Shown: positions 1-64,000 of the stretch, piece by piece | Layout: the number at the start of each line of letters is the position of its first letter | How positions within the stretch are numbered: the stretch's first letter is position 1 | Source of the DNA: Nocardioides pocheonensis | GTDB lineage: Bacteria > Actinomycetota > Actinomycetes > Propionibacteriales > Nocardioidaceae | Assembly (NCBI RefSeq): GCF_003725535.1 | Contig: NZ_RJSF01000005.1 | Location: forward strand, 1-64,000 | Direction: 5' to 3' | DNA length: 64,000 nt | Made by a program: the position numbers and the translations under genes | Notes under the pieces: model-generated | What the model was told of the DNA's origin: nothing | Databases searched by the model: none | What the model saw: the letters and a program-made list of their open reading frames with translations, nothing else

Positions 1-341
1 AGCCGACAGCGAGACCGGTCCGGCCCCATGCCCCGTCGTCGCTGCCCGTCCCCCGGCACAGACCGCCACCAGGCCAGAGTGGTTTCGAGGCTCGCTGGCG
101 CTCGCACCTCAACCACCGGACGGCGGCGCAGACCCGCGGCCGACATCGAGACCCGGCCGCGCGCCGCCCGCGTCGCCGCCGACCGTTCCCCCGGCACAGA
201 CCGCGACCCGACAGAGCGGTTTCGGCAAGCTCAACCAGCGGTGGTTGCTTCCCTGCCAAGCGGCGTGGCTTCGAGGCTCGCTGGCGCTCGCACCTCAATC
301 GCCGGACCCTTCCCGGCGACAGCGCCCAGAAACACACACGC
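1..341. repeat. Non-coding repeat-rich stretch
   Basis: No convincing gene is seen here. Positions 81-119 carry a full copy of the palindromic-family repeat starting GGTTTCGAGGCTCGC and ending CTCAACCACCGG. A diverged copy lies at 267-305. A sister type (GGTTTCGGCAAGCTCAACCA) lies at about 218-241. The phrase CCCCCGGCACAGACCGC occurs at about 50-66 and again at 188-204, each followed by a repeat copy, so the stretch looks like two imperfect tandem blocks about 137 bases apart. The same repeats recur at 34.6, 36.2, 42.5, 44.1 and 61.0 kb. Confidence 0.7.
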
Positions 342-743
342 TCAGTGCTGGTGCACCCCGCGCAGCGCGGGACTCCGCTGCCGGGACAGCCGAGCGAAGT
401 AGCCCTCGCGCCCTGCGGCTACCAGGGCGGCGACCACGGCGATCGCCTCCGAGATCAGGGCGGTCCAGACGTAGCCGCCGGTCCAGTGGTCGTGCACGCC
501 GAAGAGACCCACCGTCGCGGCGATCGTGAACGCTCCGGCGGTCGACAGGCCGAAGCCGACCGCGAGCAGCAGGGGCACCCAGTGCCGCCAGGTGAGCAGC
601 AGCACCGCGATGACGAGGCCGCCGAACGTGTTGACCAGGAAGGCCGGTCCGACGCTCTGGTCGCGCACCCCTCCGAACCACATCTTCAGGTGCAGGAGTG
701 CCGACACCGTGACCGCCAGGGCCGCGACTGCTCGTGCGTACAT
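342..743 (-). CDS. Four-helix small membrane protein, unknown function
   Basis: A 133-residue protein made almost entirely of four hydrophobic stretches (about residues 4-18, 33-52, 56-80, 90-108) with a short basic C-terminus, so it is an integral membrane protein. The start at 743 is chosen because GGAACGGAGAA lies just upstream on the minus strand; the same frame stays open far upstream, antisense to the helicase gene, but that part is shadow. It is divergent from the DUF1801 gene across a 198-base gap. The fold resembles small DoxX-like or DUF4149-like membrane proteins, but no family motif is clear enough to name it. Confidence 0.75.
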   Translation of the reverse strand: MYARAVAALAVTVSALLHLKMWFGGVRDQSVGPAFLVNTFGGLVIAVLLLTWRHWVPLLLAVGFGLSTAGAFTIAATVGLFGVHDHWTGGYVWTALISEAIAVVAALVAAGREGYFARLSRQRSPALRGVHQH

Positions 744-941
744 CGCGTTCTCCGTTCCTCGTACGGGAGCCCGCGTGGGCTCGGATCCCTCACTCCTCAC
801 CACGAGCGACGACACGATCGGGTTCAACGACAACCACGCCGAGCCGGTCAGGAATCGAGAAGCACCCGTACGACGCCCGCCCCTAGCCTTGCTTGCAGGA
901 GGCCGGCACCAGCCGGGCCGCTGATCTCGAAGGGGAACGAC

Positions 942-1391
942 ATGCCTGCCAAGAAGGCCACCACCGAGTCCGACGGTTTCACCGCCGAGGAGCGCGCCGC
1001 GATGAAGGCCCGCGCCGCAGAGCTGCGCGCGGAGGGCAAGAAGGGCGCGAAGAAGGCCGACGGCCTGCAGGCGGTCCTCGACTCGATCGCCAAGATGAAC
1101 CCCGAGGACCGTGCCCTCGCCGAGCGGGTGCACGTCACGGTCAGCGCCGAGGCGCCCGACCTGGAGCCGAAGACCTGGTACGGCATGCCGGCGTACGCCA
1201 ACGCCGACGGCAAGGTCGTGCTGTTCTTCAAGAACGCCGGCAAGTTCAACGAGCGCTACTCGACCCTCGGGTTCGAGGGCGCCGCGCACCTCGACGACGG
1301 CGACCTCTGGCCGGTCGTGTTCGCGATCCAGGCCTGGACGCCTGCCGTGGAGAAGAAGGTCGCCGAGCTGGTGCGCGACGCGGTCTCCTGA
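942..1391 (+). CDS. DUF1801 domain protein
   Basis: A 149-residue cytoplasmic protein. Residues 1-45 are charged, alanine/lysine-rich and probably helical. Residues 50-149 match the DUF1801/YdhG-like fold, including the typical core KTWYGMPAYA, VVLFFKNAGKF and the FEGAAHLDDGDLWPV segment. Members of this fold are small and mostly uncharacterised; some bacillary relatives are called iron chaperones (family knowledge, not shown here). The ATG at 942 is preceded by AAGGGGAACGAC as a Shine-Dalgarno sequence. A TAGCCT -10-like hexamer lies near 892. A strong hairpin follows the stop, so it is probably monocistronic. Confidence 0.85.
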   Translation: MPAKKATTESDGFTAEERAAMKARAAELRAEGKKGAKKADGLQAVLDSIAKMNPEDRALAERVHVTVSAEAPDLEPKTWYGMPAYANADGKVVLFFKNAGKFNERYSTLGFEGAAHLDDGDLWPVVFAIQAWTPAVEKKVAELVRDAVS

Positions 1392-1416
1392 CCCACGAGC
1401 ACGACGGGGACGACGA

Positions 1417-1443
1417 AGGGAGAGGGGCACTGCCCCTCTCCCT
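1417..1443 (+). terminator. Strong hairpin after the DUF1801 gene
   Basis: A perfect 12-bp inverted repeat, AGGGAGAGGGGC and GCCCCTCTCCCT, with a 3-base loop, starting 26 bases after the stop codon. There is no U-tract, as is usual in very GC-rich actinobacteria. It probably ends the upstream transcript and insulates the helicase promoter region. Confidence 0.7.
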
Positions 1444-1463
1444 CTCCAACGTATAGCGCACCC

Positions 1464-1484
1464 GGGGTCTTGCGGCAAGGCCCC
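1464..1484 (+). promoter_or_regulatory. Rifamycin-associated element (RAE)-like palindrome
   Basis: An inverted repeat with arms GGGGTCTTGC and GCAAGGCCCC around a central G, 9 of 10 positions paired, located 24 bases before the helicase start. It closely matches the RAE consensus as I recall it (GGGGCTTGCGGCAAGGCCCC), known from actinomycete rifamycin-inactivation genes and helR genes. A TATAGC -10-like sequence lies just upstream at 1452-1457. The position and match support rifamycin-inducible control of the next gene. Confidence 0.8.
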
Positions 1485-1508
1485 GGTCCGGCCCCAGAAT
1501 CGCCCGTC

Positions 1509-3722
1509 GTGACCCCGAACCTGACCCGTGCCTTCGCCCTCCCCGACCATCTCGCCGCCAAGTCCGACCCCGCCCTCGTCGCCGCCGACGAGGCCCACTT
1601 CGCCGCCGTCGCCGACAGCCTCGAGCAGACCGTCGCCGACCTGACCGACCGCCTCGACCAGGCCCGCAAGGGCCCGGGCGGCACCGGCCAGGAGGCGCTC
1701 GACCGCGACCAGGAGGTGCACCGGCTCACCGCCCGGCTGCGCACGCTGCGTCGCTACGGGCTCGACCTGTGCCTGGGCCGGATGGTCACCGAGGACGCCG
1801 GGCCGGTGTACGTCGGCCGGCTGGGGCTCGGCGACCGCGACGGCCGGCGGCTGCTGGTGGACTGGCGCTCCCCCGCCGCCGAGCCGTTCTTCGCCGCCAC
1901 GCTCGCGAACCCGATGGGCCTGGTCAGCCGCCGGCGCTACCGCTGGACGCGTGGCCGCGTCACCGACTACTGGGACGAGGCGTTCACCGCCGAGGGGCTG
2001 GACGGGCCGCTCGCGCTCGACGAGGACTCGGCACTGATCGCCAGCCTGGCGGGCAGCCGATCGGACCGGATGCGCGACGTGCTCACCACCATCCAGGCCG
2101 ACCAGGACGCGATCATCCGCGCCGGCTCGCGCGGCGCGCTGGTGGTCGACGGCGGCCCGGGCACCGGCAAGACCGTGGTGGCCCTCCACCGCGCCGCCTA
2201 CCTCCTGTACGCCGACCCGCGACTCGGCCATCGCCGTGGCGGCGTGCTCTTCGTCGGGCCCCACCAGCCCTACCTGGCCTACGTCTCCGACGTGCTGCCG
2301 AGCCTCGGGGAGGAGGGCGTGCAGACCTGCACCCTGCGCGACCTGGTGCCGGAAGGGGCTGCCGCGGCTGCCGAGCGCGACCCCGAGGTGGCGCGGCTGA
2401 AGGCATCGGCAGACCTGGTGAGGGCGATCGAGCCGGCGGTCCGGTTCCACGAGGAGCCGCCGAAGGAGGGCATGGAGGTCGAGACCCCGTGGTGCGACCT
2501 CTGGCTGAGCACCGAGGACTGGGCCGAGGCGTTCGACGCACCCGCCCCCGGCACGCCGCACAACGAGGCCCGCGACCAGGTCTGGGAGGAGCTCATGACG
2601 ATCCTGGTCGACAAGGCCGAGCTCGACGACGTGCCGGAGGACCAGCTGCGACGGGCGCTCGTGCAGAACACCGCGCTGGTCACCGCGTTCGGCCGGGCCT
2701 GGCCGGTCGTGGAGGCCACCGACCTGGTCGCCGACCTGTGGTCCGTGCCGGCGTACCTGCGCCTCTGCGCACCGTGGCTCGGACCCGACGAGGTCCGCGC
2801 CCTCCAGCGCGCCGACGCCCAGGCGTGGACCACCGCCGACCTGCCGCTGCTCGACGCGGCCCGGCAGCGCCTCGGTGACCCCGAGGCCTCGCGGCGCCGC
2901 CGCAGGGAGGAGGCCGCGGCGGCCGCCCAGCGCGAGGAGATGGCACGCGTCGTTGACGACCTGATCGCCACCGACGACTCCGAGATGCTGGTGATGTCGA
3001 TGCTGCGCGGCGAGGACCTCGCCGCCGCGCTGGTCGACGAGTCCGCGACGCCCGCGCTCGACCCCGACCTGCTCGCCGGACCGTTCGCGCACGTCGTCGT
3101 CGACGAGGCCCAGGAGCTGACCGACGCGGAGTGGCAGATGCTGCTGGTCCGCTGCCCCTCGCGCAGCTTCACGGTCGTCGGCGACCGGGCCCAGGCCCGC
3201 CACGGTTTCACCGAGTCGTGGGAGCAGCGCCTCGAGCGGGTCGGGCTCGACCACGTCAGGCTCGCGTCGCTGAGCATCAACTACCGCACGCCGGAGGAGG
3301 TGATGGCCGAAGCGGCGCCGGTGATCCGCGCTGCCCTGCCGGACGCGAACGTGCCGGTCTCGATCCGCAGCACCGGCGAACCGGTGGTCCACGCGCCGCT
3401 CACCGACCTGCGACCGATCCTCGACTCCTGGCTCGCCGAGCACGCCGAGGGCATCGCCTGCGTCATCACCGTCGGTGACGTCGCCGTGCCCGAGAGCTCA
3501 CGGGTCCGGACGCTCACGCCGGAGCTCGCCAAGGGCCTGGAGTTCGACCTGGTCGTGCTCGTCGACCCGGAGGACTTCGGCGACGGCGTCGAGGGCGCCG
3601 TCGACCGGTACGTCGCGATGACCCGGGCCACCCGGCGGCTGGTGGTGCTGACCGGCGACGAAGACCCGACCGCCCGGGTCGGCGTACGCTCGCAGGAACG
3701 CCGACCGAGGGAGCACGCGTGA
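1509..3722 (+). CDS. helR: HelR-type RNA polymerase recycling motor ATPase (HelD/UvrD-like helicase family)
   Basis: A 737-residue superfamily 1 helicase-like ATPase of the HelD class. HelR proteins bind RNA polymerase, pull it off DNA and displace rifamycins, giving resistance (family knowledge). Seen here: an N-terminal helical arm (residues ~1-75), Walker A GGPGTGKT near 215-222 followed by VVALHRAAYLLY, typical of HelD; a Walker B-like VVVDEAQ near 528-535; GDRAQ; NYRTPEEV near 591; and the C-terminal MTRATRRL near 704. GTG at 1509 is chosen because in-frame upstream starts fall inside the RAE palindrome, and the protein then begins like other HelR proteins (LPDHLAAKSDPALVAADEAHF). The RAE at 1464-1484 suggests rifamycin induction. 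Its stop overlaps the start of the desaturase gene by 4 bases. Confidence 0.88.
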   Translation: MTPNLTRAFALPDHLAAKSDPALVAADEAHFAAVADSLEQTVADLTDRLDQARKGPGGTGQEALDRDQEVHRLTARLRTLRRYGLDLCLGRMVTEDAGPVYVGRLGLGDRDGRRLLVDWRSPAAEPFFAATLANPMGLVSRRRYRWTRGRVTDYWDEAFTAEGLDGPLALDEDSALIASLAGSRSDRMRDVLTTIQADQDAIIRAGSRGALVVDGGPGTGKTVVALHRAAYLLYADPRLGHRRGGVLFVGPHQPYLAYVSDVLPSLGEEGVQTCTLRDLVPEGAAAAAERDPEVARLKASADLVRAIEPAVRFHEEPPKEGMEVETPWCDLWLSTEDWAEAFDAPAPGTPHNEARDQVWEELMTILVDKAELDDVPEDQLRRALVQNTALVTAFGRAWPVVEATDLVADLWSVPAYLRLCAPWLGPDEVRALQRADAQAWTTADLPLLDAARQRLGDPEASRRRRREEAAAAAQREEMARVVDDLIATDDSEMLVMSMLRGEDLAAALVDESATPALDPDLLAGPFAHVVVDEAQELTDAEWQMLLVRCPSRSFTVVGDRAQARHGFTESWEQRLERVGLDHVRLASLSINYRTPEEVMAEAAPVIRAALPDANVPVSIRSTGEPVVHAPLTDLRPILDSWLAEHAEGIACVITVGDVAVPESSRVRTLTPELAKGLEFDLVVLVDPEDFGDGVEGAVDRYVAMTRATRRLVVLTGDEDPTARVGVRSQERRPREHA

Positions 3723-4672
3723 GCACTGCGAACCACCTGCTGGAGGAGCTGGAGCCGGTCGTCGAGGCGAACCTCGACCGCCACCTCGCGATGGCGCAGG
3801 AGTGGCATCCGCACGACTACGTCCCGTGGGGCGAGGGGCGCGACTTCGCGTTCCTCGGCGGCGAGGACTGGGCGCCGGAGCAGTCACGGCTCTCGGAGAC
3901 CGCCAAGGCCGCGATGATCACGAACCTGCTCACCGAGGACAACCTGCCCTCCTACCACCGCGAGATCGCCACGCGCTTCGGCCGCGACGGCGCCTGGGGC
4001 ACCTGGGTCGGGCGCTGGACCGCGGAGGAGAACCGGCACGGCATCGCGATGCGCGACTACCTGGTGGTCACCCGCGGCGTCGACCCGGTGGAGCTGGAGC
4101 GGGCGCGGATGGACTACATGACGTCCGGCTACGACTCCGGCGACAAGACCGCGCTCGAGGCGGTGACCTACGTGTCCTTCCAGGAGCTGGCGACCCGGGT
4201 CTCGCACCGCAACACCGGCAAGGTCACCCAGGACCCGATCGCCGACCAGCTGCTCGCCCGGATCTCCAAGGACGAGAACCTGCACATGGTCTTCTACCGC
4301 AACATCGTCGCGGCGGCGCTGGAGATCGCGCCCGACGAGACCATGCGGGCGATCGCCGACGAGGTGATCGGCTTCGAGATGCCGGGCGCGACCATGGCGG
4401 GCTTCCGGCGCAACTCCATGATCATCGCCAAGGCCGGCATCTACGACCTGCGGCTGCACCACGACGACGTGATCATGCCGGTGCTGCGGCACTGGGACGT
4501 CTTCGGTCGCACCGGCCTCGGCGAGGTCGGCGAGAAGGCCCGCCAGGAGCTCGCCGTGTTCCTCGACGGCCTCGACCAGCAGGCCAGCAGGTTCGTCGAG
4601 CGTCGCGCCGAGCAGCGGGCCCGCGCCGCAGCCACCGCCGAGAGCGACGAGACTCCCGACATCGCCTCCTGA
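3719..4672 (+). CDS. Acyl-ACP desaturase (fatty acid desaturase type 2)
   Basis: A 317-residue soluble di-iron desaturase of the plant stearoyl-ACP/mycobacterial DesA type. It would introduce a double bond into acyl-ACP using O2 and reduced ferredoxin. Iron ligand motifs are visible: E in NLLTEDNLP, the first ExxH in EENRHG (E104/H107), a middle E in SFQELATR, and the second ExxH in DENLH (E186/H189). The C-terminal 20 residues are a low-complexity Ala/Glu/Arg tail. The GTG start overlaps the TGA of helR (GTGA), so translation is probably coupled and the gene shares the RAE-controlled transcript. Whether lipid desaturation belongs to the rifamycin response is unknown. Confidence 0.9.
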   Translation: MSTANHLLEELEPVVEANLDRHLAMAQEWHPHDYVPWGEGRDFAFLGGEDWAPEQSRLSETAKAAMITNLLTEDNLPSYHREIATRFGRDGAWGTWVGRWTAEENRHGIAMRDYLVVTRGVDPVELERARMDYMTSGYDSGDKTALEAVTYVSFQELATRVSHRNTGKVTQDPIADQLLARISKDENLHMVFYRNIVAAALEIAPDETMRAIADEVIGFEMPGATMAGFRRNSMIIAKAGIYDLRLHHDDVIMPVLRHWDVFGRTGLGEVGEKARQELAVFLDGLDQQASRFVERRAEQRARAAATAESDETPDIAS

Positions 4673-4675
4673 GCG

Positions 4676-5434
4676 TCAGCGGGGAGCCGGGGCGACGTCG
4701 GGCGTCTGCACCCGCCGCAGCAGCACCACGGCGTACGCCGCAGCCACGACCAGCGCCACGCTCGCGTCGGAGAGCAGCAGCCCGCGGCCCCACTCGAACG
4801 GCGTGCGCGAGTCGGTGAACCCGGCCAGGAGCAGGAACGCCGCGGCGCCGCCGAAGGCCGTCATGCCGATCGCCGGCACGACGCCGTCGGCAGGCGCGCT
4901 CGTCCGGCGCCGCAGCAGCCAGAGGACGCCGAGGCTGGCCAGCAGGCACAGCAGCGCGAACCCGCCGCGCAGCACCAGCGTGTCGGCGGCGTTCTCCGAG
5001 GCGGCCGCCGCCGGCCAGTCGGCGGCGCCGGGCTGCACGGCCAGCCAGTGCGCGACCTGGGAGGCCGAGGCGACGGTGTCGTGCGGGAACCCGAAGGTCG
5101 CGGTCGTCGAGGTGACCGCGGCGACGAGCCGCGACAGCAGGGTGCCGGCGAGCACGGTCGCCGAGCCGACGGCAGCGAGCTGGGCGCCGCCCAGGGCGAG
5201 CGGGGTGAGCCGGGCCAGGACGGGGCCGTTCGCGGCGCGCGCGACCTGCCGGACGGTGCCGAACCGCTCGATGGCGACGCGCTCGGCGTCGGGCTCGGCG
5301 GCACCGGCCGCGACCTCGCGCGCGACGGTGTCGCGCAGGTGCTCCTCGGCCTCCACGAGGAAGCGGCGGGACCGGGCCGGGCCGACGCGCAGCCGGGCCG
5401 CGAGGTCGTCGAGGTAGGTGTCGATGAGGTCCAT
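4676..5434 (-). CDS. HAAS/permease-prefix-domain membrane protein
   Basis: A 252-residue protein. Residues 1-70 form the helical HAAS-type prefix domain (DLIDTYLDDLAARLR ... EAEEHLRDTVAREVAAG ... AERVAIERFGTVRQVA), which in characterised systems partners a PadR repressor. The rest contains about four membrane segments, with a break for an extracellular loop near 115-150. The ATG at 5434 overlaps the stop of padR by ATGA, so the two are translationally coupled; the frame remains open 16 codons further but that lies inside padR. It probably acts in the membrane as part of a PadR-controlled stress unit. The exact role is unknown. Confidence 0.82.
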   Translation of the reverse strand: MDLIDTYLDDLAARLRVGPARSRRFLVEAEEHLRDTVAREVAAGAAEPDAERVAIERFGTVRQVARAANGPVLARLTPLALGGAQLAAVGSATVLAGTLLSRLVAAVTSTTATFGFPHDTVASASQVAHWLAVQPGAADWPAAAASENAADTLVLRGGFALLCLLASLGVLWLLRRRTSAPADGVVPAIGMTAFGGAAAFLLLAGFTDSRTPFEWGRGLLLSDASVALVVAAAYAVVLLRRVQTPDVAPAPR

Positions 5435-5754
5435 CACGCCGTCCCCAGCACGCTGGACATGCTCGCCGCGAAGCGGTGCCACTGCCGCGACTGCTCCGCC
5501 AGCGCCTTCTCGCCGGGCGCGGTCAGCCGGTAGATCCGACGCCGCCGTCCCTCGAGGGTGGCCCAGTCACTGGCCAGCAGCCCCTCGCGCTCGAGCCGGT
5601 GCAGCGCCGGGTAGACCGTGCCCTCCGGCAGGTCGAACTCCCCCTCGCTGCGCCGCCGCAGCTCGGCGATCACCTCGTAGCCGTGGGCCGCGCCCTGCCG
5701 GAGCACCGACAGGATCAGCAGGTCAAGGTGTCCCTTGACGCGCTCTCTTCCCAT
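5434..5754 (-). CDS. PadR-family transcriptional repressor
   Basis: A 106-residue winged-helix protein of the short PadR subfamily. It begins VKGHLDLLILSVLRQGAAHGYEVI, the hallmark N-terminal helix, then shows FDLPEGTVYPALHRLEREGLL as recognition helix and wing, and ends in a C-terminal dimerisation helix. The ATG at 5754 sits inside a perfect inverted repeat (5751-5775) that is very probably its own operator. A TAGACT hexamer lies 8 bases before the ATG, so the message may be leaderless. It is followed, with a 4-base overlap, by the HAAS membrane gene, and it is divergent from the small membrane gene at 5783. Confidence 0.92.
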   Translation of the reverse strand: MGRERVKGHLDLLILSVLRQGAAHGYEVIAELRRRSEGEFDLPEGTVYPALHRLEREGLLASDWATLEGRRRRIYRLTAPGEKALAEQSRQWHRFAASMSSVLGTA

Positions 5755-5775
5755 ACCTAGGCAGTCTAGGTATGG
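5751..5775. promoter_or_regulatory. Perfect inverted-repeat operator between padR and the divergent gene
   Basis: CCATACCTAG, 5-base spacer GCAGT, CTAGGTATGG: a perfect 10-bp inverted repeat that includes the padR start codon. It overlaps both predicted -10 hexamers, TAGACT on the minus strand (5768-5763) and TATGGT on the plus strand (5771-5776). A dimeric PadR bound here would block both divergent promoters. Confidence 0.85.
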
Positions 5776-5782
5776 TCGCGAC

Positions 5783-6148
5783 GTGACGCAAGCACCCCTC
5801 CTCACCCGGCCCGTCCCGCTGGCCGTCGCCGCCGTCGGCCTCGGTGCCGTGCTCGGCGCGCTGTGCGCGCGGGTCGTCCTCGTCGGCTCCGGGCTGAGCC
5901 TCGTCCCGTGGGCGGTCGCCGGCCTGGCGTCGGGCGCGTGCTGCCGGTCGCGGACCATGGCTGCAGCGGTCGGGGCGCTCTACGGCTTCGCGCTGGCCTT
6001 CACCTTCATGACCGTCGGGTACGACGGCGCGGCGCCGCTGCACACCCGCCTGCTCCCGTTCTGCCTCTTCGGGCTGGTCGGCGCCGTCTGCGGCAGCGTG
6101 CTGGCACTCGCAGGCCGGCAGGTCGCCGGGAAGCTCGCGAGTCGCTGA
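5783..6148 (+). CDS. Small hydrophobic membrane protein
   Basis: A 121-residue protein with four hydrophobic segments (about residues 11-35, 41-58, 62-84, 92-112). No domain is recognised. The GTG at 5783 is preferred because TATGGT lies exactly 6 bases upstream, a typical actinobacterial leaderless arrangement, and because the palindromic operator occupies the DNA just before it; the longer frame from 5735 would start inside padR. It shares the PadR operator and is therefore probably regulated with the padR/HAAS pair. The stop is one base from the end of the convergent protease gene. Confidence 0.7.
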   Translation: MTQAPLLTRPVPLAVAAVGLGAVLGALCARVVLVGSGLSLVPWAVAGLASGACCRSRTMAAAVGALYGFALAFTFMTVGYDGAAPLHTRLLPFCLFGLVGAVCGSVLALAGRQVAGKLASR

Positions 6149-6149
6149 C

Positions 6150-6893
6150 CTACGGCAGGGTGACGTAGCCGGCGAGGAAGTCTCGCGCGGAGGCGGTGTC
6201 CAGCCGGTAGTCCACGTTGGTCGACCGGCAGATCGCGTCGCCGGTGATCGTCGTGGCGGCGACGACGTCGGAGCTGCCGAGGAAGTTCGGCCCGCCGGAG
6301 TCGCCGTAGCAGGTGCCGCCGTTGCCGGTCGACGGGTTCATCGAGATCCGCAGCCAGGCCGGGTTGATCGAGTTCAGCGTGCCGGTCGCGACCATCCGCA
6401 CGTCGTCGTAGAGGTACTGGTGGCCACCGGGCGAGTTGGTAACCTCGTGGGCGCCGTACCCGACCGAGGTGAACTGCTGCGTGCTCGGCAGGTTCGACAG
6501 CGAGCCGGCCGCGGGCAGCTTGGCCGGGGTGATCCTCGGCGCGGTGTCGAGCACGACGACGGCGATGTCGTGCGGGTCGCTCTGTGCGCCGTTGTAGAGC
6601 GGATCGGCGTGCCAGGTGCCGGCGTACACCTTGTCGCCGTCCTGGTACGCCGGGTCGAAGGTGACCCGGACCCGATCGCCCTCGGCGCAGTGCGCCGCGG
6701 TCAGGAACACCTTCGGCGCGATCAGCGTGCCGGAGCAGTAGATCCAGGTGCCGTCGGAGTACGCCTGCGCGGCCACGAGGCCGCCGACATTGGGATGACC
6801 GGTGCCGTCGGCGGTGCCGTAGGTGATCGCCGCGGCAGGAGCCGCGAACCCGAGCACTCCGAGGACGGTGACAAGCAGGACCAGACGGCGCAT
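6150..6893 (-). CDS. Secreted trypsin-like serine protease
   Basis: A 247-residue chymotrypsin-fold protease. Residues 1-22 are a Sec signal peptide (MRRLVLLVTV then a hydrophobic core, cleavage after APAAA). The catalytic triad is visible: His68 in LTAAHC, Asp109 in DPHDIAVV, Ser199 in CYGDSGGP. Cysteine pairs flank the His and Ser loops. The start at 6893 is chosen over a codon 27 bases upstream because GGGGAG lies 6 bases before it and because the signal peptide then begins properly. It is secreted and probably released. It is monocistronic, convergent with the upstream membrane gene and downstream of a two-component system on the same strand. Confidence 0.92.
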   Translation of the reverse strand: MRRLVLLVTVLGVLGFAAPAAAITYGTADGTGHPNVGGLVAAQAYSDGTWIYCSGTLIAPKVFLTAAHCAEGDRVRVTFDPAYQDGDKVYAGTWHADPLYNGAQSDPHDIAVVVLDTAPRITPAKLPAAGSLSNLPSTQQFTSVGYGAHEVTNSPGGHQYLYDDVRMVATGTLNSINPAWLRISMNPSTGNGGTCYGDSGGPNFLGSSDVVAATTITGDAICRSTNVDYRLDTASARDFLAGYVTLP

Positions 6894-6933
6894 CGATCTC
6901 CCCTTCTCGACTGCGGTCACCCTAGGCCCGGGC

Positions 6934-7605
6934 TCAGTCGGCGTCGAGCCCCTGCTCGATCGCGTAGCGAGTGAGCTCGACGCGGTTGTGCATCTGCAGC
7001 TTGGTCAGGGTGTTCTGCACGTGGTTCTGCACCGTGCGGTGCGAGAGCACCAGCCGCTCGGCGATCTGCCGGTAGGAGAGGCCCTTGGCGACCATCTTCA
7101 GCACCTCGGTCTCGCGCTCGGTCAGCCGCGGCTGCGCCGGGTCGGGCGTGGGCGCGTCGGAGATCCGCTGGAACTCCCCGAGCACCAGGCCGGCCAGGCC
7201 CGGGGTGAACACGGGGTCACCCTGGGCGACGCGGCGTACGGCGGCCAGCAGGTCCTCGCGCGACGCCGACTTCACCAGGTAGCCGGTCGCGCCGGCCTTC
7301 ACCGCCGCGAGCACGTCGGCCTGCTCGCCCGACGCCGACAGGACCAGCACCTTGACGTCCGGGTCCTGGGCGACGACCTGCGTGGTGACCTCGACCCCGT
7401 CGGGGGCCGGGATCTGCAGGTCGAGCACGACCACGTCGGGACGCGCGGCAGGGAACCGCGCCAGGGCCTCGCGCCCGTCGGCCGCCACCGCGACCACGTC
7501 GTGACCGGCGGCGACCAGGTCGCGCTCGACGGCGTCGCGCCACATCGGGTGGTCGTCGACCACCATCACGCGCAGGGGCGGGTTCTCCTCGGTCTCGCTC
7601 ATCAC
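6934..7605 (-). CDS. LuxR/NarL-family response regulator
   Basis: A 223-residue protein (222 if it starts at the ATG at 7602 rather than the GTG at 7605; AAGG lies at a usable distance from both). The receiver domain at residues ~10-130 has the acidic pair in MVVDDHP, the phosphoacceptor Asp in VVVLDLQIP (~61) and the conserved Lys in GYLVKSAS. The LuxR helix-turn-helix at ~155-215 includes LTERETEVLKMVAKGLSYRQIAERL in two parts. It lies 7 bases after the histidine kinase gene on the same strand and is its likely partner. The protease downstream could be one of its targets, but nothing in the sequence shows it. Confidence 0.93.
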   Translation of the reverse strand: MMSETEENPPLRVMVVDDHPMWRDAVERDLVAAGHDVVAVAADGREALARFPAARPDVVVLDLQIPAPDGVEVTTQVVAQDPDVKVLVLSASGEQADVLAAVKAGATGYLVKSASREDLLAAVRRVAQGDPVFTPGLAGLVLGEFQRISDAPTPDPAQPRLTERETEVLKMVAKGLSYRQIAERLVLSHRTVQNHVQNTLTKLQMHNRVELTRYAIEQGLDAD

Positions 7606-7612
7606 GACGACC

Positions 7613-8746
7613 TTAGGGGAGCCCGGGCGCCTCGCGTGGGACGACGAGCTCCCACTCGGTGCCGCCCGAGCCGGTCACGAGCTGGGCGCTGCCGCCGAGG
7701 TCGGCGATCCGGCCGCGGATCGACCCGATCACGCCGAGCCGGCCCTGGGCCGCCGCCTGCTCGAGCCGGCCGGGCGGGATGCCCGGTCCGTCGTCACGCA
7801 CCGAGACCTCGATCCGGTCGGGAAACGCCTGGACCAGCACCCAGGCGGGTGCGTCGTCGCCGACGTGGACCCGGACGTTGTCGAGGCAGGCGCGCACGGC
7901 AGCCAGCAGCTCGCGTCCGGCTGCGGCCGGCAGCTCGACGGGAGCCGCCGGCGTCGACACGGTCACCGAACCCGAGCGCTCGAGCCGGCTCAGCTCGCTG
8001 ACCAGGTCGACCGTGTCGGCCGGGGTCGGGGTGACCGCCTCCTGCGCGCGGATCAGCGTGCGCAGCTCGCGCTCCTGCTCCCCGGCCAGCCGGCCGAGCT
8101 CCCCAGCCTCTCCCCCGAGCTCACGCCCACGTCGCTGCACCAGCGCGAGCACCTGCAGCACGCCGTCGTGCACGACACGGGCGAGCCGGGCGCGCTCGGC
8201 GGCCATCGCCGCGGCCCGCTCGGCCACCTCGCGATCGGCCGCCATCTCCTGCAGCGACGCACACATGAACCCGACGATCGGCCCACCGATCACGAGCAGG
8301 AAGGCGTTGCCGTAGTCGGACTGCCGGATCTCCGGACGCAGGGACAGGTCGACCGAGGCCAGAAGCAGGCCGGCGACGAGGCCGCCGGCCCAGCGGTACT
8401 GGATCGACCACGCCAGCAGGGCCGCCATCACCCAGAACCCGGGCACGGTCGCGTGGAAGCCCGATCCCTTGACCAGCGGCGTCGCGACCAGCAGCGCCAG
8501 TGCGATCGCCAGGTCGGCGCCGAGGAGCAGGCGCGTACGCCGGCGCGGGTCGGCGTACAGCCAGGTGGCGAGGCCGGTCCACAGCACCATCACCGTCACG
8601 CACGCGGCGACCGCCACCGGGTGCCGGTAGTGGCCCCAGCGGTAGAGGTTCAGCGCGACCGCGTTGGCCAGCACGATCACGCGCAGCACCGCCAGCGCGC
8701 GGAAGAGCCGGTCCTGGACGGCGACGGCGGCCGGCGATGAGCTCAC
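7613..8746 (-). CDS. Membrane sensor histidine kinase (HisKA_3-like, MacS type)
   Basis: A 377-residue protein with about five transmembrane helices in residues 15-165, followed by a coiled helix with VVHDGVLQVL, whose His (~193) is the likely phosphoacceptor. A HATPase_c domain follows, with ACLDNVRVH (N box) and DDGPGIPPG (G1). The MacS-like N-terminal layout is typical of actinobacterial kinases paired with NarL-type regulators. The gene starts with GTG at 8746 and its TAA is 7 bases before the response regulator gene, so the two form one operon. The stimulus is unknown; with almost no extracellular domain, a membrane or envelope signal is likely. Confidence 0.9.
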   Translation of the reverse strand: MSSSPAAVAVQDRLFRALAVLRVIVLANAVALNLYRWGHYRHPVAVAACVTVMVLWTGLATWLYADPRRRTRLLLGADLAIALALLVATPLVKGSGFHATVPGFWVMAALLAWSIQYRWAGGLVAGLLLASVDLSLRPEIRQSDYGNAFLLVIGGPIVGFMCASLQEMAADREVAERAAAMAAERARLARVVHDGVLQVLALVQRRGRELGGEAGELGRLAGEQERELRTLIRAQEAVTPTPADTVDLVSELSRLERSGSVTVSTPAAPVELPAAAGRELLAAVRACLDNVRVHVGDDAPAWVLVQAFPDRIEVSVRDDGPGIPPGRLEQAAAQGRLGVIGSIRGRIADLGGSAQLVTGSGGTEWELVVPREAPGLP

Positions 8747-8832
8747 ACGCCGCAGTGTGGCACCGGGCGAGCGCGAGAAGCTGAGTATCCGTACCGATGT
8801 CGGGCCGGGCGCGTTCGAGCAGAGTCTGAGCC

Positions 8833-9120
8833 ATGGATGCTCCCGTGCCCCCGAAGAACACCTCCGCCTTCTTCGCCCAGTCCGCGATCGCCTTCGGCAT
8901 CGCGCTCTTCACGATGCTGATCGCGATCTACTACCTCCCCGCCGACCCGTGGCCGAAGGCGTTCCTCGCGCTCGGCACGCTCTTCCTGACCACGTCGTCG
9001 TTCACCCTCGCCAAGGTGGTGCGCGACGCGCAGGAGACCCAGCACGTGGTCTCGCGCCTCGACCAGGCCCGCATGGACCGGATCCTGGCCGAGCACGACC
9101 CGTGGAAGGAAGTCGGCTGA
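8833..9120 (+). CDS. YiaA/YiaB two-helix domain membrane protein
   Basis: A 95-residue protein with two transmembrane helices (about residues 11-31 and 40-58) joined by the short PADPWPKAF turn, which matches the YiaA/B two-helix family. The C-terminal 35 residues are charged and predicted helical (DAQETQHVVSRLDQARMDRILAEHD in two parts). Members are inner-membrane proteins of unknown function. It stands alone, divergent from the histidine kinase across 86 bases. The start at the ATG at 8833 is the only sensible one. Confidence 0.85.
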   Translation: MDAPVPPKNTSAFFAQSAIAFGIALFTMLIAIYYLPADPWPKAFLALGTLFLTTSSFTLAKVVRDAQETQHVVSRLDQARMDRILAEHDPWKEVG

Positions 9121-9162
9121 GCGACGCCGGGCTAGGCTGGTCGCCGATCTCGGAGGGGGACC

Positions 9163-9225
9163 ATGGCGAACGATTCCATGCACGACTCGGCGGCGTACGA
9201 CGCGAAGGACGCCGGTCCGTTCTAG
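9163..9225 (+). CDS. Possible 20-codon micro-ORF with strong expression signals
   Basis: A reading frame of 20 codons, MANDSMHDSAAYDAKDAGPF. It is short, but its upstream signals are unusually good: a TAGGCT -10 hexamer at 9133-9138 and a CGGAGGGGGA Shine-Dalgarno sequence at 9151-9160, three bases before the ATG. Its TAG stop overlaps the stop of the convergent YihY gene through a CTAG palindrome. It may be a real small acidic peptide, or the remnant of a gene truncated on its 3' side. No homologue is recognised. Confidence 0.4.
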   Translation: MANDSMHDSAAYDAKDAGPF

Positions 9226-10205
9226 GTCTGCGACCGGTCGCCGAAGCTGACGTCGATCTGCTCGAAGCCCTTGTGCCGCTGCGCCTGGGCGTACTCCCGG
9301 TAGACCCGTTCGTCGGCCGGGGTGAGTTGCACCGCGTCGGTGAACGGGGTGAGCAGGGCTCGCGGGTAGAGCCGCTTGAAGAGCACGACGTTCACCTCGA
9401 GCCCGATCATCGCCATCACGGTCGCGATGTAGATCAGCGCCACGAGCCCGAGCACGAGGGCGAACACGGCGTTCATCTCGTTGGCCTTCTTGATCACGTG
9501 CTCGACGTACACGCCCCCGAGCAGCTGGAGCAGCTGCCACAGCACCGCGATCAGCGCGGCGCCGGGGAGCACGTCACGCAGGCGCTCGTCCTGCGGCGTC
9601 GACAGCCGCATCATCAGCGCGAGCACGTAGGCGTTGACCAGCACGCTCAGCAGCAGGGCCGCCCAGTGCACCTCGGAGCCGACGTTGCGGCCGAGCACGT
9701 CGAGGTGGCTGCCCAGGCTGGTCACGACCGCGATCAGCACGAGCGCGAGGCCGGCGCCCACGATCCACACCAGGCTGCGGAGCCGGCTCACGATCGGGTT
9801 CAGCCGGGCGTTGCGCGGGATCGCCCAGCAGGCGTTGATGGCATTGTGCGCCGCCTGCCCGAGCCCGATCACGCCGTACAGCGCGGTCACCGAGCCGACG
9901 ACCACCGCGGACGCGCTCCCCTGCAGACCGCCGGGCCGGCCGAGCTGGTCGCCGACGATCGGGAACTGCGCGAGCGCGGAGGTGAGGATCTCGCGCTGCA
10001 GGGTGGGATGCCCCTGCAGCACGAAGCCGAGCACGGAGGACCCGATCAGCATCAGGGGGAAGATCGCGATGAACGCGTAGTAGGTGATCACCGAGGCGAG
10101 GTAGCCGCCCTGGTCGTCGAAGAACTTGTACACCACGGCGATCGGGATGCCCACGACCCGATGGCGCCGCTGCCACGCGTCGACGCGTTCCACAAGGTCG
10201 GGCAC
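9222..10205 (-). CDS. YihY/BrkB family inner-membrane protein
   Basis: A 327-residue protein of the YihY/virulence factor BrkB family. It shows the conserved start FDDQGGYLASVITYYAFIAIFPLML, then about six transmembrane helices, the GLGQAAHNAINACWAIPR motif after the second helix, and a C-terminal soluble tail (residues ~285-327). The family was once called RNase BN; it is now seen as a membrane protein of unclear function. The start at the GTG at 10205 is chosen because TAGCGT lies 7 bases before it (leaderless pattern); the open frame extends well upstream but is non-homologous. Confidence 0.9.
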   Translation of the reverse strand: MPDLVERVDAWQRRHRVVGIPIAVVYKFFDDQGGYLASVITYYAFIAIFPLMLIGSSVLGFVLQGHPTLQREILTSALAQFPIVGDQLGRPGGLQGSASAVVVGSVTALYGVIGLGQAAHNAINACWAIPRNARLNPIVSRLRSLVWIVGAGLALVLIAVVTSLGSHLDVLGRNVGSEVHWAALLLSVLVNAYVLALMMRLSTPQDERLRDVLPGAALIAVLWQLLQLLGGVYVEHVIKKANEMNAVFALVLGLVALIYIATVMAMIGLEVNVVLFKRLYPRALLTPFTDAVQLTPADERVYREYAQAQRHKGFEQIDVSFGDRSQT

Positions 10206-10353
10206 GAGACGAACGCTACGGGAGCGCCCGCGCTCTCCCCCGCAGGCGAGGCACCCGCGTTCGTCGCGCCCCCGTGCGAAGACGGGTCTCGCTCGTCCGA
10301 AGGCGAGCGTCCGCTCCAAGAATCCACCGAGGTCGGAGTGGGACGCTGGGCCC

Positions 10354-11079
10354 ATGTTCGATGCTGCGGGTGACCAGGCGCCGGTGCGCGACGTGGTCGA
10401 CACGGCACTCGGCCGGCGCGAGCGCCACGACCCGGTGCTGCCGGGCACTGGCGGCCCGGCCGGCAACGCGCTGCTCACCGCGTGGCTCGGACTCTTCCTG
10501 CTCGTGCTGTTCTTCGCGGAGGGGCTCACCCTGCTCGACGTACGCGGCCTGATCAGCTGGCACGTCGCCCTCGGTGCCCTGCTCGTCCCGCCCGCGGTGG
10601 CGAAGACTGCCACGACGGGGTGGCGGATGGTGCGCTACTACGCCGGCCACGCGGGCTACCGCCTCGCCGGCCCTCCCCCGCTGGTGCTCCGGATGCTCGG
10701 CCCGCTCGTGGTCGTCACCACGCTCGCCCTGCTCGGCTCCGGCGTCGCGCTGGTGCTGCTCGGACAGGACACCAGCCGCCAGGCGGTCGTCGACGTCCTG
10801 GGCCTCCGGGTCGACTGGGTCGGCCTGCACAAGGGCGTGTTCTTCGTGTGGTTCGCGGTGATGGCCGCGCACGTGCTGGGCCGCGCGCTGCCCGCGCTGC
10901 GGCTGGTGGTCAGGAGGCACCAGGTGCCCGGCACCGTACGCCGCGTGACCGCGCTCGTCCTGTCGCTGGTGCTGGCCGGGACCGCCGCGGTCTGGCTGGT
11001 CGGCCTCGAGGGCAGCTGGCGCGAGGGCCGCTTCGGCGACGACGACCGCGAGCACGCCGGGACGTCGCGCACGCACTGA
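10354..11079 (+). CDS. Six-helix membrane protein, possible b-type heme protein
   Basis: A 241-residue protein with about six transmembrane helices. Histidines inside or at the edge of helices (LISWHVALGALL, VRYYAGHAGYR, WVGLHKGVFFVWFAVMAAHVLG) resemble heme-ligand patterns of cytochrome b561/DUF4405-type proteins, so a membrane electron-transfer role is possible but unproven. The ATG at 10354 gives a hydrophilic 35-residue N-terminus before the first helix; the longer frame from 10126 is antisense to the YihY gene. It ends 28 bases before the DUF480 gene, which has its own promoter. Confidence 0.75.
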   Translation: MFDAAGDQAPVRDVVDTALGRRERHDPVLPGTGGPAGNALLTAWLGLFLLVLFFAEGLTLLDVRGLISWHVALGALLVPPAVAKTATTGWRMVRYYAGHAGYRLAGPPPLVLRMLGPLVVVTTLALLGSGVALVLLGQDTSRQAVVDVLGLRVDWVGLHKGVFFVWFAVMAAHVLGRALPALRLVVRRHQVPGTVRRVTALVLSLVLAGTAAVWLVGLEGSWREGRFGDDDREHAGTSRTH

Positions 11080-11107
11080 CCTGGCGGGGCGTTCTAGGGT
11101 CGTCACC

Positions 11108-12322
11108 GTGACCGACCTCCCCGTCCTCGACCCGGTCGACCAGCGCATCCTCGGCAGCCTGCTGGAGAAGCAGACGACGGTGCCGGCCTCCTACCCGCTC
11201 ACCGCCAACGCCTTGCGCACCGCGTGCAACCAGACCAGCAGCCGCGAGCCGGTGCTCGACCTCGACGAGCAGACCGTCGAGCGCACCGCGCGGTCGCTCA
11301 AGGACCGGGGCCTGCTGCGGATCGTCTGGTCGGACACCGGGCGACGGACGCTGAAGTACCACCAGGTCCTCGACGAGCAGCTCGGCCTCGAGGCCGACGA
11401 GCGCGCCCTCCTCACGGTGCTGCTGCTCCGCGGCCCGCAGGCGCCCGGCGAGCTGCGCACCCGCACCGACCGGCTGCACCCGTTCACCGACCGCGGCGAG
11501 GTCGAGGCGTGCCTGCGCCGGATGGCGGAGCGCGAGCAGCCGCTGGTGCGCGAGCTCGAGCGCCAGGCCGGGCAGCACGACCGGCGCTGGGTGCACCTCC
11601 TCGGGCCGGTGCCCGAGCAGCCCGTGGCCACGGCTGAGCCCGCGGTCGACCGGGACTCGGTGATCGCCGGCGGCGCCGACCGGCGCGACGCCTCGGTGCG
11701 CGCGTCGTACGACGCCGTTGCGGAGGCGTACGCCGACCACCTCGTCGACGAGCTCGACGATCTCCCGTTCGAGCGATGGCTCCTGGACCGGGTGCTCGAC
11801 CAGGTGGCCGGCGGGCCCGTCGTGGAGGTCGGCTCGGGCCCGGGACACGTCACGGCGTACCTGGCCGCGAGCGGAGCCGAGGCCACCGGACTCGACCTCT
11901 CCCCGGAGATGGTGGCCGAGGCCCGACGCCGCTTCCCTGACGTCACCTATGCGGTCGGCGACCTGCGCCGCCTCGCCCGGCCCGCCACCGGGCCGGGGTG
12001 GAAGGCCGTGCTGGGCTGGTACTCCCTCATCCACCTCGCCGCCTCCGAGCTCCCCGACGCGGTGGCCGCGCTGGCCCGCCCGCTCGCCCTCGACGGCTGG
12101 CTGGTCCTCGCCCTTCACGCCGGCGCGGAGGTGCGCCACCTCGACGACTGGTTCGAGCAGGAGGTCGACCTCGACGTCGTCCTCCACGACCCCGCCTTCG
12201 TCGTCGGCGTGGTCGAGTCGGCCGGTCTGGTCGACGTGGAGTGGTACCTCCGCGGGCCGCTCACGGGCCGGGGTGAGACCACGCAGCGGCTGTACGTGCT
12301 CGGGCGCAAGCCGGCGTCGTGA
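11108..12322 (+). CDS. DUF480 (YceH-like) winged-helix protein fused to SAM-dependent methyltransferase
   Basis: A 404-residue two-domain protein. Residues 1-165 are a DUF480/YceH domain (double winged-helix, beginning LDPVDQRILGSLLEKQTTVPASYPL in two parts, with ACNQTSSREPVLDLDE). After a Pro/Ala linker at ~166-190, residues 195-400 are a class I methyltransferase with motif I VVEVGSGPGHVTAYLA (~236-251), GLDLSPEMV for the acidic loop and a LGWYSLIHL segment. DUF480 proteins normally stand alone at about 215 residues, so the fusion is notable. TAGGGT at 11095-11100 and a 7-base gap to the GTG suggest a leaderless message. The substrate is unknown. Confidence 0.88.
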   Translation: MTDLPVLDPVDQRILGSLLEKQTTVPASYPLTANALRTACNQTSSREPVLDLDEQTVERTARSLKDRGLLRIVWSDTGRRTLKYHQVLDEQLGLEADERALLTVLLLRGPQAPGELRTRTDRLHPFTDRGEVEACLRRMAEREQPLVRELERQAGQHDRRWVHLLGPVPEQPVATAEPAVDRDSVIAGGADRRDASVRASYDAVAEAYADHLVDELDDLPFERWLLDRVLDQVAGGPVVEVGSGPGHVTAYLAASGAEATGLDLSPEMVAEARRRFPDVTYAVGDLRRLARPATGPGWKAVLGWYSLIHLAASELPDAVAALARPLALDGWLVLALHAGAEVRHLDDWFEQEVDLDVVLHDPAFVVGVVESAGLVDVEWYLRGPLTGRGETTQRLYVLGRKPAS

Positions 12323-12343
12323 CCGAAGGACCGGGAAGCCGGC

Positions 12344-12361
12344 CCTCGGGCGATGCCGAGG
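12344..12361. terminator. Short bidirectional hairpin between convergent genes
   Basis: CCTCGG, 6-base loop, CCGAGG, placed in the 52-base gap between the ends of the plus-strand methyltransferase gene and the minus-strand VOC gene. It is symmetric, so it can serve both. The stem is short, hence moderate confidence. Confidence 0.5.
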
Positions 12362-12374
12362 TGCACGGTCGCTC

Positions 12375-12812
12375 TCAGGCCTTCTTCAACTCCTCGGCGA
12401 GCATCACGATGATGCCGCTGGGCCCGCGGACGTAGGTGAGCCGGTAGATGTCCTCGTACGTCGCGACGCCCCGCAGGGGGTGGCACCCGTGTCGCGCGGC
12501 GATCTCGAGCGCCTCGTCGAGGTCGTCGACGGAGAAGGCCACGCGGTGCATGCCGATCTCGTGGGGCAGGGTCGGCGCGGTCTCGATCGCGTCGGGGTGG
12601 AGGTACTCGAACAGCTCGAGGCGACCCTGACCGTCCGGAGTCTGGAGCATGGCGATCTTGGCGTGGTTGCCGTCCAGACCCACCGCCGTGTCGGTCCACT
12701 CGCCGCTGACCGTGTCGCGGCCGAGGACCGAGAGCCCGAGGTCGGTGAAGAAGGCGATCGCCTCCTCGAGGTCACGCACGGCGATGGCGACGTTCTCGAG
12801 CCTGATGGGCAT
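12375..12812 (-). CDS. VOC (glyoxalase/bleomycin resistance/dioxygenase) superfamily protein
   Basis: A 145-residue protein with two beta-alpha-beta-beta-beta modules of the VOC fold. The first module runs from IRLENVAIAVRDLEEAIAFFTDLGL (two parts) to the AKIAMLQTPDGQGRLELFEY strand pair, with a metal-ligand-type Glu in ELFEY. The second module starts EIGMHRVAFSVDDLDEAL with a His in GMHRVAF, and ends RGPSGIIVMLAEEL. The His/Glu pattern suggests a divalent metal site. The substrate is not deducible; this type includes glyoxalase I-like and dioxygenase-like enzymes. Single gene, convergent with the methyltransferase gene. Confidence 0.9.
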   Translation of the reverse strand: MPIRLENVAIAVRDLEEAIAFFTDLGLSVLGRDTVSGEWTDTAVGLDGNHAKIAMLQTPDGQGRLELFEYLHPDAIETAPTLPHEIGMHRVAFSVDDLDEALEIAARHGCHPLRGVATYEDIYRLTYVRGPSGIIVMLAEELKKA

Positions 12813-12848
12813 GCGTGCACGGTACCCAGCCGGAGCGCTCGACGCTGT

Positions 12849-14558
12849 TCACAGCTCCCAGGTCAGCGACCGGTCGGCATCGGGCTCGTAGCTGCACGTG
12901 AAGCCGGTGCGGACGTGGGTCGCCAGGTGCCGGCCGACGACCGGATCAGCAGCCTTGATCGTCTCGATGGCAGCCGCGATCGCCTTGCGCACGGTCACCC
13001 GGGCACGCTCGGCGCTGCCTCCGACGTGGCGGGCTCGTCCCCCGAGGCCGGTGGCCGCCGAGACCTCGGCCAGCAGCGCCGCTCGCTCGGCGACCAGGCT
13101 CTCCGCAGCGGTCGCGTCGCCGTTGAGGTCGGCGGCGTCGAGCGCGTCGTCCAGCTCTCGCAGCCGACGGCGGTAGGCGTCCAGTGCGACCGTGTCGGCG
13201 CGAGGGCCGAGGTCGCCCTCGGCGACCTGCCCGCCGGCGAGCACGACCGCGTCCACGCCGCTGCCCGGCCGGGACAGCAGCGCGTGCAGGTGCGCCATGC
13301 CCTTCCGCGCCGGCACGGCTGTCGTGGTGCCGGCGTGACCGACCAGCCAGGTCCCGGGAGGTCCGGGACGCAGGGTCATCCTGCTGTCGGCCGCCTGGCT
13401 GTCCTCGGTGACGGCGTGCTCCCCGGTGACCCAGCGCTCAAGCCGCTGGCGCCACCAGGTCGCGCCGATCCGCGTGTACGCCGCCAGCGCGTCGGCCCGC
13501 AACCGCGTCGCCGTCTCGTGATCCCCGAGGAGGCCGGCAGCCCGGGACAACGGGTCGTCGGTGACCCCGTGGAACATCAGGGCGCCCGAGGCGACCACGG
13601 CCCGGCCGGCGTACGGGGCGAGCAACGGTGCGACCCGGGCTACGAGGTCGGTGTCGGCGGCGTGGAGTGCGACGTCCAGGACCAGCTGCAGGGTCGGCAG
13701 GTAGCTGAAGTCGCGGGGCAGCGCGGCCAGCACACCGGCGTCGAACGTCGCCGCCAGGGAGATGGCCCGCTCGACCTCACCGGCGCCGAGCCACATCCAG
13801 GCCGCCTCGGCGTAGAGCTCGCGGACACCTTCGGCGACCGCGAAGTCCTCCGCCAGCTGGGCCAGCTCCGCGGCCGTGGCCCGGTCGCCGCTGTGGACCG
13901 CGGCGTACGCGCGCATGCTCGACACCACCAGCGGGCCGTCGGCCAGATGGGCCGTCTCCAGCGCCCGGCCGGCGACCGCGACCAGCTCCGCGGCGGTGTC
14001 CGTCCTTCCCCGGAGCAGGTCGAGCGTGAGCCGGCGCGAGGCGGCGAAGAACATCGCGCGCGACGACTCCTCGCCCAGCAGCTCCAGCGCACGCATCTGG
14101 CGGTTCATCGCCGGCAGATCGAGCACCTCGAGGGCGACCGTCAGGGTCCACAGGTGGGCCTGGGTGCGCACGTCCACGTCGGTCAAGTGAGCGGTGACGT
14201 CGTCGAGCCGCCGCGCCAGATCGGTGCGGACGGACAGCTCGTCGGGCCCCCAGTGCGTGGCGAGCGCGGCGTCGAGCGCATCCGCGACGAGCACGTCGTC
14301 ACCGGTCGCGGTCGCGTGGGCGAGGGCAGCGTCGGCGAAAGGCACCGCGCGGGCGTGCGCCCCGGCGTACGCCCAGCAGCGCGCGAGCGTGGCGCCGAGG
14401 CGGGCACGAACCCGGTCGTCGGTGGAGGCCTCGAAGGCTTCGTGCAGGACCGCGGGGATCTTGCCCGGCTCGGTGCCGAAGACATAGGTCTCGGCCAGGC
14501 GCAGCGCCTGGAGGGCCGGGTCCGGGAGGTCCGCCGCGGTGGTTCCCACGGGCTCCAT
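12849..14558 (-). CDS. Helical-repeat (TPR-like) regulator-type protein
   Basis: A 569-residue protein, mainly alpha-helical with many AxxxA/LAxxY repeats from ~10 to 390, resembling the tetratricopeptide regions of large actinobacterial AAA/SARP or adenylate-cyclase-type regulators. Its C-terminal third (about 410-569) contains the ERARVTVRKAIAAAIETI and VRTGFTCSYEPD segments that often end such regulators. No Walker A, cyclase or helix-turn-helix domain is seen, so it looks like the sensor/C-terminal half standing alone. The ATG at 14558 is preferred to the frame opening at 14660, which would overlap the preceding gene. It follows the NTF2 gene by 7 bases, so it is in an operon with that gene and the cupin gene. 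Confidence 0.75.
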   Translation of the reverse strand: MEPVGTTAADLPDPALQALRLAETYVFGTEPGKIPAVLHEAFEASTDDRVRARLGATLARCWAYAGAHARAVPFADAALAHATATGDDVLVADALDAALATHWGPDELSVRTDLARRLDDVTAHLTDVDVRTQAHLWTLTVALEVLDLPAMNRQMRALELLGEESSRAMFFAASRRLTLDLLRGRTDTAAELVAVAGRALETAHLADGPLVVSSMRAYAAVHSGDRATAAELAQLAEDFAVAEGVRELYAEAAWMWLGAGEVERAISLAATFDAGVLAALPRDFSYLPTLQLVLDVALHAADTDLVARVAPLLAPYAGRAVVASGALMFHGVTDDPLSRAAGLLGDHETATRLRADALAAYTRIGATWWRQRLERWVTGEHAVTEDSQAADSRMTLRPGPPGTWLVGHAGTTTAVPARKGMAHLHALLSRPGSGVDAVVLAGGQVAEGDLGPRADTVALDAYRRRLRELDDALDAADLNGDATAAESLVAERAALLAEVSAATGLGGRARHVGGSAERARVTVRKAIAAAIETIKAADPVVGRHLATHVRTGFTCSYEPDADRSLTWEL

Positions 14559-14565
14559 GGTGGCA

Positions 14566-14994
14566 CTAAGGGCGCAGCAGGGTGACGGCGTTCGCGTGCT
14601 CGCGCTGACGGTCCTCGTCCCAGTCGCCGGTGCAGTAGACCGTGAAGTCGCAGATCGCACCGGTGTCGTCGAGGTCGAGGACGAAGCCTTCCCGGCAGTA
14701 CCACTGCTGGCCGTCGTCCTCCCAGCGCTCCTCCAGCTTGACCAGGTAGCCCGTCTCCGTGGGGGTCACCCGCTCCAGCCGGACGCGCCCGGGCTGGGGA
14801 TGCATCCGCCGCCGACCAGCGACGAGCTCGTCGGCCCCGTCGGTCTGGACGCGCCAGTGCGGGAAGGTCAGGTCGCCGAAGACGGTCGGCGCGAACAGTC
14901 CCTCGGGGGCGTCGCCTCCGCTCTCGAGGAACGCCACGAACTTCTCGACGCTGGACTGGAGGGTCGCCGGCGACGGCATCGTCGAGGTGGTCAT
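14566..14994 (-). CDS. SnoaL/NTF2-like protein
   Basis: A 142-residue protein that fits the cone-shaped NTF2/SnoaL fold: an N-terminal helix (TLQSSVEKFVAFLESG), strands such as GDLTFPHWRV, and a paired-strand C-terminal half GYLVKLEERWEDDGQQWYCREGFVLDLD (two parts) ending in YCTGDWDEDRQREHA. No clear catalytic pair is assignable. It begins at the ATG at 14994, which overlaps the cupin stop by ATGA, and ends 7 bases before the TPR-like regulator gene. All three probably form one transcript. A ligand-binding or isomerase-like role is possible. Confidence 0.75.
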   Translation of the reverse strand: MTTSTMPSPATLQSSVEKFVAFLESGGDAPEGLFAPTVFGDLTFPHWRVQTDGADELVAGRRRMHPQPGRVRLERVTPTETGYLVKLEERWEDDGQQWYCREGFVLDLDDTGAICDFTVYCTGDWDEDRQREHANAVTLLRP

Positions 14995-15374
14995 CGCACA
15001 CCTGCCTCGAGTGCGGCGAGGTTGCCCTCGATGGCGGCCATCGTCTCGCCCAGGGCGTCGGTCGGGCTGAACTCGACGACGCTGGTGCCCGCCGCGATCA
15101 GGGGGAGGTGACCGGGCGTCGCGTAGTAGGCGTCACCGGCGCCGTAGGTCTCCTCGCGGTCGGCCCAGCGGAACGTGATCTGGCCGGACTGCACGACGCC
15201 CCAGTGCGGGCACTGGCAGCGGTCGTCGGGGAGGCCGGCGAACAAGGGTGCGGGATCGGCGTCCTGCCGGTAGGTCTCGAACCCGACGGTGTAGCCGCCG
15301 AGCTCGGCGTACCGGCCCTCGAGCTCGGGCAGGTCGACCGCCACGGGGGTCGTCATCTTGCTGGCACTGGGCAT
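14991..15374 (-). CDS. Cupin-like small-molecule binding protein
   Basis: A 127-residue single-domain protein with a beta-rich core: HWGVVQSGQITFRWADREETYGAGDAYYATPGHLP (read in parts) resembles the cupin motif order G-x5-H-x-H ... G-D-x-Y-x-x-P-x-x-x-P. Only some metal-ligand histidines are present, and DDRCQCPHW carries a Cys-x-Cys pair, so the metal site may be atypical. AGGAGGACACC precedes the ATG at 15374, a strong ribosome binding site, and the gene heads the three-gene operon cupin/NTF2/TPR-like. It is divergent from the DinB gene. Confidence 0.75.
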   Translation of the reverse strand: MPSASKMTTPVAVDLPELEGRYAELGGYTVGFETYRQDADPAPLFAGLPDDRCQCPHWGVVQSGQITFRWADREETYGAGDAYYATPGHLPLIAAGTSVVEFSPTDALGETMAAIEGNLAALEAGVR

Positions 15375-15500
15375 GGTGTCCTCCTGGGTGGATGGTGCTG
15401 ACACCCTGAAGGCGTGACTTCCGAGGTCACATCGTGACCAGCGCGGCCGACGGCGATGTCGGGCTGCAGACTGTCCGCACCCGCCCGTAGCGTGCTCCGC

Positions 15501-16076
15501 ATGACGGAGACGAGAGTTCCCGGGGCGCTCGACGCCGACTTCACCGTGGTCATGGACGGCGACGAGGTCGCCACCATGCTCAGCAGCCTGGCCCGCACGC
15601 GGCGTACGTTCGCGTGGAAGTGCTGGGACCTGGACGCCGCGGGCCTGACCACCACGATCGGCGCGAGCACGATCACCCTCGGCGGCCTGCTCAAGCACCT
15701 CGCGCTCGTCGAGACCGACTGGTTCGCGGTCAAGCTGCGCGGCGAGCGCTATCTCTCCCCGTGGGAGGAGGGCGACTGGGACTCCGGCCCGGACTGGGAG
15801 TGGCGCTCGGCGGCCGACGACAGCCCGGAGGAGCTCTACGCGCTGTGGAAGGGCGCGGTGGGCCGCGCGGACGAGATGATCGCCGCGGCGCTGGCCGAGG
15901 GCGGACCGGGTACGCCGGGCCGCTTCACGTGGGACGACGGTCGCACCCCCAACCTGCGGCGCATGGTCGCCGACGTGTGCGAGGAGTACTCCCGGCACTG
16001 CGGCCATGCCGACCTGATCCGGGAGGTCGTCGACGGCCGGGTCGGCGAGGACCCGCCGCGGGAGTTCCGGCCCTGA
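15501..16076 (+). CDS. DinB-fold DUF664 protein (mycothiol-transferase-like)
   Basis: A 191-residue four-helix-bundle protein of the DinB/DUF664 group common in mycothiol-producing actinobacteria. Likely metal-binding histidines are seen in GGLLKHLALVETDWF and in YSRHCGHADLIREVVDGR, both diagnostic of the family. Relatives are mycothiol-dependent transferases or maleylpyruvate isomerase-like enzymes; the substrate here is unknown. TAGCGT at 15488-15493 lies 7 bases before the ATG, so the message is probably leaderless. The longer frame from 15456 is rejected for that reason. Confidence 0.88.
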   Translation: MTETRVPGALDADFTVVMDGDEVATMLSSLARTRRTFAWKCWDLDAAGLTTTIGASTITLGGLLKHLALVETDWFAVKLRGERYLSPWEEGDWDSGPDWEWRSAADDSPEELYALWKGAVGRADEMIAAALAEGGPGTPGRFTWDDGRTPNLRRMVADVCEEYSRHCGHADLIREVVDGRVGEDPPREFRP

Positions 16077-16099
16077 GCACCGCCGGATAGGGTCGCCGC

Positions 16100-17026
16100 G
16101 TGGATCTGCAGCGACGCATCCTCGAACGTCGGGGCGAGTTCCTGCTCTTCGCGCTGACCCCGCCGCGGGAGGCGACGCCCGCGGTCAGGGTCCAGGAGAT
16201 TGCCGACGTCACGGCCAAGCGGCTCCAGGACCTGGACCTGGACGGCCTCGTGCTCTACGACATCGACGACGAGAGCGACCGCAACCCCGAGGAACGTCCG
16301 TTCCCGTTCCTGCCCACCATGGATCCGGCGGAGTACCTCTCCCGTCACCTCGAGGGCTGGAACATCCCCACTGTCGTCTACCGGGCGGTCGGGAAACATG
16401 CCGAGCCTGAGCTCAGGTCCTGGCTGAGCACCCAGGAGCCGGACCGTGTCCTGACCGTCTTCGTCGGAGCCTCCTCGCGCACCAAGCCGGTCGCGACGTC
16501 GTTGCGACGCGCCCAGGATCTGCGGGCCGAAGCGGCACCGGACCTCTTGCTCGGCGCCGTCGCGATCCCGGAGCGCCACACCCGCACCGGCGAGGAGCAC
16601 CTGCGGATGCTCGCCAAGCAGGCTGCCGGATGCTCGTTCTTCGTCACCCAGGTGGTGTACGACGTCAACGCGGCCAAGAACCTCGTCTCGGACTACCTCT
16701 ACGAGTGCGTGCAGCGCAGCGTCGACCCGGTGCCGATCGTCTTCACCTTCTCGGTGTGCGGGTCGATGAAGACCCTGGAGTTCCTGCAGTGGCTCGGCGT
16801 GGACGTGCCGCGCTGGATCCAGAACGAGCTCCGGCATGCCGAGGACACCCTGGAGGCCTCCTTCGACCAGGCCTTCGCGACCGCGCGCGAGCTGATCGCG
16901 TACTGCCGACGGGTCGGCGTCCCGTTCGGGATCAACGTGGAGAGCGTCTCCAACCGCCGCAGCGAGATCGAGTCGTCGGTGAACCTCGCCGCCCGTCTCC
17001 GGGACGAGCTGGACGGCTCTGCCTGA
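16100..17026 (+). CDS. Methylenetetrahydrofolate reductase-like protein
   Basis: A 308-residue protein with the TIM-barrel pattern of the MTHFR superfamily. The N-terminal strand is EFLLFALTPPRE (the usual position of the catalytic Glu in FEFFPPK-like motifs is altered to LTPPRE), then VLTVFVGASSR, then the diagnostic HLRMLAKQAAGCSFFVTQVVYD at ~175-196, which binds the flavin in true MTHFRs. It is related to actinobacterial MTHFR-like proteins whose reaction is unproven; lack of the normal Glu motif argues against canonical folate reduction. TAGGGT six bases before the GTG at 16100 indicates its own leaderless promoter, 23 bases after the DinB stop. Confidence 0.75.
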   Translation: MDLQRRILERRGEFLLFALTPPREATPAVRVQEIADVTAKRLQDLDLDGLVLYDIDDESDRNPEERPFPFLPTMDPAEYLSRHLEGWNIPTVVYRAVGKHAEPELRSWLSTQEPDRVLTVFVGASSRTKPVATSLRRAQDLRAEAAPDLLLGAVAIPERHTRTGEEHLRMLAKQAAGCSFFVTQVVYDVNAAKNLVSDYLYECVQRSVDPVPIVFTFSVCGSMKTLEFLQWLGVDVPRWIQNELRHAEDTLEASFDQAFATARELIAYCRRVGVPFGINVESVSNRRSEIESSVNLAARLRDELDGSA

Positions 17027-17046
17027 CGAGATGGGCCTCGAGCCGG

Positions 17047-17451
17047 CTAGGCCTTCTGGATGCGGATCCCGATCGACGCCTCGGACCCCCGGAGTCGGCT
17101 GAACAGGGTGCCGATGGTGCCCTGCACCCGGTACTTCCGGTTGACGATGCGTCGTACGCGCGGACTGTCGGCATGGTCGAGCACCTCGGCCCTGCCGTTG
17201 ACCAGCGGGGCGCCGGCCTTGACGCGGCCGCGGACGTCACAGGGTTGGAGCGTGACGGCGGGGTTGTTCCGGATGCGCGTGACCTTGAAGGCATCGGTGT
17301 CCGAGAAGAAGTACAGGTCGTCGCCGTCGGGAGCGATCCATACCGGCGTGGACACGGGCGTGCCGTTCTTGCGGTAGCTGGTGAACGAGACGTACGACGC
17401 GCGCCCGACCTGCTCCCAGGCCCGGTCGTCGGGCTGTGCCGATGCGGACAC
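17047..17451 (-). CDS. PPOX-class F420-dependent oxidoreductase-like protein
   Basis: A 134-residue split-beta-barrel flavin/deazaflavin protein. Seen: GRASYVSFTSYRKNGTPVSTPVW near the N-terminus (read in parts), YFFSDTDAFKVTRIRNNPAVTLQPCDVRGRV (in parts), and a C-terminal helical region with RKYRVQGTIGTLFSRLRG. This is the pattern of short F420-binding PPOX proteins (related to Rv-type F420 quinone/biliverdin reductases). The start at the GTG at 17451 is chosen because GAGGAG lies 4 bases upstream; the open frame continues to 17682 without family similarity. It is convergent with the MTHFR-like gene. Confidence 0.82.
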   Translation of the reverse strand: MSASAQPDDRAWEQVGRASYVSFTSYRKNGTPVSTPVWIAPDGDDLYFFSDTDAFKVTRIRNNPAVTLQPCDVRGRVKAGAPLVNGRAEVLDHADSPRVRRIVNRKYRVQGTIGTLFSRLRGSEASIGIRIQKA

Positions 17452-17548
17452 GCTGCTCCTCGGTGCCGTGAGTGGCGCCTCCCTGATCACCAGGGAGGAA
17501 GGTGGTGGCCACGCAGTTTCCCACACAGGCACTGCGCGGTCCCGCCGG

Positions 17549-18166
17549 CTACACGTGATTCGGCGCGTACGTCGGACGCCCGGCCGGCCGGTACACCTGG
17601 ACCGACACGCCCTTCGAGTCGGCGTGCGAGCTGACGAGCTCCAGCGCGACGTCCGGGCCGGCATCGGGGAACAGCCGAACACCCTGGCCGAGGATGACAG
17701 GAACGACGAGCAGGGTGAGCTCGTCGACCAGGTCGTGCGCCAGCAGCCAGCGGATCAGGCCACCGCTGCCGTGCACCTGCAGCTCGCCCGACGCCGTGGC
17801 CTTCAGGTCCCTGATCGCAGCAGCAAGGTCCGCGCCGAGGACGGTGGTGTCTGCCCATTGCGGGTCGGTGAGCGTGGTCGACGCGACGTACTTGGGCGTG
17901 CTGTTCAACGCGACGCCGATCGGGTGGCCGCGCATCTCCTCGCGTCGTCCCCACGTCTCGGCGAACATCTCGTAGGTACGCCGGCCGAACAGGAACGCGT
18001 CGGCGCGCTGGTAGGTCTCGGTGATCAACGTGGAGGTCTCGTCGTCGAACCTCCCCATGGCCCACCCGGCGCGGTCGAAGCCACCCCGGCGCTCCTCCTC
18101 GGTGGCGTGGCCGTTCCCCTGCATCACACCATCCACGGTGACCTGCGTCATCGTCGTCAGCCGCAT
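17549..18166 (-). CDS. Dihydrofolate reductase-family (RibD C-terminal-like) protein
   Basis: A 205-residue protein of the DHFR/RibD_C fold: MTQVTVDGVMQG at the N-terminus, FLFGRRTYEMFAE (~60-75), SGGLIRWLLAHDLVDELTLLVVPVILGQGVRLF (in parts, ~125-160), which is typical of the actinobacterial YyaP/YwjB-like group. It probably binds NADPH; true dihydrofolate reduction is doubtful since folate-site residues are not conserved in this group. GGGAG lies 7 bases before the ATG at 18166. Much of the apparent open frame continuing upstream to 21865 on this strand is shadow of the ABC transporter gene. Confidence 0.88.
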   Translation of the reverse strand: MRLTTMTQVTVDGVMQGNGHATEEERRGGFDRAGWAMGRFDDETSTLITETYQRADAFLFGRRTYEMFAETWGRREEMRGHPIGVALNSTPKYVASTTLTDPQWADTTVLGADLAAAIRDLKATASGELQVHGSGGLIRWLLAHDLVDELTLLVVPVILGQGVRLFPDAGPDVALELVSSHADSKGVSVQVYRPAGRPTYAPNHV

Positions 18167-18304
18167 GGTGCAGCTCCCTTCACCTCGTGGGCCCTGGTGG
18201 CCCCTCACCTGCTCCACGAACGGCCCGGCCCCGATACGACAACCCTGGACGGGCCGGAAAACCAGGAGAGAACCGTCGGCGGCCCGCATAACGTGGTCGG
18301 GGCC

Positions 18305-21300
18305 ATGACACTCACCACGGCTCGGGCCGACATCACCGACCAGCAGCGCGCGACGCTGCCGGTCGTCGATCCGTCCCGCCGCGTCGACCTGCGCCGGCTG
18401 AGCAGTCCGGTCGCAGCCGCTGCCCTCGCCGCCTCCGCGGTCGGCGCGGTCGGGATGACGCTCGGCACCGTCGTGGCCGGGCGGCTCGCGGAGCACCCGT
18501 CCCGCAGCCTGGTCTGGCTGCTGGCTGCCTGCCTCGTCGGTGCGGCCGTCGTGGACACCGCCGGCAAGATCGCCTGGGTCGGCCGCTCCGATCGCGCCGA
18601 AGGCCGCCTGCGCGAGGACCTGCTCCGGGCCGCCCTGCGCCAGCCACTGTCCGCGCTGAACGAGCAGGCCGTCGGCGAGGTCCTCGACCGGGTCGACGAC
18701 GACACCCACGAGGTCGGCAACCTCGTCCGGTGGCAGATCTGGATGCTCGCGCGCACCCTCTTCGGCACCGTGCCGATGTGGCTCGTCGCCGGCCTGACCT
18801 GGTGGCCGTCCTTCGTGCTCTTCCCGGTGCTCGCGGCCCTCACCTGGCTCGCCATCCGGTCGCTGCTCGGTGAGATCTCGCGGCGGAAGGTCGTCGAGGA
18901 GATGGCGTGGACCGACCACGCCGCCGTGCTCGAGGAGGGGATCGCCGGGCGCGACGACCTGCGCACCAGCCTCGGCCAGGCCCACGTCGTACGCCGGGTC
19001 GCCCGGCTCTCCGCCGACGTGCACGCGAAGTTCAAGGCCGTCGTCGACATCGAGAGCCGACTGGTACGCCGCGCCGGCGTCATGCTGCACGCCCTGCTCG
19101 CGGGCATCGCGGTCGCCGGGGTGGTCCTCGCCTCCCGCGACCACCTCTCGGTCGCCCAGCTGGTGACACTGTTCCTGGTCACCTCGACGTTCGTCGGCCA
19201 GATCGCGATGGTGACCTACCACCTGCCGGACCTGCAGGCCGGCCTCGGCGCCGTCATCCGGCTGCGGCAGATGCTGGCCATGCCGCCCGAGCCAGAGGGC
19301 GGGAACACGCTCCCGGACGGGCCGCTCGACCTCGAGCTGCGTCACCTCGACTTCGCCTACGCCGAGGGCACCTTCGCGCTGGAGGGCATCGACCTGAGGG
19401 TCCCCGCGGGTCAGACCGTCGCCCTGGTCGGCCGCACCGGCTCCGGCAAGTCGACGCTGGCGGCGCTCATCTCGCGCGCCATGGAACCGCCGCGCGGCAC
19501 GGTCTTCCTGGGCGGGGCCGACGTCCGCGACCTGGACCTCCAGCGGCTGCGGCGTGCGGTCGGCGTGGTCACGCAGCGCACCGAGATCCTCGCCGGCACG
19601 CTGTCCGAGAACATCACGCTCTTCGGCGACCTGCCCCGGAGCAAGGTGGAGGCGGCGGTGGTCGAGCTGGGCCTGGACGGCTGGATCGCGGGTCTGCCGG
19701 ACGGCCTCGACACCCTCCTCGGTCCGGGCGGCACGTCGCTCTCGGCCGGGGAGGAACAGCTCGTCGCCTTCGCCCGGCTGCTGGTGCGCGACGTCCGCGT
19801 GGTCGTCCTCGACGAGGCCACCGCGCGGATGGACCCGCTCACCGAGACCCGCGTCGTCGCCGCAGCCGATCGACTGCTCGCCGCCCGCACCGGCATCCTC
19901 GTCGCCCACCGACTGTCCACGATCGAGCGGGCGCCGCTGGTCGCGGTCCTCGACCACGGTCGCGTCGTCCAGCAGGGCACCCGCACCGAGCTCGCCGTCA
20001 CGCCCGGACCGTTCCGCGAGCTGCTCCGCGCCAGTCGCACCGACCACGGGCACGACACCGCCGCCGCGGACGGACTCGACGACCGGGGCACGGTCGCGGC
20101 CGAGCTCTCCGCCGCCGAGCCCGCGGAGCCCGAGCACCACGCCGTCGGTGGACGCCGGCGCTCCGGCCCGCCGCCCGAGCTCGCCGCCGTCGGCACCGGA
20201 CCGTCCCTCGCGCGCGGGATCGCGCACGCCCTCGCGGTGCGCCCGTGGTGGGGCGCACTGGGCGCGTTGATGTTCCTGCTCGCCTCCCTGACCGGGGCTC
20301 AAGGTGCCGTCACCGGCCTGCTCTGGGGACGCGTCGTCGAGGACCTCCGGCACGGCGGAAGCCCGACGTGGCTGACCGGCGCCGTCGTCGTGAGCATGCT
20401 CGCCGCCCCGGTCCTGCTGGCCAACGCGTTCTGGCGCTACCCCCGCTGGTGGGTCGAGGTGATGCTCCGGGCCCGGATGTCCGTCCTGCACGGACAGACC
20501 AGGCAGCGTCGGCTCGCGCGCACCCCACCGGGCGAGGTCGTCGCGCGCTCGATGGACGCCGACCGCTACGCCCGGTACGCCGACCGCTGGGTCGACTTCG
20601 TCAACGGCCTGATCATCGCCGGCATCACCGCGCTGCTCGCCGGCACGTGGCTGGCCGGCACGGTGCTTCTCGTGGTGATGGTCTCGTCGGCGCTCGCCTC
20701 GACGCTGGGCCGCCCGATCGCGGGTCGGTCGGCGGCCGCGTCGTCCGCTGCCCGGGCGCGGTTCGGCCGCGCCCTGGTCTCGGCGCTGGACTCGGCGCGC
20801 ACCGTGAAGCTCGCCGCGGCCATCCCGGAGGTGCACGCCCACCTGCGCCACGTCGACTCGGGCCGGGTCGCTGCTGCGGTGAAGGAGCACCGGGTGCAGG
20901 CGTTCCTGGACGGCGTACCCATGGTGATGGTGCAGAGCGGCGTCGTCGCGTCGTGGGCGATCTACTTCGAGGGCGGCTGGAGCCTGGCGATCGCCCTGCT
21001 CGTCGCCAACGCGGTCGCCGGATTCGACTGGTTCGGCCGGGTAGCCGGGATGGTGGTCACCGAGGCGCCCGGGACGCGGGCCTGGCAGAAGGAGACCAGC
21101 CGCTTCGCCGGCGGGGCCGACCTGATGGACCTTCCCCCCGGGGTGGACCTCGTCAGTGGCGCGGCTCCCGAGCCGGCGCCCGTACGGCGCGTGCCGCTCG
21201 AGCGCCTGGAGCTCGCCGGCTTCTCGGCGATCCACGACGACGGCACGATCGGCGTCAGCAACCTCGACCTCACCGTGAGGGCCGGCGAGCTCGTGCTCCT

Positions 21301-21877
21301 GGTCGGGCAGGTCGGCTCCGGCAAGTCGAGCCTGCTCTCGGCGCTCGCCGGGCTGATGGAGCACGCGGGCTCGCTGCGCTGGAACGGCCAAGAGGTCACC
21401 GACCCGCAGTCCTTCCTCCGGCCGGCGCAGGTCGCCCACGTCGCCCAGGTGCCTCGGGTGCTGTCCGGCAGCTTCTCCGACAACGTGCTGCTGGGTCACC
21501 GGCGGGCCTTCGACGACCCGGTCGCCGCCGCCCGGCTCGGACGCGACATCGAGGAGGCCGGCGGCAAGGACGCGCGGGTCGGTCACCGCGGCGTACGACT
21601 CTCGGGAGGGCAGGTCCAACGGCTCGCCCTGGCCCGGGCGCTGGCGACGGACGCCGAGCTGCTCCTGGCCGACGACGTGTCGAGCGCCCTCGACGCCAAC
21701 ACCGAGATCGAGCTCTGGGCCGCCCTGCGCGAGCGGCGCACGACCGTGATCGGTGCCACCGCCAAGCGCGCAGCCCTCGCCCAGGCCGACCAGGTCGTCG
21801 TCCTCGTCGACGGCGAGGTCGCCGCGGTCGGCGACTGGGACGAGCTCGCCCCGACGTGGCGCCACCTCGCAGGCTGA
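18305..21877 (+). CDS. Single-chain tandem ABC exporter (TMD-NBD-TMD-NBD)
   Basis: A 1190-residue protein holding two half-transporters. Half 1: membrane domain ~35-310; NBD1 with Walker A GRTGSGKS (~376), signature LSAGE (~479), Walker B VVVLDEAT (~500) and H-loop AHR (~534). Half 2: membrane domain ~635-930; NBD2 with Walker A GQVGSGKSS (~1001), signature LSGGQ (~1099), Walker B LLLADD (~1120) where the catalytic Glu is Asp, and GATAKR (~1150) where the H-loop His is missing. So one composite site (NBD1 Walker plus NBD2 LSGGQ) is intact and the other is degenerate, as in heterodimeric exporters of drugs or lipids. ATG at 18305; the open frame upstream is not homologous. The substrate is unknown. 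Confidence 0.9.
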   Translation: MTLTTARADITDQQRATLPVVDPSRRVDLRRLSSPVAAAALAASAVGAVGMTLGTVVAGRLAEHPSRSLVWLLAACLVGAAVVDTAGKIAWVGRSDRAEGRLREDLLRAALRQPLSALNEQAVGEVLDRVDDDTHEVGNLVRWQIWMLARTLFGTVPMWLVAGLTWWPSFVLFPVLAALTWLAIRSLLGEISRRKVVEEMAWTDHAAVLEEGIAGRDDLRTSLGQAHVVRRVARLSADVHAKFKAVVDIESRLVRRAGVMLHALLAGIAVAGVVLASRDHLSVAQLVTLFLVTSTFVGQIAMVTYHLPDLQAGLGAVIRLRQMLAMPPEPEGGNTLPDGPLDLELRHLDFAYAEGTFALEGIDLRVPAGQTVALVGRTGSGKSTLAALISRAMEPPRGTVFLGGADVRDLDLQRLRRAVGVVTQRTEILAGTLSENITLFGDLPRSKVEAAVVELGLDGWIAGLPDGLDTLLGPGGTSLSAGEEQLVAFARLLVRDVRVVVLDEATARMDPLTETRVVAAADRLLAARTGILVAHRLSTIERAPLVAVLDHGRVVQQGTRTELAVTPGPFRELLRASRTDHGHDTAAADGLDDRGTVAAELSAAEPAEPEHHAVGGRRRSGPPPELAAVGTGPSLARGIAHALAVRPWWGALGALMFLLASLTGAQGAVTGLLWGRVVEDLRHGGSPTWLTGAVVVSMLAAPVLLANAFWRYPRWWVEVMLRARMSVLHGQTRQRRLARTPPGEVVARSMDADRYARYADRWVDFVNGLIIAGITALLAGTWLAGTVLLVVMVSSALASTLGRPIAGRSAAASSAARARFGRALVSALDSARTVKLAAAIPEVHAHLRHVDSGRVAAAVKEHRVQAFLDGVPMVMVQSGVVASWAIYFEGGWSLAIALLVANAVAGFDWFGRVAGMVVTEAPGTRAWQKETSRFAGGADLMDLPPGVDLVSGAAPEPAPVRRVPLERLELAGFSAIHDDGTIGVSNLDLTVRAGELVLLVGQVGSGKSSLLSALAGLMEHAGSLRWNGQEVTDPQSFLRPAQVAHVAQVPRVLSGSFSDNVLLGHRRAFDDPVAAARLGRDIEEAGGKDARVGHRGVRLSGGQVQRLALARALATDAELLLADDVSSALDANTEIELWAALRERRTTVIGATAKRAALAQADQVVVLVDGEVAAVGDWDELAPTWRHLAG

Positions 21878-21996
21878 CGACCCGCGCGGGCTGTTGTCAT
21901 TCGACGGATCTCCTGCCGAAGTGAGCAGCGGCCCCGACGTTCGGAGTCTTCAGCCGATCGCCGCCTCCCCGGCTGCCACGGTGCCATCATGAGCGC

Positions 21997-23553
21997 GTGT
22001 CCAACACGGCCCAGCCGGTGCGGTTGTCCGAGCTCGTGGCGACCCTGTCCCTGGTCTCGGACCTCGGCATGGGGCGGCCGATGGAGCGCGTGCTCAGGCA
22101 GACCCTGATCGCGCTCCGGCTGGCCGACGCCGCAGGTGTCGAGGCCGAGAACCGGGCCGCGGCGTACTACACGTCGCTGCTCACGTGGGTCGGGTGTGCG
22201 GCCGACACCAGCGAGGTCGCCGCGCTCTTCGGCGACGAGACCGCTCTGTACGCCGACACCCACGACGGGGACCTCGGCGGCATGACCATGGCGCTGTTCG
22301 TGCTGCGCCACCTCGGCGGAGGGTCGTCGCGGCTGCACCGGCTCGGCATGATGGGCGGCTTCCTCGCCACCGCCGGCCGCTCGGTCCAGCGGGTGATGCA
22401 GAACCACTGCCTGGCGGCGAGCGACCTGGCCGGCCGGCTCGACCTCGGCGACGAGGTGAGCCGCCCGCTGCTGCAGGCCTTCGAGCGCTGGGACGGGCGC
22501 GGGGTGCCGGGCCGGGAGGGCGCCCTCGACCTCGCGCCGGCGATCCGGGTCGTGCACCTGGCCGACGTCGTCGAGGCGTTCTTCGACACCGGCGGGAAGG
22601 CGGCCGCGGTGCAGGTCGCGCAGGAGCGCCGCGGCACGCAGTTCGACCCGGCGCTCGTCGACGCGTTCCTCGCCCGTGCGGACGAAGTGCTCGCGGGCAT
22701 CGGCGACGTGCAGGTGTGGGACGAGGTGATCGCGCTGGACCCGCGGCTGGGCGCGACGCTGACCGAGGCCGAGCTCGATCGCGCCCTCGAGGCCTTCGCG
22801 GACTTCGCGGACCTCAAGACGCCGTACCGGACCGGCCACTCGCGCGGCGTCGCCGCCTGGGCAACCCGCATCGCGGGCCGGCTGGGACTGTCGGACGCCG
22901 ACACGACCCTGGTACGTCGAGCCGCGCTGGTGCACGACCTCGGCGTGATCGGCGTCCCGAGCCCGGTCTGGAACCAGCCGCGGTGGTCGGTCAGCGAGCG
23001 CGAGCGGGCGCGCACGCACCCGTACCTCACCGAGCGGATGCTCTCCCGGGTGCCCGGGCTCGAGGCGGTCGCCCGCACCGCCAGCCTCCACCACGAGCGT
23101 CTCGACGGCTCCGGCTACCCGCACGGGCTGGGACGGGACGCGCTGCCGCTGCCTGCCCGGGTCGTCGCCGTCGCCGACGCCTACCAGTCGCTGCTCGACG
23201 CCGACCCCCGGGAGCCGGCGCTCGACCCCGACCAGGCGGCCCTCCGGCTGCGCGAGCAGGCCCGGGCCGGTGAGCTCGACGCAGACGCGGTCAACGCGCT
23301 GCTCGCGAGCAACGGCCGCAGGGCACGCAAGCGCGAGGTGACGCCCGGCGGTCTCACCGACCGCGAGGTCGAGGTGCTGATCGAGCTGGCCCGCGGGCTG
23401 TCGAACCCGCAGATCGCCGCCGCGCTGAGCGTCTCCCGCAAGACCGTGTCCACCCACCTCGAGCACATCTACGCCAAGCTCGGGGTCTCGACCCGGACCC
23501 AGGCCGCGCTCTTCGCGATGCAGCACGGGTTCGTCGGCGCTCCTCCCGACTGA
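21997..23553 (+). CDS. HD-GYP-type phosphohydrolase domain protein with C-terminal LuxR DNA-binding domain
   Basis: A 518-residue protein. The N-terminal half (~5-250) is a degenerate HD-like helical region (LHRLGMMGGFLATAGRSVQRVMQNHC in parts). The second half holds an HD-GYP-like domain with GHSRGVAAW, VHDLGVIGVP (~312-321), HPYLTERML, and HHERLDGSGYPHGL (~365-378), containing the HD pair and the GSGYP motif. Residues ~448-510 are a LuxR helix-turn-helix (LTDREVEVLIELARGLSNPQIAAAL in two parts). It would link a cyclic-nucleotide-type hydrolase or sensor directly to transcription. The GTG start at 21997 follows a 119-base gap. It precedes two small genes on the same strand that may be targets. 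Confidence 0.88.
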   Translation: MSNTAQPVRLSELVATLSLVSDLGMGRPMERVLRQTLIALRLADAAGVEAENRAAAYYTSLLTWVGCAADTSEVAALFGDETALYADTHDGDLGGMTMALFVLRHLGGGSSRLHRLGMMGGFLATAGRSVQRVMQNHCLAASDLAGRLDLGDEVSRPLLQAFERWDGRGVPGREGALDLAPAIRVVHLADVVEAFFDTGGKAAAVQVAQERRGTQFDPALVDAFLARADEVLAGIGDVQVWDEVIALDPRLGATLTEAELDRALEAFADFADLKTPYRTGHSRGVAAWATRIAGRLGLSDADTTLVRRAALVHDLGVIGVPSPVWNQPRWSVSERERARTHPYLTERMLSRVPGLEAVARTASLHHERLDGSGYPHGLGRDALPLPARVVAVADAYQSLLDADPREPALDPDQAALRLREQARAGELDADAVNALLASNGRRARKREVTPGGLTDREVEVLIELARGLSNPQIAAALSVSRKTVSTHLEHIYAKLGVSTRTQAALFAMQHGFVGAPPD

Positions 23554-23614
23554 CGCCGAAAGATCAGGCACCTGCCCGATCCGGCGCGGACCTGTCCGCG
23601 CCTAGAACTGTGCC

Positions 23615-24046
23615 ATGACCACCACAGCAGCCCCCGCCACCGGCGGGCCGGCGTCGCCGAGCTACACCGCCGCGGGCACCTTCCCCGAGCACCTGGTCCG
23701 CCGTGACTTCGCCGGCCTCGGCGACACGGTCGCCGAGACGGCGTACTTCCAGGCACTCGTCCCGCGCGGCCTGCGCGAGTGGACCGGCCCGGACGGCGTG
23801 CGCGAGGCGTTCACCGGCTGGTTCGGCGACCTCGACGACTTCGACGTGGTCGAGGCGGTCGTCGGCGGCGTCGGCGAGCGGCTGCACCTGCGCTGGCGCG
23901 CCCGCGCCCGCGGGGAGAAGCTCGACGGCGTGTGGTGCCTCGTCGAGCAGGAGATGTACGCCGACACCGACGACTCCGGCCGGCTCACCCGGCTGCGACT
24001 GCTCTGCTCCGGCTTCTGCCCCGAGCAGGCCCGATCCGGCGCGTGA
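23615..24046 (+). CDS. NTF2/SnoaL-like nuclear transport factor 2 family protein
   Basis: A 143-residue NTF2-like fold. The N-terminal 20 residues are a disordered Thr/Ala/Pro stretch. Then comes DFAGLGDTVAETAYFQALVPRGLREW (two parts), WTGPDGVREAFTGWFGDLDDFDVVEAVVGGVGERLHLRW (in parts), the typical lid helix and long curved strands. It ends CSGFCPEQA with two cysteines, possibly a metal or disulfide site. It lies 61 bases after the HD-GYP/LuxR gene and 26 bases before the DUF4242 gene, so a small regulon is plausible. The ligand is unknown. Confidence 0.8.
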   Translation: MTTTAAPATGGPASPSYTAAGTFPEHLVRRDFAGLGDTVAETAYFQALVPRGLREWTGPDGVREAFTGWFGDLDDFDVVEAVVGGVGERLHLRWRARARGEKLDGVWCLVEQEMYADTDDSGRLTRLRLLCSGFCPEQARSGA

Positions 24047-24072
24047 GCGCCGACCCCACGAAGGAGACCACG

Positions 24073-24324
24073 ATGGCACTGTTCATGGACGTCCACACGA
24101 TCGACGGCGGCGTCAGCCTCGACGACGTCGCCGGCGCGCACCTGGCGGACCTGGCCACCCAGGGCCAGCACGGCGTGCAGTACCTGCACTACTGGGTGAA
24201 CGAGGACCAGGGCAAGGTCTTCTGCCTGGTCGAGGCACCGACGGCCGACGCCGCCGCGACCGTGCACCGCGAGGCGCACGGACTCGTGGCGGACGAGATC
24301 TACCCCGTCGCCGAGGGCAGCTGA
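24073..24324 (+). CDS. DUF4242 (SCO4226-type nickel-binding) protein
   Basis: An 83-residue ferredoxin-like-fold protein of the DUF4242/SCO4226 family. Seen: MALFMDVHTIDGG, DVAGAHLADLATQGQHGVQYLHYWVNEDQGKVFCLVEAP (in parts) and VHREAHGLVADEIYPVAEG. Histidines and acidic residues (HTID, HYWVNED, HREAHG) match the positions used for Ni binding in the Streptomyces protein (family knowledge). AAGGAG lies 6 bases before the ATG at 24073. It is in the same orientation as the NTF2 gene, 26 bases after it; probably co-transcribed. The physiological metal and partner are not shown. Confidence 0.85.
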   Translation: MALFMDVHTIDGGVSLDDVAGAHLADLATQGQHGVQYLHYWVNEDQGKVFCLVEAPTADAAATVHREAHGLVADEIYPVAEGS

Positions 24325-24348
24325 GGCGCCGGGGCGTCGTTCGGCCCG

Positions 24349-24580
24349 TCACGCCGCCTCGGCGGCCGCCTTGATCCTGTGCAGGGTCGTGGTCATGCCA
24401 CGGTGCAGGTCGTCGTCGCGGTCCTTGCTCCCGGTCCACTTCATCGTCACCCAGGTCATGACGTGCCATCAGCCGCCAGGCAGCATCGAGGATCTCCCGC
24501 ACCGCGACACGACGCCGGCGGGTCAGCGCGAGCTTTCTTCGCGGCATGAGAGTGCACCTGCACGCGGCGGCGTGATCCAC
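24349..24580 (-). pseudogene. Decayed coding remnant (frameshifted)
   Basis: The minus strand holds two short, coding-like pieces in different frames. One runs from 24580 (MPRRKLALTRRRRVAVREIL, helix-like, reminiscent of a TetR N-terminus). The other ends at a TGA at 24349-24351 (MTWVTMKWTGSKDRDDDLHRG, then a C-terminal helix, reminiscent of SRPBCC-type ends). They overlap and neither is complete. This 344-base gap between genes therefore probably contains debris of one or two former genes. A weak hairpin (CCGGAC/GTCCGG, 24638-24661) follows the next minus-strand gene. Confidence 0.3.
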
Positions 24581-24668
24581 CTTGTCTGAGCGGATCGCGC
24601 TGATCCCGACGATTCGAGGCGGTCACCTGATGGTGTGCCGGACGTTCTCACGTGGGTCCGGCGCCCTC

Positions 24669-25166
24669 TCAGGGCCGATAGACCGTCTGCGAGTGAGGGT
24701 CCTTGCCGAACGCGATCACCTTCGCCGGCGCTACGACGTAGACCCACGGCCGACTGCCGTCGCCGTCGGTGAAGCCCTCGTCGTCGGCGTCCCACGCCCA
24801 GTCATCGCCGTACTTGCGCAGCCACGCCTCGGCGAGCGGCCGGAGGCGCTCGCGCCCGGTGACCCGGTGCGCGGTCCCCTCGACCACGACGTCGGTGCCT
24901 GACTTCCAGCCATTGCTGCCGGTCGTCACGGCCACGAGTGGCGAGTGCTCCAGGTTGAGGTGCTTCTGCTCACCGACGCCGGTGCAGAACGCAAACTGCC
25001 CGTCGCTCCAGACACCGACCAGCGGGGTCACGTGCGGGCGTCCGTCGGACCGCACGGTGGTCAGCCAGTAGAGCTGCGCCTCATCGAGCAGCGCGTCGAT
25101 TGACTCCCATGAGGGTGCGGTGGCCGCGGGGTCACTGAAACGGATGTCGATCTTCCCTGTCGTCAT
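24669..25166 (-). CDS. Pyridoxamine 5'-phosphate oxidase-like FMN/F420-binding protein
   Basis: A 165-residue split-barrel protein of the PNPOx-like group: ALLDEAQLYWLTTVRSDGRPHVTPLVGVWSDGQFAFCTG (in parts, ~25-65), KHLNLEHSPLVAVTTG, and VVVEGTAHRVTG, ending WVYVVAPAKVIAFGKD. This group binds FMN or F420 and includes reductases of unknown substrates. The first two residues after the start (MTTGKIDIRF) are followed at once by the domain, so the ATG at 25166 is good. Both the next gene and this one start in the same short region and are divergent. Confidence 0.88.
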   Translation of the reverse strand: MTTGKIDIRFSDPAATAPSWESIDALLDEAQLYWLTTVRSDGRPHVTPLVGVWSDGQFAFCTGVGEQKHLNLEHSPLVAVTTGSNGWKSGTDVVVEGTAHRVTGRERLRPLAEAWLRKYGDDWAWDADDEGFTDGDGSRPWVYVVAPAKVIAFGKDPHSQTVYRP

Positions 25167-25291
25167 GCTGTTGTCGACCAGCGCTCGGCCGTGAACTCAT
25201 CGGTCATCCACCCACGTTAAGGGCTCGCGCAGGCGGCAGGTCGTCCTCTGGCACGAGCCCTGCGCACACCACGGTGTGCCACGATGCGCTG

Positions 25292-25660
25292 GTGTCGATG
25301 GCTGATGGTCAGACGTTGCGGCTGCTCGAGGGCCGGTACGTGCTGCAGCGCCTGGTGCCGGACGTCGAGGTCGCCGATGACGGCGAGGTGCTCGCGGTCG
25401 TGCACGGCCCTGACGGCGGAGCGTGCATGCGACGCCAGGACGAGGCCGCCGACGCGTGGGCGGCGTTGTGGAACGGCGACGAGGCGCATCCGCCGGACGC
25501 GACCGGCATGCTCGCTGCGGTCGTGGCACCTCTCGCCGCAGGCAAGGTGCCTGTCTGGGTCGCCGCCAGCTTCGACGGCGACGTCGTGATGATCCCGGAT
25601 GATCGGCTGGATGAGGCGTCTGAGCTGCTACGCCGGGCCGGTCACCGGATCGTCGGCTGA
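25292..25660 (+). CDS. Hypothetical protein
   Basis: A 122-residue protein (120 if the ATG at 25298 is used) with alternating strands and helices: LRLLEGRYVLQRLVPDVEV, DGEVLAVVHGPDGGACMR, a helical DEAADAWAALWNG, then MLAAVVAPLAAGKVPVWVAASFDGDVVMIPDDRLDEASELLRRAGHRIVG (in parts). The C-terminal half resembles ACT-like DUF proteins in which VPVWVASSFDGDVVL is common. I cannot name the family with certainty. CACGAT six bases before the GTG may be the -10 element of a leaderless message. Confidence 0.65.
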   Translation: MSMADGQTLRLLEGRYVLQRLVPDVEVADDGEVLAVVHGPDGGACMRRQDEAADAWAALWNGDEAHPPDATGMLAAVVAPLAAGKVPVWVAASFDGDVVMIPDDRLDEASELLRRAGHRIVG

Positions 25661-25663
25661 CGA

Positions 25664-26473
25664 CTAGCGGGCGGAGGCAATCGGCTCGAGGCCCGCGGTC
25701 AGCTCCTCGAGCTCGTCTGCGCTGAGCACGTCGTACGCCGGCGCTGCCAGTTCATCGGTGAGCGTTTCGATCCGCTCCCTGGTCTCCCGGCCGGCAGCGG
25801 TGAAGCCCCCGGTGCCGTCCACGAGGCCGCGCCCGCGCAGCCCGTCGATCACGGCGGCCAGGTGTGCGCTGGGCAGGTGGGAGATCCGGCCGAACTCCTC
25901 CGCCTTCTGCCCGAGGGCGAGAGCCATGAGGACGTGGGCCTCGGTGCGACCGATGTCGTGAGCGACGAGGGCGGCGTTGTGCCCGTCCCCCCGGTGCTCG
26001 CGCAGAAGGTTCGCCGCGTGCCAGAGTCGGGCCACCGGCTCCTCGGGTACGACGAGCGCCCGGTGCGCGGCGTACAGGATCCGGCCCTCGGTCGGCGCAC
26101 TGACGGCCGCTCGGGTGGCGAGCTCGGCGACTCGCGCCAGACCGGTGGACTCGGCGATCTTCCCGATCCTCTGTCGCAGCGCGGCAGCGCTGGCCCGCTC
26201 GCGAACGACGATCGCCTGTTCCGGGGTGACCTTTCCCCAGACCCAGGGGATGTGGCGTGCCACCTCACCGGCGGCGAAGTTGTAGAACACCGCGTCCACC
26301 ACCTCTGCCGGGACCAGGCCCAGCGGCGCGGCCCGTCCCGCGAAGTATCCGTCCCAGTAGTTGCGCATGCCCAGGGCCAGGAACGCCTGGTTCACCGCAT
26401 CGGAGAAGGTGACCGTGGCGATCGGCTCGATGAGCTCGAACATCCGGTGGATATGGGCCTGCGAGTGTGTCAA
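25664..26473 (-). CDS. SCO6745-family helical protein
   Basis: A 269-residue protein resembling the SCO6745 family of actinobacteria: HIHRMFELIEPIATVTFSDAVNQAFLALGMRNYWDGYFAGRAAPLG (in parts, ~8-52), a VVDAVFYNFAAGEVARHIPWVWG segment (in parts), then a largely helical body with LRGRGLVDGTGGFTAAGRETRERIE, which looks like a winged-helix end. The function is unknown; similar proteins often sit alone. It is convergent with the hypothetical gene with a 3-base gap. The ATG at 26473 is accepted because AGGAGATGTCCGTTGAC-type purines lie upstream. Confidence 0.75.
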   Translation of the reverse strand: MTHSQAHIHRMFELIEPIATVTFSDAVNQAFLALGMRNYWDGYFAGRAAPLGLVPAEVVDAVFYNFAAGEVARHIPWVWGKVTPEQAIVVRERASAAALRQRIGKIAESTGLARVAELATRAAVSAPTEGRILYAAHRALVVPEEPVARLWHAANLLREHRGDGHNAALVAHDIGRTEAHVLMALALGQKAEEFGRISHLPSAHLAAVIDGLRGRGLVDGTGGFTAAGRETRERIETLTDELAAPAYDVLSADELEELTAGLEPIASAR

Positions 26474-26561
26474 CGGACATCTCCTGCGGTCACGGCGGCG
26501 CCCCTCGTGGACGGTCTGTCACGTCAGCCACGAACGACGCGCACCGAATACGACATCGCGT

Positions 26562-27593
26562 TCAGCCAGCGGCTCCTGGACGAGCGAGCGCATGTCGGGT
26601 GGCACTGACGCGGGCGGCCTCGAGGACGTCCGCTGTCGCGACGGCGTCGGTGGCGTTCACCGGTGGCGGTCCCTCGCCGCGCACGGCTCGGGCGAAGGCC
26701 GGGTAGAACGTGTCCCACGCACCACGGGCGAGTGTGACCGGTGCGGACGTCGACGCCGTGTGGATGCGGTCGAGCTCGGAGGGCGCTTCCACACCCCAGG
26801 TGTCGGTGGTCGACGGCGTCGCGCCGGTGACGAGCAGACCCTCCTGGGTGTCTGCTGTCGTGACGACCAGGGACGCGGTCGTACCGGTGACCCGGAACCG
26901 CGGCCCGGGGGCGTGCTGGCTCCAGCTGCCCCACAGGTGGGAGATGGCGCCGTTGGTGTGCCTCAGGGCGACGAAGACGTCGTCGTCGAGCCCGGTCTCG
27001 CGGATCATGTACTCGGCGTACACGTCCTCCACCGGTCCCAGCAGAACGAGTGCCTGGTCCACGAGGTGCGCTCCGAAGTCGAGCAGAGTGCCACCGCCCG
27101 ACCGTCCCGGGCCCCTGCCAGGGGCGTACCTCTCGAATCGCGACTCGAACCTCCGCACGTCGCCCAGGGACCCATCCCCGACGAGGTTCCGCACCGTGAG
27201 GAAGTCGGAGTCCCACCTGCGGTTCTGGTAGGGGCTCAGCGTCACTCCGCGCTCGACTGCGAGCGCGACGCTGCGGCGTGCGGCCTGCGGATCCAGGCTG
27301 AACGGCTTGTCGCAGACCACCGACAGGCCCAGCGCGATGGCCTTGTCCGTGAGGTCCGAATGGGTGTCGGCCGGCGTGGAGATGGCCACGGCCTCGGCGC
27401 CGGCGTCCGCCAGGGCCGTGAGGGAGTCGAACGTGTCGAGGCCGGGATGGTCGGCAGCCACGAGCTCGCGGCGCTCGCTCGACGTGGTGACCACGCCGAG
27501 GAACTCACACTCCCGCGCGGAGGAGATCAACGGCGCGTGGAAGTACCTGCCCCCGAAGCCATAACCCACCAAACCGAACTTGACCGGGTCCAT
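26562..27593 (-). CDS. Gfo/Idh/MocA-family NAD(P)-dependent oxidoreductase
   Basis: A 343-residue sugar/cyclitol dehydrogenase-type protein. The N-terminal Rossmann fold carries KFGLVGYGFGGRYFHAPLI (~5-23) with the G-x-G-x-x-G-type loop, AISTPADTHSDL at ~73-84 and CDKPFSLDP (~97-105) with the catalytic Lys of the E/DKP motif. The C-terminal domain includes GGGTLLDFGAHLVDQAL (~168-184), whose His is the usual second catalytic residue. The substrate is likely a polyol, inositol or sugar derivative. Start: ATG at 27593, after GAGGAG on the minus strand; frames upstream are unrelated. It appears monocistronic. Confidence 0.88.
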   Translation of the reverse strand: MDPVKFGLVGYGFGGRYFHAPLISSARECEFLGVVTTSSERRELVAADHPGLDTFDSLTALADAGAEAVAISTPADTHSDLTDKAIALGLSVVCDKPFSLDPQAARRSVALAVERGVTLSPYQNRRWDSDFLTVRNLVGDGSLGDVRRFESRFERYAPGRGPGRSGGGTLLDFGAHLVDQALVLLGPVEDVYAEYMIRETGLDDDVFVALRHTNGAISHLWGSWSQHAPGPRFRVTGTTASLVVTTADTQEGLLVTGATPSTTDTWGVEAPSELDRIHTASTSAPVTLARGAWDTFYPAFARAVRGEGPPPVNATDAVATADVLEAARVSATRHALARPGAAG

Positions 27594-27919
27594 CCGTGTC
27601 AGTCTCCTCGAGCGAAGGGTCACTCCCCGTTGCGGTGCGCGAACCCCGCTTGCCGCCCTCACCCTACGAGAGCAGGGAGCGGTTCCAGCTCAGGCAGAGG
27701 TCCATCGTCATGTCCTCGAGACGTCGATGAGCTGTGGGGCAACCGGCGGTCGTCCTGGCCGCATCACGGCGAATCTACCGGGGGTGCGATCCACACGTTC
27801 GGATCTGACTCCGCCGAAGGAAGGTCACTCGGGTGTCGGATCCGGAGCGGCTCGTTCGTGGTGAGAGCAAGGGCGTGACAACACCGTCGCGTCATGAAGA
27901 ATCGCACCAAGGAGGAACG
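27594..27919. other. Intergenic region between divergent genes, no gene seen
   Basis: This 326-base stretch between the divergent Gfo/Idh/MocA gene and the DHFR-like gene has no plausible coding frame by family similarity. It probably carries both promoters. A GTGACA-type -35 followed by an AT-richer CATGAAGAAT around 27870-27902 could serve the plus-strand gene. No repeat, hairpin or RNA structure stands out. Confidence 0.4.
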
Positions 27920-28480
27920 ATGTCCCTGTCCGTGCTCGACATGTCCGTCTCGGTCGACGGCTTCGTCGCCGACGTGAACGACTACCTGGGTGGTGAGGAC
28001 GGCGAGCGGCTGCACGCGTGGGCCGACTCACGGGACCCGTCGCGGCCGGTCAAGCAGTTCGAGGACGAGTGGAGCGCGGCCGGAGCGATCCTCGCCGGCC
28101 GCCGGACCGCAGAGCTCATGGATCACTGGGGTGGTTCGCACGGTGGCGTGCCGATCTTCGTGCCCAGTCACCGTCCGCCGCCTCCGGCCGCCCGCTGGGG
28201 GTACCCCTTGGTCACCTACGTCGCCGACGGCATCGCGAGCGCCATGGAGCAGGCTAAGGCCGCAGCGGGCGGCAAGGACGTGCAGGTCCGTGGCGCCAAC
28301 GTCGCGCAGCGAGCCCTCGAGGCCGGCGTCCTCGACGAGATCCAGATCCACCAGATCCCGGTCCTGCTCGGCAACGGTCGCCGGCTCTTCGACGTTCTGC
28401 CGGCGGAGATCGAGCTCGACATTCGCCACGTGATCGACACCCCCGAGGCGACCCACATCCGCTACCGGGTTCGCCGCTGA
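27920..28480 (+). CDS. Dihydrofolate reductase-family (RibD C-terminal-like) protein
   Basis: A 186-residue DHFR/RibD_C fold protein: SVLDMSVSVDGFVADVND at the start, then GAILAGRRTAELMDHWGG (~52-69), VPIFVPSHRPPPPA, then KDVQVRGANVAQRALEAGVLDEIQIHQIPVLLGNGRRLF (in parts), with the usual PVLLGxGxRLF motif. It is a different, shorter subgroup than the gene at 17549-18166 and likely an NADPH-dependent reductase of unknown substrate. AAGGAGGAACG precedes the ATG at 27920, a near-perfect ribosome binding site. The upstream frame to 27833 is ignored for this reason. Confidence 0.9.
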   Translation: MSLSVLDMSVSVDGFVADVNDYLGGEDGERLHAWADSRDPSRPVKQFEDEWSAAGAILAGRRTAELMDHWGGSHGGVPIFVPSHRPPPPAARWGYPLVTYVADGIASAMEQAKAAAGGKDVQVRGANVAQRALEAGVLDEIQIHQIPVLLGNGRRLFDVLPAEIELDIRHVIDTPEATHIRYRVRR

Positions 28481-28505
28481 GTCGACGCGCCCAGCTCGGG
28501 ACGCG

Positions 28506-29219
28506 TCACTTGAGTGCGGGGCGACGTCTTCGAGCTTGAACGCCGATCACCACGAGGACCACCACGATGGTCAGGAGCGTGGAGTAGTGGTCGACCCGGC
28601 GGACGACATCCACGGCGGGCTTGCCGATGGTGTAGCCAAGGCCGACGACGGGGCCGACCCAGAGCACTGTGCCGAGGAGGTCCAGCGCCAGGAAGGTGCG
28701 CAGACGCATCCCCGACAGCCCCGCGGCCGCGTAGATCAGCACCGTCGGTAGCGGAAGGTAGTAGGCCAGCACGACGCCCGCTGAACCGTACCTCTCGGCC
28801 ATGCGCTCGAGCCGGACCGCACGTGCCTCGCGTTTCGCCCGTGCGCGTGGCGAGGAACCGCTGCCCAGGAGGAGGTGCAGTGCACGGTCGCCCCACCGTC
28901 GCCCCGCCCACCAGAAGACCCAGTCGAAGATCATCGTGGCGGGCAGAGCGGCCGCCACGGCGAACCAGAGCGGCAGCTCTCCCAGCCGACTGCGTGCACC
29001 GACGGTCACCTCGGCCAACGTCGACCCGCTGAGGATCTCCAGCAGCAACGGGTGCGACCCGATCAGCGCCGGCACGAGCGGCCACAGTGCGAGCGAGTAC
29101 GCCAGGTAGATGCCGAGCAGGAGCGCGATCACTTTGTCCGCCCGTCCGGCGGTCTGACCCCAGGGTGCGCGCACCGTGGGTGACTCCTGCGGGTCCGGGC
29201 CATCCGTTGCGAGCCTCAT
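28506..29219 (-). CDS. DedA/VTT-domain membrane protein
   Basis: A 237-residue membrane protein. A charged N-terminal segment (1-27) is followed by helices at ~28-52, a re-entrant-like LGELPLWFAVAAALPATMIFDWVFWWAGRRWG (in parts), then RLERMAERYGSAGVVLAYYLPLPTVLIYAAAGLSGM (in parts), where R..G......Y.LP matches the DedA/SNARE-associated (VTT) signature, and two final helices. DedA proteins are linked to phospholipid flipping and membrane homeostasis (family knowledge). The stop at 28506 is convergent with the DHFR-like gene. The start at 29219 lies next to the non-coding flank of the IS110 element. Confidence 0.82.
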   Translation of the reverse strand: MRLATDGPDPQESPTVRAPWGQTAGRADKVIALLLGIYLAYSLALWPLVPALIGSHPLLLEILSGSTLAEVTVGARSRLGELPLWFAVAAALPATMIFDWVFWWAGRRWGDRALHLLLGSGSSPRARAKREARAVRLERMAERYGSAGVVLAYYLPLPTVLIYAAAGLSGMRLRTFLALDLLGTVLWVGPVVGLGYTIGKPAVDVVRRVDHYSTLLTIVVVLVVIGVQARRRRPALK

Positions 29220-29289
29220 CCAGACGAGTGTCCCACCCGTGACGTAGGACCCGCACGACGTCAGGCGTCGAGGGGCTGCCGGCTGGCGG

Positions 29290-29550
29290 CGGAAGGACTG
29301 TGAGGATCGCCAACGCAGCCTGACGGTGATGGGCTGTGGGTTGGTGACTACGGGTGTGACCCCCGGAATGACTGGCCTTGGTGCCTTAGTGCGACATGTC
29401 CACTCGTGGTTGCCGGCCCCGGCCCGGTTGGAGGAGCTGGCCTGATCAGGAGCTTGACCACCTGGCGTTAGAGGCGCCGGATGTGTCTCATCACAGTCCT
29501 GCCGAACCTCCGTCCCGGACCGGAACCACGTCCCGTCCAGCGAAGGAGAG
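29290..29550 (+). ncRNA. Candidate IS110 bridge RNA region
   Basis: IS110-group elements encode a guide (bridge) RNA in the non-coding DNA upstream of the transposase (family knowledge). Here the 5' flank can fold into stems, for example CGGG/CCCG near 29351-29368 and AGCT..CCTGATCAGG..AGCT near 29435-29455. No target/donor loop could be matched to the ends because the ends are not fixed. Boundaries are a guess. Confidence 0.35.
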
Positions 29551-29555
29551 AACGC

Positions 29556-30617
29556 ATGACCAGTCTGACCGATCTACGCGACGTGGTCGATGTCGTCATC
29601 GGCGTCGACACCCACGTCCACACCCACTCCGCTGCTGTGGTCGACACCGCGACCGGTGGCGTCCTCAACGAGATCACTGTCGAGGCGACAGCCCAGGGCT
29701 ATGCCGAGCTCGTGGCGTTTGCCAACAACCACGCCACGTTGCGGGCCTGGGCGATCGAAGGGACCAGTGGCCACGGCGCGGGCCTGAGCCGTCACCTGCT
29801 GGAGGCCTCGGAGATCGTCATCGAGTTGGACCGCCCGAAGCGGTCTGCGCGCCGCAACGGTGCGAAGTCCGATCCGCTCGATGCGATCCGGGCTGCGCGT
29901 GAAGCGATGTCCCGACCCAAGTTGGGGACCCCGCGCAGCGGGGGCGAACGCCAAGCCCTGTCGGTGCTCTTGGCTGCTCGCCGCTCGGCGATCAACGCCT
30001 CCACCGAGGCCCAGCTGCAGGTCTTCAGCCTGGTCATCGCCGCACCCGAACCCATCCGTGCCCGGTTCCGTGGGCAGAAGCTTGCCGCGATGCTCAACAC
30101 CGCCGCGGGCCTGCGGGTGCACGCCTCCTGGGACGTGGAGACGACCAGCACGGTCGTGGCGCTGCGGACCTTGGCTCGTCGCGCGCACGCGATGTTGAAG
30201 GAAGCACGTGAACTGCAGAAGGCGATCCTGGCCATCATCCGCAGCTGGCGACCCGACCTGCTCGAGGAGTTCGGCGTCGGACCGATCGTCGCCGCGACAG
30301 TGTTGTGCGCCTGGTCCCACCCTGGCCGGATCCACTCCGAGGCAGCGTTCGCGATGCTCGCCGGCGTGGCACCCATCCCTGCCAACAGTGGCCAAGTCAC
30401 CACCCGTTATCGACTCAATCGTTACGGCGACCGAAGCCTCAACACCGCCTTGCACACGGTCGTGCAGATCCGGATCCAGTACCAGCAAGCCACCCGCGAC
30501 TACGTCGCCCGCCGCACCGCCGAGGGCAAGACCAGCCGAGAGATCAAACGCTGCCTTGCCCGCTATGTCGCCCGAGACCTCTACCGCCTACTCGAAAACG
30601 GGGCCGCAGCTGCTTGA
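29556..30617 (+). CDS. IS110-family transposase (DEDD recombinase)
   Basis: A 353-residue transposase. The N-terminal RuvC-like DEDD domain shows Asp18 in VIGVDTH, Glu68 in WAIEGT, and Asp106/Asp109 in KSDPLDA. A helical linker spans ~125-230. The C-terminal Transposase_20 domain has EFGVGPIVAATVLCAW, AMLAGVAPIPANSG with the probable catalytic Ser278, and RYGDRSLNTALHTVV. All catalytic residues are present and the length is complete, so it may be active. GAAGGAGAGAACGC precedes the ATG at 29556. The base composition is slightly less GC-biased than its neighbours, consistent with transfer. Confidence 0.95.
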   Translation: MTSLTDLRDVVDVVIGVDTHVHTHSAAVVDTATGGVLNEITVEATAQGYAELVAFANNHATLRAWAIEGTSGHGAGLSRHLLEASEIVIELDRPKRSARRNGAKSDPLDAIRAAREAMSRPKLGTPRSGGERQALSVLLAARRSAINASTEAQLQVFSLVIAAPEPIRARFRGQKLAAMLNTAAGLRVHASWDVETTSTVVALRTLARRAHAMLKEARELQKAILAIIRSWRPDLLEEFGVGPIVAATVLCAWSHPGRIHSEAAFAMLAGVAPIPANSGQVTTRYRLNRYGDRSLNTALHTVVQIRIQYQQATRDYVARRTAEGKTSREIKRCLARYVARDLYRLLENGAAAA

Positions 30618-30629
30618 CGAAGCATAGGA

Positions 30630-30649
30630 GCGTCGCGCCCCGGCGACGC
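30630..30649. terminator. Hairpin after the haloalkane dehalogenase gene
   Basis: GCGTCGC, 6-base loop, GCGACGC: a 7-bp stem directly after the minus-strand dehalogenase stop (30651) and 12 bases after the IS110 transposase stop. It probably ends the dehalogenase transcript and would also stop read-through from the IS element. Confidence 0.55.
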
Positions 30650-30650
30650 G

Positions 30651-31544
30651 TCAGCGGGCGCCGCGCATCCAGTCCACGGTGCGGCGTGCGATCTCCGGGC
30701 CGGCGTCCTCCTGCACGAAGTGGCTGCCGGACAGGCGGGCGTGCGGCTGGTCGCGGGCGCCGGGCACATGCTGCTGGAGGGGGCCGTCGGCGCGGCCGAG
30801 GATGGGGTCGCTGTCGCCGAAGAGGGTGAGGAAGGGCTTCTCCCAGGCGCCGAGACGCGCCCACGCGGCCCGGTTGGCCGGCACGGCGGGGTCGTCGGGC
30901 GAGGTCGGCACCAGGCGCGGGAAGGCGCGGGCGCCGGCGAGGTGGCGACGGCTCGGGTACGGGGCGTCGTACGCCGCCCGCTCGGCCGGCGAGAGCGCGC
31001 GTTTCGTGCCGGTCGCGACGATCCGGCCGACCGGGAAGACCGGCGACCAGGTCGCGAAGGCACGCCAGACCCGGAAGGCGGGCGGGGTGCGCCGGTCGGC
31101 GGTCGGGAGGAAGCCGTTCGCGACCACGATCCGGTCGAACCGGTCGCCGTGCTCGGCGGCGAGGCGCAGGCCGAGCAGCGAGCCCCAGTCCTGGCAGATC
31201 AGCGTGATCCGGCGCAGGTCGAGCGCCTCCATCCACTCCCGCAGCCAGTCGACGTGGCCCTGGTAGGTGTAGTCGGAGAGCCGGGTCGGCTTGTCCGAGC
31301 GGCCGAAGCCGACCAGGTCGGGTGCGACCGCACGCAGCCCGGCCTCGGCGAAGACGGGCACCATGTGCCGGTAGAGGTAGCTCCACGACGGCTCGCCGTG
31401 CAGCATCAGCACGACCTCGGCGTCGCGCGGCCCCTCGTCGAGGTAGTGCACGCGCACGCCGTCGGCGAGCGTCACGTAGTGCGGCTCGAAGGGGTAGTCC
31501 GGCAGGTTCGCAAAGCGTTCGTCCGGGGTGCGCAGCAGGTCCAC
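30651..31544 (-). CDS. Haloalkane dehalogenase (alpha/beta hydrolase)
   Basis: A 297-residue alpha/beta hydrolase of the haloalkane dehalogenase type. It would cleave carbon-halogen bonds by hydrolysis. Seen: [13 protein letters not shown] (~49-61; oxyanion and halide region), nucleophile Asp119 in [12 protein letters not shown] followed by halide-binding Trp120, acid in LFGDSDPI (~240), and the catalytic His in [10 protein letters not shown] near 275. The Asp nucleophile instead of Ser distinguishes it from esterases. It starts with GTG at 31544, ten bases after the stop of the F420 reductase gene, with which it may be co-transcribed. The real substrate is unknown. Confidence 0.9.
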
Positions 31545-31554
31545 GGCCGGTCGC

Positions 31555-32241
31555 TCAGATGTCCGTGACGCGGACCCCGGCGTGCGCCTTGTAGCGCCGG
31601 TTGACGCTGATCAGGTTCGCGGTCAGGGCCTCGACCTGATGGGCGTTGCGGCGGCGGCCGGCGTACACGCCCCGCATGCCGGGCACGGTGTCGGCGAGCG
31701 CCTGGACCAGGTCGGTCGCCTCGCGCTCGTCGCCCAGCACCAGGACGTCGGTCTCGACCGACGTCACCTCCGGGTCCTCGAGCAGCGTGGCGCTGACGTT
31801 GTGGAACGCGCCCACGACCGTGCTCTCGGTGAGGATCGCCGCGGCCTGCTCGGTGGCGGAGCCCTCCTCGACCTTCAGCGCGTAGGCACCCTGCTTGTCG
31901 AAGCCGAGCGGGTTCACGCAGTCGACGACCACCTTGCCGGCGAGCGCCTGCTTCAGCGACTCGAGCAGCTGGTCGTGGCCCTCCCACGGCACGACGACGA
32001 GCACGAGGTCACCGGCCTCGGCGGCGCTCAGGTTGTCGGTGCCGGTGATCGCACCGCCCGTGGCTGCGGCGAGCTCGGCGCCGGTCGCCGCGCCCTTCTC
32101 CTGCGTGCGGCTGCCGATCACGACGGTCAGCCCGGCCTGGGCGAACCGACGGGCGAGCCCGCGGCCCTGGGGACCGGTGCCGCCGAGCACGGAGATGGTG
32201 AGGTTCTTCAGGTCGGGCACGGCGCTGTCTGCAGTGGTCAC
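31555..32241 (-). CDS. npdG: NADPH-dependent F420 reductase (F420:NADP oxidoreductase)
   Basis: A 228-residue enzyme that moves hydride between NADP(H) and coenzyme F420. Seen: the N-terminal NADP fold [24 protein letters not shown] (in parts, ~14-37), [11 protein letters not shown] (binding of the NADPH phosphate by Ser/Arg), [39 protein letters not shown], and [40 protein letters not shown] (in parts), diagnostic of the family. It starts with GTG at 32241, overlapping the regulator's stop by 4 bases; TACGCT 7 bases upstream suggests an additional leaderless promoter. It would supply F420H2 to enzymes such as the LLM protein at 36231. Confidence 0.92.
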
Positions 32242-33602
32242 GCGCCGTAGCGTACGGCCCCGGCCGTCGCCGCCGCCGCGAGAGCGCCAGCCACGTGAGA
32301 CGCCGCCTTCGTCTCGACGAGCCCGGCCGTCACGCGCAGGTGGTCGCCCCCGTTGCCGGACTCCTCCGGGCCGGGCGCCAGGAAGGGCGTGCCACCGGCC
32401 GCCCGGATGCCGAGCGTGGTCAGCTGCACGAGCGCGCCCCGCTCGTCGGCGACGGGGAGCCACAGGTTGATGCCGTCGGGCACGGCGAGCTCGATGCCGT
32501 GCTCGGCGAGGGCGGAGCAGAGGGCGGCCTGCCGCTCGGCGTACGTACGCCGGGCGACCTCGACCGCCGCCACCGAGGCCGGCTCGACGAGGAGGTCGAG
32601 GAGGATCGTCTGGAGCATCCGGGAGGTCCACCCTGCGCCGAGCATCCGGCGGGCCACCAGCCGGTCGACGAGCTCGCTGGGGCCGCCGAGCGCGGCGATC
32701 CGCAGGTCGGGGCCGTGCGACTTCGAGAACCCGCGGACGTGCATCACCTGGCCGGGGAGCCACCGGCCGAGCGAGACGTCCTCCCCCACGCTGATCGCCC
32801 CGGAGTGGTCGTCCTCGATCACGATCGCGGTCGACCGCGCGCGACGCACGGCACGGGCCAGGTCCTCGGCCCGGCGCGGCGACATCGAGACGCCGGTCGG
32901 GTTCTGCGCCCGCGGCTGCAGGACGATCGCGGCGGGCTTGCCCTTGAGCGCTCGGGTCAGGGACGCGACCGTGACGCCCTCGGCGTCCAGGTCGAGCGGC
33001 ACGATCTCGGCTCCGAGCACGTCGAGCATGTCCAGGAACGCCGGGAAGCCGGGGCTCTCGATCGCCACCCGGTCGCCGAAGCCGACGACCTGCTCGAGCG
33101 TGCGGACCACGGCGTCCTGGGCGCCGTTGACCACGGTGACCACCTCCGCCTCGAACGGCCAGGTCGAGGCGAGCACGTCACGCAGTTCCGGGAGCACCGG
33201 GGAGTCCTGGTAGACGTTCGTGTCCGCGGTCGGGCGCACCCGCCTCAGCGCCGGCGCGAGCGGGGGCAGCAGCGCCGGGTCGGGCGTGCCGCGCGAGAGG
33301 TCGAGCGGCAGGCCCTCGACGTACCCGACGAGACCTTGCACGCGCGGGCTGAGCCACGGCTTCGGCTCGGTGCGCACGAAGCTGCCGGCGCGGCCGCGCG
33401 ACTCGATCAGGCCGGCCCGACGCAACGCCTGCCAGGCCTCGCTGACCGTGGCGGGGCTGACGCCGAGGGTGGCCGCGACGTGGCGCACGGTGGGCAGCCG
33501 GTCACCGGGCGAGAGCTCGCCCTGGCGGATCTGCCGGGCCAGGGTGCCGGCGATGCCGCGCGGCGAGCGGTCGTCCAGATCTTCGAGCCTGGCCACCTTC
33601 AC
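32238..33602 (-). CDS. MocR/GabR-type regulator (GntR winged helix fused to aminotransferase class I domain)
   Basis: A 454-residue PLP-dependent regulator. Residues ~1-75 are a GntR winged helix (IAGTLARQIRQGELSPGDRLPTVRHVAATLGVSPATVSEAWQAL in parts). Residues ~90-454 are a fold type I aminotransferase domain with VNGAQDAVVRTLEQV, PRAQNPTG, IEDDHSG and the PLP lysine in RGFSKSHGPDLRIA. MocR/GabR proteins sense amino compounds through PLP and activate nearby catabolic genes. The GTG at 33602 is preferred because the divergent promoter lies upstream. The gene is divergent from the pyrimidine/hydantoin operon, its probable target, and overlaps npdG. Confidence 0.9.
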   Translation of the reverse strand: MKVARLEDLDDRSPRGIAGTLARQIRQGELSPGDRLPTVRHVAATLGVSPATVSEAWQALRRAGLIESRGRAGSFVRTEPKPWLSPRVQGLVGYVEGLPLDLSRGTPDPALLPPLAPALRRVRPTADTNVYQDSPVLPELRDVLASTWPFEAEVVTVVNGAQDAVVRTLEQVVGFGDRVAIESPGFPAFLDMLDVLGAEIVPLDLDAEGVTVASLTRALKGKPAAIVLQPRAQNPTGVSMSPRRAEDLARAVRRARSTAIVIEDDHSGAISVGEDVSLGRWLPGQVMHVRGFSKSHGPDLRIAALGGPSELVDRLVARRMLGAGWTSRMLQTILLDLLVEPASVAAVEVARRTYAERQAALCSALAEHGIELAVPDGINLWLPVADERGALVQLTTLGIRAAGGTPFLAPGPEESGNGGDHLRVTAGLVETKAASHVAGALAAAATAGAVRYGA

Positions 33603-33745
33603 CCCCGGGTCGATTCGTGCGCCCCGAACTCTTGCGCAGGGCTTTACGGCGGTGATACACCGGGAAACCAATCCGAAATGTTCAGAGCAGAAGATAACAG
33701 AAAATCCGACCTCGACGACCTCGAGGAATCCTGCGGAGGGGTGGC
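33603..33745. promoter_or_regulatory. Divergent promoter/operator region of the catabolic operon
   Basis: 143 bases, clearly richer in A/T than the surroundings (AGAAGATAACAGAAAATCC at 33690-33708). CGGTG, ATA, CACCG at 33650-33662 is a perfect small palindrome and a candidate site for the MocR-type regulator. GGAGGGGTGGC before the ATG at 33746 is the ribosome binding site of the first operon gene. No riboswitch is seen. Confidence 0.5.
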
Positions 33746-34594
33746 ATGGACACAGTGCGAGCAGCGATCTCACAGACGACCTGGACCGGCGACAAGGCGT
33801 CGATGCTCGACAAGCACGAGCAGTTCGCGCGTGACGCCCACGACCTGGGCGCGCAGGTGATCTGCTTCCAGGAGCTGTTCTACGGCCCGTACTTCGGGAT
33901 CACCCAGGACAAGAAGTACTACCGGTACGCCGAGCCGGCGGACGGCCCGATCGTGCAGCGCTTCGCCGCGCTCGCCCAGGAGCTCGGCATGGTGATGGTC
34001 CTGCCGATCTACGAGGAGGAGCAGACCGGCGTCTACTACAACACCACCGTGGTGGTCGACGCCGACGGCACGATCCTCGGCAAGTACCGCAAGAACCACA
34101 TTCCCCACGTGGAGAAGTTCTGGGAGAAGTTCTACTTCCGGCCCGGCAACCTGGGCTATCCCGTCTTCGACACCGCGGTCGGCAAGGTCGGCACCTACAT
34201 CTGCTACGACCGGCACTTCCCCGAGGGCTGGCGCGAGCTCGGCCTCAACGGCGCCCACATGGTCTTCAACCCCAACGCCACCAAGCCCGGCCTCTCCAAC
34301 CGGTTGTGGGAGATCGAGGGCCCGGCCGCCGCGGTCGCCAACGGCTACTTCGTGCTGCAGCCCAACCGGGTCGGCCTCGAGGACAACGAGTACGGCGACG
34401 AGGCGGTCAACTTCTACGGCACCAGCCAGATCATCGACCCGCGCGGCAACTACGTCGGCGAGCTGGGCAGTGACGAGAAGGAGGAGCTGATGGTCCGCGA
34501 CCTCGACCTGCGGATGGTGCAGGAGATGCGCGACGACTGGCAGTTCTACCGCGACCGGCGGCCCGACTCGTACACCCGGATCGCCCAGCCGTGA
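33746..34594 (+). CDS. Nitrilase-superfamily amidohydrolase, probable beta-ureidopropionase/N-carbamoyl amino acid hydrolase
   Basis: A 282-residue carbon-nitrogen hydrolase with the full Glu-Lys-Cys triad: Glu43 in CFQELFYGPYF, Lys116 in KYRKNHIP and Cys153 in YICYDRHFPE. EKFWEKFYFRPG and LSNRLWEIEGPAAAVANGYFV (in parts) are typical of beta-ureidopropionases and N-carbamoylases, which split N-carbamoyl-beta-alanine into beta-alanine, CO2 and ammonia. It is the first gene of the operon and precedes the hydantoinase, from which it is separated by a very large hairpin made of two repeat copies. Confidence 0.9.
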   Translation: MDTVRAAISQTTWTGDKASMLDKHEQFARDAHDLGAQVICFQELFYGPYFGITQDKKYYRYAEPADGPIVQRFAALAQELGMVMVLPIYEEEQTGVYYNTTVVVDADGTILGKYRKNHIPHVEKFWEKFYFRPGNLGYPVFDTAVGKVGTYICYDRHFPEGWRELGLNGAHMVFNPNATKPGLSNRLWEIEGPAAAVANGYFVLQPNRVGLEDNEYGDEAVNFYGTSQIIDPRGNYVGELGSDEKEELMVRDLDLRMVQEMRDDWQFYRDRRPDSYTRIAQP

Positions 34595-34604
34595 CCGCCC
34601 CGGA

Positions 34605-34704
34605 GGTTTCGAGGCTCGCTGGCGCCCGCACCTCAACCACCGGCGCCGGGGGCACGAGCCCGGTGGTTGAGGTGCGAGGAGCGCCAGCGACGAGCCTCGA
34701 AACC
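34605..34704. repeat. Inverted pair of palindromic-family repeats, giant hairpin
   Basis: The plus-strand copy (34605-34643, GGTTTCGAGGCTCGCT...CTCAACCACCGG) and its inverted copy (34660-34704, CCGGTGGTTGAGGTGCGAGG...GAGCCTCGAAACC) flank a 16-base GC-rich loop. The RNA would form a stem of about 38 base pairs with a small bulge (extra GA and G/AC in the second arm). It lies in the 136-base gap between the nitrilase and hydantoinase genes and may reduce or stabilise read-through. It is not coding. Confidence 0.85.
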
Positions 34705-34730
34705 ACCGACACCTGGAGGAGGACCCACCC

Positions 34731-36161
34731 ATGACGACCCTCATCAAGAACGGCACGGTGGTCAACGCCACCGGCGCCACCCCGGCCGACGTGCTCGTCG
34801 ACGGCGAGACGATCGTCGCGCTGCTCGCGCCGGGCTCGACAGCGCTCGGGCAGATCGACGCCGACACCGTGATCGACGCCGCCGGGAAGTACGTCATCCC
34901 CGGCGGCGTGGACGCGCACACCCACATGGAGCTGCCGTTCGGCGGCACGAACGCCTCCGACACGTTCGAGACCGGCACGCGCGCGGCTGCCTGGGGCGGC
35001 ACCACCTCGATCATCGACTTCGCGGTGCAGCGCTACGGCGAGCGCGTCGAGGAGGGCCTGGCCGCCTGGCACGCCAAGGCAGACGGAAACTGCGCGATCG
35101 ACTACGGCTTCCACCAGATCATCGGCGGCGTCGACGAGTTCTCCCTCAAGGCGATGGAGACGCTCGTCGACGAGGGCATCACGTCGTACAAGCTGTTCAT
35201 GGCCTACCCGGGCGTCTTCTACAGCGACGACGCCCAGATCCTCAAGGCGATGCAGCGGGCCGCCGACCTCGGTCTGCTCACGATGATGCACGCCGAGAAC
35301 GGCCCCGCGATCGACGTGCTGGCCGAGCAGCTGGTCAGCCAGGGCAAGACCGACCCGTACTTCCACGGCATCGCGCGCGCCTGGCAGATGGAGGAGGAGG
35401 CGACGCACCGCGCGATCATGCTCGCCAACCTCACCGGCGCACCCCTGTACGTCGTGCACGTCTCCGCCAAGCAGGCGGTCGAGCAGCTCGCCTGGGCCCG
35501 CGACAAGGGGCAGAACGTCTTCGGCGAGACCTGCCCGCAGTACCTCTACCTGTCCCTGGAGGAGCAGCTCGGCGCGCGCAGCGACGACTACGGCGCGTTC
35601 GAGGGCGCGAAGTGGGTGTGCTCGACGCCGCTGCGCTCGCGCGCCGAGGGCCACCAGGACTCCATGTGGCAGGCGCTGCGCACCAACGACCTGCAGATGG
35701 TCTCGACCGACCACTGCCCGTTCTGCATGAAGGACCAGAAGGAGCTCGGCAGGGGCGACTTCCGGGCGATCCCGAACGGCATCGGCTCGGTCGAGCACCG
35801 GATGGACCTGATGTACCAGGGCGTCGTGACCGGCGAGATCTCGCTGGCGCGCTGGGTCGAGCTGACCTCGACGACGCCGGCGCGGATGTTCGGCCTCTAC
35901 GGCAAGAAGGGCGTGATCGCGCCCGGTGCCGACGCCGACATCGTGGTCTACGACCCGAACGGGCACACGTCGATCGGCTACGGCGAGGGCAAGACGCACC
36001 ACATGAACATGGACCACTCCGCCTGGGAGGGCTTCGAGATCGACGGTCACGTCGACACCGTGATCTCCCGCGGCCGGGTGCTGGTCGACGGCGGGGCGTA
36101 CCTCGGCAGCCCGGGCCACGGGCGCTACCTCAAGCGCGGCCTCAGCCAGTACCTCATCTGA
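34731..36161 (+). CDS. hydA: Dihydropyrimidinase/hydantoinase
   Basis: A 476-residue cyclic amidase of the amidohydrolase superfamily, which opens dihydrouracil, dihydrothymine or 5-substituted hydantoins to N-carbamoyl amino acids. Metal-site residues are all visible: His63/His65 in DAHTHMELPF, the carbamylated Lys154 in TSYKLFMAYPG, His in MMHAENG (~187), His in VVHVSAKQA (~243) and Asp in VSTDHCPF (~328). The composite metal-dependent sequence and GEFLNG-free C-terminus agree with dihydropyrimidinases. CTGGAGGAGG lies 8 bases before the ATG at 34731. It would act between the LLM/F420 step and the nitrilase-type enzyme. Confidence 0.94.
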   Translation: MTTLIKNGTVVNATGATPADVLVDGETIVALLAPGSTALGQIDADTVIDAAGKYVIPGGVDAHTHMELPFGGTNASDTFETGTRAAAWGGTTSIIDFAVQRYGERVEEGLAAWHAKADGNCAIDYGFHQIIGGVDEFSLKAMETLVDEGITSYKLFMAYPGVFYSDDAQILKAMQRAADLGLLTMMHAENGPAIDVLAEQLVSQGKTDPYFHGIARAWQMEEEATHRAIMLANLTGAPLYVVHVSAKQAVEQLAWARDKGQNVFGETCPQYLYLSLEEQLGARSDDYGAFEGAKWVCSTPLRSRAEGHQDSMWQALRTNDLQMVSTDHCPFCMKDQKELGRGDFRAIPNGIGSVEHRMDLMYQGVVTGEISLARWVELTSTTPARMFGLYGKKGVIAPGADADIVVYDPNGHTSIGYGEGKTHHMNMDHSAWEGFEIDGHVDTVISRGRVLVDGGAYLGSPGHGRYLKRGLSQYLI

Positions 36162-36173
36162 CCCAGGTCCCCG

Positions 36174-36210
36174 GGGTTCGAGGCTCGCGAGCTCGCACCT
36201 CAACCACCGG
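36174..36210. repeat. Palindromic-family repeat copy
   Basis: A single-orientation copy (GGGTTCGAGGCTCGCGAGCTCGCACCTCAACCACCGG, quoted here in parts as GGGTTCGAGGCTCGC ... CACCTCAACCACCGG) in the 69-base gap between the hydantoinase and LLM genes. Its middle holds a CTCGCGAGCTCGC variation of the CTCGCTGGCGCTCGC segment, giving a self-complementary core. It is followed by the ribosome binding site AAAGGACC of the next gene. Confidence 0.75.
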
Positions 36211-36230
36211 GGTCGACGAAAGGACCCATC

Positions 36231-37259
36231 ATGGACTTCGGCGTCGTGCTGCAGACCAACCCGCCCGCGTGGCGCACGGTCGCACTGGCGAAGCAGGCGG
36301 AGGAGCACGGCTTCGACTACGTCTGGACCTTCGACTCCCACCTGCTCTGGCAGGAGCCGTACGTCATCTACAGCCAGATCCTCGCCGAGACCCGGCGCGT
36401 GATCGTCGGGCCGATGGTGACCAACCCCGCCACCCGCGACTGGACCGTCACCGCCTCGGTGTTCGCCACGCTCAACGAGATGTACGGCAACCGCACCGTG
36501 GTCGGCATCGGGCGAGGCGACTCGGCGGTGCGCGTGCTCAACGGCAAGCCGACCACCCTCAAGGAGGTCCGCGAGGCCACCCACGTGATCCGCGAGCTGG
36601 CCAACTGCCGCCCGGTCGAGCACAACGGCTCGACGCTGCAGTTCCCGTGGGCGCGCACGTCGGCGGTCGAGGTGTGGGTCGCGGCGTACGGGCCGCTGGC
36701 GCTGAAGACCGCCGGTGAGGTCGGTGACGGCTTCATCCTCCAGCTCGGCGACGTCGACATCGCGAAGTGGATGATCGCGCAGGTGCGCAAGGCGGCCGAG
36801 GACGCCGGCCGCGACCCCGAGGCGATCACCTTCTGCGTCGCCGCGCCGGCGTACGTCGGGTCCGACGACGCCGCGTCGGTCAAGCACATGCGCGAGCAGT
36901 GCCGCTGGTTCGGCGGCATGGTCGGCAACCACGTCGCCGACATCGTGGCCAAGTACGGCGAGGGCGCGGACTTCCCGCAGGTGCTCACCGACTACATCAA
37001 GGGCCGCGAGGACTACGACTACAACGAGCACGGCCGGGCCGGGAACACCCACACCGAGTTCGTGCCCGACGAGATCGTCGACCGGTTCTGCATCCTCGGC
37101 ACGCCCGAGCAGCACGTCGCCAAGCTCCAGGAGCTCAAGGCGATCGGGGTCGACCAGTTCGCGGTCTACCTCCAGCACGACAACAAGGAGGAGACCCTCC
37201 GCCAGTACGGCGAGACGATCATGCCCCGGCTGCGCGACCACGTGACGGCCAAGGCATGA
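36231..37259 (+). CDS. F420-dependent LLM-class oxidoreductase (MSMEG_2906/TIGR03842-like)
   Basis: A 342-residue luciferase-like TIM-barrel oxidoreductase: MDFGVVLQTNPPAWRTVALAKQAEEHGFDYVWTFDSHLLW (in parts, 1-40), GPMVTNPATRDWTVTASVFATLNEM (~61-85), VVGIGRGDSAVRVL, and a C-terminal GTPEQHVAKLQELKAIGVDQFAVYL (in parts). These proteins bind F420 (sometimes FMN) and reduce or oxidise small ring substrates. The location between the hydantoinase and the importer suggests it acts on the same pyrimidine- or hydantoin-type compound; it could be the missing first reduction step. AAAGGACCCATC supplies the ribosome binding site. The stop overlaps the permease start by ATGA. Confidence 0.9.
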   Translation: MDFGVVLQTNPPAWRTVALAKQAEEHGFDYVWTFDSHLLWQEPYVIYSQILAETRRVIVGPMVTNPATRDWTVTASVFATLNEMYGNRTVVGIGRGDSAVRVLNGKPTTLKEVREATHVIRELANCRPVEHNGSTLQFPWARTSAVEVWVAAYGPLALKTAGEVGDGFILQLGDVDIAKWMIAQVRKAAEDAGRDPEAITFCVAAPAYVGSDDAASVKHMREQCRWFGGMVGNHVADIVAKYGEGADFPQVLTDYIKGREDYDYNEHGRAGNTHTEFVPDEIVDRFCILGTPEQHVAKLQELKAIGVDQFAVYLQHDNKEETLRQYGETIMPRLRDHVTAKA

Positions 37260-38143
37260 CGGCTCCCTCGGCCTGGGCCCGGTTCGCGGTCCGGGCGCTG
37301 CTCGGCACGGGCGGCGTCCTCGCGGTCGCCGGCTTGTGGGAGGCGTACAAGGCACTCGGCCCCGACACAGGGGTCGTGGTCCACGGCGTCGTGGTACTCC
37401 CCCGCACCACCGACATGGCGATGCCGCACGTGTGGGACATGCTCCACAAGTTCTCCCAGCCGGTGAACATCTTCTCCGGCCACCAGACCGTCGGCTCGGC
37501 GGTGCTCGACGCCTGCGTCTTCTCGCTGAAGCTGGCGGCGACCGGCTGGCTGATCGGAGTGGTGGTCGGGTTCGCCCTGGCCGTGCTGATGGCGCGCTTC
37601 CGGCTCGCCGAGTCGGCGATGCTGCCCTGGATCGTGCTGAGCCAGACCGTCCCGCTGATCGCGATCGCGCCGCTCGTCCGCAGGTGGGGTTCGCAGATCC
37701 ACATCGGCGGCTGGACCTGGACCAGCGAGAACTCGGTCGCCGTCATCGCGGCGTACCTGGCGTTCTTCCCGGTCGCGGTCGGCGCCCTGCGCGGCCTCCG
37801 CTCCCCCGACGCCACCCACCTCGACCTGATGCACGCGTACGGCGTCGGCTGGTGGCGCGGCCTGGTCAAGCTGCGGCTGCCCGCCAGCGTGCCCTACCTG
37901 CTGCCCGCGCTGCGCCTCGCCGCCGCGAGCGCGGTCATCGGCACCGTCGTCGCCGAGGTCTCCATCGGCCTCCGCGGTGGTGTCGGCCGGATGATCATCG
38001 AGTACGCCCAGTCCGCCGGGGGCGACCCCGCGAAGCCGTGGGCGCCGATCTTCGGCGCGATCGGCGTCGGACTGGTCGCCGCCGGCGCGGTGGGCCTGAT
38101 CGGCCTGCTGCTCCGGCCCTACCGACGCGGGGAGGCGTCATGA
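37256..38143 (+). CDS. ABC importer permease (BPD_transp_1)
   Basis: A 295-residue inner-membrane permease with about six transmembrane helices. The EAA-type loop is at MHAYGVGWWRGLVKLRLPASVPYLLPALRLAAASAV (in parts, ~196-230), where it docks on the ATPase. Relatives include thiamine-precursor (ThiX), nitrate/taurine (SsuC) and hydantoin/pyrimidine permeases. A periplasmic-type insertion at ~35-75 (PRTTDMAMPHVWDMLHKFSQPVNIF in parts) resembles the N-terminal extension of pyrimidine-type permeases. It overlaps the LLM gene by 4 bases and the ATPase gene by 4 bases: one tightly coupled transport module. Confidence 0.9.
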   Translation: MTAPSAWARFAVRALLGTGGVLAVAGLWEAYKALGPDTGVVVHGVVVLPRTTDMAMPHVWDMLHKFSQPVNIFSGHQTVGSAVLDACVFSLKLAATGWLIGVVVGFALAVLMARFRLAESAMLPWIVLSQTVPLIAIAPLVRRWGSQIHIGGWTWTSENSVAVIAAYLAFFPVAVGALRGLRSPDATHLDLMHAYGVGWWRGLVKLRLPASVPYLLPALRLAAASAVIGTVVAEVSIGLRGGVGRMIIEYAQSAGGDPAKPWAPIFGAIGVGLVAAGAVGLIGLLLRPYRRGEAS

Positions 38144-38982
38144 CCCACGCCCTGACCGACGATGCCGTGACCAAGGACGGCTGCGCGATCCGGGCCAGCG
38201 GCGTCGGTCGCGTGTTCGCCGGCACCAAGGGACACCAGGTGATCGCGCTGGACGATGTGCACCTGGAGGTCGCCGAGGGCGAGTTCGTCTCGCTGATCGG
38301 CCCGAGCGGCTGCGGCAAGAGCACGCTGCTGCGGATCGTGGCCGACCTCGACCACCCGACCAGCGGGTCGCTCACCGTGTTCGGCAAGAGCACCCACCAG
38401 GCCCGCGTCGACCAGGACTACGGCATCGCCTTCCAGCAGGCCGGCCTGTTGCCGTGGCGCACCGTGGCCGCGAACGTCGGCCTCCCACTGGAGGTGCACG
38501 GCGTCGCGAGGTCCGACCGGCAGACCCGGGTCGAGGAGCTTCTCGAGCTGGTCGGACTGACCGACTTCGCCCGGTCCTATCCCGACCAGCTCTCCGGCGG
38601 CATGCAGCAGCGCGTCGCGATCGCCCGTGCGCTCGCGGAGAGCCCGCGCCTGCTGCTCATGGACGAGCCGTTCGGGGCGCTCGACGAGATCACCCGCGAG
38701 CGGATGCAGGCCGAGCTGGTCCGGATCTGTTCGGAGACCGGAGCGGCCGTGCTCTTCGTGACGCACTCGATCCCCGAGGCGGTCTTCCTCTCCGACCGCG
38801 TGGTCGTGATGACCCCACGGCCCGGGCGGATCATCGAGATCGTCGACTCCCGGCCGACGGCCGGGCACGCCCGTGACGACGAGTTCCGCGACGCGGAGGA
38901 GTTCTTCCACACCATCGCCCGCGTGCGCGAGCTGCTCCACGGCGGCCCGGTGGCCGCGGCCCGAGGAGTGGAGACCCGATGA
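38140..38982 (+). CDS. ABC importer ATP-binding protein (nitrate/sulfonate/pyrimidine type)
   Basis: A 280-residue ATPase with all motifs: Walker A IGPSGCGKST (~54-63), Q-loop AFQQAGLLPWRTV (~99), signature LSGGMQQRVAIARAL (~150), Walker B LLLMDEPFGALDE (~169) and the switch His in LFVTHSIPEAVF (~205). Closest to the SsuB/TauB/ThiZ group that pairs with BPD_transp_1 permeases and NMT1-type binding proteins. The C-terminal 40 residues (HARDDEFRDAEEFF...) are typical of the group. The ATG at 38140 overlaps the first permease, and its stop overlaps the second permease. Confidence 0.93.
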   Translation: MTHALTDDAVTKDGCAIRASGVGRVFAGTKGHQVIALDDVHLEVAEGEFVSLIGPSGCGKSTLLRIVADLDHPTSGSLTVFGKSTHQARVDQDYGIAFQQAGLLPWRTVAANVGLPLEVHGVARSDRQTRVEELLELVGLTDFARSYPDQLSGGMQQRVAIARALAESPRLLLMDEPFGALDEITRERMQAELVRICSETGAAVLFVTHSIPEAVFLSDRVVVMTPRPGRIIEIVDSRPTAGHARDDEFRDAEEFFHTIARVRELLHGGPVAAARGVETR

Positions 38983-39812
38983 GCCTGGCGGCCACCGAGC
39001 GGGCCGAGGCGACGCTGCGCATGCGGCCGCTGCGCGATGCCCGGTTCACCACGCTGCTGGCTCCCGCCCTGCTGGGCGTCGCGACGATCGGCCTCTGGCA
39101 GCTGGTGGTGGACGTCTTCAACATCGACGCGTTCATCGTCCCGTCGCCGCAGTCGATCTGGTCGGAGTTCCTCGACAGCCGCAGCTCGATCTGGCACGGC
39201 ATGCTCGGCACCGGCCGCAACGCGCTCTACGGCCTGCTGATCGGGGCCGCGCTCGGCATCCTCGGCGCGCTGGTCGCGAACGCCGTCAAGGTCATCGACC
39301 TGATGGCCGTGCCGATCGTCGCAGCGCTCTCGGTGGTGCCGATCGTCGCGCTGGCCCCGGTGCTCTACACGATGTTCGGCGCCGCGGCGAACACCGCGCG
39401 CGTGATCGTCGCCGCGCTCACCGTGATCATCCCGGTGTACGTCAACACCCTCCGCGGGCTGCGACAGGTCAAGGTCGTGCACCGCGAGCTCATGCACGTG
39501 TACGCCGCCCGCCCGGTGTTCGTGGCCCGGGCGGTCACGCTGCCGACCGCCTCGCCGTACGTGTTCACGGGCCTGCGGATCGCGAGCTCGCTGGCGGTGA
39601 TCTCGGCGCTGATCGCTGAGTACTTCGGCGGCCCGGTCGACGGGCTCGGCAAGGCGATCACCACCGCCGCCTCCAGCAGCAACTACCCCCTGGCGTGGGC
39701 CTACGTGCTCGGCTCGATCCTGCTCGGCCTCGCCTTCTACGTGGTCACCCTGCTCGTCGAGCTGCGCGTGGCCCGCCACAGTTCCCCGTCAACGTCGACG
39801 GTGTCCCTGTAA
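38979..39812 (+). CDS. ABC importer permease (second BPD_transp_1 subunit)
   Basis: A 277-residue permease with six transmembrane helices and the EAA-like loop MHVYAARPVFVARAVTLPTASPYVFTGLRIASSLAV (in parts, ~169-205). With the permease at 37256 it forms a heterodimeric channel. The ATG at 38979 overlaps the ATPase stop by 4 bases, with GAGGAGTGGAG upstream. A 74-base gap then leads to the binding-protein gene, which has its own strong ribosome binding site. Confidence 0.92.
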   Translation: MSLAATERAEATLRMRPLRDARFTTLLAPALLGVATIGLWQLVVDVFNIDAFIVPSPQSIWSEFLDSRSSIWHGMLGTGRNALYGLLIGAALGILGALVANAVKVIDLMAVPIVAALSVVPIVALAPVLYTMFGAAANTARVIVAALTVIIPVYVNTLRGLRQVKVVHRELMHVYAARPVFVARAVTLPTASPYVFTGLRIASSLAVISALIAEYFGGPVDGLGKAITTAASSSNYPLAWAYVLGSILLGLAFYVVTLLVELRVARHSSPSTSTVSL

Positions 39813-39886
39813 GTCCCTGCAAGTCCGACCCAGGAGCAGCACCACCTCACGCAGCACCACGTTGCACGACCAACCCGAGGAGAACC

Positions 39887-41038
39887 ATGAAGCCAACGTC
39901 CAACCGCAGGAGACGCGGGGCGATCGTCGCCGTCCTCGCCCTCGTCCTCGCGGCCGTGCTGGCCGCCTGTGGCAGCAGCAACGACGACTCCGGCGCGTCC
40001 GGCTCGAAGAAGCTCACGCCCGTCAAGCTCCAGCTGCAGTGGGTCGCGCAGGCGCAGTTCGCCGGCTACTACGCCGCCGTCGCGAAGGGCTACTACAAGG
40101 ACGAGGGCCTCGACGTGCAGATCGTCGAGGGCGGCCCGGACATCGTTCCGATCGACGCGCTGAGCGCCGGCGACGTCGACTACGCGATCTCGTGGGTGCC
40201 GAAGGTGCTCGGCTCGATCGAGGCCGGCGCGAAGGTCACCGACGTCGCCCAGGTCTTCGAGCGAAGCGCCACCACGCAGATCTCCTTCAAGGACAAGGGC
40301 ATCGCGGGGCCTGCGGACCTGAAGGGCAAGAAGGTAGGCAGCTGGGGCTACGGCAACGAGTGGGAGCTCTTCGCCGGCATGCAGAAGGCCGGGGTGACCC
40401 TCAAGGACATCTCCCTGGTGCAGCAGGCCTTCGACATGAACGGCTTCCTCGCCGGTGACATCGACGCCGCCCAGGCGATGACCTACAACGAGTACGCCCA
40501 GGTCCTGGAGACCAAGAACCCCAAGACCGGCAAGCTCTACACGCCCGACGACCTGAACGTGATCAACTGGAACGACGTCGGCACCTCGATGCTCCAGGAC
40601 GCGATCTGGGCGCCCACCGACAAGCTGTCGGACTCGAAGTTCGCGGACGAGACCGTGAAGTTCATCAAGGGCTCGATCAAGGGCTGGGTCTACGTGCGTG
40701 ACCACCCGGAGGACGCCGCCAAGATCGTCACCTCGGCCGGCTCGAAGCTCGGCGAGAGCCACCAACTGTGGATGACCAACGAGGTCAACAAGCTGATCTG
40801 GCCCTCCACGGGCGGTGCCGGGATGATCGACGAGAACGCCTGGAAGCAGACCGTCGACATCGCGCTGGGCACGAAGAACGACCAGGGCAAGACGATCATC
40901 ACCAAGGCGCCGCCGTCGACGGCGTACAGCAACGAGTACGTCCAGAAGGCGCTCGACGAGCTCAAGGCCGAGGGCGTCGACGTGATGGGCACCGGCTTCA
41001 AGCCGATGGACGTCACGCTCAAGGAGGGCGGCGCGTAG
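39887..41038 (+). CDS. NMT1/THI5-like ABC substrate-binding lipoprotein
   Basis: A 383-residue binding lipoprotein. Residues 1-27 are a lipoprotein signal peptide (basic RRRRGAIVAVLALVLAAVLAA read in parts) with lipobox LAAC and lipid-anchored Cys28. A Ser/Gly/Asp linker is followed by the periplasmic-type domain beginning TPVKLQLQWVAQAQFAGYYAAVAKGYYKDEGLDVQIVEGG (in parts), typical of NMT1/THI5-like proteins that bind pyrimidine precursors, riboflavin or related heterocycles. This agrees with a pyrimidine- or hydantoin-like cargo. CCGAGGAGAACC precedes the ATG at 39887. It is followed by two palindromes. Confidence 0.92.
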   Translation: MKPTSNRRRRGAIVAVLALVLAAVLAACGSSNDDSGASGSKKLTPVKLQLQWVAQAQFAGYYAAVAKGYYKDEGLDVQIVEGGPDIVPIDALSAGDVDYAISWVPKVLGSIEAGAKVTDVAQVFERSATTQISFKDKGIAGPADLKGKKVGSWGYGNEWELFAGMQKAGVTLKDISLVQQAFDMNGFLAGDIDAAQAMTYNEYAQVLETKNPKTGKLYTPDDLNVINWNDVGTSMLQDAIWAPTDKLSDSKFADETVKFIKGSIKGWVYVRDHPEDAAKIVTSAGSKLGESHQLWMTNEVNKLIWPSTGGAGMIDENAWKQTVDIALGTKNDQGKTIITKAPPSTAYSNEYVQKALDELKAEGVDVMGTGFKPMDVTLKEGGA

Positions 41039-41062
41039 GCGCCGGCCACCGCACACCAACCT

Positions 41063-41103
41063 CGGGACATGTCCCGGTCGGGTGGCCGCTCAGGCGGCCA
41101 CCC
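41063..41103 (+). terminator. Two palindromes after the binding-protein gene
   Basis: First CGGGACATGTCCCG (41063-41076), a perfect 14-base palindrome; then GGGTGGCCGC, loop TCAG, GCGGCCACCC (41080-41103), a perfect 10-bp hairpin. They lie in the 90-base gap between the transporter and the aminotransferase. The hairpin may be a partial terminator or an mRNA 3'-end protecting stem that raises binding-protein levels relative to downstream enzymes. Confidence 0.6.
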
Positions 41104-41128
41104 GGCCGGCCCGGAAGGACAACGAGAA

Positions 41129-42472
41129 ATGACGCTCACCGAAGGAACGCCGCAGGCCAGCGAGCACGCCGACCTCGACGACCTGACCTACCAGCTCGAC
41201 CGCGCCCACGTGTTCCACTCCTGGTCGGCCCAGGCCGCGCTGCACCCGTTGGTGCTCGCCGGCGGCTCGGGGTGCCGGGTGCACGACCACGCGGGCCGCA
41301 GCTACCTGGACTTCTCCAGCCAGCTGGTCAACCTGAACATCGGCCACCAGCACCCCAAGGTGGTCGCCGCGATCGTGGAGCAGGCCCAGACCCTGGCGAC
41401 GGTCGCACCGCAGCACGCCGTGCGGGCCCGCGGGGAGGCGGCGAAGCGGATCACGGCCCGCGCGCCCGACGGACTGAACAAGGTGTTCTTCACCAACGGC
41501 GGCGCCGACGCCAACGAGAACGCGATCCGGATGGCCCGGTTGCACACCGGGCGCGACAAGGTGCTCTCGACGTACCGGTCCTACCACGGCAACACCGGCG
41601 CCGCGGTGGTCGCGACCGGCGACTGGCGCCGGATCCCGAACCAGTACGCCCGCGCCCACGTGCACTTCTTCGGCCCGTACCTCTACCGCAGCGAGTTCTG
41701 GTCGGCGACCGCCGAGCAGGAGTCCGAGCGCGCGCTGCACCACCTGCGCCGCGTGATCGAGGCGGAGGGGCCGAGCAGCATCGCCGCGATCCTGCTCGAG
41801 ACGATCCCGGGCACCGCGGGCATCCTGATGCCGCCGCCGGGCTACCTCGCCGGAGTGCGCGAGCTGGCGAGCAAGCACGGCATCGTGCTGATCCTCGACG
41901 AGGTGATGGCCGGCTTCGGCCGCACCGGCGACTGGTTCGCCTTCGACGCCTACGACGTCGTGCCCGACCTGATCACCTTCGCCAAGGGCGTGAACTCCGG
42001 CTACGTGCCGGCCGGCGGCGTGATCATCGCCGACCACATCGCCGCCGACTTCGACGACACCGTGTTCCCCGGCGGGCTCACCTACTCCGGCCACCCGCTC
42101 GCGATGGCCGCGATCGTGGCGGCGCTGGACGCGATGGAGGAGGAGGGCATCGTCGAGAACGCCGCCACCGTCGGGCGTGACCACATCGGCCCGGCGCTCG
42201 CCGGACTCGCCGAGAAGCACGAGATCGTCGGCGAGGTGCGCGGCACCGGCGTCTTCTGGGCCCTCGAGCTGGTCGCCGACCGCGAGACCCGCGAGCCGGT
42301 GAGCGGCGCGGTGATGGCCCGGGTCAAGTCCGAGCTGCTCGCCCGCAACCTGCTCGCGTTCACCGCCGACAACCGGATCCACGTGGTCCCGCCCTGCATC
42401 GTCACGCCCGCCGAGGTGGCCGAGGCCGTCGCGGCGTACGACGAGGTGCTGGGGCTCCCGGACCTCTCCTAG
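41129..42472 (+). CDS. Class III PLP aminotransferase (beta-alanine:pyruvate type)
   Basis: A 447-residue fold type I aminotransferase of class III. Seen: the N-terminal FHSWSAQAALHPLVLAGGSGCRVHDHAGRSYLDF (in parts), FFTNGGADANENAIRMAR (PLP phosphate binding), YRSYHGNTGAA, LILDEVMAGFGRTG (~252-265) with the Asp that pairs with the pyridine N, and the PLP Lys286 in TFAKGVNSGY. It would take the amino group from beta-alanine or beta-aminoisobutyrate, giving malonate or methylmalonate semialdehyde, the substrate of the dehydrogenase coded next. GGAAGGACAACGAGAA precedes the ATG at 41129. Confidence 0.9.
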   Translation: MTLTEGTPQASEHADLDDLTYQLDRAHVFHSWSAQAALHPLVLAGGSGCRVHDHAGRSYLDFSSQLVNLNIGHQHPKVVAAIVEQAQTLATVAPQHAVRARGEAAKRITARAPDGLNKVFFTNGGADANENAIRMARLHTGRDKVLSTYRSYHGNTGAAVVATGDWRRIPNQYARAHVHFFGPYLYRSEFWSATAEQESERALHHLRRVIEAEGPSSIAAILLETIPGTAGILMPPPGYLAGVRELASKHGIVLILDEVMAGFGRTGDWFAFDAYDVVPDLITFAKGVNSGYVPAGGVIIADHIAADFDDTVFPGGLTYSGHPLAMAAIVAALDAMEEEGIVENAATVGRDHIGPALAGLAEKHEIVGEVRGTGVFWALELVADRETREPVSGAVMARVKSELLARNLLAFTADNRIHVVPPCIVTPAEVAEAVAAYDEVLGLPDLS

Positions 42473-42483
42473 CCAACTCACCA

Positions 42484-42556
42484 GGTTTCGACCCTTCGAG
42501 GCTCGCAAGCTCGCACCTCAGGACAAGGGCGAAGCGCTCCTCGCACCTCAACCACC
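42484..42556. repeat. Composite palindromic-family repeat
   Basis: In the 102-base gap between aminotransferase and dehydrogenase, a rearranged copy: GGTTTCGACCCTTCGAGGC, then TCGCAAGCTCGCACCTCA, then a second partial unit CTCCTCGCACCTCAACCACC. It looks like two repeats joined or one repeat interrupted by GGACAAGGGCGAAGCG. Not coding. Confidence 0.65.
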
Positions 42557-42574
42557 CGCACTGGAGGGAAACCC

Positions 42575-44074
42575 ATGAACGACCAGAACATCCTCGATCA
42601 CTGGATCAACGGCGGCCCGTCCGCCGGCACGGGCACGCGCACCGGCGACGTCTACGACCCCGCGAAGGGCATCGTGCAGAAGCAGGTGCGATTCGCGTCC
42701 GCCGGAGACGTGGACACCGCGGTGGCAGCGGCAGCCAAGGCCTTCGGCGACTGGGGGCAGAGCTCGATCGCCCGCCGCCAGCAGGTGATGTTCGCCTTCC
42801 GCGAGCTGCTCAACAGCCGCAAGGGCGAGCTCGCCCAGATCCTCACCGCCGAGCACGGCAAGGTGCTCTCCGACGCGGCCGGCGAGATCGCCCGCGGCCT
42901 GGAGGTCGTCGAGTTCGCCTGCTCCCTGCCGCACCTGACCAAGGGCGCGTTCAGCGAGCAGGTCTCGACCGACGTCGACGTCTACACCCTCAAGCAGCCG
43001 GTGGGCGTCGTCGGCATCATCAGCCCGTTCAACTTCCCGGCGATGGTGCCGATGTGGTTCTTCCCGATCGCGATCGCCACCGGCAACACCGTGGTGCTCA
43101 AGCCGAGCGAGAAGGACCCGTCGGCGGCGAACTGGATGGCCGAGCTGATGGCCGAGGCCGGCCTGCCCGCGGGCGTCTTCAACGTCGTGCACGGCGACAA
43201 GGAGGCCGTCGACGCGCTGCTGGTGCACCCCGACGTCGCCTCGATCTCGTTCGTCGGCTCGACCCCGATCGCGAAGTACGTCTACGAGACCGGCACGGCC
43301 CACGGCAAGCGGGTCCAGGCGCTCGGCGGCGCCAAGAACCACATGCTGGTGCTGCCCGACGCCGACCTCGACCTGGTCGCCGACGCCGCGGTGAACGCCG
43401 GCTTCGGCTCGGCCGGCGAGCGGTGCATGGCGATCAGCGTGGTGCTCGCGGTCGACACGATCGCCGACCCGCTGATCGAGAAGATCACCGAGCGGATGGC
43501 CACGCTGAAGACCGGCGACGGCCGGCGCTCGTGCGACATGGGCCCGCTGATCACGCGCGAGCACCGCGACAAGGTGGCGTCGTACGTCGACCAGGCGAGC
43601 ACCGACGGGGCCACCGTGGTCGTCGACGGGCGCGACGTCGAGGTCGACGGCGAGCCGGACGGCTTCTGGCTCGGGCCGACCCTGATCGACCAGGTGCCGA
43701 CCACGTCGAAGGTCTACACCGACGAGATCTTCGGCCCGGTGCTGTCCGTGGTGCGGGTCTCGGGCTACCCCGAGGGCCTCGAGCTGATCAACTCCGGTCC
43801 GTACGGCAACGGCACCGCGATCTTCACCAACGACGGCGGCGCTGCCAGGCGCTTCCAGCGCGAGGTGGAGGCCGGCATGGTCGGCGTCAACGTGCCGATC
43901 CCGGTGCCGGTCGCCTACCACTCCTTCGGCGGGTGGAAGGGATCGCTGTTCGGCGACGCCAAGGCCTACGGCCCGCACGGCGTGGAGTTCTTCACCCGCG
44001 AGAAGGCGGTCACCGCCCGCTGGCTCGACCCCAGCCACGGCGGCCTCAACCTCGGCTTCCCGCAGCACTCCTGA
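42575..44074 (+). CDS. mmsA: CoA-acylating methylmalonate-semialdehyde dehydrogenase
   Basis: A 499-residue aldehyde dehydrogenase of the MmsA class, turning malonate or methylmalonate semialdehyde plus CoA into acetyl- or propionyl-CoA with release of CO2. Seen: HWINGGPSAGTG at the start, QPVGVVGIISPFNFPAMVPMWFFPIAIATGN (in parts; Rossmann), KPSEKDPSAANWMAEL, VGSTPIAKYVYETG, KNHMLVLPDAD and catalytic Cys284 in GSAGERCMAIS. As in other MmsA enzymes the usual general-base Glu is absent, which favours CoA as acceptor. It ends the operon and completes the beta-amino acid route. CTGGAGGGAAACCC precedes the ATG at 42575. Confidence 0.95.
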   Translation: MNDQNILDHWINGGPSAGTGTRTGDVYDPAKGIVQKQVRFASAGDVDTAVAAAAKAFGDWGQSSIARRQQVMFAFRELLNSRKGELAQILTAEHGKVLSDAAGEIARGLEVVEFACSLPHLTKGAFSEQVSTDVDVYTLKQPVGVVGIISPFNFPAMVPMWFFPIAIATGNTVVLKPSEKDPSAANWMAELMAEAGLPAGVFNVVHGDKEAVDALLVHPDVASISFVGSTPIAKYVYETGTAHGKRVQALGGAKNHMLVLPDADLDLVADAAVNAGFGSAGERCMAISVVLAVDTIADPLIEKITERMATLKTGDGRRSCDMGPLITREHRDKVASYVDQASTDGATVVVDGRDVEVDGEPDGFWLGPTLIDQVPTTSKVYTDEIFGPVLSVVRVSGYPEGLELINSGPYGNGTAIFTNDGGAARRFQREVEAGMVGVNVPIPVPVAYHSFGGWKGSLFGDAKAYGPHGVEFFTREKAVTARWLDPSHGGLNLGFPQHS

Positions 44075-44084
44075 CCTCGACCAC

Positions 44085-44124
44085 CGCTGGTTGAGGCGCG
44101 GTTGCGCAGCAACCGCCTCGAAAC
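44085..44124. repeat. Inverted-orientation palindromic-family repeat
   Basis: CGCTGGTTGAGGCGCG, then GTTGCGCAGCAACCGCC and TCGAAACC. It holds a perfect GCGGTTGC/GCAACCGC stem with a GCA loop (44098-44116) enclosed in a longer GAGG/CCTC stem. It lies just after the dehydrogenase gene and forms a stable hairpin. Confidence 0.75.
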
Positions 44125-44176
44125 CCGGCGAGGCCCGAGGCGCGGACCCTCGGAGGCCCTGACGTGGGGGTTGGTA

Positions 44177-44214
44177 CCGGGCGGGCAACGGCGACGGCGC
44201 CGCTGCCCGCCCGG
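44177..44214 (+). terminator. Probable operon-end terminator hairpin
   Basis: CCGGGCGGGCA and TGCCCGCCCGG form a perfect 11-bp stem around a 16-base loop that itself contains GGCGCC. It lies 100 bases after the mmsA stop and before the convergent minus-strand small genes, so it probably ends the catabolic operon. No U-tract. Confidence 0.65.
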
Positions 44215-44262
44215 GTCGAAGGCGGCGCGGACCGTCGCCGCGCCGCAAGGTCCGGGTGCTCC

Positions 44263-44400
44263 TCAGGTGTCCGACACGTAGGTGACCCGGAACCCCTCGG
44301 CGCACGGGCGACTGCTCACGACCGTGCCGCCGGCCCAGCGGATGGCGACCAGCTCGAGCGCCAGGTCGTCCGCCGGCACGAGCACCGTCCGCCAGGTCAT
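44263..44400 (-). CDS. Small hypothetical protein, coupled to the gene before it
   Basis: A 45-residue protein: MTWRTVLVPADDLALELVAI, then RWAGGTVVSSRPCAEGFRVTYVSDT (read in parts). It looks like a compact alpha/beta piece. Its ATG at 44400 overlaps the stop of the preceding gene by ATGA, so it is translated only if ribosomes reinitiate after that gene. No family is recognised. Its small size and tight coupling suggest it works with, or is part of, the same protein complex. Confidence 0.55.
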   Translation of the reverse strand: MTWRTVLVPADDLALELVAIRWAGGTVVSSRPCAEGFRVTYVSDT

Positions 44401-44705
44401 CGTCGCGCCTGGCTCAGGACCCGGACGCTCCCGCTGACGGCGAGCTTGCCGCGCAAGGGGTTCTCCGAGCGGGTCCGAGTGACGTGGAACCAGCCGTCCC
44501 ACTCCCACGACTCGGGGCCCAGGAAGAAAGGGGCCAGCTGGAGGCGGACGTAGCCCACCTCGCCGTCGGCGTCGACCACACATGTTCCGTCGGTGATCAG
44601 ACGTCCGGCCGGATCCCGCAGGTACTTCTGGTTGCGGACCAGCACCCTCGGGCCCCGGCTCGATGGGCGGACCACGGTCGCCGCCGTCGTCGCATCGGTG
44701 CTCAT
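44397..44705 (-). CDS. Small hypothetical protein
   Basis: A 102-residue protein with an N-terminal Thr/Ala-rich tail (1-25) and then a beta-rich domain: RVLVRNQKYLRDPAGRLITDGTCVVDADGEVGYVRLQLAPFFLGPESWEWDGWFHVTRTRSENPLRGKL (in parts). CGGAGGGGGACGACC is an excellent ribosome binding site before the ATG at 44705. No family is recognised. It forms an overlapping two-gene unit with the 45-residue protein gene. It is convergent with the end of the catabolic operon and divergent from the acyl-CoA dehydrogenase. Confidence 0.65.
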   Translation of the reverse strand: MSTDATTAATVVRPSSRGPRVLVRNQKYLRDPAGRLITDGTCVVDADGEVGYVRLQLAPFFLGPESWEWDGWFHVTRTRSENPLRGKLAVSGSVRVLSQARR

Positions 44706-44914
44706 GGTCGTCCCCCTCCGTCGTGGGCCGCCGGCGCGGCCGGGATGCACTCGATCTTCCGCAGGACGCGGCCCGGACACATCGGGAGAACCACCGAGGT
44801 CACTACGGGGATCGGCTACGTAGGTACTGCGCAAGGACGCGAGGCTGGGGGTGTGTCCGACCGCGTCCCCACCGGGGATCGGCAGATCCTCGGACGTCCT
44901 ACTAGATTGCGAGG

Positions 44915-46084
44915 GTGACCGCGCGACGACTGCTGCCCTCCGACGAAGCCGCCGACCTGCTCAGGCTGGTGCGCGACCTGGCGACCCGTGAGCTGCTGCC
45001 GCGGGCGGCCGAGGCGGAGCGGAACGAGGAGTTCCCGCGCGAGGTGTTCCGGATGCTCGGGCGCGCCGGCCTGCTCGGCCTCCCCTACCCCGAGGAGTAC
45101 GGCGGTGGCGGCCTGCCGTACGAGGTCTACCTGCAGGTCCTCGAGGAGATCGGTTCGGTCTGGTCGAGCGTCGGCGTCGGTGTCTCCGTGCACGCCCTCT
45201 CCTGCTTCGGGCTGGCCACGGCCGGCACGGAGGAGCAGAAGCAGCGCTGGTTGCCGGACATGCTCGGCGGCGAGCTGCTCGGTGCCTACTGCCTCTCGGA
45301 GTCCCACGCCGGCTCGGACCCGGCAGCCATGCGCACGACGGCGCGGCGCGACGGCGACGAGTACGTCCTCAACGGCGCGAAGGCGTGGACCACCCACGGC
45401 GGCCAGGCCGACTTCTACAAGGTGATGGCGCGCACCTCCGAGGCCCGCAACGGCATCTCGTGCTTCCTGGTCCCCGCCGACAGCCCCGGCCTCACCGCCG
45501 ACCCGCCCGAGCAGAAGATGGGGTTGACCGGGTCGACGACGGCGACGATGGTCTTCGACGGCGTCCGGGTCTCCGCCGACCGGCGCCTCGGCGCGGAGGG
45601 TGACGGCCTCAAGATCGCCCTGGCCGGCCTGGACTCCGGCCGGCTCGGCATCGCCGCGGTCGCGACCGGCCTCGCCCAGGGGGCGCTCGACCACGCAGTC
45701 GCCTACGCGAAGGAGCGCGAGACCTTCGGCAGCCGGATCATCGACCACCAGGGGCTGGCGTTCGTGCTCGCCGACATGGAGGCCGCCGTGCAGACCGCCC
45801 GGGCGATGACCCTGCACGCCGCCCGCCTCAAGGACCGGGGCCTGCCGTTCAGCCGCGAGGGCTCGATCGCCAAGCTGGTGGCCACCGACAACGCCATGGC
45901 GGTGACCACGAACGCGGTGCAGGTGCTCGGTGGGTACGGCTACACCCGCGACTTCCCGGTCGAGCGCTTCATGCGCGAGGCGAAGGTCATGCAGATCTTC
46001 GAGGGCACCAACCAGATCCAGCGCATGGTGATCAGCCGGTCGCTGGAGAAGGACTCCCACGGCGGCATCTCCACCGGCGACTGA
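44915..46084 (+). CDS. Acyl-CoA dehydrogenase
   Basis: A 389-residue FAD enzyme of the acyl-CoA dehydrogenase family, forming the 2,3-double bond of acyl-CoA thioesters. Seen: GLPYPEEYGGGGLPYEVYLQVLEEIG (in parts), AYCLSESHAGSDPAAMRTTA (FAD/substrate motif, ~128-147), AKAWTTHGGQADFYKVMAR, and IFEGTNQIQRMVISRSL (~361-377), whose Glu363 is at the catalytic base position of short-chain/butyryl-CoA dehydrogenases. TAGATT lies 6 bases before the GTG at 44915 (leaderless). Chain-length specificity is not deducible. Confidence 0.93.
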   Translation: MTARRLLPSDEAADLLRLVRDLATRELLPRAAEAERNEEFPREVFRMLGRAGLLGLPYPEEYGGGGLPYEVYLQVLEEIGSVWSSVGVGVSVHALSCFGLATAGTEEQKQRWLPDMLGGELLGAYCLSESHAGSDPAAMRTTARRDGDEYVLNGAKAWTTHGGQADFYKVMARTSEARNGISCFLVPADSPGLTADPPEQKMGLTGSTTATMVFDGVRVSADRRLGAEGDGLKIALAGLDSGRLGIAAVATGLAQGALDHAVAYAKERETFGSRIIDHQGLAFVLADMEAAVQTARAMTLHAARLKDRGLPFSREGSIAKLVATDNAMAVTTNAVQVLGGYGYTRDFPVERFMREAKVMQIFEGTNQIQRMVISRSLEKDSHGGISTGD

Positions 46085-46150
46085 CCGCGGGTGGTGAGAT
46101 CCGCGCCATCGGGTACGAGTCGCGGGACATCGGTCGGAGGAGGAGGTTCC

Positions 46151-46372
46151 ATGCCCAGCAAGTCGGCCAACGTGAAGAACGAGGACCAGTACGAAGCCCT
46201 CAAAGACAAGGGGATGTCGAAGCAGCGCGCTGCGAAGATCGCCAACTCCCCGAGCGCCTCCAAGCACGGCGGCGAGAAGAGCCACTCGGGCAGCGGCAAC
46301 AGCTCCCAGGGAGGCACGACCGCGCAGAAGAAGAAGGCCGGTCGCAAGGGCGGGAAGGCCGCCCACCACTGA
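46151..46372 (+). CDS. Small basic DUF7218-like protein
   Basis: A 73-residue Lys/Ser/Gly-rich protein: KNEDQYEALKDKGMSKQRAAKIANSPSASKHGG (in parts), then a Gly/Ser stretch and TAQKKKAGRKGGKAAHH. It matches small actinobacterial proteins, annotated DUF7218 or Ku-like helper proteins, that are often near DUF72 and DNA-repair genes. The first 33 residues can form a helical hairpin; the tail is disordered and could bind nucleic acid. AGGAGGAGGTTCC precedes the ATG at 46151. Confidence 0.78.
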   Translation: MPSKSANVKNEDQYEALKDKGMSKQRAAKIANSPSASKHGGEKSHSGSGNSSQGGTTAQKKKAGRKGGKAAHH

Positions 46373-46395
46373 GCACGCGCGCACCCACCTGCCGG

Positions 46396-47214
46396 GTGGG
46401 GATCTCCGGCTGGACCTACGCGGGCTGGCGCTGCGACTTCTACCCGGCAGGCCTGCCGCACCGGCGCGAGCTCGAGTACGCCGCGGACCGGCTCACCTCG
46501 ATCGAGATCAACGGCTCCTTCTACTCGCTGCAGCGCCCGTCGTCGTACCGGCGCTGGCACGACGAGACCCCGGACGACTTCGTCTTCGCCGTGAAGGGCG
46601 GCCGGTTCATCACGCACATGAAGCGGCTGCGCGACATCGACGCCCCGCTGGCGAACTTCTTCGCCTCCGGCGTGCTGGCCCTCGGGGAGAAGCTGGGGCC
46701 GGTCCTGTGGCAGCTCCCCGAGAACCTCCGCTTCGACGCCGAGGTCCTCGACGCCTTCCTCGGCCGGCTGCCCCGGACCACCGCGGAAGCCGCGGAGGTG
46801 GCGGCCCAGCACGACGAGCGGCTCTCCGGCGACCGGGTCGACACGACCGTGCGGGTCGAGCAGCGGGTCCGGCACGCGGTCGAGGCGCGGAGCAGCACGT
46901 TCGCCACCGAGGAGTTCTACGACGTGCTCGCGACCCACGAGGTGGGCTGCGTGGTGGCCGACACCGCCGGGCGCTGGCCGATGCTCGACCGCCGGACCAG
47001 TGACCTGCGCTACGTGCGCCTGCACGGCGACAAGGAGCTCTACTCCAGCGGCTACACCGACCAGGCGCTGGACCGTTGGGCCGAGCGCTGCCGGGGTTGG
47101 ATGGCCGGCGGCGAGGACGTCGTCGTGTACTTCGACAACGACGCCAAGGGCTTCGCGCCGCACGACGCGGTCAAGTTACTGGCGCGTTTGAGTTGTGACG
47201 ACGCACGCACATAA
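46396..47214 (+). CDS. DUF72 (YecE-like) TIM-barrel protein
   Basis: A 272-residue DUF72 protein. Seen: VGISGWTYAGWRCDFYPAGLPHRRELEYAADRLTSIEINGSFYSLQRPSSYRRWHDETPDDFVFAVKGGRFITHMKRL (in parts), the family core, then the GPVLWQLPENLRFD strand, DTAGRWPM, RYVRLHGDKELYSSGYTD and YFDNDAKGFAPHDAVKL. The conserved acidic and His residues suggest a hydrolase-type active site, but no reaction is known. It begins at the GTG at 46396, 23 bases after the DUF7218-like stop, with which it is usually paired, so the two are probably one operon. Confidence 0.88.
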   Translation: MGISGWTYAGWRCDFYPAGLPHRRELEYAADRLTSIEINGSFYSLQRPSSYRRWHDETPDDFVFAVKGGRFITHMKRLRDIDAPLANFFASGVLALGEKLGPVLWQLPENLRFDAEVLDAFLGRLPRTTAEAAEVAAQHDERLSGDRVDTTVRVEQRVRHAVEARSSTFATEEFYDVLATHEVGCVVADTAGRWPMLDRRTSDLRYVRLHGDKELYSSGYTDQALDRWAERCRGWMAGGEDVVVYFDNDAKGFAPHDAVKLLARLSCDDART

Positions 47215-47244
47215 CAGCGAGGGCTCCGGATCGTTGAGGAGGGC

Positions 47245-47520
47245 ATGAGTCCCTGGTCCGCGATGCCCACCGATTGCCTGCCCACGCTGCGTCGTGCGGT
47301 GGTGGAGCATGCCGGCGACGGGACGGACGTGCGCACCACCGTGCTGAGCCTGTGCATCGAGGCCGTCGCGTTCGCCCGTGAGGGCGAGACCCGGCAGGTC
47401 GGCACCCGTGCCCGGTCGGCGGCGCACCTGCTGCTCGAGCTCACCTGCCCGCAGCTGGACGCCACCTCGCTGCGCGAGCTGTCGATGGCCTGCGAGCGGG
47501 CCGCCGTACGCCGCGGCTGA
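47245..47520 (+). CDS. Small helical protein, paralogue A
   Basis: A 91-residue protein: LRRAVVEHAGDGTDVRTTVLSLCIEAVAFAREGETRQVGTRARSAAHLLLELTCPQLDATSLRELSMACERAAVRRG (read in parts). All helical, with three cysteines (C34, C69, C83 approximately). GTTGAGGAGGGC precedes the ATG at 47245. It is clearly paralogous to the gene at 47807-48079: both share LCxEAVAFARE, RARSAAHLLLxLxCPQL and ACERAAV. No family is recognised. It could be a small metal- or redox-binding protein because the Cys of LCxEA, CPQL and ACERA are shared. Confidence 0.7.
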   Translation: MSPWSAMPTDCLPTLRRAVVEHAGDGTDVRTTVLSLCIEAVAFAREGETRQVGTRARSAAHLLLELTCPQLDATSLRELSMACERAAVRRG

Positions 47521-47523
47521 CGC

Positions 47524-47751
47524 TCACGGCTCGTCGTCGACCTGGTCGGCGTTCCGCGGCAGATCGGACTCGGCCATCGAGCCGCGGTTGGCCACGATCG
47601 CGGCCACCGGAGGGATCACCGCCGCCACGACGCTCATCACCACCGCGGCGGGCACCGACCAGAGCCGCACGAGGTTCCAGGCCAGCAGGATCAGCACGAT
47701 GCAGGTGCCCATCAGCCAGCTGTACGCGCGACGGCGGCGGGCTCGTTCCAC
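47524..47751 (-). CDS. DUF3099-type small membrane protein
   Basis: A 75-residue protein with two transmembrane helices: RRRRAYSWLMGTCIVLILLAWNLV (in parts) and RLWSVPAAVVMSVVAAVIPPVAAIVANRG (in parts), then an acidic tail AESDLPRNADQVDDEP. This matches the small DUF3099 family of actinobacteria. TACGGT lies 6 bases before the GTG at 47751, so the message is probably leaderless. It is nested between two paralogous genes on the opposite strand. Confidence 0.82.
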   Translation of the reverse strand: MERARRRRAYSWLMGTCIVLILLAWNLVRLWSVPAAVVMSVVAAVIPPVAAIVANRGSMAESDLPRNADQVDDEP

Positions 47752-47806
47752 CCCTCGACCGTACGCCGGCCGTGACGTCCCACCCGGGTCGGTCGTTGGA
47801 CCAGGC

Positions 47807-48079
47807 ATGGCAACCGGCGACACCCGAGAGGCTCTGGAGGAGCTGGCGCGCGTCATCGAGGCGCACGCCGCTGCTCATGGGCCGGTGACGCACACCCGGG
47901 TGCTCGACCTGTGCGCCGAGGCGGTGGCCTTCGCCCGCGAGGCGCTGCCTGCGGAGGTGCCGGTGCGTGCCCGGTCGGCCGCGCACCTGCTGCTCGACCT
48001 GGTCTGCCCACAGCTCGGGCCCGACGCCGTCGGCCGGGTCGCGGCGGCCTGCGAGCGCGCCGCCGTGCAGCTGGCCTGA
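47807..48079 (+). CDS. Small helical protein, paralogue B
   Basis: A 90-residue helical protein, paralogue of 47245-47520: ALEELARVIEAHAAAHGPVTHTRVLDLCAEAVAFAREALPAEVPVRARSAAHLLLDLVCPQLGPDAVGRVAAACERAAVQLA (read in parts). The shared segments are LCAEAVAFARE, VPVRARSAAHLLLDLVCPQL and ACERAAV. It begins at the ATG at 47807 (no strong Shine-Dalgarno sequence, GACCAGGC upstream). It is divergent from DUF3099 and convergent with the PAP2 gene. Function unknown. Confidence 0.7.
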   Translation: MATGDTREALEELARVIEAHAAAHGPVTHTRVLDLCAEAVAFAREALPAEVPVRARSAAHLLLDLVCPQLGPDAVGRVAAACERAAVQLA

Positions 48080-48107
48080 GCCGACCGCCGGCCCGTTCGA
48101 CGGGCGG

Positions 48108-48989
48108 TCAGCGCGTGGCCGGGCTCGGCTGCAGCCGGTCGACCGCGTCGACGACCGTGCGTGCCGCCACGTCGGCCGTCACGTGGCCCGGCGTCGCGAC
48201 GACGGTCCCCCGCTCAGCCGGGCGACCGGTCTTGCCGAGCGCACGACCGACCAGCGTGACCACCGCGTAGCCCAGCAGGATGCAGGCTGCGCCGCCCACC
48301 ACGTCGAGCAGGAAGTGGTTCGCGGTCGCCAGGACCACCAGGGCCTGCAGGGTCGGGTAGGCCACCGCGGCGATCCGCCAGCGGCGCCGGCCGAAGCCCC
48401 ACATCTGGATCCCGCACCACAGCGACCAGCCGAAGTGCAGCGAGGGCATCGCCGCGAACTGGTTGGTGGCGTCACCGAGGCCTCGGGGAGCGGAAGCGGC
48501 GTCGCCCCACCAGCCGGCGGCGGCGAAGTGCTGCATCACGTCGATCGTGCCGAGCTCGGGCATCAGGCGCGGCGGGGCCAGGGGCCAGTTCGCGTAGATC
48601 ACCAGCGCGATCGCCGAGCCGACCACCAGGGCCCAGTAGCCGCGCCAGTACCGCCAGCCACCGCGGCGGCGGGAGAGCACCAGGATGGTCGGGGTCATCA
48701 CGTAGTGCATCAGCGCGTAGAAGTAGCAGGCCGCGACCGCGAGCACGGGCACCGTGATGATCCAGTGGTCGAGGCTCAGCTCGAGGTGGCGGAAGACGAC
48801 GCCCTCGAGGTTCGCGATGTCGCGGGCGTGGGCCATCGCCTCGGCCCGGTCGTCGTCGCCACCGCCGGCGCGGACCGTGTTGTAGATGATCGCGAGGATC
48901 GACATCGCACCGAGCTCGATGACGGCACGTGAGAGCAGCACACGGCGGACGACTCCCGCCCTGCTCGTCGCGGCTCGCTCCTCGGCCAT
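48108..48989 (-). CDS. PAP2-superfamily membrane phosphatase/phosphotransferase
   Basis: A 293-residue membrane protein with about six transmembrane helices. The PAP2/inositolphosphotransferase signature is present: GDATNQFAAMPSLHFGWSLW (~195-214; SLHFGWS is the central motif) and ANHFLLDVVGG (~248-258), with an upstream variant of the KxxxxxxRP motif (PLAPPRLMPELG). Such proteins remove phosphate from, or transfer it between, lipid headgroups, possibly in inositol lipid metabolism. The ATG at 48989 is chosen, with a GTG two codons upstream as an alternative. It is divergent from the TetR gene, its likely regulator. Confidence 0.85.
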   Translation of the reverse strand: MAEERAATSRAGVVRRVLLSRAVIELGAMSILAIIYNTVRAGGGDDDRAEAMAHARDIANLEGVVFRHLELSLDHWIITVPVLAVAACYFYALMHYVMTPTILVLSRRRGGWRYWRGYWALVVGSAIALVIYANWPLAPPRLMPELGTIDVMQHFAAAGWWGDAASAPRGLGDATNQFAAMPSLHFGWSLWCGIQMWGFGRRRWRIAAVAYPTLQALVVLATANHFLLDVVGGAACILLGYAVVTLVGRALGKTGRPAERGTVVATPGHVTADVAARTVVDAVDRLQPSPATR

Positions 48990-49058
48990 GGACACCCCGT
49001 TGCCCGTCGTACGGTCTTCACACCGTGTTCGATCAGTGTTCGTGAGCGTACCCAACTG

Positions 49059-49068
49059 ACCGATCGGT
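49059..49068. promoter_or_regulatory. TetR-type operator palindrome
   Basis: ACCGATCGGT, a perfect 10-base palindrome inside TGACCGATCGGTAA, the usual core of TetR-family operators. It is 25 bases before the tetR start and 70 bases upstream of the PAP2 start, so it can control both divergent genes. Confidence 0.65.
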
Positions 49069-49092
49069 AAGCAACGAGTTATCGTATTCGCC

Positions 49093-49665
49093 GTGAGCAC
49101 CCCGACCGCCGTGGAGCCGCCCCGAACCCGGGAGCGGATCCTCGACGCCGCGCTCGCGCTGTTCGCGGAGAAGGGGTACGACGCGACCTCGATGCGCGAG
49201 ATCGCCGAGCAGCTCGGGATCACCAAGGCCGCGCTCTACTACCACTTCGACAGCAAGGCCGACATCGTGCGCGCGATGCTCGCCGACACCGAGCGACGCG
49301 TCGCCGAGCTCGCGGCCTGGGCGCAGCAGCAGCCCTGCACGCCCGATCTGAGCCGTCAGGTGCTCGCCCGCTGGAGCGACATCATGCAGGCGCGCGGCCT
49401 CGCGGCGTTCCGGTTCGTCGTCGCCAACCGCGCCGTGATCGACGAGCTCGGCCCCGAGCGACACGACGGCATGCATGCGTGCGTGGGCGATCTCTGCACC
49501 GCTCTGGTGCCCGCCTCGGCCTCCGTCGAGGACCAGCTCCGGATCCGGCTCGCGCTGATGTCGATCAACATGGCTGGTCTAGTCGGCACCGACATCGACG
49601 CCGACGAGTCCGACCTCCTCACCGCCGCCCGCCGCCTCGCCCTCGAGCTCCTCCCCGACGCCTGA
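49093..49665 (+). CDS. TetR-family transcriptional regulator
   Basis: A 190-residue TetR protein. The N-terminal DNA-binding domain is RERILDAALALFAEKGYDATSMREIAEQLGITKAALYYHFDSKADIV (in parts, ~13-59), with the helix-turn-helix at IAEQLGITKAALYYHF. The C-terminal helical ligand domain (~70-190) has no recognisable ligand motif. TATCGT lies 7 bases before the GTG at 49093, so it is probably leaderless. It is divergent from the PAP2 gene with an operator-like palindrome between them. Confidence 0.93.
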   Translation: MSTPTAVEPPRTRERILDAALALFAEKGYDATSMREIAEQLGITKAALYYHFDSKADIVRAMLADTERRVAELAAWAQQQPCTPDLSRQVLARWSDIMQARGLAAFRFVVANRAVIDELGPERHDGMHACVGDLCTALVPASASVEDQLRIRLALMSINMAGLVGTDIDADESDLLTAARRLALELLPDA

Positions 49666-49673
49666 CCCACTCG

Positions 49674-49853
49674 TTGAGTTGGGTGGAACCGCCCTTCGAG
49701 TTGGGCCTGAGCGCCCCACGAGTTGGGTGTTTCCGTCCTCCGCGTCAGCCCCGCGGGGTCCCTCGCGAACGCCGGCAGCTCCACGGGAGGACGGTTTCAC
49801 CCAACTCAAGGGACGGTTTCGCGCAACTCGACGGGCGGTATCCCCCAACTCGA
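49674..49853. repeat. Six-unit inverted repeat cluster (three direct, three inverted)
   Basis: Units of about 21 bases. Direct: 49674-49694, 49695-49716, 49717-49738, each with GAGTTGGG...CC(G)YCC (for example GAGTTGGGTGGAACCGCCC). Inverted: 49789-49809, 49810-49831, 49832-49853, each with GG(A/G)CGGT...CAACTC (for example GGACGGTTTCACCCAACTC). A 50-base spacer separates the two sets. The arrangement folds into a long imperfect stem between the convergent TetR and oxidoreductase genes. Confidence 0.8.
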
Positions 49854-49858
49854 CGGAG

Positions 49859-51487
49859 TCAGATCTCCTCGGGGACCATCTGGATCGCGCCGGAGGGGCA
49901 CTCGGAGACGCAGAGGCCGCAGCCCTTGCAGTAGTCGAGGTCGATCAGGTACTTCTCCCCCGGTTGGCCCAGCTTGATCACCGCGTTGTCCGGGCAGACG
50001 CCGTAGCAGTTGTCGCAGCTGAAGCAGTTGCCGCAGGACATGCACCGGCGGGCCTCGAAGAGCGCCGTGCCCTCGTCGAGCCCCTGCACGACCTCGTCGA
50101 ACGTCGACTCCCGGCGGGCCTTCTCCAGCACGGGGCGGTGCGTACGCGGGGCGTCGGAGTAGTACCACGTGTTCAAGGTGTCGTACGTCGCCAGGGCCGG
50201 TCGCGCGACGGGCTCGGGTGCCGCTCCGGAGAGCCAGGCGTCGATGCTGCGCGCGGCCCGCTTGCCGTGCCCGACCGCCACGGTCACCGACCGCTCGAAC
50301 GGCACCATGTCGCCGCCGGCGAAGATGCCCGGGTGCCCGGTCATCAGGTCCGGCCCGACCTGCACGACGCCGTCCTCGACGACCAGGCCGTCGACGCCCT
50401 CCAGCAGCGACAGGTCGGTGTCCTGCCCGAGCGCGAGGACCAGCGAGTCGGCGTCGAGCTCCTCAAGCTCGCCGGTCGGCTGCGGGAAGCCGGTCTCGTC
50501 GAGCTCCATCTTCTCCACGACGAGCTTGCCCTGGTCGACCTGCTTGATCGTGGTCAGCCACTTGAACAACACGCCCTCGTCCTCGGCCTCCATGAACTCC
50601 GACTCGTGGGCGGGCATCCGGTCCTTGTTGCGGCGGTAGACCACGATCGCCTCCGACGCGCCCAGGCGCTTGGCGGTGCGGGCGGCGTCCATCGCGGTGT
50701 TTCCGCCGCCGTAGACCGCGACCCGACGACCGAGCAGCGGCTGCTCACCCTCCTCCAGCCCGCGCAGCATCGAGACCGCGTCGAGGACGTGGGCGGCCGA
50801 CCCGGCCGGGATGTAGGCGCGCTTGCCGAGCTGTGCGCCGACCGCGAGGAACACGGCGTCGTACTGCTCGGCGAGCGCCGCGAGGTCGGTGACCTTGCTG
50901 TCCAGCTCCAGCGTCACCCCGAGGTCGAGGATCCGCTGGATCTCGGCGTCCAGGACGTCGCGCGAGAGCCGGTAGCGCGGGATGCCGAAGCGCATCATGC
51001 CGCCGGCCATCGGTCCGGCCTCCTTGATCGTGACCGTGTGGCCGCGTCGCGCGAGGTGGTACGCCGCGGACAGCCCGGAGGGCCCGGCCCCCACGACCAG
51101 CACGTGCCGGCCGGTCGCCGTCATGTCGACGGAGACCGTCCAGCCCTGGCGCAGGGCCTCGTCGCCGAGGAAACGCTCCACGGAGTTGATCCCGACCGCG
51201 TCGTCGAGCTGCGCCCGGTTGCAGGCGGTCTCGCACGGGTGGTAGCAGACCCGACCCATCACCGCGGGGAACGGGTTGTCGACCATGATCTGCCGCCAGG
51301 CACGCTCGTAGCCCGCGCCGCCCTCCTCGCCCTCGTAGAGCCAGGCCTGGACGTTCTCCCCCGCCGGGCAACCGTCGTTGCACGGCGGCATCCGGTTGAC
51401 GTACACCGCGCGCTCGGTCCGCCACGAGCCGGTCTTGTTGGCCCGGCTCGAGCCGATGTCCAGGGTGATGGCAAACGGTTTCTCCAT
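49859..51487 (-). CDS. GltD-like FAD/NAD(P)H oxidoreductase with N-terminal Fe-S domain and C-terminal 2[4Fe-4S] ferredoxin domain
   Basis: A 542-residue fused electron-transfer subunit. N-terminal Fer4_20-type cysteines: PPCNDGCPAGENV (~34-46) and CYHPCETACNRAQLDD (~80-95). Middle: FAD-binding VLVVGAGPSGLSAAYHLARRGHTVT (in parts, ~128-152), PMAGGMMRFGIPRYRL, and NAD(P)-binding VAVYGGGNTAMDAARTAKRLG (in parts, ~253-273). C-terminal ferredoxin: CMSCGNCFSCDNCYGVCPDNA and CKGCGLCVSECPSGA (~480-535). It probably shuttles electrons between the 2-oxoacid oxidoreductase encoded just upstream and NAD(P)H. Its ATG shares one base with the beta-subunit stop (TGATG). Confidence 0.9.
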   Translation of the reverse strand: MEKPFAITLDIGSSRANKTGSWRTERAVYVNRMPPCNDGCPAGENVQAWLYEGEEGGAGYERAWRQIMVDNPFPAVMGRVCYHPCETACNRAQLDDAVGINSVERFLGDEALRQGWTVSVDMTATGRHVLVVGAGPSGLSAAYHLARRGHTVTIKEAGPMAGGMMRFGIPRYRLSRDVLDAEIQRILDLGVTLELDSKVTDLAALAEQYDAVFLAVGAQLGKRAYIPAGSAAHVLDAVSMLRGLEEGEQPLLGRRVAVYGGGNTAMDAARTAKRLGASEAIVVYRRNKDRMPAHESEFMEAEDEGVLFKWLTTIKQVDQGKLVVEKMELDETGFPQPTGELEELDADSLVLALGQDTDLSLLEGVDGLVVEDGVVQVGPDLMTGHPGIFAGGDMVPFERSVTVAVGHGKRAARSIDAWLSGAAPEPVARPALATYDTLNTWYYSDAPRTHRPVLEKARRESTFDEVVQGLDEGTALFEARRCMSCGNCFSCDNCYGVCPDNAVIKLGQPGEKYLIDLDYCKGCGLCVSECPSGAIQMVPEEI

Positions 51488-52491
51488 CAGAGCTCGCCTC
51501 CCAGCAGGCCGTAGCGGGCGATGTTCCGGTCGGCCTCCTCCTGGAGCCGGGCCACGATGTCCGGCCTGCCGGCGGCCCCGTTCGCGAAGAGGTGGGCGTA
51601 GCGCTTCTGCAGCCGCAGGTAGTCCTCCACGGGCACCTGACGCCGGATCTTCGAGACCGCGGTGACCTCGCCGCGCTCACCCTCGAAGACCGGGAAGATC
51701 CCACTCTCCTTGGCCAGGCGCGCCACCCGGATCGTGTCGGCGGAGTTCGCGCCCCAGCCGAGCGGGCACGGCACGAGCACGTGCAGGTAGCGAGCGCCCC
51801 GGAACGTCATCGCCTTCTCCACCTTGGCCTCGAGGTCGTGCAGGTCGGCGACGGTCGCCGTGGCGACGTACGGGATCTCGTGGGCCATCGCGATCCGCGG
51901 CACGTTCTTGCCCTGGCCGAACACGTTGCCCGCCTCCGGCCCGATCGCCTTCGTGTTCGCGGTGCGCGCGGCGGGCGGGGTCGCGCTGGACCGCTGCACG
52001 CCGGTGTTCATGTAGCCCTGGTTGTCGTAGCAGACGAACAGCACGTCGTCATTGCGCTCGAACATGCCCGACAGGCAGCCGAAGCCGATGTCGACGGTGC
52101 CGCCGTCACCGGCCTGCCCGACCACGCGGATGTCCTCGCGCCCCTTGGCCTTGAGCGCCGCGGCGACGCCCGCGGCGACGGCCGGGCCGTTGCCGAACAG
52201 CGAGTGCAGCCAGGGCAGCTGCCACGACGACTCCGGGTACGGCGTGGAGAACACCTCCAGGCAACCGGTGGAGTTCACCGCCACCATGTTGCCGCCGGTG
52301 GCACGCATCGCGGCGTCGAGCACGTAGCGGGCGCCGAGCGCCTCGCCGCAGCCCTGGCAGGCCCGGTGACCGGAGGTGAGCGTGTTCGAGCGGCCCATCC
52401 GTGCCTGCGCCGTGCGGTGCTCGGGGTCGAGCAGGCGGTTGCCGACGACCGAGGTGCCGACCTGGTAGAGCTTGATCTCCTGGAACGCCAT
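51487..52491 (-). CDS. 2-oxoacid:acceptor oxidoreductase beta subunit (TPP-binding)
   Basis: A 334-residue beta subunit that binds thiamine diphosphate. Seen: GHRACQGCGEALGARYVLDAA (in parts, Fe-S-type CxxC), VNSTGCLEVFSTPYPESSW, HSLFGNGPAVAAGVAAALK, the TPP motif GQAGDGGTVDIGFGCLSGMFERNDDVLFVCYDNQGYMNTGVQRS (in parts; GDG...N), and SSATPPAART. The enzyme type oxidatively decarboxylates pyruvate or another 2-oxoacid to acyl-CoA, reducing ferredoxin or a flavoprotein. GAGGAGGACGAG precedes the ATG at 52491. The order gamma-alpha-beta-flavoprotein suggests one complex. The substrate is not deducible. Confidence 0.92.
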   Translation of the reverse strand: MAFQEIKLYQVGTSVVGNRLLDPEHRTAQARMGRSNTLTSGHRACQGCGEALGARYVLDAAMRATGGNMVAVNSTGCLEVFSTPYPESSWQLPWLHSLFGNGPAVAAGVAAALKAKGREDIRVVGQAGDGGTVDIGFGCLSGMFERNDDVLFVCYDNQGYMNTGVQRSSATPPAARTANTKAIGPEAGNVFGQGKNVPRIAMAHEIPYVATATVADLHDLEAKVEKAMTFRGARYLHVLVPCPLGWGANSADTIRVARLAKESGIFPVFEGERGEVTAVSKIRRQVPVEDYLRLQKRYAHLFANGAAGRPDIVARLQEEADRNIARYGLLGGEL

Positions 52492-52501
52492 CTCGTCCTC
52501 C

Positions 52502-53761
52502 TCAGACCGACCCGGAGGCGACGACGCCGAGATCGCGCAGCATGTTCTCGGCGTGGGGTCCGCTGCGCCTGCCCTGCCCGGCGCGGGCGAGCTCGCGCTC
52601 GACGAGTGCCACGTCGAGGTCCAGGAAGTGCAGCCGCCGGGGGTCCAGCCGCGCCTCGACCACGTCGGCGAACAGCCCGTGCAGCGAGGCCTGCGTGATC
52701 GGCCGGCCACCGAGGCCGGCGACCACGTTGTACACCTCGGTCGGCAGGCCGCTCAGCGCGAGCCGGGTGTTCTGCCCCACGATGCCGCCGGCTCCGACCG
52801 CGAACGCCTTCTCGACGACCACCACCCGCTTCGCACCGCTCAGCGCCTCGCGGACCTCCTCGAGCGGCCACGGCCGGAAGCACGAGATCGCGAGGGCGCC
52901 GAAGCGCACGCCTTCCTCACGCATGGCGTCGACGACCTCCTCGACGGTCCCGAGCACCGAGCCGAGCGCGACCACGACCGTCTCGGCGTCGTCGAGCCGG
53001 TAGGGACGCACGAGGCCGCCCGAGTCACGGCCGAACGTGGCCGCGAAGTCCTCGGAGATCCGCGGGATCTCGTCGAGCGCGGCGACCTGCTTGGCGTGCA
53101 TCAGGTACTTGACCTCCGCGAACGCCTCCGGGCCGACCATCGCGCCGATCGTGACCGGGTCGCGCGGGTCGAGCGACTGCTGCGGGACGAAGGGCGGCAG
53201 GAACGCGTCGACCTGCTCCTGGCTCGGCAGGTCGACCGCCTCGAAGGCGTGCGTCAGCACGAAGCCGTCCATGCAGACCATGACCGGCACCGACAGCGTC
53301 TCGGCGAGGCGGAACGCCTGGATGTGCAGCTCGACGGCCTCCTGGTTGGAGCGGGCGAACAGCTGGATCCACCCCGAGTCACGCATCGACATCGAGTCGG
53401 AGTGGTCGTTCCAGATGTTGATCGGTGCTCCGATCGCGCGGTTGGCCACCGTCATCACGATCGGCAGCCCCAGGCCCGAGGCGTTGAACAGCGCCTCGGC
53501 CATGAACAGCAGGCCCTGCGAGGACGTCGCGGTGTAGCTGCGCGCACCGGCGCCCGACGAGCCGATGCACGCCGACAGGGCGCCGAACTCCGACTCGACC
53601 ATCAAGTACTCGCAACCGGCCAGCTCGCCGGTCCGGACGCGGTCCGAGAGCGCCTCGACGATGTGCGTCTGTGGGGAGATCGGGTACGCCGAGATCACCT
53701 CGGGCCGGCACAGCTGCACGGCCGTGGCGACGGCCTGCGATCCCTCGATCTGCCTGAGCAT
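52502..53761 (-). CDS. 2-oxoacid:acceptor oxidoreductase alpha subunit
   Basis: A 419-residue alpha subunit of the POR family: QLCRPEVISAYPISPQTHIVEALSDRV (in parts, ~16-44), YLMVESEFGALSACIGSSGAGARSYTATSSQGLLFMAEALF (in parts), NRAIGAPINIWNDHSDSMSMRDSGWIQLFARSNQEAVELHIQAFRLAE (in parts), and PVTIGAMVGPEAFAEVKYLMHAK with KAFAVGAGGIVGQNTRLAL at ~320-338. Free-standing alpha and gamma genes distinguish it from the mycobacterial KorA type, in which gamma and alpha are fused. Its ATG shares a base with the gamma stop. Confidence 0.92.
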   Translation of the reverse strand: MLRQIEGSQAVATAVQLCRPEVISAYPISPQTHIVEALSDRVRTGELAGCEYLMVESEFGALSACIGSSGAGARSYTATSSQGLLFMAEALFNASGLGLPIVMTVANRAIGAPINIWNDHSDSMSMRDSGWIQLFARSNQEAVELHIQAFRLAETLSVPVMVCMDGFVLTHAFEAVDLPSQEQVDAFLPPFVPQQSLDPRDPVTIGAMVGPEAFAEVKYLMHAKQVAALDEIPRISEDFAATFGRDSGGLVRPYRLDDAETVVVALGSVLGTVEEVVDAMREEGVRFGALAISCFRPWPLEEVREALSGAKRVVVVEKAFAVGAGGIVGQNTRLALSGLPTEVYNVVAGLGGRPITQASLHGLFADVVEARLDPRRLHFLDLDVALVERELARAGQGRRSGPHAENMLRDLGVVASGSV

Positions 53762-54348
53762 CAGCGCACCTCCGCCGCGCGTGCGCCGGCCGAGGCCAGC
53801 ACGTGGTCGAACGCCGCTTCGGCGGCCTTGACGTTGCCCGCGCCGACGGCTCCGGCGAACCGGTCGAGGATCGCCTTGGTCACCGCGGTCAGGCTGACCT
53901 CGCCGGTGAGGGCGGCGAACCCCCCGAGCAGCGCCGCGTTGGGCAGCGGCCGGCCGAGGTGCTCGCGGGCGAGCTCGGTGGCGGGCACGGTCGCGACCCG
54001 GCGTACGTCGAACGCGCCGGCGAGCTCGGCGATGCCGAGGTCGGCCAGCGACCGGGAGGTGTTCACCAGCAGGAAGCCGTCCGGCTTGAGTCCGGCGAAC
54101 AGGTTGACCTGGTGGAGCAGCGTCGGGTCCTGCACGATCAGCGCGTCCGGGTGGGAGATCGGCTCGCGCAGCCGGATCGGCCGGTCGTCGATGCGGCAGA
54201 ACGATACGACCGGTGCACCTGTCCGTTCCGAGCCGAAGGTCGGGAACGCCTGGGCATGTCGGCCCTCGTCGAACGCTGCCACCGAGAGCATCTCGGCGGC
54301 CGTGACGGCACCCTGGCCGCCTCGCCCGTGGATCCGTACTGCGAACAT
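53761..54348 (-). CDS. 2-oxoacid:acceptor oxidoreductase gamma subunit
   Basis: A 195-residue gamma subunit: FAVRIHGRGGQGAVTAAEMLSVAAFDEGRHAQAFPTFGSERTGAPVVSFCRIDDRPI (in parts), then VQDPTLLHQVNLFAGLKPDGFLLVNTSR and LPNAALLGGFAALTG. The IHGRGGQG motif is diagnostic. It is the first gene of the minus-strand operon; GGCGAGGAGGGCGG precedes the ATG at 54348. It would hold the CoA-binding domain of the complex. Confidence 0.93.
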   Translation of the reverse strand: MFAVRIHGRGGQGAVTAAEMLSVAAFDEGRHAQAFPTFGSERTGAPVVSFCRIDDRPIRLREPISHPDALIVQDPTLLHQVNLFAGLKPDGFLLVNTSRSLADLGIAELAGAFDVRRVATVPATELAREHLGRPLPNAALLGGFAALTGEVSLTAVTKAILDRFAGAVGAGNVKAAEAAFDHVLASAGARAAEVR

Positions 54349-54453
54349 CCGCCCTCCTCGCCTTCACTTGGAGGCTAGGTGGCGAGGGTGGGGCTGATCA
54401 GGGCCAAAGGCCCCCGGCCGGAGGGCCGAACGACGTCAGGCCGGGGCGCGCGG

Positions 54454-56601
54454 TCAGTCGGCCCCGACGAGCTCGCGCTCGGCTTCGGGTTCTTCGCGGT
54501 GCGGGTGCGAGATCTCGACACGCAGGAGCCGGGCCACCCAGTCCGGGAGGTACCAGTTCCAGCTCCCGAACAGGGACACGAGAGACGGCACCAGCAGGGA
54601 GCGCACCACGGTCGCGTCGAGCAGGATGCCGAAGCCGAGGGCCGTCGCCATCACCTTCAGGTCCGTGCCCGGCCCGGTTGCCAGCGCGGCGAACGCCAGG
54701 AACAGGATCAGCGCGGCGCTGGTCACCAGCCGGCCCGTGCGGCCGATCCCTTCGATGACGGCGTCGTTGGTCGAGCGGCCCTCGTCGTACTCCTCGCGGA
54801 CCCGGGCCAGGATGAAGACCTCGTAGTCCATGGACAGCCCGAACAGGAACGCGAACACCATCAACGGGATCCAGAACGTCACGGCACCCGTCTCCTGGAT
54901 GCCGAAGAGGGCGTCGGAGCCGTGGCCCTTCTGCCAGAACAGCACCATGGCGCCGTACACGGCCGTCATCGAGACCAGGTTGAGGATCACCGCCTTGAAG
55001 GGCAGCAGCAGCGACCGGAATGCGCGGACCAGCAGCACGAAGGTGAGCAGCGCGATGATGCTCAGCATCAGCGGGAAGTTGCCGTAGACGGCGTGCAGGA
55101 AGTCGACCTGGGCAGTGCCGAGTCCGGCGACGCCCAGCACACCGGGGGTCCTGTCCGCGACCTCCTTGACGCGCTTGACCACCTCCACGCTCGTCGAGTT
55201 CACGGTCTCCTCGTGCGGCACCAGCACGATCACGGTCCGTCCGTCGGCGGAGCTGGAGGGCGCATCGGACACCAGCGCGGCGTCGACGCCGTCCACGGCG
55301 CCCAGTGCGTCGGCCACGGCGGCGGCCTTGTCCTTCTGCGCGATGACCTCGATCGGCGTCAGGACTCCGGTGGAGATGCCGCCGTCCTCGAGGGTGTGCA
55401 GCGCCGTGACCGCCGGGCCGGACTTGGCCAGGGAGTCGGAGGACGGTGCGCCGATCTTGATGCCGAGGAACGCCGCGAACAGCACGCCCAGGAGCAGGAA
55501 CGCGGCACCTGCCGCGACCCAGCGGTGGCGTACGACGAGACGCGCCCAACTGGTCCAGCCGCGGCTCGCGACGTGCTCGTGGCGGATCTTCGGCCAGTCG
55601 ACGCGGGGACCGATGCCGCCGAGGATCGCGGGAGTCAGGGAAAGCGTGACCAGCACGCTGGCGAACGGAATCAGCGCCCCGCCCATGCCGATGCTGCGCA
55701 TGAACGGGACCGGGAGCACGATCAGCGCGAGCAGGCCGATCGCCACGGTCAGTCCGCTGAACAGGACGGCGTGCCCGGCGGTCTCCATCGCGGCGACGAC
55801 CGCGTCGTGGTTGTCCTTGCCGTGGTCGCGCTCCTCGCGCCACCGGGTGACGAGGAGCAGCGAGTAGTCGATCGCGACGCCCAGCCCGACCAGCGCGACC
55901 AGGAACTGCACGATGAACGAGACGTCGGTGAGATAGGTGAGCGGAAGCAGCATCAGGAACGTCGACAGGATCGCCACCGCTGCCACGACCAGGGGCAGGA
56001 ACGCCAGCAGCGAGGCGAACACGAACAGCAGCACGAGCAGCGCGCCGCCGGCGCCCAGCAGCGTCTCCGCCAGGACCCCCGGACCGGTCGCGTCGTCGCC
56101 GAGGGCAAGCGCATCGACGCCGGTGACCCCGATCGTCGCACCGGCGGGCTTGACCGCGTCCGCAGCCTTGCGGATCGGCTCGGTCGGCGGCTTGGCGGTC
56201 TGGCTCTGGGGGAACGGGTAGAACACCATCGCGTACGCCGTGCGGTCGTCGTCGGTCCGGAAGGCCTTGTCACCGGTGTTCGCCTCGTCGATGACCCGGA
56301 CGTTCGGCACCCCGGCTCCGACCGCGTCGAAGGTCTTGGCGATCGCGTCCTCGCTGCCGGTGACGGTCTGGCCGGCCGGCACCGTGACGGTCACCAGCAT
56401 CGGGGTGGTGTTGCCGCCGTTGTGGACCGCCGCGATGATCTTGCCGGCCGCTTCGGTGCCCGGCTGTCCCGGGAGCGAGAAGTCGACGGTCATCCGGTTG
56501 CTGGTGGCGCCCGACGTGACGCCGCCGGCGACCATCATCACCACCCAGAAGATCATCACCCAGCGGCGATGCCGCAGTACGAACTCGGCCCATGTGCGCA
56601 T
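54454..56601 (-). CDS. MMPL-family RND transporter
   Basis: A 715-residue inner-membrane transporter of the MmpL/RND class: one N-terminal helix (~13-31), a first porter domain (~40-160), then helices ~170-330 with FLVALVGLGVAIDYSLLLVTRWREE (in parts; the D-Y proton-relay motif), a second porter domain (~385-500), and helices ~510-690 with FLFGLSMDYEVFILARVREEYDEG (in parts). Such proteins export lipids or drugs using the proton gradient. GGGACGGGAGCATTCGG lies before the ATG at 56601; a TACGCT -10-like hexamer lies at 56645-56640. No accessory gene is next to it. Confidence 0.92.
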   Translation of the reverse strand: MRTWAEFVLRHRRWVMIFWVVMMVAGGVTSGATSNRMTVDFSLPGQPGTEAAGKIIAAVHNGGNTTPMLVTVTVPAGQTVTGSEDAIAKTFDAVGAGVPNVRVIDEANTGDKAFRTDDDRTAYAMVFYPFPQSQTAKPPTEPIRKAADAVKPAGATIGVTGVDALALGDDATGPGVLAETLLGAGGALLVLLFVFASLLAFLPLVVAAVAILSTFLMLLPLTYLTDVSFIVQFLVALVGLGVAIDYSLLLVTRWREERDHGKDNHDAVVAAMETAGHAVLFSGLTVAIGLLALIVLPVPFMRSIGMGGALIPFASVLVTLSLTPAILGGIGPRVDWPKIRHEHVASRGWTSWARLVVRHRWVAAGAAFLLLGVLFAAFLGIKIGAPSSDSLAKSGPAVTALHTLEDGGISTGVLTPIEVIAQKDKAAAVADALGAVDGVDAALVSDAPSSSADGRTVIVLVPHEETVNSTSVEVVKRVKEVADRTPGVLGVAGLGTAQVDFLHAVYGNFPLMLSIIALLTFVLLVRAFRSLLLPFKAVILNLVSMTAVYGAMVLFWQKGHGSDALFGIQETGAVTFWIPLMVFAFLFGLSMDYEVFILARVREEYDEGRSTNDAVIEGIGRTGRLVTSAALILFLAFAALATGPGTDLKVMATALGFGILLDATVVRSLLVPSLVSLFGSWNWYLPDWVARLLRVEISHPHREEPEAERELVGAD

Positions 56602-56681
56602 CCGAATGCTCCCGTCCCCGCGGCGAGGTGCCTGGTCGGAGCGTAGCCAGATGCGCGCGTCAGCGACACTTCATTCGGCGC

Positions 56682-59213
56682 TCACTCCGTGGTGATCGCC
56701 TGGAGCACGTCGACCCTGCTGGCCCGACGGGCCGGCCCGATCGCCGCCAGCACGCCGACCCCTGCCGCCACGACCAGGTAGACGAGCAGTGTCGTGACGG
56801 GCACCGTGACCCGCGAGATGCCCTCGTCGGCGAGGGCCCGGCTCAGGGCGACGCCTGCGCCCGTCCCGAGGGCGAGACCGGTGACCGCGCCCAGCATCGA
56901 CATCAGCACCGACTCGCGTCGTACGACGGTCCGCACCTGCCGACGGGTCGCCCCGACCGCGCGCAGCAGGCCGAGCTCGCGAGTGCGCTCCACGACCGAG
57001 AGCACGAGCGTGTTCACGATGCCCAGGATCGCCACGATCACGGCCAGCAGCAGCAGGGCGGTGACCAGCCCGAGCATCTGGTCGACCGAGTGGCGGGCGT
57101 CCTTCGTCAGCTCGGCGGGATCGCTCACCTTCACGTTCGGGTACGCCGCGAGCGCCTTCTTCACCGCCGCCTTCGTCTGCGCGGGATCCACCCTCGGGGC
57201 GTTGCTGAGCATGACCGCCGCGTCGAGCTTCGAGGTGACGTTCGGCGCGTAGTCAGCCATGCCCATCACGTAGGTGGCGTTGATCAGGAAGCCCTTGCTG
57301 AACGTGCCGGCGACCCGCATCCGCACCGCACCCGTCTCGGGATAGGTCACCGTGAGGGTGTCGCCGACGCCGACGCCGAGATCCTCGGCCTTCTTGTCGC
57401 TGACCAGGATCGAGCCGTGGTCGAGACCCTCGAGACCACCGCTCTCGATGCCGAGATCGATCACGTCGGAGAGCCCCGCGGTGTCCATCCCGGTGACGAA
57501 GGCGTTGCGGCCGTTCACGCGCGCACCGGACTCCCGGAACGCCACGACCGCACCGAGGTCGCTGCGCTCCCGCATCGCCGCGGCCACCGATGCCGGCATC
57601 CCGACACCCATGCCGGCCGGCTGCAGGATCAGGTCGGACCGGTTGCCGTCGTTGACGGCCGCGGTGATCGAGGAGCGCATCGACGCGGCGGTCACCGCCA
57701 CCGCGACGACGACCGTCAGCCCGATCGTGAGCGCCAGCGCGGTCGCTGCGGATCGGCGGGCGTTGCGAGCGATGTTGCGCGCCGCCATCCGCCAGCCACT
57801 CCCCCGGCGGCCGTGGTCCGCCAGGCGGGCGGTTCCGCCGGCCAGCAGCGGTCCCGCGGTGACGAGGCCCGCGAACGCGGCCAACGTGGCGAACGTCGTC
57901 CACCACGGCACGTTGCCGACCCAGGCGCACGCAACGAGGCCGAGGGCCCCGGCGCCGACCAGCACCCAGCCCGCCGTGGACCGCAGCCGCCCGATGACAC
58001 TGCTGGACGTCGCCGCATCACGCAGGGCCTCCATCGGCGACACGCGCGTGGCCGACCAGGCTGGCGCGATCGCCGCGACCATCGTGACCCCGAGCCCGAC
58101 GGCGAGCGCGGCCACGACGGTCCGGGTCTCCAGAGCCGGAGTCGTCGTGGGGATCTCGGCACCCACCAGCTTCATCAGCGAGCGGATCCCGGCCGCCAGA
58201 CCGACACCGGCGAACAGCCCGATCACGCCCGATGCCAGACCGATCAGCGCGGCCTCCGCGAGGACGCCGCCGAGCACCTGGTGCCGCGAAGCGCCGACGG
58301 CACGGAGCAGCGCCACCTCGCGGCGGCGCTGGGCCACGAGCACGTTGAACGTGTTCCAGATGACGAAGGACCCGACCAGCAGGGAGACGCCCGCGAAGAC
58401 CAGCAGGACCTTGGTGAAGATGCCCATCGCGTCACGGACCGACGCGGATCCCTCCGACGCCACCTGCTCAGCGGTCAGGACCTCGACACCGTCGGGCAGC
58501 ACGGCGGCGATCCGGTCGCGCAGCTCCGCTGCGCCGATCCCGGCCTCGCCCTTGACGGCCACGTTGTCGACCTTGCCCTCCTTGCCGGTGATGACCTGCG
58601 CCGTCGGCAGGTCGAAGCCGGCGAACGTGGCCCCGAGGATGCTGTCGGTCTTGCCGAAGCCGATCGTGCCGACCAAGGTGAACGTCCGCCGGCCGCCCTG
58701 GTAGACGACGTCGACGTGGTCACCGAGCCCGAAGCCGGCCTTCTTGGCCGTGGCCGCGTCGAGAGCCATCTCCTGGGGCCCGGACGGCTTGTGGCCGGAC
58801 CGGTAGGAGAAGTCGCCGGCCAGGCGGTCGTCACCCGACGCCGTGCCGCCGATCGTCGGGGCGCCACCGGGCTGGATCGGCTTGCCCGCCTTGTCGAGCA
58901 CCAGCGCATAGCCCGCGACGTCGCCCTGGGCCACCACGACCCCGGGCACGCCGGCGACGCGCGCGACGATGCTCTCGTCGAGCGGACGCTGGGTCCCCCC
59001 GGTGGTGACATCGATCTCGTACGGCGCCTTGGCGCGCACGATCACGTCCTGACCGGACGTGAGGCCGGCGTAGAGCTGGTCGAAGGCCTTGCCCATCGTG
59101 TCCGAGAGCACGAACGTCCCCGAGACGAACGCGACCCCCACGGTCACCGCAGCGACCGTGAGGAACAGTCGCAGCTTGTTGACGAACAGGTTGCGCAACG
59201 ACACCTTGAGCAT
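56682..59213 (-). CDS. FtsX-like ABC transporter permease (two FtsX domains)
   Basis: An 843-residue permease: an N-terminal helix (KLRLFLTVAAVTVGVAFVSGTFVLSDTMG in parts), an extracellular MacB-like domain (~40-240), three helices (~255-385), a central pair of helices (~405-450), a second N-terminal-type helix at ~475 (RNARRSAATALALTIGLTVVVAVAVTAASM in parts), a second extracellular domain (~505-710), and three C-terminal helices ending IGPARRASRVDVLQAITTE. ERTRELGLLRAVGATRRQVR at ~755-774 is the classic FtsX coupling loop. It works with the ATPase encoded four bases upstream. Likely a lipid or peptide/lipoprotein mechanotransmission-type transporter. Confidence 0.93.
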   Translation of the reverse strand: MLKVSLRNLFVNKLRLFLTVAAVTVGVAFVSGTFVLSDTMGKAFDQLYAGLTSGQDVIVRAKAPYEIDVTTGGTQRPLDESIVARVAGVPGVVVAQGDVAGYALVLDKAGKPIQPGGAPTIGGTASGDDRLAGDFSYRSGHKPSGPQEMALDAATAKKAGFGLGDHVDVVYQGGRRTFTLVGTIGFGKTDSILGATFAGFDLPTAQVITGKEGKVDNVAVKGEAGIGAAELRDRIAAVLPDGVEVLTAEQVASEGSASVRDAMGIFTKVLLVFAGVSLLVGSFVIWNTFNVLVAQRRREVALLRAVGASRHQVLGGVLAEAALIGLASGVIGLFAGVGLAAGIRSLMKLVGAEIPTTTPALETRTVVAALAVGLGVTMVAAIAPAWSATRVSPMEALRDAATSSSVIGRLRSTAGWVLVGAGALGLVACAWVGNVPWWTTFATLAAFAGLVTAGPLLAGGTARLADHGRRGSGWRMAARNIARNARRSAATALALTIGLTVVVAVAVTAASMRSSITAAVNDGNRSDLILQPAGMGVGMPASVAAAMRERSDLGAVVAFRESGARVNGRNAFVTGMDTAGLSDVIDLGIESGGLEGLDHGSILVSDKKAEDLGVGVGDTLTVTYPETGAVRMRVAGTFSKGFLINATYVMGMADYAPNVTSKLDAAVMLSNAPRVDPAQTKAAVKKALAAYPNVKVSDPAELTKDARHSVDQMLGLVTALLLLAVIVAILGIVNTLVLSVVERTRELGLLRAVGATRRQVRTVVRRESVLMSMLGAVTGLALGTGAGVALSRALADEGISRVTVPVTTLLVYLVVAAGVGVLAAIGPARRASRVDVLQAITTE

Positions 59214-59217
59214 CGGC

Positions 59218-60006
59218 TCACTCCTCGCCCAATCGGCCCATCACGTCCAGGATGTGCTCGCGCGTCGGCTCGGACAGCTCGAGGACGATCCGGCCGTCGA
59301 CGAGGAAGACCACCCGGTCCGCATGGGCCGCCGCACCCGGGTCGTGGGTCACCATCACCACCGTCTGCAGCAGCTCGTCCACGACGGACCGCAGGAAGCG
59401 CAGCAGCTCGGAGCTCGCGTGCGAGTCCAGGGCGCCCGTCGGTTCGTCGGCGAACACCACCGCAGGGCGGCGGATCAGCGCCCGCCCGACGGCGACCCTC
59501 TGCTGCTGCCCTCCGGAGAGCTCGGACGGCCGGTGGCGCAGCCGGGACCGCAGGTCGAGCTTGTCGACCACGGTGGCGAACCACTCGGGGTCGGGAGCCG
59601 CGCCGGCGAGGTCCGCCGGCAGGGTGATGTTCTCCTCGGCGGTGAGGGTCGGGAGCAGGTTGAACGACTGGAAGACGAAGCCGAGCCGGTCGCGGCGCAG
59701 GACGGTCCGCTCGCGGTCCGACAAGGTGGCCAGATCGGTCTCCCCGATGAAGACCTGGCCGGAGGTCAGGGTGTCGAGGCCGGCCAGGCAGTGCATCAGG
59801 GTCGACTTGCCGGATCCGGACGGACCCATGATCGCGGTGAACTGGCCGCGCGGCAGGTCCAGGGTGAGGTCGTCGAGCGCGACGACCGACGTCTCGCCCG
59901 TGCCGTAGACCTTCCTCACGGCTACGGCGCGCGCGGCGAGCTCACCTGCCTGGGTCACCTCCCCGACCGCGGGCACGGGAACAGAATCGAGTCGCTGAGG
60001 GGTCAT
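59218..60006 (-). CDS. MacB/LolD-type ABC ATPase
   Basis: A 262-residue ATPase with Walker A MGPSGSGKST (~59-68), Q-loop FVFQSFNLLPTLTAEENI (~107-124), signature ELSGGQQQRVAVGRALIRRP (in parts, ~161), Walker B VVFADEPTGALDS (~183) and switch His in VMVTHDPGAAAHAD. It pairs with the FtsX-like permease 4 bases downstream. A 30-residue leader precedes the domain. GGGTGGAGAC lies before the ATG at 60006. It is divergent from the beta-glucosidase gene. Confidence 0.94.
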   Translation of the reverse strand: MTPQRLDSVPVPAVGEVTQAGELAARAVAVRKVYGTGETSVVALDDLTLDLPRGQFTAIMGPSGSGKSTLMHCLAGLDTLTSGQVFIGETDLATLSDRERTVLRRDRLGFVFQSFNLLPTLTAEENITLPADLAGAAPDPEWFATVVDKLDLRSRLRHRPSELSGGQQQRVAVGRALIRRPAVVFADEPTGALDSHASSELLRFLRSVVDELLQTVVMVTHDPGAAAHADRVVFLVDGRIVLELSEPTREHILDVMGRLGEE

Positions 60007-60110
60007 GTCTCCACCCTTTCGCCCGCTCCCGCGGGCGGTTAGAGGCCTACGGCCCGAATCGCCGGGGCCAAGGAAGCAACCGACCCTTCGGCAGGCCGTA
60101 GGTTGGCGCC

Positions 60111-61535
60111 ATGAGCTCTCACCTGCCCGACCGCATCCGGCTCTCGTGGGGTGTCGCGAGCGCCTCCTACCAGGTCGAGGGAGCGACCGGCGAGGACGGC
60201 CGCGGCGTGTCCATCTGGGACACCTTCGCGGCCCGCCCCGGAGCGGTCGTCGACGGCAGTGACGGCGCGGTCGCCTGCGACTCCTACCACCGGCTCGACG
60301 AGGACATCGCCCTCGTGGCCGGGCTCGGGGTCGACCACTACCGGTTCTCGATCGCCTGGCCGCGGGTGCAGCCGACCGGCTCCGGTCCGGTCGAGCCGCG
60401 TGGTCTCGCCTACTACGAGCGCCTGGTCGACGCCCTCCTCGAGCGCGACGTCAACCCGATGGCGACGCTCTACCACTGGGACCTGCCCCAGCAGCTGGAG
60501 GACGCGGACGGCTGGCTGAACCGGGACACGGCCGAGCGCTTCGCCGACTACGCGGCGCTGGTCCACGAGCGGCTCGGTGACCGGGTCCGGCTCTGGGCGA
60601 CGCACAACGAGCCGTGGTGCGCGGCGTACGTCGGCTACGGGTCCGGTCGCCACGCGCCCGGTCGCCAGGAGGGCGGCCGCACCCACGTCACCGCCCACCA
60701 CCTGCTGCTCGGTCACGGCCTCGCCGCGGCCCGCCTCCACGAGGCCGGCGCCGATGCGGTCGGCATCGTCCTGAACCTCACCCCGGTGTGGCCCGACCGC
60801 CCCGAGGCCGCGGAGGTGGCCGACGGCGTCGACGCGATCCGCAACCGGGTCTGGCTCGGCCCGCTCGTCGACGGCGCGTACGACGAGGGCACCCTGCGGG
60901 TCGCGCCGGTGCTGGCCGACCCGACCGTCGTCCGCGAGGGCGACCTGGACCTGGTCCGCGGCTCGGCCGACTGGCTGGGCGTGAACTACTACACCCCGGC
61001 TCGGGTCGACCTGCCGGTCGAGGAGGTTTCGGCAGGCTCAACCACCTCGGGGGGCTCCACCACGCTGGTTGAGCCTGCCGAAACCACCGGTGGCGATGCC
61101 GGCGTCGAGGAGTTCCCCGGGGTCGCGCCGTTCCGGTTCACGCCGCGCGCACCGCTCACCGACATCGGCTGGGAGGTGGAGCCGCGCGGCCTCGAGGAGC
61201 TGCTGGTCACCACCCACCAGCGGACCGGGCTTCCGCTCGTGGTGACCGAGAACGGCGCCGCCTACCCCGACACCGCCCGCACCGGCGACCGGGCCGTCGA
61301 CGACCAGGACCGGATCGGCTACCTCAGCGACCACATCGCCGCGGTCGAACGCGCCCGCGAGCAGGGCGCCGACGTGCGCGGCTACGTGCTCTGGACCCTG
61401 ATGGACAACTTCGAGTGGGCCGAGGGCTACACCAAGTACTTCGGGATCGTGCACGTCGACCGGGACACGCTCGCGCGCACGCCGAAGGCGTCGTACCACT
61501 GGTACGCCGAGCGGGTGCGGGCCGGTCAGGCCTGA
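60111..61535 (+). CDS. GH1 beta-glucosidase with an in-frame palindromic-repeat insertion
   Basis: A 474-residue family 1 glycoside hydrolase: WGVASASYQVEGATGEDGRGVSIWDTF (in parts), HYRFSIAWPRVQPTG, acid/base Glu167 in THNEPW, nucleophile Glu380 in VVTENGAAYPD, and WTLMDNFEWAEGYTKYFGIVHVD (in parts). It would hydrolyse beta-glucosides such as cellobiose in the cytoplasm. Residues ~305-326 (VSAGSTTSGGSTTLVEPAET and following) are encoded by a palindromic repeat (61025-61085) placed in frame in a loop, without breaking the barrel. TAGGTT six bases before the ATG suggests a leaderless message. It converges with a sugar ABC operon, with which it may act. Confidence 0.92.
   Translation: MSSHLPDRIRLSWGVASASYQVEGATGEDGRGVSIWDTFAARPGAVVDGSDGAVACDSYHRLDEDIALVAGLGVDHYRFSIAWPRVQPTGSGPVEPRGLAYYERLVDALLERDVNPMATLYHWDLPQQLEDADGWLNRDTAERFADYAALVHERLGDRVRLWATHNEPWCAAYVGYGSGRHAPGRQEGGRTHVTAHHLLLGHGLAAARLHEAGADAVGIVLNLTPVWPDRPEAAEVADGVDAIRNRVWLGPLVDGAYDEGTLRVAPVLADPTVVREGDLDLVRGSADWLGVNYYTPARVDLPVEEVSAGSTTSGGSTTLVEPAETTGGDAGVEEFPGVAPFRFTPRAPLTDIGWEVEPRGLEELLVTTHQRTGLPLVVTENGAAYPDTARTGDRAVDDQDRIGYLSDHIAAVERAREQGADVRGYVLWTLMDNFEWAEGYTKYFGIVHVDRDTLARTPKASYHWYAERVRAGQA
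61025..61085. repeat. Palindromic repeat inside the beta-glucosidase coding sequence
   Basis: GGTTTCGGCAGGCTCAACCA (61025-61044), a 21-base loop, and TGGTTGAGCCTGCCGAAACC (61066-61085): a perfect 20-bp inverted repeat. It belongs to the same family as the intergenic repeats (compare 218-241). It is a multiple of 3 long relative to the flanking frame and encodes a Ser/Thr/Gly-rich loop. Confidence 0.85.
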
Positions 61536-61548
61536 TCGATCGGAGGCG

Positions 61549-62487
61549 CTAGCCCTTCACGCTCCCGGACAGCAGGCCGCGGACGAAGTAGCGCTGGCCG
61601 GCCAGGAACACGATCAGCGGCACCACCAGCGACACGAACGCACCGGCGGCGAGCAGGTGCCAGTCCTGCCCACGGGTGCCGGACAGCTCGGCCAGCCGGA
61701 CGGTGAGCGGTGAGACGTCGAGGCTGCCGCCACCGAAGACGAGCGCGACCAGCAGGTCGTTCCAGACCCAGAGGAACTGGAAGATCCCGAATGCCGCGAT
61801 CGCCGGCATCATCAGCGGCAGCATGATCCGGCTGAAGATGCGCACGTGGCCGGCGCCGTCGACGCGCGCCGCCTCGATCAGCTCCGCCGGGATCTCCTTC
61901 ATGAAGTTGTGCAGCAGGTAGATCGCCAGCGGCAGCGCGAAGATCGAGTGCGACAGCCAGATCGTGTAGAACCCGCCACCGGGCGCATCCCCACCCGCGA
62001 GCTGCGGCAGCCCGAACGGCGGGTTCACGTACAGGGTGAGCAGCGGGATCATCGTCACCTGGATCGGCACGATCTGCATGGCGAAGACGGCCACGAACAG
62101 GACGCTGCGACCGGGGAACTTCATCCACGCGAACGCGTACGCCGCCATCGTCGCCAGCGAGATCGGGATGATCACCGAGGGGATCGTGATCGCAATGGAG
62201 TTCACGAAGTACGTCGCCAGGTCGGTGTCGCTCCCGTGCAGCACGGCGCGGTAGTTGTCGAGCGTCACGTGCGGGTTGGTGAAGAAGTTCCACCAGCCGT
62301 TGCCCTGGACGTCGGCCTGGGGACGGAAGGACGAGATCAGCAGGCCTGCCGTCGGGATCGTCCACAGCACCGCGATCACGACCGCAGCGAACGATGCCCA
62401 GCGGTTGGTCAGTGCCGTGTGCGCCTTCGTCCCTGCCGGAACGCGGGCAGCCGGCGGAACCGTCAGCTCGGGCGTGGTGGTCGTCAT
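61549..62487 (-). CDS. Carbohydrate ABC importer permease (MalG type)
   Basis: A 312-residue permease of the MalG/CUT1 class. A 30-residue cytoplasmic leader is followed by six helices. The EAA loop is at EIPAELIEAARVDGAGHVRIFSRIMLPLMMPAIAAFGIFQFLWVWNDLL (in parts, ~210-258). QRYFVRGLLSGSVKG ends the protein as in MalG-type subunits. Its ATG at 62487 overlaps the upstream permease stop by 4 bases. It would import a di- or oligosaccharide with the MalF-type subunit and the binding protein encoded upstream. No ATPase is seen in the window. Confidence 0.93.
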   Translation of the reverse strand: MTTTTPELTVPPAARVPAGTKAHTALTNRWASFAAVVIAVLWTIPTAGLLISSFRPQADVQGNGWWNFFTNPHVTLDNYRAVLHGSDTDLATYFVNSIAITIPSVIIPISLATMAAYAFAWMKFPGRSVLFVAVFAMQIVPIQVTMIPLLTLYVNPPFGLPQLAGGDAPGGGFYTIWLSHSIFALPLAIYLLHNFMKEIPAELIEAARVDGAGHVRIFSRIMLPLMMPAIAAFGIFQFLWVWNDLLVALVFGGGSLDVSPLTVRLAELSGTRGQDWHLLAAGAFVSLVVPLIVFLAGQRYFVRGLLSGSVKG

Positions 62488-63446
62488 CGTGCCTCCAGCT
62501 TGCGCATCTGACGGATGTTGTAGACCACGATCGGTGTCACCAGCAGGAACAGCAGCACTGCCAGCGCCGCACCGAGCCCCGTGTTGAACGAGCGGAAGCT
62601 CTGCACGTAGAACTCGTAGGCCAGCACGCTGGTGCCGAAGTTGCCGCCGGTGGCCGTTCGGACGATGTCGAAGACCTTGAGCGTCGTGATGCTGATGGTG
62701 GTGAGGACGACGATCAGCGAGGGTCGGATCATCGGCACCGTGATGAACCGGAACATCCGCATTCCGGAGACGCCGTCGAGCCGGGCGGCCTCGACGATGT
62801 CGTCCGGGATCGACTTGATCGACGCGGACAGCACCGTCATCGCGAAGCCGGCCTGCACCCAGATCATGATCACGATCAGGAAGAAGGTGTTCCACGGTTC
62901 AGTGAGCAGGAACCGGTAGGTGTCGAAGCCGAGCCACTTCAGGATCTGGTTGGCCAGGCCGATCTGGTCGTTCTCGGTGGCCTTGTAGTCGTAGACGAAC
63001 TTCCAGATCAGCGAGGCGCCCACCAGCGAGAGCGACATCGGCAGGAAGATCAGCGCCTTGGCGAACTTCTCGAACTTCGCGCGGTCGACCAGGACGGCGT
63101 AGACCAGGCCGATGACGGTCGCCGCGATCGGCGTGACGATCACCCAGAAGGCGGTGTTGCGCAGCACGACCAGCTGGTCGTGGTCGGTGAAGATGTGGTG
63201 GTAGTTGTCGGTGCCCACGAAGGCGGTCGACCCAGCGTTCCGGAACGACTCGTAGACCGTGCGCAGCATCGGGTAGAGCAGTCCGAAGCCGATCATCAGC
63301 ACGGCCGGCAGGACGAAGGCAGTCGTCTGCAGCACCTCGCCACGCCGGGATTTCACGCGATCGGCCAGGAACAGCATCAGGCCGACCACCGCGACGAACA
63401 ACGCGACCGCGATGCCCATCTGGACGAGCTTCTCACCTGTCGACAT
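62484..63446 (-). CDS. Carbohydrate ABC importer permease (MalF type)
   Basis: A 320-residue CUT1 permease. An extra N-terminal helix (~9-28) precedes the core of six helices. GTDNYHHIFTDHDQLVVLRNTAFWVIV (in parts) is the typical start of the core, and SIPDDIVEAARLDGVSGMRMFRFITVPMIRPSLIVVL (in parts, ~213-249) is the EAA loop. It pairs with the MalG-type permease (4-base overlap). A hairpin lies between it and the binding-protein gene. It starts with ATG at 63446, after CGAGGAGGGATCG. Confidence 0.93.
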   Translation of the reverse strand: MSTGEKLVQMGIAVALFVAVVGLMLFLADRVKSRRGEVLQTTAFVLPAVLMIGFGLLYPMLRTVYESFRNAGSTAFVGTDNYHHIFTDHDQLVVLRNTAFWVIVTPIAATVIGLVYAVLVDRAKFEKFAKALIFLPMSLSLVGASLIWKFVYDYKATENDQIGLANQILKWLGFDTYRFLLTEPWNTFFLIVIMIWVQAGFAMTVLSASIKSIPDDIVEAARLDGVSGMRMFRFITVPMIRPSLIVVLTTISITTLKVFDIVRTATGGNFGTSVLAYEFYVQSFRSFNTGLGAALAVLLFLLVTPIVVYNIRQMRKLEAR

Positions 63447-63470
63447 CCGTCGATCCCTCCTCGAGAGTTC

Positions 63471-63515
63471 GAGCCGGTCCGCGGGAGTGCTCAGGGCACC
63501 CCCACGAACCGGCTC
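63471..63515 (-). terminator. Intercistronic hairpin between binding-protein and permease genes
   Basis: A nested stem on the minus-strand message: outer GAGCCGGT/ACCGGCTC (63471-63478 with 63508-63515) and inner GGGAGTGC/GCACCCCC (63483-63490 with 63496-63503). In sugar ABC operons such a stem often lowers permease expression relative to the binding protein. The following gene is in the same operon, so this is attenuation or RNA processing rather than an operon end. Confidence 0.55.
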
Positions 63516-63521
63516 AGGCCA

Positions 63522-64000
63522 TCAGCTCTTCGGCCAGGATGCCTCGATCTTGTCGAGAGCGTCCTTGGTGCTCTCGCCCGTGGCGATCCAGGCGGTCATC
63601 TCCTTCCAGAAGGAGCCCGACCCGACCTCACCCGGCATCTGGTCCGAACCGTCGAAGCGGAAGACCGCGTTCGGGTCCTGCAGCGTCTCGGCCGACAGCT
63701 TGTCGATCGGGCTGACCAGGTTGTTCGGGTCGAGACCCTTGTTCGCGCTGACCCAGCCGCCGCCCGGCGTGTCCTTGGCCTTCTCGTTGGCCCAGGTGTC
63801 GCTGGAGAGGTAGGTCTGGAACGCCTGGACCTCGGGACGCTTGTTGAACGCCGTCACGAACTCGCCACCACCGAGGACGGGCTTGCCGTTGTCCTGGTTG
63901 GTGACGGGCAGGTAGAAGGCGAACGCGTCACCGTTCTCGGAGACGTCCGTGCCCTTCGGCCAGTTGGCGGCGTAGAAGCTCGCCTGGCGGTGCATCGCGC
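63522..64000 (-). CDS. Sugar ABC importer substrate-binding protein (C-terminal part, cut by window end)
   Basis: Only the last ~159 residues are in the window; the N-terminus with its signal peptide lies beyond 64000. The visible part (FYLPVTNQDNGKPVLGGGEFVTAFNKRPEVQAFQTYLSSDTWANEKAK read in parts, then GGGWVSANKGLDPNNLVSP and SGSFWKEMTAWIATGESTKDALDKIEASWP) is the typical C-terminal lobe of CUT1 (MalE-like) binding proteins. It lies 75 bases upstream of the MalF-type permease on the same strand. The frame stays open to the window edge. Confidence 0.88.
   Translation of the reverse strand, partial: AMHRQASFYAANWPKGTDVSENGDAFAFYLPVTNQDNGKPVLGGGEFVTAFNKRPEVQAFQTYLSSDTWANEKAKDTPGGGWVSANKGLDPNNLVSPIDKLSAETLQDPNAVFRFDGSDQMPGEVGSGSFWKEMTAWIATGESTKDALDKIEASWPKS

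Follow-up and report, generated by a model that had tools for sequence, protein, structure and literature searches.

A TIGR03842 LLM-class oxidoreductase as the predicted F420H2-dependent uracil/thymine reductase of a catabolic operon in Nocardioides pocheonensis

We found that the window, the whole 64,000-nucleotide stretch of Nocardioides pocheonensis DNA analysed here, carries what is very probably a reductive pyrimidine operon with its first enzyme replaced: judging from sequence, the LLM-class oxidoreductase of family TIGR03842 would act as an F420H2-dependent uracil/thymine reductase. The preliminary description of this DNA had proposed that the LLM protein may reduce uracil/thymine with F420H2, and the idea now appears well supported by co-occurrence, gene neighbourhoods and the absence of PreA and RutA.

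Organization of the locus and the proposed pathway

All genes previously named between 31555 and 44074 were found in their places, and profile matches and positions confirm the gene set and its divergent layout (Table 1). The npdG and MocR-type genes form a minus-strand unit that diverges from the plus-strand catabolic operon holding the LLM gene. The GTG start of npdG overlaps the MocR gene stop by 4 nt (GTGA), and the starts and stops of the two permease genes and the ATPase gene of the ABC importer overlap as well. The open frame of the MocR-type gene extends to 33773, the GTG at 33602 being its likely start; the best NCBIfam model for the product is PRK15481 (242.6 bits, under the cut-off). 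The conserved block between the divergent units is a candidate MocR operator or promoter, and by-eye comparison revealed a similar block 5' of the same operon in three other loci (L065, L107 and L056).

Table 1. Features of the divergent locus, with positions in the window and supporting matches
Feature	Position	Strand	Support
npdG, NADPH:F420 reductase, GTG start	31555..32241	-	TIGR01915, 226.6 bits (cut-off 149.8)
MocR-type regulator (GntR + aminotransferase)	32238..33602	-	PF00392 + PF00155
Conserved block GAAATGTTCA..GATAACAGAA	33675..33702		between divergent units
Nitrilase-superfamily N-carbamoyl hydrolase, predicted beta-ureidopropionase	33746..34594	+	PF00795
Dihydropyrimidinase	34731..36161	+	TIGR02033, 532.6 bits (cut-off 393.25)
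LLM-class oxidoreductase, predicted F420H2-dependent uracil/thymine reductase	36231..37259	+	TIGR03842, 586 bits (cut-off 295.45)
ABC importer permease 1, overlapping LLM stop	37256..38143	+	PF00528
ABC importer ATPase	38140..38982	+	PF00005
ABC importer permease 2	38979..39812	+	sub-cut-off matches to SsuC/SaoP/NtrB permease models
NMT1/THI5-like binding lipoprotein, predicted to bind pyrimidines (presumed start)	39887..41038	+	PF09084, 1.3e-38
Class III aminotransferase	41129..42472	+	NF004718, 738.6 bits (cut-off 472)
MmsA, CoA-acylating (methyl)malonate-semialdehyde dehydrogenase	42575..44074	+	TIGR01722, 683.4 bits (cut-off 448.5)

The steps that follow ring reduction do sit in one operon, as had been claimed: dihydropyrimidinase, nitrilase-type hydrolase, aminotransferase and MmsA were all found. 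The best solved relative of the dihydropyrimidinase is itself a dihydropyrimidinase (3sfw). Among solved structures, the nitrilase-type hydrolase is closest to proteins named N-carbamoylputrescine amidohydrolase and beta-ureidopropionase; no NCBIfam model exceeds its cut-off (TIGR03381 gives 238 bits against 410). The aminotransferase, whose frame opens at 41069 and whose start in Table 1 is a presumed one, passes the model of a subfamily named 'hypothetical protein' and is predicted to be a beta-alanine / beta-aminoisobutyrate transaminase.

In the proposed pathway, uracil or thymine would enter through the ABC importer and NpdG would use NADPH to reduce F420 to F420H2. The new step would be hydride transfer by the TIGR03842 enzyme from F420H2 to pyrimidine C6, giving dihydrouracil or dihydrothymine. 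By family assignment, the dihydropyrimidinase would then open the ring, the nitrilase-type hydrolase would release NH3 and CO2 to leave beta-alanine or beta-aminoisobutyrate, the class III transaminase would form the semialdehyde and MmsA would convert it to acetyl- or propionyl-CoA; the MocR protein is probably the switch for the divergent units. From dihydropyrimidine to acetyl-/propionyl-CoA, this chemistry is that of the classical reductive pathway (PydA/PreTA), with which the window shares the dihydropyrimidinase, a predicted N-carbamoyl hydrolase, a class III aminotransferase of predicted beta-amino acid specificity, MmsA and the predicted intermediates. It differs in that the source genome has no PreA/PydA match and the first step is assigned to an F420H2-dependent LLM enzyme, with NpdG supplying the electrons.

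The LLM protein and its genome

TIGR03842 (F420_CPS_4043) is a 'hypoth_equivalog', i.e., a family without an assigned function. The LLM protein of the window matches it over the full length (profile positions 1-328 of 329) with about twice the curated cut-off score. Its structure model has a mean pLDDT of 90.4, and the nearest solved fold is Mer, the F420-dependent methylene-tetrahydromethanopterin reductase, with bound F420, which is suggestive of F420 as the cofactor. The protein is nevertheless distinct from Mer: identity is 24-28% among the top eight Mer matches, the Mer model TIGR03555 scores 133.3 bits, below its cut-off of 348.7, and Mer Glu6 (the residue altered in entry 8qq8), which we take to be catalytic, aligns with Val6 of the LLM protein in the alignment to 8qpm.

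Known pyrimidine-ring reductases are PF01180-type iron-sulfur flavoproteins. In the source genome (4.92 Mb, 99.78% complete), a single protein exceeds the PF01180 cut-off, a quinone-dependent PyrD encoded between CarB- and PyrF-type genes; a second match is a short piece under the cut-off (24.1 against 27 bits). Neither the PreA model NF006183 (E <= 1e-50) nor RutA (TIGR03612, E <= 1e-60) has a match there. Thus, the earlier statement that no PydA/PreTA is seen holds genome-wide, and no pydA homologue, named beforehand as counter-evidence, turned up elsewhere in this genome. The F420 synthesis genes are present, with CofH at 523.5 bits (cut-off 374.1), CofD at 385.4 (257.45) and CofG at 462.9 (213.35).

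Distribution and gene context of the family

Among 396 genomes of the window's phylum, 79 encode the LLM protein and 317 do not. Dihydropyrimidinase was detected in 74 of the former vs 48 of the latter (Fisher p 7e-41, uncorrected for kinship), PreA in none vs 12 (p 0.14, not significant alone). CofH (E <= 1e-50) is present in 68 of the 79 LLM-bearing genomes and CofD in eight of the other 11, leaving three drafts (G119, G160 and G259) with a match to neither. G257, an LLM-negative congener of two LLM-bearing genomes, has no match to CofD, CofG or dihydropyrimidinase. Pyrimidine reduction cannot be deduced from dihydropyrimidinase by itself, since only two of the 48 LLM-negative genomes that carry it have a PreA match. 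The arrangement of the LLM gene beside the hydrolase genes is not due to chance, as 67 of 79 further loci of the phylum have a gene for dihydropyrimidinase or a carbamoyl hydrolase in the stretch retrieved with the LLM gene; six of the 12 stretches that have neither are under 7 kb. The expected co-occurrence of the LLM gene largely stood for dihydropyrimidinase, F420 genes and the lack of PreA, but in this phylum not for npdG, which is near the LLM gene in 0/79 other loci of the phylum. In Chloroflexota, one of 17 loci has an F420 gene nearby. Five LLM-bearing Chloroflexi have no intact CofG (four without a match, one with a partial, sub-cut-off match containing an internal stop), which counts against the proposed function.

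We also compared 80 named loci and, for F420 genes, 57 proteobacterial loci. Of these 57, 50 have F420 synthesis, npdG or F420-0 importer genes within 12 kb of the LLM gene, 32 have all of cofGHDCE-npdG and 38 have pyrimidine-type genes. The proteobacterial cof genes, npdG and the LLM gene often form one operon, inside or next to a pyrimidine cluster, as in Paracoccus denitrificans (L130), a species lacking PreA and RutA, whose cluster combines NCS1, dihydropyrimidinase, hydrolase and cofGHDCE-npdG-LLM genes. Of the 80 named loci, 43 have npdG near the LLM gene, each of them from Pseudomonadota; in 42 of the 80 it is at most 300 bp away and shares the strand. Dihydropyrimidinase or carbamoyl hydrolase genes lie in the stretch around the LLM gene in 48 of the named loci; of the remaining 32, 24 have F420 genes instead and seven have neither pyrimidine-type nor F420 genes in the stretch. 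The dihydropyrimidinase linkage recurs across the family tree, in branches from Chloroflexota, Actinomycetota and Pseudomonadota.

As for other ring-attacking enzymes, neither PreA nor RutA passes its cut-off in 37 of 44 LLM-bearing genomes examined. PreA over the cut-off accompanies the LLM protein in six (three Leisingera, Aquamicrobium defluvii, Devosia psychrophila and Limimaricola hongkongensis), weaker, sub-cut-off PreA-model matches occur in three more, and RutA is present in one of 45 LLM-bearing genomes. The exclusivity of F420 to the LLM enzyme was examined in one family, the Halomonas-centred one: among its 101 genomes, the LLM protein occurs in five and CofD in exactly those five, with the two genes close together, dihydropyrimidinase itself being in the stretch at one of the five loci. 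In Devosia species and a Cellulomonas, the LLM gene lies alongside a predicted F420-0 importer, with no CofG; in Leisingera and Paracoccus alcaliphilus, the F420 synthesis module is on plasmids.

Alternative functions and implications

The preliminary description had itself offered hydantoin as the alternative substrate, with the dihydropyrimidinase as D-hydantoinase, the nitrilase as N-carbamoylase and the LLM enzyme in side-chain redox chemistry. TIGR02033 is in fact named D-hydantoinase, the solved relatives include D-hydantoinases, and allantoin transporters are found among NCS1 permeases, a nucleobase:cation symporter type encoded in LLM-linked clusters. Yet, hydantoin ring opening requires no reductase, and LLM and hydrolase genes have been kept together over three phyla. 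Moreover, the reductase family stays constant where the hydrolase does not: the window has a nitrilase-type enzyme, the Leisingera and Halomonas clusters a Zn-type one. MmsA, a passing match to the AptA omega-aminotransferase model in Leisingera (NF052567, 749.9 against a cut-off of 500; one of two proteobacterial clusters scanned) and the RutR-like regulators, seen in both of these clusters by model scan and in 29 of the 80 named loci by tblastn, suit uracil/thymine better, so that the hydantoin alternative is disfavoured and seems improbable. That the LLM enzyme is a RutA-type FMN monooxygenase is extremely unlikely: RutA is also of the LLM class and the context is pyrimidine breakdown, with RutR-like regulators in proteobacterial clusters, but RutA uses FMN and O2 for an oxidative ring opening whose products need no dihydropyrimidinase. 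RutA is not among the best 25 of the 28 NCBIfam matches of the LLM protein, and dihydropyrimidinase genes as well as F420 synthesis, import and reduction genes adjoin the TIGR03842 gene.

It is also very unlikely that the F420 enzyme acts past the ring steps, e.g., on malonate semialdehyde, with 3-hydroxypropionate as the product. One F420 LLM enzyme, 1rhc, is an alcohol dehydrogenase and is among the fold matches, although MmsA in the operon already takes the aldehyde and the 37 genomes without PreA or RutA would be left with neither for ring reduction. Another N-heterocycle, such as yanthine in uric acid breakdown, is a highly doubtful substrate. PMC12507026 reports uricolytic clusters of Chloroflexota that follow the same logic: the place of YgfK or of UacX, a PF01180 protein, is taken by a putative F420 luciferase-family (PF00296) protein with yanthine as its proposed substrate. 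Substrate and partner genes differ from those here. When eight E. coli uric acid genes were searched by tblastn against the window and 168 loci, XdhA/XdhD-type genes (28-31% identity) appeared in five loci (L045, L063, L102, L113 and L189), whereas YgeW and YgeX gave no match, SsnA one distant match (24%) and YgeY two (23-25%). The 98 HyuA matches are the dihydropyrimidinase-type genes themselves, and the sole YgfK match, to a GltD-like gene, lies about 6 kb past the window operon, beside oxoacid:ferredoxin oxidoreductase genes.

If the TIGR03842 protein is a uracil/thymine reductase, a widespread but functionally unassigned F420 family would gain a concrete reaction, and pyrimidine ring reduction a second enzyme class beside the PF01180-type iron-sulfur flavoproteins. 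Since LLM relatives adjoin F420 synthesis genes, a reason for F420 in marine and soil proteobacteria is suggested: several proteobacterial lineages probably retain F420 genes because of the reductase, so that, on the best reading of the sequences, pyrimidine catabolism accounts in part for the presence of F420 in some Proteobacteria. We consider it rather likely that several such lineages acquire and keep F420 synthesis as a module for uracil/thymine reduction alone, and that Devosia, Pelagibacterium and a Cellulomonas, for the same enzyme, import F420-0 or Fo in place of a deazaflavin head group of their own making. Such import would couple F420 salvage to nucleobase catabolism, and the P. 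denitrificans cluster predicts an increase in F420 during growth on uracil.

Organization of the window locus and the search for a first enzyme

We found all the genes named in the preliminary description in the window, none of them interrupted. The start of npdG (NADPH:F420 reductase) sits within the stop of the MocR-type regulator gene (GTGA overlap) and, given a regulator start at 33602, about 140 bp separate the two divergent units. The plus-strand unit encodes, in order, a nitrilase-type hydrolase, dihydropyrimidinase, the TIGR03842-family oxidoreductase (hereafter LLM), three ABC transport core genes whose starts and stops overlap, an NMT1/THI5-like binding protein, a class III aminotransferase and MmsA. 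LLM scores 586 bits against TIGR03842 (F420_CPS_4043, type hypoth_equivalog; cut-off 295.45), a model whose name carries no function, and its second-best model is a Mer model (142 bits). The intergenic region contains a conserved block, recognized by eye from its likeness to the actinobacterial loci L065, L107 and L056; in L065 and L056 an inverted repeat, TGTTCN5GAACA, was also seen by eye within the block. Further genes around the operon include one resembling haloalkane dehalogenase (463 bits, cut-off 265), located 10 bp downstream of npdG, a homolog of which also lies close to the cluster at locus L053, and an IS110-family transposase barely above its cut-off. MmsA is followed by an acyl-CoA dehydrogenase gene whose best model, acryloyl-CoA reductase, gives 383 bits, below the cut-off of 640; GltD-like and PorB/PorA-like oxoacid:ferredoxin oxidoreductase genes lie farther on.

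Coordinates of the features discussed (window positions unless a locus is named)
Feature	Position	Strand	Remark
IS110-family transposase gene	29481-30617		near operon
Haloalkane-dehalogenase-like gene	30651-31544		
npdG	31555-32241	-	
Conserved block GAAATGTTCA..GATAACAGAA	33675-33702		between divergent units
Plus-strand unit	33746-44074	+	
LLM gene	36231-37259	+	
Acyl-CoA dehydrogenase gene	44915-46084		
YgfK/PreT-like match	49859-51487		
GltD-like and PorB/PorA-like genes	49859-54367	-	
CofE - F420-0 ABC importer - LLM cluster	L168:4871-11002		Devosia sediminis
CofD and F420-0 importer genes near pyrimidine operon	L206:466-4300		Cellulomonas phragmiteti

The absence of PydA/PreTA, initially noted for the window, extends to the whole assembly (4.92 Mb, 50 contigs, completeness 99.78): a single PF01180 match exceeds the cut-off, and this is the quinone-dependent PyrD, flanked by CarB- and PyrF-type genes, while one more is a piece under the cut-off. 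No match in this genome was obtained for PreA (NF006183) at E <= 1e-50 or for RutA at E <= 1e-60. The YgfK/PreT-like match in the window mattered since PreT is a subunit of dihydropyrimidine dehydrogenase; we rejected it in this role, as it is GltD-like and adjoins PorA/PorB-like genes in a genome without a PreA match. As for F420 synthesis, the genome encodes CofG and CofH domains in a single open frame, as well as CofD.

Co-occurrence and gene neighborhoods in Actinomycetota

The same even draw of 396 actinobacterial genomes was searched with four models. TIGR03842 was detected in 79 genomes, dihydropyrimidinase (TIGR02033) in 122 at E <= 1e-80 (114 above cut-off), CofH in 239 at E <= 1e-50 (188 above cut-off) and PreA in 12 at E <= 1e-50 (2 above cut-off). 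The suggestion that LLM and dihydropyrimidinase occur together was borne out, with the latter in 74 of the 79 LLM-positive versus 48 of the 317 LLM-negative genomes (Fisher p 7e-41, kinship ignored); the exceptions (G149, G216, G234, G371 and G387) are all drafts of 220 to 710 contigs. PreA was found in 0/79 versus 12/317 genomes, which by itself is not significant (p 0.14), given the rarity of PreA in Actinomycetota. CofH is present in 68/79 versus 171/317 genomes, and 8 of the 11 LLM-positive genomes without it carry CofD above cut-off; neither CofH nor CofD was found in G119, G160 and G259, drafts of 220-370 contigs. Within one genus (g12), two LLM-positive genomes carry CofD, CofG and dihydropyrimidinase, and the LLM-negative G257 gave no match to any of the three. 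Just two of the 48 genomes with dihydropyrimidinase and without LLM have a PreA match. Since dihydropyrimidinase has other uses, what carries the argument is that LLM, F420 genes and the set as a whole are conserved together.

The other 78 LLM-positive genomes were covered at 79 loci (L040-L118), second partial matches of G106 and G227 being left out. Neighborhood counts come from tblastn searches in which each role was represented by a single query protein or a few; matches had to reach 30% identity and 50% coverage (28% identity for tallies by distance from LLM; 28% and 40% for counts of complete cof sets). Such tallies miss distant homologs, and matches to class III aminotransferase and ABC ATPase are not specific. 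Dihydropyrimidinase was found at 56 of the 79 loci, carbamoyl hydrolase at 66 and one or both at 67; six of the 12 loci with neither are stretches shorter than 7 kb. Class III aminotransferase is present at 50 loci, the nucleobase:cation symporter NCS1 at 35 and MmsA at 17. With the queries used, npdG or cof genes were found near LLM at none of these loci; thus, the npdG adjacency of the window is not general in the phylum.

LLM loci beyond Actinomycetota and the supply of F420

A plasmid protein search returned 12 records with LLM, ten of them from Leisingera. In one stretch of the Leisingera caerulea plasmid, genes for the NCS1 symporter, dihydropyrimidinase, a Zn-dependent hydrolase, an aminotransferase and pntBA are accompanied by a divergent cofG-cofH-cofD-cofC-cofE-npdG-LLM unit with a tetR gene. 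The aminotransferase passes the AptA omega-aminotransferase model, and the TetR protein is nearest to RutR (TIGR03613; 194 bits, or 188 in Halomonas, under the cut-off of 368). A Paracoccus alcaliphilus plasmid possesses the same cof-npdG-LLM operon and an ABC transporter, with no pyrimidine hydrolases annotated in the 31-kb stretch.

When genome contigs were scanned with 22 aligned family members, at least 596 stretches matched, at least 582 of them encoding relatives. The 80 best, ranked by likeness to a Leisingera protein and therefore leaning to Proteobacteria, constitute the named loci L127-L206: 57 Pseudomonadota (33 alpha, 24 gamma), 17 Chloroflexota, 3 Actinomycetota, 1 Acidobacteriota and 2 unassigned. 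Within 12 kb of LLM, 50/57 of the proteobacterial loci in this set carry npdG or genes for F420 synthesis or an F420-0 importer, and 38/57 carry genes of pyrimidine type (dihydropyrimidinase, hydrolase, NCS1, RutR-like); cofG, H, D, C, E and npdG are all present at 32/57. In turn, the Chloroflexota loci have pyrimidine-type genes in 15 of 17 cases and an F420 gene in one. The adjacency of npdG to LLM, not general in the phylum of the window, is common here: NpdG is encoded on the same strand within 300 bp of LLM at 42 of these best 80 loci. Neither dihydropyrimidinase nor hydrolase was seen at 32 of the 80, of which 24 hold F420 genes; seven show neither pyrimidine-type nor F420 genes. Two alphaproteobacterial metagenome-assembled loci (L183, L188) carry two to three tandem TIGR03842-like matches adjoining cof genes and npdG.

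Whole-genome searches for PreA and RutA covered 44 of the 80 named loci. The expected link between LLM and loss of PydA/PreA was seen in most of these genomes, 37 of 44 having neither PreA nor RutA above cut-off, but not in the six with PreA; three more have a weaker PreA-model match and one has RutA. Paracoccus denitrificans DSM 413 (G399) gave no match to either PreA or RutA.

The 101 genomes sampled from the family around Halomonas G407, taken as Halomonadaceae, include five with TIGR03842, and CofD occurs in exactly those five, a few kb from LLM (chance of coincidence 1.3e-8, kinship ignored); therefore, none of the sampled genomes shows F420 synthesis without LLM. A RutR-like gene adjoins the operon in all five (tblastn), a Zn-dependent hydrolase and NCS1 permease occur in four stretches and dihydropyrimidinase in one. 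The fifth LLM sits at the end of a contig, and no CofG was seen in its stretch.

Other loci are organized differently. In Devosia, LLM comes after Fgd (TIGR03554, 509.6 bits versus 420 in D. sediminis), CofE and three genes of a putative F420-0 ABC transporter (NCBIfam), the binding protein above cut-off and the permease and ATPase below. The CofE-importer-LLM cluster recurs at L167, L169, L172, L175 and L190, and five of the six loci have Fgd; the Pelagibacterium lacus set is without Fgd in its stretch. By tblastn, no pyrimidine hydrolase was seen in the Devosia/Pelagibacterium stretches. L207 (G225), like the C. phragmiteti locus, has CofD and F420-0 importer genes near a pyrimidine operon, and CofE and Fgd-like genes as well. 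No CofG match at E <= 1e-5 was obtained in five Devosia/Pelagibacterium genomes, C. phragmiteti or G225. Judged from sequence, the importer-LLM clusters of CofG-less Devosia/Pelagibacterium genomes look like F420 salvage, in which the cofactor would be imported for the LLM enzyme. G268 also lacks a CofG match, with no importer within 32 kb around LLM, and intact CofG was not found in five LLM-bearing Chloroflexi genomes or the marine alphaproteobacterial assembly G429. Five marine alphaproteobacterial assemblies (L142, L145-L148) show the order cofD-cofE-npdG-LLM-hydrolase-dihydropyrimidinase-ABC without a cofG/H/C match in the stretch, and Fo uptake is possible there.

Proposed reaction and rival readings

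The ligand-free structure model of the window LLM (39-row alignment, mean pLDDT 90.4, pTM 0.90) has its nearest folds in Mer, including the F420-bound entries 8qpl and 1z69, followed by other LLM-class F420 enzymes and, further down, luciferases and flavin monooxygenases. Glu6 of Mer aligns with Val6 of LLM. The invariant residues of the TIGR03842 family include Trp226, Asn233, His234, Arg259, Tyr262, Tyr264 and His267, and this set may form the substrate site. In a quick tree of 67 proteins, whose root is unsure owing to a very long outgroup branch, a proteobacterial group adjoins Chloroflexota and a large group is mostly actinobacterial; dihydropyrimidinase linkage occurs in all three.

Most likely, electrons would pass from NADPH via NpdG to F420H2 and LLM, yielding dihydrouracil/dihydrothymine, which would enter the classical steps. 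The pntA/pntB genes, present at 9 of the best 80 loci (Leisingera, Halomonas, Marinobacter, Marinobacterium, Motiliproteus and a Rhodococcus), could make NADPH out of NADH, spending the proton gradient. We infer the substrate of LLM and this electron flow, like the importer substrate and the regulation, from gene content, linkage, co-occurrence and fold class.

We rejected a hydantoin pathway as the function of the locus, a RutA-type oxygenase as the identity of LLM and a late-step aldehyde reductase as its role. We also rejected a uricolytic (SsnA-type) pathway, whose partner genes were not found at the loci searched by tblastn except for a single distant SsnA match and XdhA/XdhD-type matches at scattered loci. 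An account of Chloroflexota uric acid breakdown (PMC12507026) proposes a putative F420 PF00296 protein instead of YgfK or the PF01180 protein UacX, the same kind of enzyme swap as we propose for the window locus. The locus would work like the reductive pyrimidine pathway, but the first enzyme of that pathway is not the one found here; therefore, we file it as a variant of that pathway. Among the open-access papers retrieved by our searches, neither titles nor abstract openings mention an F420-dependent pyrimidine reductase. Such an activity for LLM is a well-supported functional prediction for TIGR03842, a family without known function.
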